DNA from: a virus
Virus record (IMG/VR): IMGVR_UViG_3300006793_000206
Location: 1 to 27,683 of that record
DNA: 27,683 nt
Direction: 5' to 3' (one strand)
Under the pieces are notes generated by a model. That model was given only the letters and a program-made list of their open reading frames with translations. It was not told the DNA's origin and made no database searches. Position numbers and translations under genes: made by a program. The stretch's first letter is position 1, and each line of letters opens with the position of its first letter. Below are positions 1 through 27,683 of the stretch, in pieces.

Positions 1-873
1 GATAACAATATCAGCTTGATCGCTAATCCTGTATAGTCTCAGGTCTTGTTCGTAAGCAAGTTCTTGGGATTCCTCTGGAGAATACAACCACAGCCCTATC
101 TCTACTACATTATCTTTAATAATAGTTCCGGGGGCTATAGCTCCAAGACCTCCGGGGAACATATGAATGTCCCAAGCTATCTCTGCGTTAGCAGGTATGG
201 TTCTACACACCCCCTCTGGTACTATTTCACCCCACTTACCCATAGCGTATTCAGTGAGCATACCGTACCTCTCGCCTTCTAAAGTAACAGTACTGTTAGC
301 GTGGTGAACCACACTCTTAGCCTCTCCTCTTGGCTTAACTTGGATGGCTTTAATGCACCTGTCCTCAGTTAGTCCACTGGCTACATTATGTTTGTGCCAG
401 AGATCGTTTCCTGTAGCCGGAATATCTATTGGAGTAGATGGTATAACCAACGTAGGCTCTCCAAAGTTTTCGTAGAAGTTCCACTGATCGGGGTCTGAGA
501 GGCTCGGAGGCTGCACTACAACGTCAGTATCTCCGTACTCTGATCCTGTATTAACCCACTCTACTATCGTGTCTATATCGGCCTGAGAGAGCCTCCAATC
601 ACCATGTAATTCCTGTATGCCAATGCCTTCATCATAAGCATAGGGCGGCATTTCTCTGTTAGCTACTTTAAGCTGAATCAAAGGACTCCACGGGCGAACC
701 TGTTCGTAGTTTTCAAACTGCATTGGGCCTATACCGCCTTCGCGGTGACAGACAACACAGTTGTTATTAATAATAGAAGCTACATCATCTACATAAGTAG
801 GTTCATTTGAATATACTTTACTAGCTGATACCAGTAGTGCAGTAGCTATTATTAAACCAAGTAATGTTTTCAT
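1..873 (-). CDS. Secreted c-type cytochrome / Cu monooxygenase (PHM)-like protein, partial at the left edge
   Basis: The frame stays open for 291 codons from ATG 873-871 to base 1, so the C-terminus is missing. Residues 1-22 form a signal peptide (MKT, hydrophobic core, then SASKVYS), suggesting export to the periplasm. A single haem c site CVVCH lies at residues 39-43, followed by GGIGPMQF, RPWSP and REMPPY (M75 a possible sixth haem ligand). From about residue 140 the pattern resembles bacterial proteins related to copper type II ascorbate-dependent (peptidylglycine-type) monooxygenases: EDRCIKAIQVKP, then VVHHAN with H190-H191, then EIAWDIHMFPGG with H237. In PHM a His-His pair plus a third His bind one copper; the second copper site would lie beyond the edge or be absent. 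Its ATG overlaps the TGA of the giant upstream phage gene (ATGA), so it is coupled to the phage operon. GC is visibly higher than next door. The substrate is unknown; a purely electron-transfer or degenerate role is possible. Confidence 0.85.
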   Translation of the reverse strand, partial: MKTLLGLIIATALLVSASKVYSNEPTYVDDVASIINNNCVVCHREGGIGPMQFENYEQVRPWSPLIQLKVANREMPPYAYDEGIGIQELHGDWRLSQADIDTIVEWVNTGSEYGDTDVVVQPPSLSDPDQWNFYENFGEPTLVIPSTPIDIPATGNDLWHKHNVASGLTEDRCIKAIQVKPRGEAKSVVHHANSTVTLEGERYGMLTEYAMGKWGEIVPEGVCRTIPANAEIAWDIHMFPGGLGAIAPGTIIKDNVVEIGLWLYSPEESQELAYEQDLRLYRISDQADIVI

Positions 874-3800
874 TTACAGTTGCTCCTATGTAAGCTGCCT
901 AGTAATTTACCGCCTTTATTGCGTTCAATCCTACCAGTATATAATGGGCCTAATGTTTCTTGTGTTCCTACGGCTTTTAAATCTTCTGAATTAAAAATAA
1001 AATCTTGCCCTCGCACTAGAGGTAAGCCTAGATTTAATTTTAAATCTGTTCTTTGTTTACTTCTAATCATTTCTTGTAAAGCTGCGGATTCAGTTAGTCC
1101 TTGTTGTTCTAAATAAAAACCTCTTGAATTATTAAAAGAATCTACAGAACTATCTATTGGATTTTCTGCCGCTTGTCCAAATTTTTCACCTTCTTTTAAT
1201 TGAAGAAGCCCTCTCATAGCAGGATTAGTACCATATCTGAAAGATAAAAGGCCGTGGTTGACCGCATTAAAAAGTTCGTCAACATTTCCTTTAGTAAACC
1301 CATAATCATCTACTGGTACAGCGTGTTCTTCTTTAAGTATTCCTTCTGCTACTGCATCATTAATAGCTTTAGCTGCATCTCTTTCATTAAGACGTTGTTC
1401 TCTTGCACCTATTCCAACTGCTCTAGCTCCTGCTTCTATTGCTTCTTGTCTATAGCCTTCTTTATAATAGTTTATAGCATCTTTTGTATTAAGTAAAAAT
1501 CTTAAACTTCTAACAATTCTGTTTCCTAAACCGCCTTTAAGAATTCCACCGTCTTTGTATTGCTTTCTGATTGAGCCGCCTGTGGCTGAAAATAGATTTC
1601 GCATTAGGTCTTCTTTAGTAGCATCTGGATTATAGTTTGCATAAATTGATTTTACTTTATCTGGGCCTAAAGGTATGATCTGAGTTTGGGGAGTTATATC
1701 AGCAGCTTTGCTAACATCTTCAACATTAATAAATTCTATATATCCATAGCCTTGTTTTTTTGCTTCCTTCCAAATTTCTTTTATCATATCAGACTTTTTA
1801 GTTACAGGGGTTTTAATATTTAATTGATCCATAGCATCCTGTATAAACCATTTTCCCCACGGCATAGCCTTGTTGTCTGGAGATTTATAAGTAGAGGGTG
1901 CCCATTTATCTATTTTTAATTTTAATCCCGGTCCCTTTAAAAACATAGGAAGTATTTCGGGGGTTGTCCAGTAGTCTTTTTTAATTTTTCTTCCTGCTGC
2001 TCTGTCGGCTGCTTCAGCTTTACTGTTCCATTTTTTTTGTGCATAAAAAGAAGATATATCTGCATCAGTACCTAAATAGACCATATGATTTTCGGGACTA
2101 ATATCATCCATGTAATTATCTAGAAAATATTTTTCATCAAAAGTTATTCCGTCTGTAGCCCATCGCTCACCAGCAGCGTGATACACTATGCGCTCAGTAT
2201 CCATTCCCGCTTCTTTTGCTTTCTTTATTAAAGCTGTACCTCCTTGTATAAGATTTTCTGGCCCTCCTGTTTTAATGTTTTTACTTACAATTTCTAGTAC
2301 ACTATCATCATAAAAAGAATATTCTTCATTTCCTCCAAGACTTAATCCTTCTAAAGAAGTTTCCCTTAAATCTCTTTTTGCAGCTTTAATTCCATAGTTT
2401 TTAAAAATATCTTCTGCTTTTAAATCTTTATCTTCTAAGTTTCTTTTTAAAATATAAAATATTCTTTTACTATCTTTGTCTTTATCTGACAACTGAATAT
2501 CATAGTCTTTTGCTATAGCATCTATTCTAGTCTGCACAGGAGTCGGTTGATCGGCAAACTTTGTACCTGTTCTAATTATTTCATCCTCATTTATATGTGC
2601 TTCTAATTCATATAAAGTAGGAGTAGAAGAACCTCTAGCAGTTCTTTCTTCTAAAAGAGCTTTTTCTGATAAACCTACAGAACGGTTGGGTGTTGCATCA
2701 AGATATGACTCAGCTATTTTTTTATCTTTTGTTGCAGCTACTCCTCTGCCTAATTGAAGAGCATTAGAATCAATAGATTTACTAGCTTTTAAAGTAGGAA
2801 CACTATGTGGAGAACCGTGCCATAAACCTTTTATTATATTAGCACCTGTTCTAGCTAACGTACCTGCCATATATTTTTGACGAGAAATATATCCACCTTC
2901 ATTTTTATATATAGGCAAAGTAAATTCTTTTTCAGGTAATACTATAGTTAAGTATCCTTTATCGTCCCAACGAGTAGTAGCTCCTATTTTTTTTGCAATT
3001 TTTTGTACTTGTGGAGCTACTGTATCTTCATAATATTCTTGAATATGATAACTTCTTTGCATATGACCTTTTGATCTATTAGGCTTAACCTTCCATTCTT
3101 TATAAGCCGGGACACCCATATATTTTCTACTTTCTGGAGTATCTCTACCAATCAAAAAACTAATTTCGGGAAGCCCTCTTTCTTTTGTTTCAGCTATCAT
3201 TCTATTTATTATATTTTGAGAAACATCTATTTCAGGTATAACTTTTGATATATTAATTGCATTAAGAGTATCTTGTACTTTATCTGTTATTTTATTTTTT
3301 AAAATATTTTGGGACTCAAATTTTGATATATAATTTTTTATATCTTTATTTATTCCACGTTGGGGTAAATATTTTGTTTTTTCTATATAAGATTTTAAAT
3401 CGGCTATAAGATCACTTTCTTTTACAAAACTTTCTAAATTTAAGTCATATTGCACGAATAATGTATCTAAGTGATAAAGCTTTTCATCTTCCAAAGCAAA
3501 TTCTTTAATGTTTTTACGCATACTTGCAGCTTCTTTATATAAAGCATTTAAGTTTTTTACATCTATACCTAGTTGTTTGCCTTGTTCTTTTGAAAATTTA
3601 ATATCTTTTTTATTAACATTAAATGAATCTAACAATACATTATACACATTATCATTAGATTTTTTCTTCCACTTCGTTGGCTCAAACACAATATCATATA
3701 AGGCCAACCTAGTTTTTCTACCTATTGCTAAATCACTTTGCATTTCAAAAACTCTAAGAGCGGGATCAATCTCATCAAATCTTACATGATAACTATAAGG

Positions 3801-6800
3801 ATCGTCTTTATATCCCGCTTTAATAGCCGCACTACCCTTTGGCAAATTAAGAACAAAATGTTTAGATTCAGCACCTATTTGCTTGCCTCTAGGATCACGA
3901 AATATTCTAGTTTCTAATGTTAAATCATTAACATCTAGGGGAGTATATTCGTCAAAAAATGCGCCTTCTTCATTTATTATTAAATCTGCCTCAAGCTGTT
4001 TGCCATCATAAGGAATTCCTCGTTCGGCAAGCTCAGCATCAAATTCTAATTTTTCTAATGCTGTATTATGTTCTAATAAAGTTTCTTTTGCAGTTACAAA
4101 GTTAGAATCAATTAAAGGTTTATCCATTCTAGCTTTATCTATAGCTCTTAAACCATCAGGAGTATAAGCTAGATTACCTGATCTAGTAACTACAGTCCTA
4201 ATTTGAGCGGCTGCTTCTTCGGATTCTTGTGTTGGTGAATGCCATGCATTACCGTCTTCATCAATACCTGCCGCCTCTATTTCATCTTTCCGAACACCTC
4301 TGTTTTGTAATCTTTTTACTAACCTATTAATAGGAATATTTTCACCTTTATCTGCTAATTCACCAAGAGCTTCTGATAGTTTAGATTTTAAAACCGGAGC
4401 CGCCTTTGAAACTATTGTTCCTAATGCAAAACCTTGGCGATCTTCTTCGTCTATAAAAGCTCCTCCCGCTTGTACATCATATGGAAGTCCTGTCATTCTA
4501 TCTATACGTTCATCAGGTTCTTCAGTAACTTGTGGTACATTATAAACTTCACCGCCTTTTTCCCAGTTTTTTCTAGAAACTACATCTTGTTCTGGAGTAG
4601 TAGATTTTTGAAAAAAAGTATCTCCGGCCCGTAACATTTCTCTATACTTATCAGGCCAATCTTCAGTGGCTTCAGTAGCACCAAAAATTGCATTAAAAGC
4701 TCCGTAGCCCGGAATTTTTTGTCCTAGTATAGAAAATACATCTGCACTAACTCCCAGTTTATAAGCATCACCCCAAAGCGGTCCAAACCCTGTCATATAA
4801 GCAGTAGGACTTTGATAAATTTCAGCAGCCGTTCTACCTCTTGTAAACATATCAGCAGGTAAACCATTAAATCCTGCTCTAGCCAAAGCACCACCAATTA
4901 CTTCATGGGGTTTACCCTCCAAAGATTCGCCTTGAGTTCTAGCAGCATTAGTAAACATAGCTACTGCTGTCATAATTCCTACAGCAGGAATATGTTGAGT
5001 TAAAGCAGTCTCAGGATTTCTAGCTATTTGTCTAGCCATATTTTTCATAACTGTATTAGTAAAAGCTGCGGGGTAACCTAATAGTTGACCGAGGATTGCA
5101 GTTTTTGGATTTGACATATACATAGGTTTTATACCTGACTGTGCGCTAGGATTTAAAATAACTTCATTAGTATATGTATTTGCTCCTTCTTTAAGTTTTC
5201 TGTAAAAATCGTCTTCTATATTAGCTCCTTTATTTAGCCAAGATACACCTTCATTATAATTTATACCAAGATCAGCTAGTTCATCTATTTGTCTTTGTAC
5301 TCTTCTAGATATTTTACCTGTTTGTATTAAAGGCATATGTGAAGCAATGCTTTCTAAATTTTCTGCTATTAATCTTTTTCCAATAATATATGAAGCTGTT
5401 TGAACTCCTTTAGTCCATTGGTCTAAAAGTGTAAACCTAAAAAATTTATTACTAACATTTCTCATTCTAGGACTAGATAGTGCATCACCTCCTAATCTAT
5501 CTGCGTAGTCAGCAAAAGCTTGATCTAAAGCCGTACCCATTTGATTGAGTTCGTGCATTGCTTCTTTACTAGTCATATTAAAAGATTTTTGAAGACCGTT
5601 TAAAGAATCATCAAACATTTTTTTAGAACCACTAAATATAGCATCTCTGTATCCTGCGAAAGATGTTTTAACACCTGCTTTAGAAATGTTAATAAATATT
5701 TCTGAAAGACTTGATAGTGTTGATAAGGGTAATAAAGCCATTCTATTAAATAACATATATGAATCTGCTGCCGTGCCTTTCCACCCCTTATATCTATCTA
5801 AACCTTCTCCAGTAACATTTTGATATACATCAGTCATGTCTTTCTTTGCTTGGTTTATTAATTCTGTTGTAGCTCCATTAGCTCTCATTTCTTTTTCTAA
5901 AGCCGGAAACCAAGTAGTATTAAAATCTTCTATATTTCTTACACCAAATACGGTATCTTTTGCTATAGCTTTAGCAGTAGAACGATGATAACTAAGCATT
6001 ACATTATTTAAATCGTTATCTAAATATTTAGTAAAGGCAGTTTCATCTTTTAATTCTAATTGTCTTCTAGCAAAAAAACTATTCATGCCTGTACCAGAAT
6101 CATTACCAAATTGAAATTTAATATCTAATAATTCTTCCCATACTTTTTCTGCTTTTTCTTTATTAGTAAGCTGCCGTCTAATTATATTTCCATTGGCATC
6201 AATAGTTTCTTCTAAATCTACGTGTTGTTTCCAATTAACATTCTTTTCAAGAAGACTAATAAAATCTTCTTTATTATTTTCTATTTCTGATCTTTTCCAT
6301 AATCTAGGTAGGTAATTATCTATTAAATTATTTACTAATCCTTTTCCTTGTGATTCATCACCCATTTCTTTTAGTTGACTTCTACCAAATTTAACTATAT
6401 TAAATAAAGATTTTCTTACATCTTTACCTAAATGTTGTGTTTCTCTAGCTAAAGTTTTTATATCATTAGTTCTAATAGCATTAGAAAGTAAAGTATCTAT
6501 TTCTTCTTTATATCCACCTTTAAGAGTTGTTTCAGCAATAGGATCATAAATAGCTTTCCAAGCCATTCCAAGTCTACCAAATTCTATATTAAATACATTA
6601 CCATAATCATTTGTATCTCTTACTATAGACTCTCCTCTTTTCCAAGAATTAGATACAGCAGATACAATTCTTTCTTGAAAAGAATTTATAACATTAGGGC
6701 TAAGACCCTGATACTTATTAAAAATACCAGTAACTTTTCCTGTTAAATATCTAGCATTAAAGTCAGAAGTTTTATCTAAAACTTTTCTTAGTATAGAACT

Positions 6801-8261
6801 TTCTCTAGCTATATTAGTTATACCTCTGGTAGCATTAGCTTCTTGTATAGCATCTGTTAAAATTTCAGAAGTTCTTTGTCCTCCACCAGTTTTAGCAGCT
6901 AGTTGGTCGGCAAGACTGCCTATTTGTGCATCGTCTAAATCTATAGTTTGAGTTACTTTTACTTTTTGACCTTTTAAAACTTTTGTTGCAGTTTTTTCTG
7001 CATCTTTCATATAAGTATTTTTAACAAAAGTTATAGCTGTTTGAATTTCAGAATTTTTTAATCCATATTGTTCAAACAATTTTAATACTTCAGGATCAAT
7101 ATCATTAATTTGTAAAGTTCTTTGTTTAGTAGCAAAGTTTAAACCTTGCTTTACTTCGTCAGGTGTAAGTTTTTTAAAAATAGTATCTTTAATTGCCAGT
7201 ATTATATTAGCTATTCTTACATCATCGTATTGATTGCCTAATTCTTTTTTTAAATTTTTTAATAATGTTAAATTTACTTCAGGATTTCCTTGCCTATCGT
7301 AATATTGTTTACCTCTTCTATCAGTTTTTAATTCAACTTTATTAAATAATCCTGATACAAGCGTTTCTGCTTCTTGTTCAGCAGTACTACTAGCACTTGA
7401 ATTAATTGAAGAATTTGGAGGAGGCAATACTGTGGGGGTAGTACTTTGTCCAGTTTCAGCTACATTAGTTGTACGTCTAGAAAATAATTTACTTGCACCA
7501 TAACCTAAACTACCTCCAAGCCCAATACCTAATCCTACAGACAAGGCAAAGTCCCCATCACTAAAAGCATCTTGTAATCCAGTAGTTATATTTATATCTT
7601 GTCTATTAGCATTTTCTACGCCTGTCCAAATACCGCCTTCAAATGCTGCGGATACGCCTGTAACTGTTGGAGATAAAGAATCTGCATTAGCCGCTGCAAT
7701 ATTATTTAAAGTCTTTTTAACATTTTGTTTACCTGCTTGACTTGTTAAAACTCTAGTTGCTGCGCCTGTAGAAGTCCTAGCAACAGCACTACCTAAACCC
7801 GGAGCTACCAATGCAAAAGCTAAATTAATAGGATCAGCAAACATATCTACACCTCTATCAAAAGTAGCTTTTAACATTTCGCCAAAACTACCTGCTTTAG
7901 AAGCTTCAAAATTATCTCTAAGATATCTATATGTTTGTTTAATTTCTTCAGGAGCCTCTCTTAAAACTCTAGCTCTATCAATTACTGTAAGTAAACGGCC
8001 TTCTTCATCTCTAAGTGTTTCAAAAATATCGTTAGATATTGCACCACCTGTTAATTTTTCTGCCATCCCTTCTTGTTCTGATAAGTAACTAAGAAACTTT
8101 TCGGCTTCTGCTTGATAACGTGGATCATTCCTTAAATCAGCATGATTTTTTTGAATAAAACTAGAAGGCCCACTTAATCCTATTTGTGTTTTTTCAGGCG
8201 CTATAATATTATCGGCATTTAAAACACCCCAGATATTTTCAGTATTCTTTTTTATTCCCAC
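870..8261 (-). CDS. Giant polyvalent internal virion protein with two ADP-ribosyltransferase-like domains (2463 aa)
   Basis: Starts at GTG (8261-8259), one base overlapping the lysozyme TAG, with AGAGG nine bases upstream. Layout seen: charged N-terminus; Gly/Ala-hydrophobic stretches about 140-255 that could touch membrane; long helical region to about 1200, including NNLIDNYLPRLW and a part resembling phage large polyvalent-associated domains (LPD38-like, tentative); a KGGEVYNVP...MTGLPYDVQAG box at 1235-1275; an EMQSDLAIGRK motif at 1506, like the EIQSDW box of polyvalent proteins; a first ART-like domain at 1814 (WHGSPH, LGRGVAATKD, later PTLYELEAHI); a second at about 2026 (VYHAAG, MVYLGTDADISSFYA) ending in PDKVKSIYANYNPD near 2198; and a C-terminal region with DSFNNSRGF. 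Such proteins are typically packaged and ejected into the host, so I infer modification of host proteins on entry. Catalysis is not proven. It is the last structural gene before the cytochrome gene, which it overlaps by four bases. Confidence 0.82.
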   Translation of the reverse strand: MGIKKNTENIWGVLNADNIIAPEKTQIGLSGPSSFIQKNHADLRNDPRYQAEAEKFLSYLSEQEGMAEKLTGGAISNDIFETLRDEEGRLLTVIDRARVLREAPEEIKQTYRYLRDNFEASKAGSFGEMLKATFDRGVDMFADPINLAFALVAPGLGSAVARTSTGAATRVLTSQAGKQNVKKTLNNIAAANADSLSPTVTGVSAAFEGGIWTGVENANRQDINITTGLQDAFSDGDFALSVGLGIGLGGSLGYGASKLFSRRTTNVAETGQSTTPTVLPPPNSSINSSASSTAEQEAETLVSGLFNKVELKTDRRGKQYYDRQGNPEVNLTLLKNLKKELGNQYDDVRIANIILAIKDTIFKKLTPDEVKQGLNFATKQRTLQINDIDPEVLKLFEQYGLKNSEIQTAITFVKNTYMKDAEKTATKVLKGQKVKVTQTIDLDDAQIGSLADQLAAKTGGGQRTSEILTDAIQEANATRGITNIARESSILRKVLDKTSDFNARYLTGKVTGIFNKYQGLSPNVINSFQERIVSAVSNSWKRGESIVRDTNDYGNVFNIEFGRLGMAWKAIYDPIAETTLKGGYKEEIDTLLSNAIRTNDIKTLARETQHLGKDVRKSLFNIVKFGRSQLKEMGDESQGKGLVNNLIDNYLPRLWKRSEIENNKEDFISLLEKNVNWKQHVDLEETIDANGNIIRRQLTNKEKAEKVWEELLDIKFQFGNDSGTGMNSFFARRQLELKDETAFTKYLDNDLNNVMLSYHRSTAKAIAKDTVFGVRNIEDFNTTWFPALEKEMRANGATTELINQAKKDMTDVYQNVTGEGLDRYKGWKGTAADSYMLFNRMALLPLSTLSSLSEIFINISKAGVKTSFAGYRDAIFSGSKKMFDDSLNGLQKSFNMTSKEAMHELNQMGTALDQAFADYADRLGGDALSSPRMRNVSNKFFRFTLLDQWTKGVQTASYIIGKRLIAENLESIASHMPLIQTGKISRRVQRQIDELADLGINYNEGVSWLNKGANIEDDFYRKLKEGANTYTNEVILNPSAQSGIKPMYMSNPKTAILGQLLGYPAAFTNTVMKNMARQIARNPETALTQHIPAVGIMTAVAMFTNAARTQGESLEGKPHEVIGGALARAGFNGLPADMFTRGRTAAEIYQSPTAYMTGFGPLWGDAYKLGVSADVFSILGQKIPGYGAFNAIFGATEATEDWPDKYREMLRAGDTFFQKSTTPEQDVVSRKNWEKGGEVYNVPQVTEEPDERIDRMTGLPYDVQAGGAFIDEEDRQGFALGTIVSKAAPVLKSKLSEALGELADKGENIPINRLVKRLQNRGVRKDEIEAAGIDEDGNAWHSPTQESEEAAAQIRTVVTRSGNLAYTPDGLRAIDKARMDKPLIDSNFVTAKETLLEHNTALEKLEFDAELAERGIPYDGKQLEADLIINEEGAFFDEYTPLDVNDLTLETRIFRDPRGKQIGAESKHFVLNLPKGSAAIKAGYKDDPYSYHVRFDEIDPALRVFEMQSDLAIGRKTRLALYDIVFEPTKWKKKSNDNVYNVLLDSFNVNKKDIKFSKEQGKQLGIDVKNLNALYKEAASMRKNIKEFALEDEKLYHLDTLFVQYDLNLESFVKESDLIADLKSYIEKTKYLPQRGINKDIKNYISKFESQNILKNKITDKVQDTLNAINISKVIPEIDVSQNIINRMIAETKERGLPEISFLIGRDTPESRKYMGVPAYKEWKVKPNRSKGHMQRSYHIQEYYEDTVAPQVQKIAKKIGATTRWDDKGYLTIVLPEKEFTLPIYKNEGGYISRQKYMAGTLARTGANIIKGLWHGSPHSVPTLKASKSIDSNALQLGRGVAATKDKKIAESYLDATPNRSVGLSEKALLEERTARGSSTPTLYELEAHINEDEIIRTGTKFADQPTPVQTRIDAIAKDYDIQLSDKDKDSKRIFYILKRNLEDKDLKAEDIFKNYGIKAAKRDLRETSLEGLSLGGNEEYSFYDDSVLEIVSKNIKTGGPENLIQGGTALIKKAKEAGMDTERIVYHAAGERWATDGITFDEKYFLDNYMDDISPENHMVYLGTDADISSFYAQKKWNSKAEAADRAAGRKIKKDYWTTPEILPMFLKGPGLKLKIDKWAPSTYKSPDNKAMPWGKWFIQDAMDQLNIKTPVTKKSDMIKEIWKEAKKQGYGYIEFINVEDVSKAADITPQTQIIPLGPDKVKSIYANYNPDATKEDLMRNLFSATGGSIRKQYKDGGILKGGLGNRIVRSLRFLLNTKDAINYYKEGYRQEAIEAGARAVGIGAREQRLNERDAAKAINDAVAEGILKEEHAVPVDDYGFTKGNVDELFNAVNHGLLSFRYGTNPAMRGLLQLKEGEKFGQAAENPIDSSVDSFNNSRGFYLEQQGLTESAALQEMIRSKQRTDLKLNLGLPLVRGQDFIFNSEDLKAVGTQETLGPLYTGRIERNKGGKLLGSLHRSNCK

Positions 8262-8782
8262 TAATTCATGCCTCTTCTAAAATAATCACTTTCGTCTATT
8301 CTTCTTTTTGTTAAGCCTCTGCTTACTTCAAGTTCTCCTGTTTCTGGATTTCTTTCTTTATTATATTCTAGCATCTTTTCTGCTATTTCTTCATCAGTAC
8401 GTGTACCATTAGCAGTAAGTTGATTTAGTGCGCCAAAACCTAAATTATATAAGAAACTTGTAAGACCTTCTTTTTGAGTATCATTCCAATTATAATTATT
8501 TCTTTCTGAATAAGTATTTAATTTATTTATTATTTCTCTATCTAAATAACCAAGAAGTTCTTCTTGAGCTTGTTCTCTAGTTATGGTTAAATCTGTAGGA
8601 ACTTCTGCATTTCGGTCTTTTGGAAGAGGTGCTTCTGTTCCATATCCCCATGTCCATTGTGCATTATCCCATTCAGGAGTCCTAAGAAAACCTTCTTTAC
8701 TTTTTATAGCTACAGTAATTAAAGTATCGTTTTCAAATTTATCTTCTTCTGCTAGAGTAATGTCTAATCCGCTAAGTGACAT
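8261..8782 (-). CDS. GH24 (T4-type) lysozyme, endolysin or virion muramidase
   Basis: A 173-aa glycoside hydrolase family 24 enzyme that would cut the MurNAc-GlcNAc bond of peptidoglycan. The catalytic triad is readable by comparison with T4 lysozyme (E11, D20, T26): E30 in KSKEGF, D39 nine residues later, and T44 in WTWGYGT. Later family marks are ITREQAQEELLGYL, GLTSFLYNLGFGAL and GLTKRRIDESDYF. There is no signal peptide or membrane anchor, so release through the holin or packaging in the virion is needed. ATG 8782 has a good AGGA seven bases upstream. It sits between two large internal virion proteins rather than beside the holin, which favours a role in entry, as with the transglycosylase part of T7 gp16, although an endolysin role is not excluded. 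The reading frame stays open upstream through the gap to the 744-aa gene without any start codon; see the hairpin entry. Confidence 0.93.
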   Translation of the reverse strand: MSLSGLDITLAEEDKFENDTLITVAIKSKEGFLRTPEWDNAQWTWGYGTEAPLPKDRNAEVPTDLTITREQAQEELLGYLDREIINKLNTYSERNNYNWNDTQKEGLTSFLYNLGFGALNQLTANGTRTDEEIAEKMLEYNKERNPETGELEVSRGLTKRRIDESDYFRRGMN

Positions 8783-8811
8783 ATCTTCTTCCTGTTCTAC
8801 ATATGGTTGTT

Positions 8812-8862
8812 CGGAAACCTCTGCAACTTGAGGCTCAGGGGTTTCCGTTGTTACTTTTCCTC
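8812..8862 (-). promoter_or_regulatory. Stem-loop after the 744-aa gene stop; candidate -1 frameshift element
   Basis: On the minus strand the 744-aa gene ends GAG GAA AAG TAA (8862-8851). Six bases after AAG (TAACAA) begins a perfect 8-bp stem, CGGAAACC (8847-8840) with GGTTTCCG (8819-8812), plus two more pairs inside one mismatch. The loop is about 20 bases and contains the self-complementary TGAGCCTCA. No U-tract follows, so this is not a normal intrinsic terminator. A -1 slip on A-AAG would enter a frame that runs open, with no start codon, into the lysozyme gene at 8782. The slippery site is suboptimal because the P-site GAA would have to re-pair on GGA. A simpler role in mRNA stability or translational coupling is possible. 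Confidence 0.45.
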
Positions 8863-11085
8863 GTCTTCACCGCCTCCTAATTGCTTCGCAGCCAAGAACA
8901 TTGCATCCTCATAAGAAACGTCCTCGGTTTCCATAATTTGCCTGACCAAACGCGTAAGCTCTTGTTGTTTAAGTACTGATTCCCGTGAGCCACTAATTAT
9001 CCCAAGCTGTTTATTAATCCAAGGCATAACCCCTCTAAAGGTATAGCTGAGAGGTTCCGGTTCTCCAAAAACGTCCGAAGTTGGATCATAATAAGGATTA
9101 TCGTTGGGCAAACCCGTATTAACAGGTGGTGGTGGCGGTGGTGGCGGTGGTGTAGCCGATATGTTCCAATGCTCTACAAGGTTTCCCATAGATATTTTGT
9201 TATCTACTACTGTATGATTTGTAGTAGCAAGTTCATTTATTAATTTAGTTAGTGGCTCACCTGATTCTGTATCTATTAAAGTTACTTCTTGCGACATAAA
9301 CCGTTGAGAATTACCTATTAAATCTCTTGCTCTTTGTTTTTGTAATGTAGTTCTCATATCATCATCTTTATCATAAGATATTTCTTCTATAACTCCTGCA
9401 AGAATAGAACTATATTCTTTTGGTGGTATTGAAACAGATTCAACAGAAACGTCTTCTCTTTCTGCATCAGCCGCCAATAATATTGTATTTTCAAAATTTT
9501 GAAATCCTAAAAAATTTTCATTTTCAGAAAAAGCTTTATACTCAGAATTTTCCATGCCAGTAAGAATACTAAAAATATAAGCATCGGCAATTAGTTTTGT
9601 AGTTTCTTCTGTTCCTAATCCAGTTGTTACAGTTAGTTCTTTAGCTTTAACAGCTAATCGTTGATATTCAGCCGTAGCTCTTGTACCTAATTGTTCATTC
9701 CTTTTTAGTTCATCCATTACATCAGCAGTTACATCATCTCCTGCCAAATAAAAACCCATAACATTTCCTTCTAATACAGAAGGCACTTTACCAAAAAAAC
9801 CACTTGATCCTGCTGTAAACATAGTAGAAGCTTCTGTAATAGCTCCTTGCATTTGAGTTATTGAAGCTTCAGATAAAGTAGATATTTTTTGATCTAAAGA
9901 AAGTTCTTCGTCTGGAGTATGAGGTGTGAATTCTTCAAACCTTTCTACTAACTCTCCTCTCTCTCCTATTACCTTATATGTTTGCCACGTTCCCGCTTGT
10001 CCCCACATTTCCCCCTTACCTACTCTAGGTGCGCCCTCTGGTCGTGCTACTACAACCCTATCTTCTACACTAGTAACATTATCGCTTTCTGTAAGGGTGT
10101 CTTGTCCTTGTGCTGTTCGGCTCATTATATTCCAATTTCTTAAATGCTGTGGTTCTATTGTTTTCTTACCTTCTTCATCTCGTATATATTCTCCAGTATT
10201 AGGATCAATATCATATGGAGCTTCTTCAAATATAATAGGTCTTCCGTTCATTGTTCCTTTAATAACATTAAAGGGCACTTTAAGAGTTACATCAAAATAC
10301 GGAACTTCTCTTTCCTTTCTTTCAACTGATGTAATCTTTAATCCTGCGGGACGTATGTTTAAATTCTCAGGCGTTAAGTCACCGAATTTTTTTGCAGCCC
10401 GTAGACCATATCCTTGCTCTAAAGCATTTTTAAAAGCGCTAACTTTTGTAGCAGCGTCACCATACCGACTATTAATAACTGCATCTATAAGTTCATTATC
10501 AACATCTGCTTGAGTTTTTCCGGTTATAGCTCTTTCGGCTCTGTTAAAAAGCCAACCACCTGCATTACTTGCTCTACCATCTTTTGTTCTTACCCACGCA
10601 TCATAGTCTCCTAAATCTGGCATTTGTAAAGAAGCTTGATAAGCTTCTTCAAACTTAGGTAAATATTCTTCAGCCGCTTTTAAACCTTCAGCTTGGGCAT
10701 ACAAATTCATAGAATCTTCATCCCACTTAGCTTCATCAAAATTTAATTTTAAATTAGTTAATATTTCTCCTGCAAATTGTTCTGCCCAGTAACCTTTTCT
10801 TCCTCCTGCGTGTGCAGTAGATGTTTCATAGTTAGTTATAATTGCATCTCTATCTTTTAAAGTAGATTCATATCTTAATCTTTCACCTACTAAATCTTCT
10901 TGTTCATTAATAAAAGTATTAGTACGATCTTTTATTGCTTGATTAAATAGTTGTACACCTTTACCAACTACTTGAAGGGCAGCTTGATTTCTGACATCTT
11001 TTTTATATCTTTTTTCAGTTCTTTTTCTAGTTTCTCTTCCTCTAGCTAAAAGAGAGGAACCTAAATCTTCTACTTCTTTGTACAT
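8851..11085 (-). CDS. Large internal virion protein, unknown family (744 aa)
   Basis: I do not recognise a catalytic domain. The first 130 residues are highly charged and helical (LARGRETRKRTEKRYKKDV, then a likely coiled coil through about 110), followed by mixed alpha/beta sequence. A run of nine prolines at residues 646-654 separates the body from a C-terminal tail of about 90 residues rich in Y, P and E. The position, one base downstream of the 194-aa gene and directly before the lysozyme, together with the size, suggests an internal or ejection protein comparable in place, not in sequence, to T7 gp15 or gp16. It ends GGGEDEEK just before the hairpin at 8847. The base composition of the last 300 bases is somewhat richer in GC than the AT-rich middle (24 of 60 for 9061-9120). 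A frameshifted version carrying the lysozyme at its C-terminus is conceivable. Confidence 0.75.
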   Translation of the reverse strand: MYKEVEDLGSSLLARGRETRKRTEKRYKKDVRNQAALQVVGKGVQLFNQAIKDRTNTFINEQEDLVGERLRYESTLKDRDAIITNYETSTAHAGGRKGYWAEQFAGEILTNLKLNFDEAKWDEDSMNLYAQAEGLKAAEEYLPKFEEAYQASLQMPDLGDYDAWVRTKDGRASNAGGWLFNRAERAITGKTQADVDNELIDAVINSRYGDAATKVSAFKNALEQGYGLRAAKKFGDLTPENLNIRPAGLKITSVERKEREVPYFDVTLKVPFNVIKGTMNGRPIIFEEAPYDIDPNTGEYIRDEEGKKTIEPQHLRNWNIMSRTAQGQDTLTESDNVTSVEDRVVVARPEGAPRVGKGEMWGQAGTWQTYKVIGERGELVERFEEFTPHTPDEELSLDQKISTLSEASITQMQGAITEASTMFTAGSSGFFGKVPSVLEGNVMGFYLAGDDVTADVMDELKRNEQLGTRATAEYQRLAVKAKELTVTTGLGTEETTKLIADAYIFSILTGMENSEYKAFSENENFLGFQNFENTILLAADAEREDVSVESVSIPPKEYSSILAGVIEEISYDKDDDMRTTLQKQRARDLIGNSQRFMSQEVTLIDTESGEPLTKLINELATTNHTVVDNKISMGNLVEHWNISATPPPPPPPPPVNTGLPNDNPYYDPTSDVFGEPEPLSYTFRGVMPWINKQLGIISGSRESVLKQQELTRLVRQIMETEDVSYEDAMFLAAKQLGGGEDEEK
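9124..9150 (-). repeat. Nine-codon proline tract
   Basis: Nine consecutive CCT/CCA/CCG codons encode prolines 646-654 of the 744-aa protein, preceded by ISAT and followed by VNTG. Such runs stall ribosomes unless elongation factor P is present, and they often act as stiff linkers between domains. It is seen directly in the sequence; the role as linker is inference. Confidence 0.9.
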
Positions 11086-11086
11086 A

Positions 11087-11671
11087 CTATACCCCCTGCG
11101 CTAAAAGACTGTTATCCATAGGTTCTATGCCTTCTGGTTTGTCTAATAAACTTTGTTCTATAATGGGTGCTTCCTCAACAAGTGTTTTAATTTCAGGAGG
11201 AATAGGACTATTTTTTTTAATTTTATTTTGTTTGTCTTTTAATCGGTTTTCTAATCCTGTACTATTTAATTTACTTTCTGCTATAGTATCTTCTTTAACA
11301 TCATCTCTATTAATAATATAATCAATTCCTTGTCTTTCTGCTAAAGCTATTAACATATAAGCTAATGGTTCAGCTAGTAACATTAATAAATCAGGATTCC
11401 ATTTACCTTCTGTAAAACCTTTAAATAATATTACTTGTGTTAATTCCATTATTGGCACACCATTATCTATAGCTACAAGAATATCAGGATATTTTTCTTC
11501 ATCCGTTATAGTTAAAAATAAATATTCTAAAGCTTCACGCTGTACTGTAAACTCTGGAGAAGATTCAAATGGATAAGGATTAGCAGGATCATTTGCTAAT
11601 GCTTCACCCGGAATTGAACGCTTCATTTTAGAAGCAGTATTTACATAATCAGGAGTTATTTCTTTTAACAT
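11087..11671 (-). CDS. Conserved-looking marine phage protein of unknown function (194 aa)
   Basis: No enzymatic motif is visible. The N-terminus has a proline-rich signature (IPGEALANDPANPYPFE), the middle is a helical amphipathic domain (FLTITDEEKYP, VPIMELTQVILFKGFTEGKWNPDLLMLL, then LAYMLIALAERQGIDY), and the C-terminal 70 residues are charged, polar and probably disordered. The PGxxLxNDPxxPYP and FxGFTxGKWNPDL patterns recall a family I have seen in several unrelated ocean phages, always among virion genes, but I know no function for it. It starts 11 bases after the stop of the 449-aa gene and ends one base before the start of the 744-aa gene, so it is part of the internal-protein cluster and is plausibly a virion or assembly component. 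Confidence 0.75.
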   Translation of the reverse strand: MLKEITPDYVNTASKMKRSIPGEALANDPANPYPFESSPEFTVQREALEYLFLTITDEEKYPDILVAIDNGVPIMELTQVILFKGFTEGKWNPDLLMLLAEPLAYMLIALAERQGIDYIINRDDVKEDTIAESKLNSTGLENRLKDKQNKIKKNSPIPPEIKTLVEEAPIIEQSLLDKPEGIEPMDNSLLAQGV

Positions 11672-11682
11672 AATTATTACCT

Positions 11683-13032
11683 TTAAGCAAATCTAGACGA
11701 TAAATCTCTTGACCAAGTAGATACAGGATTCATTAAAATAGTATCATATATTCTTGCGGTTGAACCATACTGCCCCATACTTGAATAAGCTTGGAAATTT
11801 CTTGGAGGAGATTGAACTGTAACATCATAATCTTGTGCCCCTGAAGCAAGATACATAGGAGCGCTATAAGAACCCCAAGTATCGTAATCTACTTCTGGTT
11901 CAACTACTGCTTGTGCTGTTGCTATATCTTGAGCAGCTTGATATGCAGATGTAAATGGTTTATCTAAACTATATCTATTTTCAAGCTCTCCTTTCGCTCC
12001 TGTCCACATACGCTGCATTACACCGGGATCAGGATCAGGGACAATAGAAGAAAGCGGTACATTATTATTAGGAGCAGATAGTATACTTGTCTGATACTTA
12101 CGAGTATCAAAACCTAAGTTCATACTATCTATTTCGGCTTGCGTATATGGAGCAGTAGGAGTAAGAGGAGCAGGAGGAGGGCCAAAAACTCCTGATTGAT
12201 CCATTGTTAAGGGGTCTGTTATTCCAAACGCCTCTGCTCCGGCTTGAGCGCGAGCAACGCTAGGTGATACGGTTCCTCCACCAAAATCTACACCTGTCAT
12301 ATTTCTAACATCTTGAGCAGAAAGATAATCTGGTTTAGGGGTGGTTCCACCAAAATCTACACCAGTAAGTTCTTTAATTTGATCACCCGTCATAGGCTTG
12401 CCTATACTTCCTGCATCAAAATTTAAACTTTCTCCGACTTTTAAATTATTTAAATCAACACCAATATTCATGTCTTGAATTCTTTGTTTAGAAACTCCAG
12501 TGCTGTTTACTACATCTTTTATATCCATTCCTTCTTTTATGTTTACAGTAGATTTAAATGGGTTCATAATATTTTTATAATTCTTAGTTATATCTTTTTG
12601 AACAGTGTCCCAAGCTCCACCAGTACCAAAGAAATTTTTAGAAGCACTTTGAATATTAACGCCCGGAATTTTATTTAAAGCAGTTTTAGTAAACTCTCCT
12701 ACAAACTTTGTAACTCCTTGAGTTACAGTATTAAAAGCATTTTTTCCAACTGTTACAAACTTATGAGCGGCACTAACTACATGACCTGCTCCTTTAACTA
12801 TAGCCCCACCAATACCCCCTAAAGTATTAGTTACCATACTAGAAGCTATTCCACCTATCCCATTCATTAACATATTCCCTATTCCGGGTAGTATAAAAGC
12901 CATAGCTATTTGACCGACAATACCTATTTTATTCATAAATTGGCCTATTTTACCAACAACTTTCTTTATGCCCCTACCTATTTTTCTAAAGGTTTTAGCA
13001 ACACCGCCAAATACTTTTTTAAAGAAACCCAT
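11683..13032 (-). CDS. Gly/Ala-rich, membrane-active internal virion protein with LysM-like segment (449 aa)
   Basis: The first 30 residues are a basic amphipathic helix (MGFFKKVFGG...RKIGRGIKKVVGKIG). About 36-95 is a Gly-rich hydrophobic stretch (IAMAFILPGIGNMLMNGIGGI and on) that could insert into membrane. At about 165-206 sits a segment with the outline of a LysM peptidoglycan-binding domain: IKEGMDIKDVV, STGVSKQRIQDMN, then LKVGESLNF. Two repeats ending TGVDFGG follow (about 218-250), then a Pro/Ala-rich low-complexity region and an aromatic C-terminus. This combination suits an ejection protein that crosses the envelope, like T7 gp14 or P22 gp7 by analogy only. It sits between the 1268-aa coiled-coil protein and the 194-aa protein with gaps of about ten bases. 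The LysM reading is tentative. Confidence 0.75.
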   Translation of the reverse strand: MGFFKKVFGGVAKTFRKIGRGIKKVVGKIGQFMNKIGIVGQIAMAFILPGIGNMLMNGIGGIASSMVTNTLGGIGGAIVKGAGHVVSAAHKFVTVGKNAFNTVTQGVTKFVGEFTKTALNKIPGVNIQSASKNFFGTGGAWDTVQKDITKNYKNIMNPFKSTVNIKEGMDIKDVVNSTGVSKQRIQDMNIGVDLNNLKVGESLNFDAGSIGKPMTGDQIKELTGVDFGGTTPKPDYLSAQDVRNMTGVDFGGGTVSPSVARAQAGAEAFGITDPLTMDQSGVFGPPPAPLTPTAPYTQAEIDSMNLGFDTRKYQTSILSAPNNNVPLSSIVPDPDPGVMQRMWTGAKGELENRYSLDKPFTSAYQAAQDIATAQAVVEPEVDYDTWGSYSAPMYLASGAQDYDVTVQSPPRNFQAYSSMGQYGSTARIYDTILMNPVSTWSRDLSSRFA

Positions 13033-13041
13033 TTTAATCTC

Positions 13042-16000
13042 CTAATTAAACATTTCGTTAATTAAATTTTTAACACCGTCTGCAACACCCGTACTATTTA
13101 TAGCTGTATTAGCTTCATTATTCATAGCTGTAATATATAAATTTGTTTTTTGATTAGCTGTATCTAAAGATTCTTTTCTTAAAAAAGTAGCTTCATCTCT
13201 TAAAGAGTTCCAAACAAAATCTAATTCCTGTGTTGTGACACCATAAGCATTTTGTACATTTTGTGCATTAGCAGCATTAATAGCAGCAGTATCAGCAGTA
13301 TTAGCCTGTCTACGCCAGTTAGTATTAGCCTGTTCTATTGCTTGTGCATTAGAAGCGTTCCAAATATCTCTTTGGTTAGTAATGTTTTCATTAAATTGTT
13401 CTACTTGTAATTCTACTTGAGCATTAAATTTTGAAGCGTCTAATGAATTATTAGCTTCTATAGCTGCTATTCTGTTTTTTTCAGAAGCATTAAACTGTTC
13501 CATTGCATTGCTTTGTGTTGCGTTAAATTGTTCCATAGTATCTTTTTGAGATTTAAGAAACATATTAACTTGATTAGTGGACGTAGCTCCAAATTGTCTT
13601 GCTACATTTTCTGCTGCTTGATCAGATAATAATCTTTGTTGCTCCATCTGAGCATCTAATACAGAAGCTTGCTGTTCATTATTTAAATTTGTTACATCTA
13701 ATTGTAAAAAGTTTCTAGCATTTTCTATTGATAATTTAGTTCTTGAATCGGCTGCACTCAAATCTAAAGATGCCATAGACGTAGCTCTTTGCATTGCTGC
13801 TTGTTGTCTAGCATTCATATTAGTTAATGTAGTGTTTTGCATAAACTGACTATTAGCTAGTTCAACTTGTTGTGCTGTAGAAAATTTAGTTAAATCTATA
13901 TTGGCTTGTTTTGTAGCATTAGTTACTGCTCTTTGTTGATCAACTTTTAATTGAGCAACATTCATTTCAGCAGCTATTCTGCCTTGAGCCAGATTACTTT
14001 GCATTGTAGCATTTAAATCTGCCATTAAAGCTTGCTGTTCATTTGTTAATGATTCTGCATTGGCTTGATTTTGTGCGCTTAAATTAGCCAGTTCCATTTG
14101 CTGTTCATTAGAAAGATTAGCAAGCTCCATTTGTTGTTTGAACCCTGCATTTTTAGACAGAAAATCAGCAGCTACCTGCATATTTGCAAGACGCATTTGA
14201 TTATCAGCAGTCATGTTTTGCTGCTCAGTTTGGTTCTTTATTTCTAACTCAGCTAATTCTATTTGTTGAGCATTGCCTAATTCTTGAGAATTAATTTGTT
14301 GTCGGTTTTGAGATTCTAATTCTGCTGTTCTTTGACGATTTTGTAAATTTTGTAATTCTGTTTGTTGTATAAGCTGTGCGCTAGTTAAAGCCGTTTGTTG
14401 TCTTTGTTGAGTTTCAAGAACATTTATATTTTGTGCAAACTGAGCTGTTTGTGAAGAAGCTGTTTGTTGATTAGATAAATTACTTAATCGTCTAGTTGCA
14501 TTTAAACGTGCTTCTTCTAAGTTAGCCTGTTGCTCTCTATTTAAATTATTTGTTGCTCTAGTTTGTAAAGCTTGTGCGTTGCTTTGTGCCATAGGTAAAG
14601 CAGTTTGTATAATAGCATTAAACAAAGCATCTCTACCTACTGTAGAAACACCCAAACCTCTAGCGGCTAAACCTTGTTCTACTGCCGATACAGCGGGTTT
14701 TGCCCAAGTTGGAATATTTCCAGACTCCATACCACCTAATAAATTTTCCATTTGAGCCGAAACTAAAAGTTCTGGCGGTAGTGCAGCTACGGCTGCTTGA
14801 ACATCTATATCTTCAGTATCTATTCTTTCACTTACAGATGCAGCATCTTCTATTGTTTGTTCTGCTAACTCAGCAGGTATATTACCAATAGCAACCACAG
14901 CATTTGCAGCAGCTCCTTTAGCAGCTTCTCCAGTTACTTTAGCTCTTTGTCTTGCTTCATAACCTATTTGATCTATCTGTGCAGCTTCTCTAGGCGTAGC
15001 GGGTTTACCCGTAATTGCTGATCTCGTTGCAAACTCAGCTTCAGGAGACTCAGATAATACTGCTGTTTCTCCTGTTACTTTAGATATAAAACTTTTAGGG
15101 TCTATAATATAATCAACCCCTTTTGCCCTTCTAGATGCTGCCTCTTGTTCTGCTACTTGAGCAGCTACAGCAGGATCAGTTAAAGCTCTAATTTCTTCCA
15201 TTACTGCTTCTACTGGGGCACCTTTAAAAGCCGGAATTATATCTCCCAACGAACGGGCTAACTCAGCTTCGTAATCTTCGGGCGATACTGTTCCATCATT
15301 TACTGCTTCTTTTAAAGTACCAATAGTTTCTTCTATGTCTTTAGCAACAGCTTTATCCATACCACTATAATCAATACCAGAAAAAGTATTTAATTGTTGT
15401 ATAGCTTCTTCAGAAGTAGTAGTTCCTTCTCTACTAATACCTTCGGCTGTTTGTTGCTGTATTAATTTTTGTTTATCTACAGGTTTATAATTTCTTAAAT
15501 AACTTCCCGGTACATAAGTTTCTTCTTGTGCTTTAGTAACATTATTTTTATAAGATAAACCAAGAGGAACTTTGCCTTCGTGATTATAATTATAATATTG
15601 ATTCTGTGCTTGAGCTACTGTTAATCCTGTTGCTGCTGCAAACTCTTCTATAGAAAAATTAACCTGCCCAGTTCCTTGAGCAAGTTTTACAAACTCTGCT
15701 CTTGCTTGTTCTTGTGCCGCTATATACTCAGGAGTGTCCGGTGTTAATCCTCTTGCTTTAAGTTGTTCATCTAATGCTAAAATTTGAGACTTTAAACTTT
15801 CTGTATCAAAATTAACAGGTTTATTTTTAAACCCTGTATCTTTTATTGTTTCTTTTATAGCTTCTTGTGATTTAGCAGCTTCTTGTTTACCTACAAGTTC
15901 TTTAGTAGCATCCTTTACTCCTTCCGAAAAGGGGTCTGTACCAGTTACTTCTTCACCTGCTGCCTTTTGATTTTGACGATCTAATTCTGCCTGTACTTGT

Positions 16001-16848
16001 GCTTCTGTTGCTCCAAAAGTATCAGCAACTTCTTTTACTGTCATTGCTCCACTATTAATAGCTTCTACAACTTGTTCAGTTTCAAATTCTGTATAAGACC
16101 CGTCAACTGGAATATCAGCTACGTCAGCGGCAGTTGTTGTAGTAGCAGTAAAATCATCACGGGGGAAACTTATAAAACCATCATCGGGGTCTATAGCAGT
16201 ACCAGTAGTCGTAGTATCAGTAGTTGTAGTGTCAGTAGTTGCCGTCTCAGCAGCAGCAGCTTGAGTATTTATAGCTTTTAAATTTTGATTTACATAGTCT
16301 TCTGAAACGCCATACTGTGCCGCTAATTGTGCAGCAGTTATTTTTCCTGAATTAAGATCGGCAACTGCTTGGTCTATGTCTGCCTGAGTATAAGCAGGTG
16401 TTGTAGTTGTAGTAGTATTTTCGGCTTCAACAGCATCAGGATTAAAAGTTTCTTGAACGCCAATTGGTTTTACAGTGTTATCAAACATAGCAACTCTGTT
16501 TAAATCTGCTCCTGCTGCATTATAAACTGAACCAGTAGTTCTATTAGCATCAGCAGTAGGATCGGTACTTGTTGTGTTTACACCACCACCAGAATTAATA
16601 TCATCCCACGGACTATATTCTTTAGGAGCACCTCTGTCATAAACAGGCGCACCCCTGTCTACAGGAGGCCCAGAGTACATATTTCTTTCTTGCCCTAAAG
16701 CTAAACTTGCTTTATTTTTAGCTTTATCATACATTCCTCCAACCATCCTTGTAATATCATTTGGGTTCCAACCCTGTTCAGCATGAACTCTACCACCTTT
16801 ACGGTAGTCTGCTCTTTTCTTTTGCGCTCTTGCTCTTTTTCCGGCCAT
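13042..16848 (-). CDS. Very long coiled-coil, Q/N/A-rich virion structural protein (1268 aa)
   Basis: The N-terminus is basic with a KGG tag (KKRADYRKGGRVHAEQG). Residues about 85-300 are Thr-rich linkers (several TTTT runs) carrying two helix-turn-helix-like units at about 153-195 and 252-292 (YTQADIDQAV...AAQYGVS and YTEFETEQVV...ADTFGAT); a related EEFAAATGLT unit lies near 396. From about 740 to 1180 the sequence is an almost unbroken Q/N/A-rich coiled coil with recurring MELANLS, NEQQ and EQFNA units of roughly 11 residues. Marine phage proteins of this outline occur in virions, and I infer an elongated internal or tail-associated role. No enzyme motif is seen. It begins nine bases after the holin stop and leads the block of internal proteins. 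Confidence 0.8.
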   Translation of the reverse strand: MAGKRARAQKKRADYRKGGRVHAEQGWNPNDITRMVGGMYDKAKNKASLALGQERNMYSGPPVDRGAPVYDRGAPKEYSPWDDINSGGGVNTTSTDPTADANRTTGSVYNAAGADLNRVAMFDNTVKPIGVQETFNPDAVEAENTTTTTTPAYTQADIDQAVADLNSGKITAAQLAAQYGVSEDYVNQNLKAINTQAAAAETATTDTTTTDTTTTGTAIDPDDGFISFPRDDFTATTTTAADVADIPVDGSYTEFETEQVVEAINSGAMTVKEVADTFGATEAQVQAELDRQNQKAAGEEVTGTDPFSEGVKDATKELVGKQEAAKSQEAIKETIKDTGFKNKPVNFDTESLKSQILALDEQLKARGLTPDTPEYIAAQEQARAEFVKLAQGTGQVNFSIEEFAAATGLTVAQAQNQYYNYNHEGKVPLGLSYKNNVTKAQEETYVPGSYLRNYKPVDKQKLIQQQTAEGISREGTTTSEEAIQQLNTFSGIDYSGMDKAVAKDIEETIGTLKEAVNDGTVSPEDYEAELARSLGDIIPAFKGAPVEAVMEEIRALTDPAVAAQVAEQEAASRRAKGVDYIIDPKSFISKVTGETAVLSESPEAEFATRSAITGKPATPREAAQIDQIGYEARQRAKVTGEAAKGAAANAVVAIGNIPAELAEQTIEDAASVSERIDTEDIDVQAAVAALPPELLVSAQMENLLGGMESGNIPTWAKPAVSAVEQGLAARGLGVSTVGRDALFNAIIQTALPMAQSNAQALQTRATNNLNREQQANLEEARLNATRRLSNLSNQQTASSQTAQFAQNINVLETQQRQQTALTSAQLIQQTELQNLQNRQRTAELESQNRQQINSQELGNAQQIELAELEIKNQTEQQNMTADNQMRLANMQVAADFLSKNAGFKQQMELANLSNEQQMELANLSAQNQANAESLTNEQQALMADLNATMQSNLAQGRIAAEMNVAQLKVDQQRAVTNATKQANIDLTKFSTAQQVELANSQFMQNTTLTNMNARQQAAMQRATSMASLDLSAADSRTKLSIENARNFLQLDVTNLNNEQQASVLDAQMEQQRLLSDQAAENVARQFGATSTNQVNMFLKSQKDTMEQFNATQSNAMEQFNASEKNRIAAIEANNSLDASKFNAQVELQVEQFNENITNQRDIWNASNAQAIEQANTNWRRQANTADTAAINAANAQNVQNAYGVTTQELDFVWNSLRDEATFLRKESLDTANQKTNLYITAMNNEANTAINSTGVADGVKNLINEMFN

Positions 16849-16856
16849 AATAATTC

Positions 16857-17264
16857 CTATGTATTTCTCTCAACTTTATTTATTTTCTCTACCGTTCTCA
16901 TTGTACCTAAACCGAGCATACCCATAAGAACAGGCATCATAGTAGAAACATCAATTAAAGGTATTGCAATATCTGAATCTGCTAAAACTAATATAAAATT
17001 AGTCATAGGGATTAAGATAAAGTTTGACAAAAGCGCCAGTGTACAAGTCCAACCGACTGCCGGCCTCCAACCACTAACAAACAAACTTCTATGTTTAGCT
17101 TCTTCTTTATTAACTTCTATCTGTGCTTTAATAACATCGTGGCCGTGACGTTCTGCCATTGTCGCAATGTCGTGAGCTAACTTTTCTTTTAGGTCTTTAT
17201 CGCTTACTACCTTATCAAGTATTGTTGATACAGGGCCGATAAGCCTATCAATAAGTCCTAACAT
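16857..17264 (-). CDS. Three-TM holin of the gene-transfer-agent (GTA) type
   Basis: A 135-aa inner-membrane protein matching the GTA_holin_3TM outline: an N-terminal helical part (MLGLIDRLIGPVSTILDKV), a charged amphipathic helix (residues about 25-57), the signature RSLFVSGWRPAVGWTC at about 59-74, and hydrophobic spans at about 70-95 and 104-122. Such holins are thought to permeabilise the membrane so that the lysozyme can reach peptidoglycan. The ATG overlaps the TAA of the upstream 47-aa gene by one base (TAATG), placing it at the end of a chain of small membrane genes. Despite the family name, the surrounding T7-like tail genes do not suggest a GTA. Confidence 0.88.
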   Translation of the reverse strand: MLGLIDRLIGPVSTILDKVVSDKDLKEKLAHDIATMAERHGHDVIKAQIEVNKEEAKHRSLFVSGWRPAVGWTCTLALLSNFILIPMTNFILVLADSDIAIPLIDVSTMMPVLMGMLGLGTMRTVEKINKVERNT

Positions 17265-17407
17265 TAGATAACCAGTGCAATACCAATTACAATTAAGATA
17301 CCTACACCTACAAGAATAACCTTACGTCTAGGTGCGCTTACAGGTTCGCTTAGTTTTTCTTTAGTTCTTATTACTAAATCTTTTAACTTGTCTAAAAACT
17401 CTATCAT
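17264..17407 (-). CDS. Small single-TM protein (47 aa), lysis block
   Basis: Begins at ATG 17407-17405 with a good ribosome site, GGAG six bases upstream. The first 28 residues are charged (MIEFLDKLKDLVIRTKEKL, then SAPRRK), followed by a C-terminal hydrophobic span of about 18 residues (VILVGVGILIVIGIALVI). The stop TAA shares a base with the holin ATG, and the start overlaps the stop of the gene upstream (ATGA). Such tight coupling on both sides argues for a real gene. It could be a holin partner, antiholin or spanin-like component; the family is not recognised. Confidence 0.7.
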   Translation of the reverse strand: MIEFLDKLKDLVIRTKEKLSEPVSAPRRKVILVGVGILIVIGIALVI

Positions 17408-17556
17408 AAATTTCTCCACCATCTTTTAAATTTATCTTTATAGTGATAATAAACTATCCTAGTTAATTCTATATTCCCTTGTATTAAAATTTTTAAACAA
17501 ATTATTATTACAACGATACAAAAAGCAATTCCAAATCTTATAAAAAACTCAGTCAC
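17404..17556 (-). CDS. Small single-TM protein with GTG start (50 aa), lysis block
   Basis: Reads from GTG 17556-17554, eight bases inside the end of the 83-aa gene, to TGA 17406-17404, which overlaps the next ATG. Residues 4-25 form a hydrophobic span (FFIRFGIAFCIVVIIICLKI), followed by a basic aromatic tail ending KFKRWWRNL. No good Shine-Dalgarno lies at the usual distance (GGGGA is only about two bases away), so it may depend on reinitiation after the upstream stop. An N-terminal TM with a charged soluble tail is the layout of inner-membrane spanins, but the tail here is very short. The family is not recognised. Confidence 0.6.
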   Translation of the reverse strand: MTEFFIRFGIAFCIVVIIICLKILIQGNIELTRIVYYHYKDKFKRWWRNL

Positions 17557-17800
17557 TTCCCCAACCCATATAAATGCCTACAGCTAAAGCAGTTAATAAT
17601 GCAGTTGTTACTATCCTAGCTACTGTTTGCCCCACTGTAACTTTAGTAGCTCTCCAAGAATCTAGTAATCCTCTTAGTTCTTTTACATCGTCATAAGCTT
17701 CTTCATCTGAAAGACCTATCTCTTTCAATGCTTCTTTTGCTCCCTCATGCGCTGCTTGATGTATAATCCTTTCTAGTTCTGTTTCGGTCATAATGTCCAC
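17549..17800 (-). CDS. Small membrane protein with C-terminal TM (83 aa), DUF6127-like
   Basis: A soluble helical N-terminus (TETELERIIHQAAHEGAKEAL, then GLSDEEAYDDVKELRGLL) is followed by DSWRATKVTVGQT and one hydrophobic span at about 60-79 (ARIVTTALLTALAVGIYMG). The pattern of an acidic helical region, LRxLLDxWR and a terminal TM recalls DUF6127-type proteins that sit beside holins in phages and prophages; I make that match from memory. The ATG has GAGG seven bases upstream. It begins the overlapping series 83, 50, 47 and 135 aa that ends with the holin, and so is probably part of the lysis module. Confidence 0.8.
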   Translation of the reverse strand: MDIMTETELERIIHQAAHEGAKEALKEIGLSDEEAYDDVKELRGLLDSWRATKVTVGQTVARIVTTALLTALAVGIYMGWGSD

Positions 17801-17804
17801 CTCA

Positions 17805-17840
17805 CTACCATTTAACCTTATTTACTTTTTTAGCAGGCAT
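17805..17840 (-). CDS. Possible 11-residue basic micropeptide
   Basis: In the 44-base gap between the 131-aa and 83-aa genes, AGGATAATAA precedes ATG 17840-17838, which opens MPAKKVNKVKW and stops at TAG. The gap is otherwise unexplained, and a ribosome finishing the 131-aa gene at TAA 17847-17845 would be five bases from this ATG. It may equally be a leader that keeps ribosomes on the message for the 83-aa gene, or chance. Confidence 0.3.
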   Translation of the reverse strand: MPAKKVNKVKW

Positions 17841-17844
17841 TTTA

Positions 17845-18240
17845 TTATCCTAAATTATCTAATTGGTCGTGAGTAGTACAAGCATTAATAGCGGTAATGT
17901 TTTGATCTTTAGCATCTTTAGCATCACTTACTAATGCGGCATCACCAGAACCATCCTCAGTTTCAAGGCGCGTTTGATCATTAGCGACTTCCTGATATGC
18001 ACCTTTAGCCTTACTAATAAGATTTGATTTACGCTGATCTACAGTTAAATTATTTACACCGTAAACAATCTGTACCGGATCAGTAGTAAGATCAAACGTA
18101 TGTCCAGTATAAATTTGCTTGCCATCAGTAATTTCAGGACGCACTTCAATAGCTGCATACCAATTAGCCTCACCTGCGGGAGGTTGTGTATCCCAAACTT
18201 CTCTTACTTCTTCATTTACTACTTTTACAAATAATGACAT
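17845..18240 (-). CDS. Tail-fibre-assembly-like small protein (131 aa)
   Basis: The N-terminal part (residues 1-60: VKVVNEEVREVWDTQPPAGE, WYAAIEVRPEI, GHTFDLTTDPVQIVYG) is beta-rich and is followed by a helical part beginning LTVDQRKSNLISKAKGAYQEV. A short beta segment about returned or expected values followed by helices resembles small phage proteins encoded next to fibres (DUF4376 or fibre chaperone-like). It lies 11 bases after the 424-aa RCC1 protein, as a fibre chaperone would. I have no motif that proves this; it could also be a minor virion protein. Confidence 0.6.
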   Translation of the reverse strand: MSLFVKVVNEEVREVWDTQPPAGEANWYAAIEVRPEITDGKQIYTGHTFDLTTDPVQIVYGVNNLTVDQRKSNLISKAKGAYQEVANDQTRLETEDGSGDAALVSDAKDAKDQNITAINACTTHDQLDNLG

Positions 18241-18251
18241 AATATTTTCCT

Positions 18252-19526
18252 CTATCCTTCTCTCAAATATAATGAATGAATACCTTGTGAATCTCCAGGC
18301 CCACTACTAAGCCAGTTAGTTGCTGTACCTACTTGTACTGGAGAGCTTCTATTAGTACCTGCACCAATACCTAATATTCCTTCATCGTTATAACCCCAAC
18401 CCCACAAAGTGCCGTCTGATTTAATCGCACCTGAATTTCTGTGTCGCGTGAATACTTTTCTCCAAGTTGTTAAAGAACCTATTTGTACTGGAGAACTTCT
18501 ATTAGTGGTAGAACCATCACCTACTACTCCGTAACCGTTATTTCCCCAAGCCCACATAGTGCCATCAGTTTTAACGGCAAGACTATTTCTATCTCCTGCC
18601 GCTACAAATTTCCAATTAGTAAGTGAACCTATTTGTACTAAAGAACTTCTATCAGTAGTAGAACCATCTCCTAATTGTCCATCATCGTTGTGACCTACTG
18701 CCCATAAAGTACCGTCTTCTTTTACTGCTATTGTATGAGAATAACCACAAGCAACAGTTACCCAAGTTGTTACTGATCCAATTTGAACTGGAGAACTTCT
18801 AGCAGTAGTAGAGCCGTCACCCAGTTGTCCATTGTCTTGTTTTCCCCAAGCCCATAAAGTTCCATCAGTTTTAATTGAGTGCATAAACTTGTAACCGCCA
18901 CCAACAGCTAATTCTCGCCAATTAGTTAATGATCCAACCTGAACGGGTGAAGAATAAATAGTAGTATTATTCATACCTAATTGACCTTGACTACCTCTAC
19001 CCATACTCCACAATGTACCATCATTCATAATCATATGTGATGTGCCATTTCCACAAGATATTTGAGCATTACCATCGCCTGATGGTCCTACATCAGAACC
19101 CCAAGTAGTTAATGCACCCACTTGATTTGGGGAAACAAGCTGAGTAGTGTTATCTTGTCCTAATTGACCAGTAGAATTATAACCCCATGACCATAATGTA
19201 CCGTCTGTTTTTGTTGCTATAGAATGTGCCCCACCCAAAGCAACTTGCGCCCAATCAGTTAATGAACCTATTTGCATAGGAGAAGTATGAGCTTGTGTTT
19301 CACCATCTCCACCAGTAGCACCTAATCCTAATTGTCCATTAGCATTGCGGCCAAAACCCCATAACTGTCTTTTTTTATTCGGCTTAGGCCAATTACCTGC
19401 TTTTTCATGAACCATTACTTCATCTAATGACCACACACCAGAAGCACTGCCTCCCTCTCCATCAGTAGGTGCAGTAATAGTAGGAGCAGTTTTATTTACA
19501 ATTCCTCCCGGCCACTCCTTGCTCAT
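18252..19526 (-). CDS. RCC1-repeat tail fibre or adhesin, paralogue 1 (424 aa)
   Basis: Residues 1-50 carry a short attachment-like module (GGIVNKTAPTITAPTDGEG, then SGVWSLDEVM...NWP) of the type seen at the start of marine phage fibre proteins. From residue 54 to the end I count seven RCC1 units of about 50 residues (TLWxWGxNxxGQLGxG, then SSPVQ[IV]GSLTxW, then a variable loop, then AVKTDG), which should close into a seven-bladed beta propeller. The variable loops between W and TDG would line one face and are candidates for receptor contact. It is a paralogue of the 403-aa protein at 21317-22528. The ATG overlaps the stop of the sulfotransferase-glycosyltransferase gene by four bases (ATGA), so the two are co-translated. 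The receptor is unknown. Confidence 0.9.
   Translation of the reverse strand: MSKEWPGGIVNKTAPTITAPTDGEGGSASGVWSLDEVMVHEKAGNWPKPNKKRQLWGFGRNANGQLGLGATGGDGETQAHTSPMQIGSLTDWAQVALGGAHSIATKTDGTLWSWGYNSTGQLGQDNTTQLVSPNQVGALTTWGSDVGPSGDGNAQISCGNGTSHMIMNDGTLWSMGRGSQGQLGMNNTTIYSSPVQVGSLTNWRELAVGGGYKFMHSIKTDGTLWAWGKQDNGQLGDGSTTARSSPVQIGSVTTWVTVACGYSHTIAVKEDGTLWAVGHNDDGQLGDGSTTDRSSLVQIGSLTNWKFVAAGDRNSLAVKTDGTMWAWGNNGYGVVGDGSTTNRSSPVQIGSLTTWRKVFTRHRNSGAIKSDGTLWGWGYNDEGILGIGAGTNRSSPVQVGTATNWLSSGPGDSQGIHSLYLREG
18258..19367 (-). repeat. Seven RCC1-coding repeats, about 150 bp each
   Basis: Seven imperfect tandem units of roughly 150 bp; the recurring cores encode GTLWAWG and SSPVQIGSLT. Units 4 to 6 are the most alike (DGSTT.RSSPVQIGS). 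They are matched by a second array at 21320-22366 in the paralogous gene, so the two are substrates for recombination. Confidence 0.9.
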
Positions 19527-21292
19527 GCAATTCTCCGTAATATTTGTTTATTTTTTGTAAGTTTTTCTTTAATTAAATTAAAAGGATCTTCCCAATTACC
19601 AAATTCTTTTTGTCGTATTAGTTTCATTGAATCATAATAAGGACAAGTATCTCCTTCTTGTGCATATAAGAAGTAAGGCATAACAGGTATTACTGTCCAA
19701 GTTTCTACACCCATTGCGGCTGCTAAATGGCTTACTGAAGTACAAGATGAAATAACCAAATCACATGAGGCAGTAGCTTGTCGTGTATCTTCCCAAGTAT
19801 CTAAAGGAACTTGTTTAACCCACGATGGACAATCTTCTACACCCTCATCTTTTTGTAAAGAAATAAACTCTGCATCTGCATCTTTTACAGCATCAAATAA
19901 AAGATCATAAGGAAATTTCTTTTGATGTTCTTTTTCAAATACAGTTTGTCCTTGCCATCGTAAACCAATTCGGGTTTTAAAACCTCTAATACTTTTAGGT
20001 TTAGTAATATAAGGTATACCAGAAAGGTCTTTTAATTCTAATCCTAGTGGAACAACGGCTGACATTCCGTGTACTAAAAAGTCATGGTAAACCCCGTGAC
20101 ACATCTCATGTTGAACAACAGAACTCACGCCCTCAACATCTACAAATAAAGATGCAAGCTGTCCAGAACAAGATACGATTACTTTACAACCTTTTTCGGC
20201 AATAGACTTAGCATATCGTACTTGATGTATTTGATCGCCTAGTCCACCTTCTAAATATAATAAAACTGTACCTTTTGATTTTCCGTCCCAACAAGGTGAT
20301 TGTGAAGTAACAGTATTACCAAATACTCCTATTAAACGTCCTCTATCCATTAACTGATAACCCTTTTGAATTTCTCCTTGACGTAATAAATACCATCCAC
20401 GATTAAAAGCAGCTCTATGATTATTAGGCTCATTTTTTTCTATTTGTTGACTTAACCGCCAACCCTCTGCAAAGTGGCCTCTTTTTGAAGCAGCTAACTG
20501 AAGGTCTAGGTCATGTATTTCAGGGGTTGTACGAGGGTTTTTAAGCCAAAACTCAGGCTGACAAAACGAATTGTAATAATGCTTTAGTACATCTTTGGGG
20601 TCTTCGTTGTGCTGCTTTCCAAGCACAGGCTGAATATTGTGCATACCTTCATAGTGATGTAGCTCTTCATCATCTTCCTGAACGCTAGTCCCATCAATCG
20701 CTGTAAAGTCATAATTAAAATCAGGCAACTCCAAAAATTTATGGATGCGTTTAAGTTGAGCTTTTGGATTAGCTATAAGGTCTTCATATTCAACTATGCA
20801 AAAACATTCAGGTGCAAACTCATAACCAGTTTGTAAAGTTAAATATGCTGCTTTTAAATGAGTACTTAGTATTCCAGATTCCATAAATTTATCAAGATTA
20901 TCTGGTTTAGCTACTCTAACAAATGATGCCATACAATCAGGTATTGATCTAACAGTAGCTACAATTTTAGGTAGTCTACCTAATACTTGGCTCATAGACT
21001 GCATAATAACAGGAATGGGCCAACCTCTGCCTTTATCTATAATAACAGGGTTTTTATAATCTTCATAAAACGTATTAATTATAGCATTCATTGTTTTAGC
21101 TAACTTGGTCTTATCTTTATCTGTATTATTTAATAGCTGTTGTGAGTGCCAAGTATTAGCTAACCCGTCTAAAGCAAATACTAACCCTGACGTTGTAGAA
21201 ACATGAGTCTGTTTGTTTTGGTTAAGTATAGCCGCCAGTACCGTAGAACCGGAGCGAGGCACACCTGACATAAAATGTATTTGTTTTTTCAT
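19523..21292 (-). CDS. Sulfotransferase-TPR-GT9-like glycosyltransferase fusion (589 aa)
   Basis: Residues 1-250 form a PAPS-dependent sulfotransferase domain: the 5'-phosphosulfate loop GVPRSGST at 10-17, the 3'-phosphate motif VRSIPDCMAS at 114-123, and VEYEDLIANP at 168-177. Residues about 263-318 are a TPR-like helical hairpin (LAASKRGHFAEGWRL, AAFNRGWYLLRQGEIQKGY). Residues about 340-589 resemble the TPR-linked ADP-heptose-type GT9 (GT-B) fold: LEGGLGDQIHQVRYA at 347-361, RIGLRWQG, FISLQK, DTWEDTRQATASCDLVISS and TSVSHLAAAMG at 518-528. The protein is cytosolic with no signal peptide. It sits between two RCC1 fibre paralogues and overlaps the second by four bases, so it may glycosylate and sulfate the fibre or alter host surface glycans. 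Which substrate is used, and whether both active sites work, cannot be told from sequence. Confidence 0.9.
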   Translation of the reverse strand: MKKQIHFMSGVPRSGSTVLAAILNQNKQTHVSTTSGLVFALDGLANTWHSQQLLNNTDKDKTKLAKTMNAIINTFYEDYKNPVIIDKGRGWPIPVIMQSMSQVLGRLPKIVATVRSIPDCMASFVRVAKPDNLDKFMESGILSTHLKAAYLTLQTGYEFAPECFCIVEYEDLIANPKAQLKRIHKFLELPDFNYDFTAIDGTSVQEDDEELHHYEGMHNIQPVLGKQHNEDPKDVLKHYYNSFCQPEFWLKNPRTTPEIHDLDLQLAASKRGHFAEGWRLSQQIEKNEPNNHRAAFNRGWYLLRQGEIQKGYQLMDRGRLIGVFGNTVTSQSPCWDGKSKGTVLLYLEGGLGDQIHQVRYAKSIAEKGCKVIVSCSGQLASLFVDVEGVSSVVQHEMCHGVYHDFLVHGMSAVVPLGLELKDLSGIPYITKPKSIRGFKTRIGLRWQGQTVFEKEHQKKFPYDLLFDAVKDADAEFISLQKDEGVEDCPSWVKQVPLDTWEDTRQATASCDLVISSCTSVSHLAAAMGVETWTVIPVMPYFLYAQEGDTCPYYDSMKLIRQKEFGNWEDPFNLIKEKLTKNKQILRRIA

Positions 21293-21316
21293 ATTATTAA
21301 CTCTGAGTACAACTAA

Positions 21317-22528
21317 TTAAACTGTTTTAGTAACAAGTGCGTGTTCTGATTCTGGTTGCCCTGCCAACTTACTCCAAGTAGTAAGCGCCCCAACTTGCAC
21401 AGGAGAACTATAGCTAGTCGTATTTCCTTGACCTAATTGACCACGATTATTATAACCCCAAGCCCAAAGAGTACCGCCTGTTGTAAGCCCCATACTACTG
21501 TGTTTTGCACCTCTAAATCTGCTCCATGTGGTTAAAGAACCTATTTGTACTGGAGAACTTCTATTAGTAGTACTTCCGTCACCTACTTGGCCGTAATTGT
21601 TCCTGCCCCAAGTCCAAAGCGTCCCGTCTGTCTTAACAACTCCACAATGATACTGTCCTGCACTTACTAATTGACCCCATGTAGTTAGCGAACCAATTTG
21701 AACAGGAGAAGATCGGTCAGTAGTGCTTCCATCACCTAATTGTCCATAGTTATTTCTACCCCAAGCCCAAAGCGTTCCGTCAGTTTTAATAGCAAAACTA
21801 CTTTGTGTACCATCTCCTAACTGTGACCAAGTAGTAAGCGCACCTATTTGTACGGGAGATGAAGTGTGGGTAGTATTTCCTTGACCTAACTGACCTTGAG
21901 TATTTTTACCCCAAGCCCTAAGCGTTCCGTCAGTTTTAATGGCTGTAACAAAATATAACCCACAAGACACTTTTAACCAAGTAGTTAAAGCGCCTACTTG
22001 TACGGGGGAAGAATAGTAAGTGGTGTTATTTAAACCTAATTGGCCTAGTCCGTTAGCCCCCCAAGCCCAAAGCGTTCCGTTAGTTTTAATAGCAAGAGTA
22101 GAATTACGCATCTGAGTAACTGTTGCCCAATCAGTGCCTACTTGGACAGGAGAACTTTTATTAGCAGTAGTGCCATCTCCTAAACCTCCACTAGCACCTG
22201 CTCCCCAAGTCCAAAGCGTCCCGTCAGTTTTAATAGCCGCTGAAATATATTGACCTCCGGCACTGGCTTTCCAATTAGTAAGTTCGCCTACCTGAACAGG
22301 TGAAGAATAGTCAGTGGTATCACCTTGACCTAACTGACCATTTTGATTTCTACCCCAAGCCCATTGCTCTCTGGGTGGTACAAGTTTAGGCCAAGTGCTT
22401 CCTCCTTCTTCTTGAGTAACGTCTGTCATATACCAAACGCCAGATGTTGAACCGCCTTCACCATCAGTAGGACTATTTATTGTAGGAGGTGTGGCTGAAA
22501 CTACACCGCCTTTAAATCTTGAACCCAT
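21317..22528 (-). CDS. RCC1-repeat tail fibre or adhesin, paralogue 2 (403 aa)
   Basis: Same design as the 424-aa paralogue: N-terminal module with GGVVSATPPTINSPTDGEGG and SGVWYMTDV...TWP, then seven RCC1 units from residue 55 to the C-terminus, expected to make a seven-bladed propeller. In unit 4 the usual TLW is TLR. The N-terminal modules of the two paralogues share the GGS.SGVW pattern, suggesting docking on the same virion site or on each other, while loop residues after each SLTxW differ. The ATG has AGGA seven bases upstream and follows the 123-aa protein by ten bases. A role in host recognition is inference from position and architecture; RCC1 units are also known in other marine phage fibres. 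Confidence 0.9.
   Translation of the reverse strand: MGSRFKGGVVSATPPTINSPTDGEGGSTSGVWYMTDVTQEEGGSTWPKLVPPREQWAWGRNQNGQLGQGDTTDYSSPVQVGELTNWKASAGGQYISAAIKTDGTLWTWGAGASGGLGDGTTANKSSPVQVGTDWATVTQMRNSTLAIKTNGTLWAWGANGLGQLGLNNTTYYSSPVQVGALTTWLKVSCGLYFVTAIKTDGTLRAWGKNTQGQLGQGNTTHTSSPVQIGALTTWSQLGDGTQSSFAIKTDGTLWAWGRNNYGQLGDGSTTDRSSPVQIGSLTTWGQLVSAGQYHCGVVKTDGTLWTWGRNNYGQVGDGSTTNRSSPVQIGSLTTWSRFRGAKHSSMGLTTGGTLWAWGYNNRGQLGQGNTTSYSSPVQVGALTTWSKLAGQPESEHALVTKTV
21320..22366 (-). repeat. Seven RCC1-coding repeats in paralogue 2
   Basis: Seven imperfect tandem units of about 145-150 bp. A near-identical core (plus-strand ccccaagcccaaagcgt and close variants) recurs at about 21457, 21607, 21759, 21909, 22059 and 22203, more uniform at DNA level than the array in the other paralogue. 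This suggests recent expansion or gene conversion. Confidence 0.85.
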
Positions 22529-22538
22529 AAGTTATTCC

Positions 22539-22910
22539 TTACGAAATTTCTTCATAACTAATAGTGGCTACTAAATCACTAGCTGCGCTTGCAATGCCGC
22601 CTAATGATTTATCTTCTTCTAAATAAATAGCAGTTGCTTTATCAAGTACAATAAGAGCAGAATCAGCAGGTACAGATATTGTAGAAGCAATAGCTACTCC
22701 TGTTCCACCTATATCATCCTGTGGATATAAATTAACTGTAATATCCGCAGCAGCACTACCATCTATATTGGTAATCATAAGCATATTAACTTTTAATACT
22801 TTACTGCTACTTGCGGCATTTGATAAGATTTCTGTAGCAGACGTACCAACAGCTACTTGCGCTGTTTTTGCGGTAATCGTTGCTACATTTACTACATTAG
22901 GGGCTGACAT
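22539..22910 (-). CDS. Small beta-rich virion protein (123 aa)
   Basis: An almost all-beta protein: SAPNVVNVATITAKTAQVAVG, then KVLKVNMLMITNIDG, AADITVNLYP, ISVPADSALIVLDKATAIYLEED and a final VATISYEEIS. The alternating pattern and the VPADS...LDK...YLEE order recall a small structural protein found in many marine phages of different tail types, always close to fibres or tail proteins. It may decorate the capsid or connect fibres. The start ATG has AGGAG nine bases upstream, a stronger ribosome site than those of the large genes, fitting a protein needed in many copies. No signal peptide and no enzymatic motif are seen. Confidence 0.78.
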   Translation of the reverse strand: MSAPNVVNVATITAKTAQVAVGTSATEILSNAASSSKVLKVNMLMITNIDGSAAADITVNLYPQDDIGGTGVAIASTISVPADSALIVLDKATAIYLEEDKSLGGIASAASDLVATISYEEIS

Positions 22911-22925
22911 TTATAAGTTCTCCTT

Positions 22926-25175
22926 TTAACCAAAGACCATAGCCATAGCAATAGCTTTGCCTGTTGATGCTTTAGTGTCTAACTGCGTTTGTATCGCAGA
23001 AGTAACACCGTCTGAATAATTAAGTTCTGCTGCGGTTGCTGTAACATTAGTACCTCCAATATCAAGAGTAGTCATTGAGACTTCTCCGGCTACTGTTAGT
23101 ACTCCACTAGCTACTGTCATTAAATCCGTATCACCAGTATGTCCAATAGTAGAACCATTTATAATAACATTATCAACTGTTAGAGTTGTTAAAGTTCCTA
23201 AACTAGTAATATTAGATTGTGCTGCTCCTGTTACTGTAGCTGCTGTTCCAGACGCATTGCCTGTTACATTGCCTGTTAATGGCCCTGCAAAAGCATCTGC
23301 TGTAACTGTACCATCAAAGAAAGCGTCTTTAAATTCATTATCAGATTTACCAAGATCAATAATATTATCAGAACCCGGATAAAGCGCACCATCTTCTAAA
23401 ATTAATTGTTTCTCATTTCCTGCATAAAAGTTAATTTTATCAGCATCTTCAAAATCTATTTTAGTTTGATCATCTTCACCAATTTTTATATCTGTTGCAA
23501 GTAAAGAAGTAATTCCTGTTTGTGCTGCGTCTACTGTAAATGTTAAATCATAGGGATCGCCATCTGTGCCGTTATCTGTATCAGTCCAGTTTGTTGTAAT
23601 ACCTGATCCAATAAACTTTACTTCTTTAGCGTTAGAAACAGTTACTTCAGTACCATCATCATCTTCAAGAATAAAGTTACTCATTGTACCTGAACCAGAT
23701 GTTTGACTGTCTACATAAGCTTTTACAGATTGCTGTGTAGGCACAAGAGTCGCACTATCTGAAGACATATTATCTTCATCAACCCAAGCAGTAACTCCTA
23801 TTGTTCCATCAGAAAGTGTTCCAAAAGTTATTGTACCAGATGCCGTAACACCAGTACTTGATAGTAATCCAGTAGAAGGATTATAAATTAAATCACCATC
23901 AGATTCTAAACCTAAGTTGCCACCATCAAGATCACCACCTGCTGTAAAAATAATAGCATTGTTTTCATTTGTGCTTTCATTGTCTGTTATAGTTACTGTC
24001 GTTGCTATAGCAGCGGTTCCAGTTGTGTCTTGGTTCAGTGTTCCAACTGTAAAGTCTAATGTATTATCACCATCTTGATATGCTACAGTTATACCCGATT
24101 CTGTATTTGAACCAACCATAGCACCGACAGTATCAGCAATATATTCGTTTAGAGCTGTACCATCAACTGTAATTGCATCTGCTTCAAGTGTACCATCTAT
24201 ATCGGCATTACCTGAAATATCAAGTGATCCTGCATCTAGTTCTCCTGAAATTGTCAGAAGACCACTAGAAGGATTATATGTTAAGCCTGTGTCGCTTTCT
24301 GCTCCTTGACTTCCAGTAGCACCATCTACAAAGATTGGATAAACTGTCTCGTCTGTAGAGTTATTAGCTGATACTGTAAAATTATCTGCTGTACCTGTAG
24401 TATCTTGGTTGAGAGTACCTATTACAAAATCTAGAGTATTATCTCCGTCTTCATAGGTAACTGTAATATTTGTCTCTGTATTAGAGCCAACCATAGCTCC
24501 TACTGTATCTGCTATATATTCATTTAAGGCTGTTCCATCTACCGTATAAGCATCTGCTTCTAAAGTTCCATCAATATCTGCATTACCTGAAATATCTAAA
24601 GTAGTTGCGTCTAGTTCACCCGCTATTGTTACAACACCATCAGCAAGTGTAATTAAATCAGTATCATCTGTATGTCCTATTGTTGTACCATTTATATTTA
24701 CATTATCTATAACTGCTTGAGTAATTGCACTATTTGTTCCTAGCGTTGCTCCATCTACTGAGCCACCATTAATATCTGCTGTATCTGCAACCAGAGCATC
24801 TGTTGTTACTGTGCCATCAAAGTAAGCATCTTTAAATTCTAAGGAGCTTGTGCCTAAATCAATATCATTATCTGTAACAGGTACGATAGCTCCGTCTTGA
24901 ATACGAATTTGTTCTACAGCAGAGCTAGAAACTTCTACAAAGAAACCCCAACGGTTGTTTGTACTATCAGCTACAATTTTATTTAAAAAATCTTGATCAC
25001 CTATTGTATGTATATTACCGCCTTCTGCGGCTGTACCATCGTGTTGATGACCTGTAGTACTACTAGCAGCATATGAAAAAGCAGTTAGAAGTCTATTAAA
25101 TTCATCATTAAATAAAGCAGCAGTTATCGTATCTCCATCTGCCATTGAGCTTTGTCTTACATAACTTGTACCCAT
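22926..25175 (-). CDS. Long repetitive tail fibre, T7-type N-terminus (749 aa)
   Basis: The N-terminal 60 residues (MADGDTITAALFNDEFNRLLTAF, then GHQHDGTAAEGG) resemble the virion-attachment start of marine podovirus fibres. The remainder is a chain of Asp/Thr/Gly-rich beta repeats (DIDLGTSSLEFKDAYFDGTV, later DIIDLGKSDNEFKDAFFDGTV-like, and NGTTIGHTDDTDLIT and its copy near the end), consistent with a trimeric beta-helical shaft. A 79-residue block is duplicated. The C-terminus ends TGKAIAMAMVFG, a motif I have seen repeatedly at marine phage fibre ends. Gaps of two and fifteen bases join it to its neighbours. Binding the host or holding the RCC1 adhesins is inferred. Confidence 0.85.
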   Translation of the reverse strand: MGTSYVRQSSMADGDTITAALFNDEFNRLLTAFSYAASSTTGHQHDGTAAEGGNIHTIGDQDFLNKIVADSTNNRWGFFVEVSSSAVEQIRIQDGAIVPVTDNDIDLGTSSLEFKDAYFDGTVTTDALVADTADINGGSVDGATLGTNSAITQAVIDNVNINGTTIGHTDDTDLITLADGVVTIAGELDATTLDISGNADIDGTLEADAYTVDGTALNEYIADTVGAMVGSNTETNITVTYEDGDNTLDFVIGTLNQDTTGTADNFTVSANNSTDETVYPIFVDGATGSQGAESDTGLTYNPSSGLLTISGELDAGSLDISGNADIDGTLEADAITVDGTALNEYIADTVGAMVGSNTESGITVAYQDGDNTLDFTVGTLNQDTTGTAAIATTVTITDNESTNENNAIIFTAGGDLDGGNLGLESDGDLIYNPSTGLLSSTGVTASGTITFGTLSDGTIGVTAWVDEDNMSSDSATLVPTQQSVKAYVDSQTSGSGTMSNFILEDDDGTEVTVSNAKEVKFIGSGITTNWTDTDNGTDGDPYDLTFTVDAAQTGITSLLATDIKIGEDDQTKIDFEDADKINFYAGNEKQLILEDGALYPGSDNIIDLGKSDNEFKDAFFDGTVTADAFAGPLTGNVTGNASGTAATVTGAAQSNITSLGTLTTLTVDNVIINGSTIGHTGDTDLMTVASGVLTVAGEVSMTTLDIGGTNVTATAAELNYSDGVTSAIQTQLDTKASTGKAIAMAMVFG
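24009..24620 (-). repeat. Two copies of a 237-bp fibre-shaft block
   Basis: Copy 1 is 24620-24384 and copy 2 is 24245-24009, both exactly 237 bp and in frame. They encode GELDA..LDISGNADIDGT and on to GTLNQDTTGTA with few differences. The 138 bp between them encode a distinct spacer segment. The number of copies sets shaft length, so this is a likely place for expansion or contraction. Confidence 0.88.
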
Positions 25176-25177
25176 TG

Positions 25178-26785
25178 CTATCTCCTACCGGATGGTCTAT
25201 AATCTACATAAAAACCATTTATTGAATAAGGTGCTTTAGTATCTTGACTAAATATTTTAAAGGCTATATTGTGTCCACTTCCCTGTACTGCTTGTCTTGC
25301 CATAGGGTCTTGAGAAGCTCCAAATACTGATGTATTAAAAGTTCCTGAACCAAATACTGCGGGAGTTGGTATTGAATCTAGTTCATAATTTGGAGGCTGT
25401 GGTCTATTCGTATCATCAAAATCATATGTTATCTTTAATGTAGGTTCTATTGTACCTTCAGGTGTAAAAGATATTTTTGTATAATGTAATGTTTTAAGTG
25501 TACCTGCATCTCCAAAATCTAAGTTAGGTGTTTTATATCTGGCATCTATATTTGTTTGTGTTCCTGCCGGATTAAAATCATTTCCTGTGTTATGGTTATA
25601 AACATATCCATCTTTATCACCATGATATATTTTTTCTACACTATCGTTATTAAAACCTGATGTAAATCCATGTGCTTGAATGCCTATTGTTTCAGACCAT
25701 TCAAACCCATTAGGAGTTATTGTACCTATCAAACCTTTTGATGTAGATGTAGAACCTGAACTTGCACTATAAAATAATCTGTATTGAGATTTACTTCTTA
25801 ATACTGCACTACTAATAGTAAATGTATCTATAGAAGCTGCTATTTTTGATACTATAGATTGTATGTTTCTAGATACAGAGCTTAACTCTACGTCACCAAT
25901 ACGTGCTGTACCTGCAACTAAACGAAATCCATCAGGACTTAAAAATAAAAGATCGCCTCCTATTTCTTGAATACTATGTCCATCCAAACAACCTACGTTT
26001 TGTGTAATAGGTGTTACAGCTATAGAAGCAGAAATATTTATGTCTGATAATTTATAAATACTATTTTTACAGAATATAATTAAATCACCACGGAAACTTT
26101 TTATTCCTACTACCTGATCATCTAGTACAATACTTCCAGAGCCGCTTGAAGTAAAATCATTTATGTCACTTGTGCCGCTATAAAATATTGTATTAAGTGC
26201 GGTAGCTGCTCCGGCAACTACTAAGTGTTTATCGTGAATAGTACAAAATTTTGGATAGTGCGTACCGCTAACTGTAATTTCTTCATAAAAGAAAGTTCTA
26301 TCTGTTAAAGCTCCTGTACCTGTCATTTTAAATAAAGCAGGTTTTACACCAGAACCTTTATCGGTAATTACTACTTCACCATAAGTACTAGACCCTTCAA
26401 ACAAAGCAAAAGAAGCTTGTGCTTGGCTTGTTCTAGCCGCTGTGCTTCTTCCTGTAAATGTAGAGTAATTATCTCCTGAACCACTTACGCTTGAACGATT
26501 TATTTGTAACCAACTTGTTCCATCTAAACTAAAATAAATATTAGTCCCTGAACAAGCAATTACGCCATCGCCATAAACAAAAAGCCCTAATATAGCATTA
26601 GAGCTGTTAGGTCTTGCTGCACTACCCCCACCGTAAAGTGTGTAACCATTTATTCTTCTGTAACCACCATCAGGATCAACTTCAAAGTTTTCTAACTCTG
26701 TAGCAAATCCGGGTTGTTGTAACATTTGAAACTGGTTGAGATTAGTGTTTAAACCCCCTTGACAAGATAAACCAAATGCTTGCAT
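25178..26785 (-). CDS. Tail nozzle / tail tubular protein B-like (535 aa)
   Basis: Follows the adaptor by two bases, as gp12 follows gp11 in T7. The N-terminus has GGLNTNLNQFQML, then LENFEVDPDGGYRRINGY, the opening pattern of this nozzle family in marine podoviruses. The body is made of beta-propeller-like repeats (LFVYGDGVIACSGTNIYFS, KSFRGDLIIFCKNSIYKLS, GGDLLFLSPDGFRLVAG). Nozzle proteins of T7-like phages form a hexameric tube below the adaptor and contact the fibres. No membrane span or enzymatic motif is seen. Sequence similarity to T7 gp12 itself is too low to judge by eye; the call rests on family memory and gene order. Confidence 0.82.
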   Translation of the reverse strand: MQAFGLSCQGGLNTNLNQFQMLQQPGFATELENFEVDPDGGYRRINGYTLYGGGSAARPNSSNAILGLFVYGDGVIACSGTNIYFSLDGTSWLQINRSSVSGSGDNYSTFTGRSTAARTSQAQASFALFEGSSTYGEVVITDKGSGVKPALFKMTGTGALTDRTFFYEEITVSGTHYPKFCTIHDKHLVVAGAATALNTIFYSGTSDINDFTSSGSGSIVLDDQVVGIKSFRGDLIIFCKNSIYKLSDINISASIAVTPITQNVGCLDGHSIQEIGGDLLFLSPDGFRLVAGTARIGDVELSSVSRNIQSIVSKIAASIDTFTISSAVLRSKSQYRLFYSASSGSTSTSKGLIGTITPNGFEWSETIGIQAHGFTSGFNNDSVEKIYHGDKDGYVYNHNTGNDFNPAGTQTNIDARYKTPNLDFGDAGTLKTLHYTKISFTPEGTIEPTLKITYDFDDTNRPQPPNYELDSIPTPAVFGSGTFNTSVFGASQDPMARQAVQGSGHNIAFKIFSQDTKAPYSINGFYVDYRPSGRR

Positions 26786-26787
26786 AG

Positions 26788-27558
26788 TTAATCAAACCTA
26801 ATTCTGTCATCAGACATATAAGTTGGAACAGTCCCTAGTAAATTTTCCCTCATGCTTTTTAATCCCTTTTTAAAATCTTCCAGAGCAAAAGCAGCCATTT
26901 GAGGGTTGTCTTTAAATTGATGTGTGTAATATCTTGCTTTAGATAATATTACTGTTTTGTATAAATCAGGAAAAACTATTTCATCGTCATGTGCAGATAG
27001 TTGTGTGGGTAGGTTGTAAGCAAAAAACCAAACTTTATATACTTGATCTGGTATAGGGCTTAAACCAAATTTTCTTGCATCAGGACTTCTAATAACAAAG
27101 CGAGGCTCACCGCCTGTAGCTTGATCAGCGTCATCTGCGTTTTCTTCTGTACGTCTAAAGTCCTTCCACTGTTCTGTAGTTAAGAATCTTAAATTTTTAG
27201 AAACATAAGGAGCCGATTCACCGCTTACTCCTACTGTTGTTAAATAAAAATTATTCCAATCTATAGAACCATAATCGTCTGCAACAGATGAACTAGAAGC
27301 TTTTAACTCATACCATCTTGTTGCTGCTACAGTATCTACAGAAACATTACCATACATAGGATCAGTAGCTCCACTTTCAGCGGCAGCTAGAAAAGGCCAT
27401 TGCGGTTCTTCATTTGATATATCTAAGTATGATCTATTAATACAGTCTTTTGCGTGTTGCTGTATTCCTACAGCACTAGAAAAAGTTGAAGAAGTTAATA
27501 CAACTTCATTCAACTCACGTAGCAATTCGTTTGTTAATTGTAAGAATGTTGTAGCCAT
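26788..27558 (-). CDS. Tail adaptor / tail tubular protein A-like (256 aa)
   Basis: The opening TTFLQLTNELLRELNEV, then VGIQQHAKDCINRSYLDI and PQWPFL, is the signature of gp11-like adaptors of marine T7-like phages. The middle (EQWKDFRRTEENA, then GEPRFVIRSPDARKFGLSPIPDQVYKVWFFAY) is beta-rich and precedes two helices near the end (DLYKTVILSKARYYTHQF, AAFALEDFKKGLKSM). Adaptors of this type form a ring linking portal to nozzle. It starts two bases after the stop of the partial gene to its right, with no clear Shine-Dalgarno, so translational coupling is likely. The order adaptor, nozzle, fibre supports the call. Confidence 0.85.
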   Translation of the reverse strand: MATTFLQLTNELLRELNEVVLTSSTFSSAVGIQQHAKDCINRSYLDISNEEPQWPFLAAAESGATDPMYGNVSVDTVAATRWYELKASSSSVADDYGSIDWNNFYLTTVGVSGESAPYVSKNLRFLTTEQWKDFRRTEENADDADQATGGEPRFVIRSPDARKFGLSPIPDQVYKVWFFAYNLPTQLSAHDDEIVFPDLYKTVILSKARYYTHQFKDNPQMAAFALEDFKKGLKSMRENLLGTVPTYMSDDRIRFD

Positions 27559-27560
27559 AA

Positions 27561-27683
27561 TTATTCAGAGTCTCTAGAGGTTGTTGTTTTTTTCTTATCG
27601 CCATAAATTCTTTTGTAACCTTCGGCATACTTTTCTCTGTTTTCTTTTGTATACCAACGCCCCATAAGTCCAAGAGTCCTGCC
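27561..27683 (-). CDS. C-terminus of an unidentified gene cut by the right edge, or a 34-aa small gene
   Basis: A frame open from the window edge ends at TAA 27563-27561, two bases before the adaptor ATG. The 40 visible residues are basic and aromatic (RWYTKENREKYAEGYKRIYG, then DKKKTTTSRDSE). An internal ATG at 27665-27663 could start a small 34-residue protein, which has only a weak upstream GGA; I cannot tell which start is used. Position before the adaptor suggests a virion or assembly gene between the capsid and tail genes. No domain is recognisable. Confidence 0.65.
   Translation of the reverse strand, partial: GRTLGLMGRWYTKENREKYAEGYKRIYGDKKKTTTSRDSE

Follow-up and report, generated by a model that had tools for sequence, protein, structure and literature searches.

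A predicted sulfotransferase–glycosyltransferase fusion accompanies RCC1 adhesins in a cassette shared between phage lineages

Based on gene order, protein families, predicted structures and homologues, we propose that the phage DNA analysed here carries a shared host-recognition cassette whose fusion enzyme would glycosylate and sulfate RCC1 adhesins during virion assembly, a reading to which we give a probability of roughly 0.6. The window, that is the whole stretch of 27,683 nucleotides that was analysed (positions 1 to 27,683 of IMG/VR record IMGVR_UViG_3300006793_000206), holds the cassette in its late region, between the tail genes and the holin and on the same strand. Judging by the flanking fibre-like and tail proteins, this is the receptor-binding locus in a podophage of HMO-2011 type. 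The features are as follows.

22926..26785, minus strand: context, a fibre-like protein (749 aa, p749) and a tail protein (535 aa), the flanking tail genes
22539..22910, minus strand: p123, a small structural-type protein, first in the cassette
21317..22528, minus strand: upstream RCC1 gene (403 aa, 7 repeats, anchor-like N-terminal segment; Pfam RCC1)
19523..21292, minus strand: sulfotransferase–TPR–glycosyltransferase fusion gene, ST-GT (589 aa; Pfam, AlphaFold model and homologues)
20519..21292, minus strand: sulfotransferase domain of ST-GT, residues 1-258 (Sulfotransfer_3; TPST1 structure match)
21242..21259, minus strand: 5'-phosphosulfate-binding loop PRSGST, residues 12-17 (conservation in homologues)
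20327..20515, minus strand: TPR helical hairpin, residues 260-322 (structure match)
19529..20272, minus strand: GT9-fold glycosyltransferase domain, residues 341-588 (structure match; invariant D353 and K458)
19523..19526, minus strand: ATGA stop/start overlap from ST-GT to the downstream RCC1 gene (sequence)
18252..19526, minus strand: downstream RCC1 gene (424 aa, 7 repeats, anchor-like N-terminus; Pfam RCC1)
17845..18240, minus strand: p131, a cassette-specific, predicted tail-fibre assembly chaperone-like protein

The first-pass annotation had described a sulfotransferase–TPR–GT9-like fusion wedged between two seven-repeat RCC1 genes and overlapping one of them, an arrangement borne out by open reading frames, Pfam and structure comparison. 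The upstream and downstream RCC1 proteins match Pfam with E-values of 6.6e-68 and 9.5e-58, respectively, with seven repeats in each, and these paralogues share 53% identity. The stop codon of ST-GT shares its ATGA with the start ATG of the downstream RCC1 gene. Within the fusion, Sulfotransfer_3 is recognized over residues 7-190 (E 8.3e-15; 56.1 bits against a Pfam gathering cut-off of 27), and NCBIfam gives only a sub-threshold NoeE match to the sulfotransferase. The TPR matches Pfam below the curated cut-off only, and the glycosyltransferase half has no Pfam match. In structure comparisons with the AlphaFold model of the protein (pLDDT 79), residues 1-258 resemble TPST1 (Z 17.4), residues 260-322 superpose on a TPR protein to 1.4 A over 63 residues, and residues 341-584 match the GT9 enzymes WaaC (Z 16.6), WaaF (1psw; 15.9), 3tov (15.7) and TibC (15.6). 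As the model matches known folds, the glycosyltransferase and TPR parts are confirmed.

Residues P12-T17, R115 and S123 of the sulfotransferase half are invariant in 41 homologues, and P12, R13, R115 and S123 are also invariant in 11 distant sulfotransferases. The same invariance across the 41 is seen for D353 and K458 of the glycosyltransferase half, which we take to be the counterparts, mapped by eye, of the WaaC catalytic Asp D13 and Lys K192; D353 is invariant in distant relatives too. Catalytic-motif loss in homologues, which the first-pass annotation had named as evidence against a cassette, is not seen among these 41 sequences. Family match and PAPS-site residues together make the sulfotransferase half a well-supported, predicted PAPS-dependent sulfotransferase. 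What do the folds reveal about substrates? The position of the TPST catalytic Glu (presumably E99 of TPST2) aligns with Thr34, which is invariant in the ST-GT family, and Cys517, which phage and bacterial relatives all keep, sits by eye at what we take to be the WaaC donor-site Asp D261. Because Thr34 and Cys517 replace these two residues, the fold identifies neither the acceptor nor the donor. Membership among TPST-type enzymes of tyrosine sulfation was rejected on account of Thr34; likewise, the heptosyltransferase label was rejected on account of Cys517, and the domain was filed as GT9-fold.

The search for such fusions beside RCC1 genes that the first-pass annotation had suggested recovered about 100 distinct homologues in IMG/VR, and a fusion that recurs in so many distinct sequences is not a product of chance. 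Of 101 loci that could be read to either side, 99 have an RCC1 gene within 200 bp; counted by side, that distance includes one in 103/112 loci upstream and in 84/113 downstream. Fusions at 42-56% identity have an RCC1 neighbour as well. The order p123 - RCC1(0-2) - ST-GT - RCC1(0-2) - p131 is conserved, and ATGA ends 62 of 103 distinct ST-GT genes, coupling them to RCC1 or p131. The idea of a self-contained cassette is strongly supported by this order and by an RCC1 linkage that holds almost without exception down to 42% identity; ST-GT homologues at unrelated loci without RCC1 were looked for, and the linkage proved near-total. Beyond the fusions, distantly related TPR-GT genes that stand alone closely follow RCC1 genes in BUCT-ZZ01, S-SRM01 and AG-345-E08, and a sulfotransferase also follows RCC1 in the latter two. 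A TPR-GT relative in phage ctDrO704 has no RCC1 within 7 kb, and a bacterial relative (locus L146) comprises unfused sulfotransferase and TPR-GT genes in a cysDNC and glycosyltransferase locus without RCC1.

Three parts of the cassette had escaped the earlier reading: p123, the chaperone-like p131 and an APS-kinase-like gene found in most relatives. Two cultured pelagiphages have a p123 homologue at the same locus, HTVC033P with E 1.2e-31 and HTVC104P with a weak match, and p123 is also the first gene of other adhesin loci that have no sulfotransferase. Where 3.5 kb or more is available upstream of p131, all 48 loci contain both the sulfotransferase and RCC1. The p131 model (pLDDT 95.8) has BFVD neighbours that include DUF4376 / 'Phage tail assembly chaperone' entries, one of them from S-SRM01 (E 1e-4 to 1e-3, TM about 0.5-0.6), and p131 yielded no Pfam or PHROG profile match and no PDB-fold match. 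By its model, p131 is predicted to resemble tail-assembly-chaperone proteins.

In 32 phage pairs whose TerL proteins share <30% identity, ST-GT is 64-86% identical. For loci L001 and L007, DNA homology of the compared stretches is limited to the cassette, and the outer flanks are unrelated. The fibre-like p749 is replaced in most relatives. Judged from these sequences, the cassette crosses phage lineages as a horizontally shared module, and its locus and the hypervariable columns of its adhesins point to host binding. The RCC1 blades display these columns (>3.2 bits) on a fixed frame, many columns of which are <0.6 bits. Mass spectrometry has detected RCC1-like proteins in GAP32 and phAPEC6 virions (PMC5259590, PMC7247149). 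A search for a conserved modification site in RCC1 yielded none; the conserved loop rich in Ser/Thr, GNTT.YSSP, seems to belong to the common RCC1 frame and is therefore no evidence for or against modification.

What might such a cassette accomplish? RCC1 propeller adhesins would be made together with chaperone-like p131 and a single cytoplasmic enzyme with two activities. Its GT9-fold half would add a sugar, and the sulfotransferase half would use PAPS to sulfate that sugar or a nearby hydroxyl. The RCC1 tail adhesins would then bear a sulfated glycan at virion assembly. Enzymatic activity, RCC1 proteins as acceptor, the kind of sugar and the benefit are all inferred here; the benefit might lie in attachment to certain surfaces, in a stable or soluble fibre, or in escape from decoys or from recognition by the host. 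Of the two functions raised in the first-pass annotation, decoration of the adhesin is favoured and masking of the host receptor is less favoured.

If cytoplasmic, ST-GT could equally act on host envelope glycan precursors. Its target late in infection would then be the receptor, whether LPS, capsule or a surface polymer. Once sulfated and glycosylated, the receptor would no longer let debris soak up progeny or allow rival phages to adsorb, and RCC1 would be linked via the same receptor. We consider this unlikely, though it is the main rival of adhesin decoration. GT9 enzymes, the structural match of the glycosyltransferase half, are mostly LPS heptosyltransferases, and the bacterial relative at L146 lies in a PAPS and glycan locus. 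In addition, glycosyltransferases of the pelagimyophage host-recognition cluster were assigned by the authors to O-chain change against co-infection (PMC7029224). However, ST-GT resides in the late structural block, is coupled to adhesin and chaperone-like genes and has no noted membrane or export feature. Moreover, its glycosyltransferase follows a single adhesin fold, RCC1, through unrelated phages, which receptor masking need not do.

An improbable alternative is that the enzyme acts on another virion protein (e.g. p749, p123 or the capsid) or on a small metabolite, and that its adjacency to RCC1 reflects a locus of variable cargo. The marine phage receptor-binding locus is indeed a known hypervariable region that collects many genes (PMC7029224). 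Nevertheless, loose cargo would hardly keep the p123 - RCC1 - ST-GT - RCC1 - p131 order nearly fully in about 100 loci with unrelated outer flanks, and p749 is not a constant companion of the enzyme.

Where would the PAPS for adhesin sulfation come from? APS kinase makes PAPS, the donor consumed by a sulfotransferase. In 81/104 loci an APS-kinase-like gene lies within 1.5 kb after p131, and the commonest arrangement is an overlap of 4 nt. APS kinases head its PDB profile matches (E 1e-14), it scores above the Pfam cut-off in 34/46 contigs and below NCBIfam cut-offs, and the motifs considered were Walker A and D..R / GFSxxDRxEQxRR. Among p123 loci, the gene is present in 7/13 with a sulfotransferase versus 0/26 without (p = 1e-4). 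In a second cassette and the closest viral relatives, the kinase follows a stand-alone sulfotransferase with the same kind of overlap. No APS-kinase-like gene was found in the window's own record; PAPS would come from the same-operon gene in most relatives and from the host for the window's phage. Most more-distant viral relatives of the kinase have no sulfotransferase nearby, and among 54 viral cysC-like loci flanked by 3 kb or more to either side, 43 show no Sulfotransfer_3-type sulfotransferase, while a looser motif scan picks up a sulfotransferase in only a few more; on these counts a role in sulfation for every viral cysC gene was rejected. The published reading of viral cysC is virus-driven sulfur assimilation (PMC9529941, PMC10914622), and it agrees with those distant relatives, but as an account of the cassette kinase as an auxiliary metabolic gene beside an incidental sulfotransferase it is very improbable given the close, often overlapping position after p131, the similar coupling to stand-alone sulfotransferases and a product, PAPS, that the sulfotransferase consumes.

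What are the implications of adhesin decoration? The cassette provides a testable alternative for part of viral cysC, namely PAPS used to sulfate either the attachment machinery or the receptor it binds, and suggests that adhesins moving between unrelated phages can bring a post-translational modification system with them. More tentatively, at somewhat less than an even chance, it may be a transferable system for sulfoglycosylated receptor-binding proteins, in which a single operon encodes the adhesin, its chaperone, a bifunctional glycosyl-/sulfotransferase and a PAPS supply of its own. We know of no earlier case of sulfated phage adhesins; if the proposal is true, these would be the first, and viral cysC beside a sulfotransferase would be counted under virion modification instead of sulfur assimilation. 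What phage sulfotransferases do has been called unclear (PMC10580990). No description of the ST-GT fusion was found in the open-access papers searched, and within these the novelty claimed by the first-pass annotation holds.

Compared with known systems, the sulfotransferase domain has its best structural match in TPST1/2 and shares the PAPS-binding loop PRSG[ST]T, but with Thr34 at the catalytic Glu the likeness is one of fold and PAPS loop. TibC, a heptosyltransferase that shares the GT9 fold, glycosylates TibA, an autotransporter adhesin of E. coli; ST-GT differs in its fusion to a sulfotransferase and TPR, in the donor-site Asp to Cys change, in its phage tail locus and in a substrate that is presumed. 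The host-recognition module of Alteromonas phages A5, V22 and P24 (tail fibre and chaperone) is likewise a block moved between distantly related phages; unlike the present cassette it has no RCC1 adhesin, and the passages covered of its description mention neither a sulfotransferase nor a GT9-fold enzyme or an APS kinase among the module's genes (PMC10579305). In cyanophage S-SRM01 and Marine virus AG-345-E08 the sulfotransferase, TPR-GT and RCC1 families also meet in the tail-fibre region, but there the genes are unfused, share about 26-31% identity or less and are interspersed with 2OG-Fe(II) oxygenases and others.

Most genes of the 27.7-kb virus record lie on the minus strand and form a single late block, whose order in reading direction is as follows.

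Minus strand: tail protein, 256 aa
Minus strand: 'amidase'/tail protein, 535 aa
Minus strand: fibre-like protein, 749 aa
Minus strand: p123, small structural-type protein heading the cassette
Minus strand: RCC1 gene
19523-21292, minus strand: ST-GT, 589-aa sulfotransferase/TPR/GT9-fold fusion
Minus strand: RCC1 gene
Minus strand: p131
Minus strand: small ORF
Minus strand: holin
13042-16848, minus strand: 1268-aa protein rich in Gln/Asn, of no clear family

A 2463-aa protein (870-8261) has a PHROG match to endolysin/virion-structural proteins. Counterparts of the 535-aa protein share 33-44% identity with it in HMO-2011-type podophages (SAR11 and SAR116 hosts) and ~32% in Roseobacter phages. In those isolates other fibre genes fill the locus 3' of a p123-like gene, and the cassette therefore sits in the receptor-binding locus of an HMO-2011-type podophage.

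Both genes flanking ST-GT carry seven RCC1 repeats by Pfam, which also recognises the sulfotransferase (ST) of the fusion (E 8.3e-15); a Pfam search with the glycosyltransferase (GT) half gave no match. In the AlphaFold model (pLDDT 79; 41 homologues as input), residues 1-258 match the tyrosylprotein sulfotransferase TPST1 (Z 17.4), residues 260-322 form a TPR hairpin (1.4 A across 63 residues) and residues 341-588 adopt a GT9 fold resembling the heptosyltransferases WaaC (Z 16.6) and TibC (Z 15.6). The PAPS loop P12-T17, R115 and S123 on the ST side and D353 and K458 on the GT side are retained in 41/41 homologues; P12, R13, R115 and S123 are invariant across eleven sulfotransferases with identities down to 20-30%. 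An SCTS..H signature containing Cys517 is conserved among phage and bacterial relatives. Mapped by eye, Thr34 occupies the position of the TPST catalytic Glu and Cys517 that of the WaaC donor-site Asp; because of these replacements the finer labels TPST and heptosyltransferase were rejected. Very probably ST-GT is catalytically active, uses PAPS and has a half that works as a glycosyltransferase.

A first scan of IMG/VR yielded 80 full or partial ST-GT homologues, and an alignment scan reported 344 relatives. RCC1 lies within 200 bp of ST-GT in 99 of the 101 loci readable on both sides, in one to four copies per locus; these counts are of loci, near-duplicate contigs included, rather than of independent lineages. 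Upstream p123 and downstream p131 are kept at nearly all loci where the contig extends that far, and fusions only 42-56% identical (MAG-labelled contigs) also have an RCC1 neighbour. Wherever the contig extends 3.5 kb or more upstream of a p131 homologue, both ST-GT and RCC1 are present (48/48); p123 is less specific, with an ST in 13 of 39 control loci. Among distant unfused relatives, TPR-GT genes lie close 3' of RCC1 in BUCT-ZZ01, S-SRM01 and AG-345-E08, and an ST follows RCC1 in the latter two; the exceptions are phage ctDrO704 and the bacterial MAG contig L146. The latter (1981-9640) carries cysD, cysN, cysC, an ST (270 aa), a GT2-like gene, a TPR-GT (343 aa; GT part 40% identical) and a methyltransferase, uniting unfused relatives of both halves in a single PAPS and glycan locus. 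In S-SRM01 (L084:3146-16906) and AG-345-E08 (L083), long arrays 3' of the tail fibre alternate RCC1 genes with TPR-GT, ST, 2OG-Fe(II) oxygenase (annotated in S-SRM01) and other GT genes, and hydroxylation may precede glycosylation there. The TPR-GT beside RCC1 in BUCT-ZZ01 (L082:7857-9569) seems, weakly, fused to a C-terminal methyltransferase-like domain, and in S-SKS1, AG-345-O18 and AG-345-L05 repeat proteins of kelch-like appearance, judged by eye, are found near an ST.

An APS-kinase-like gene follows p131 within 1.5 kb in 81/104 loci, most commonly with a 4-nt overlap. Pfam APS_kinase scored above cut-off in 34/46 contigs tested (28/39 ST-GT contigs other than the window; 6/6 with a second cassette); the same scan found no such gene in the window or its 53-kb sister contig G001. 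APS kinases top a PDB profile search (E 1e-14), and NCBIfam scores fall under cut-off. In the p123 control set the gene occurs in 7/13 loci with an ST versus 0/26 without (p = 1e-4). Its closest viral relatives lie, with a short overlap, 3' of stand-alone STs in the second cassette (L237, L245, L256, L316-L320), ordered p123, two or three Lcl_C lectin-like adhesins, a 144-aa protein, ST and APS-kinase-like gene. Since 43/54 more distant viral relatives have no recognised ST, we restrict the PAPS-supply claim to the ST-linked group. A ~260-280-aa form (L033:8156-8938, L245:7358-8149) has a C-terminal NMN-adenylyltransferase-like domain; L372 and L374 appear to encode kinase-like and adenylyltransferase-like parts in separate adjacent genes. 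Published work (PMC9529941, PMC10914622) assigns viral cysC to assimilatory sulfate reduction. Among the open-access papers searched we found none joining viral cysC with a sulfotransferase, or describing an ST-GT fusion.

The RCC1 proteins are the predicted adhesins. Mass spectrometry of virions has identified RCC1-like proteins in GAP32 and phAPEC6 (PMC5259590, PMC7247149). Across 876 equally long RCC1 blades, the frame columns hardly vary and columns 5, 7, 8, 33, 38, 39 and 40 reach at least 3.2 bits; the finding pattern itself fixes some frame columns and none of these seven. The RCC1 genes share an N-terminal segment (..GG.IS.T.PT...SGVWTL.Q....AG.WP) with proteins after p123 in other phages whose C-terminal domains differ, as would be expected of a fibre anchor that carries exchangeable heads. 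The p131 model is of high confidence (pLDDT 95.8), and its likeness to DUF4376/'tail assembly chaperone' proteins among structural neighbours in viral models is suggestive only. What does the enzyme modify? We favour the RCC1 adhesins as acceptor, at a probability of about 0.6, because the operon is late and coupled, the partner p131 is chaperone-like, the GT keeps company with a single adhesin fold even in unrelated phages, and protein-modifying enzymes are among the nearest folds. The main rival, that ST-GT alters the host surface, we consider less likely.

The cassette is almost certainly real, conserved and horizontally shared. Among terminase (TerL) genes from 14 contigs, numerous pairs lack BLAST similarity, yet their ST-GTs are 64-87% identical (87% in L031/L070); by global alignment TerL identity is below 30% in 32/66 pairs, whose ST-GTs share 64-86% (median 73). 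Between L001 and L007, DNA similarity of the fetched stretch is confined to RCC1-ST-GT-RCC1 and p131. In L031 and L070 the DNA is close for ST and p131 but not for the RCC1 genes, so the adhesins change faster than the enzyme. Directly 3' of p123, within the cassette region, L272 and L278 carry ORFs resembling GIY-YIG homing endonucleases by eye, which might aid cassette movement. A precedent for such transfer of modules is the Alteromonas A5/V22 system (PMC10579305).
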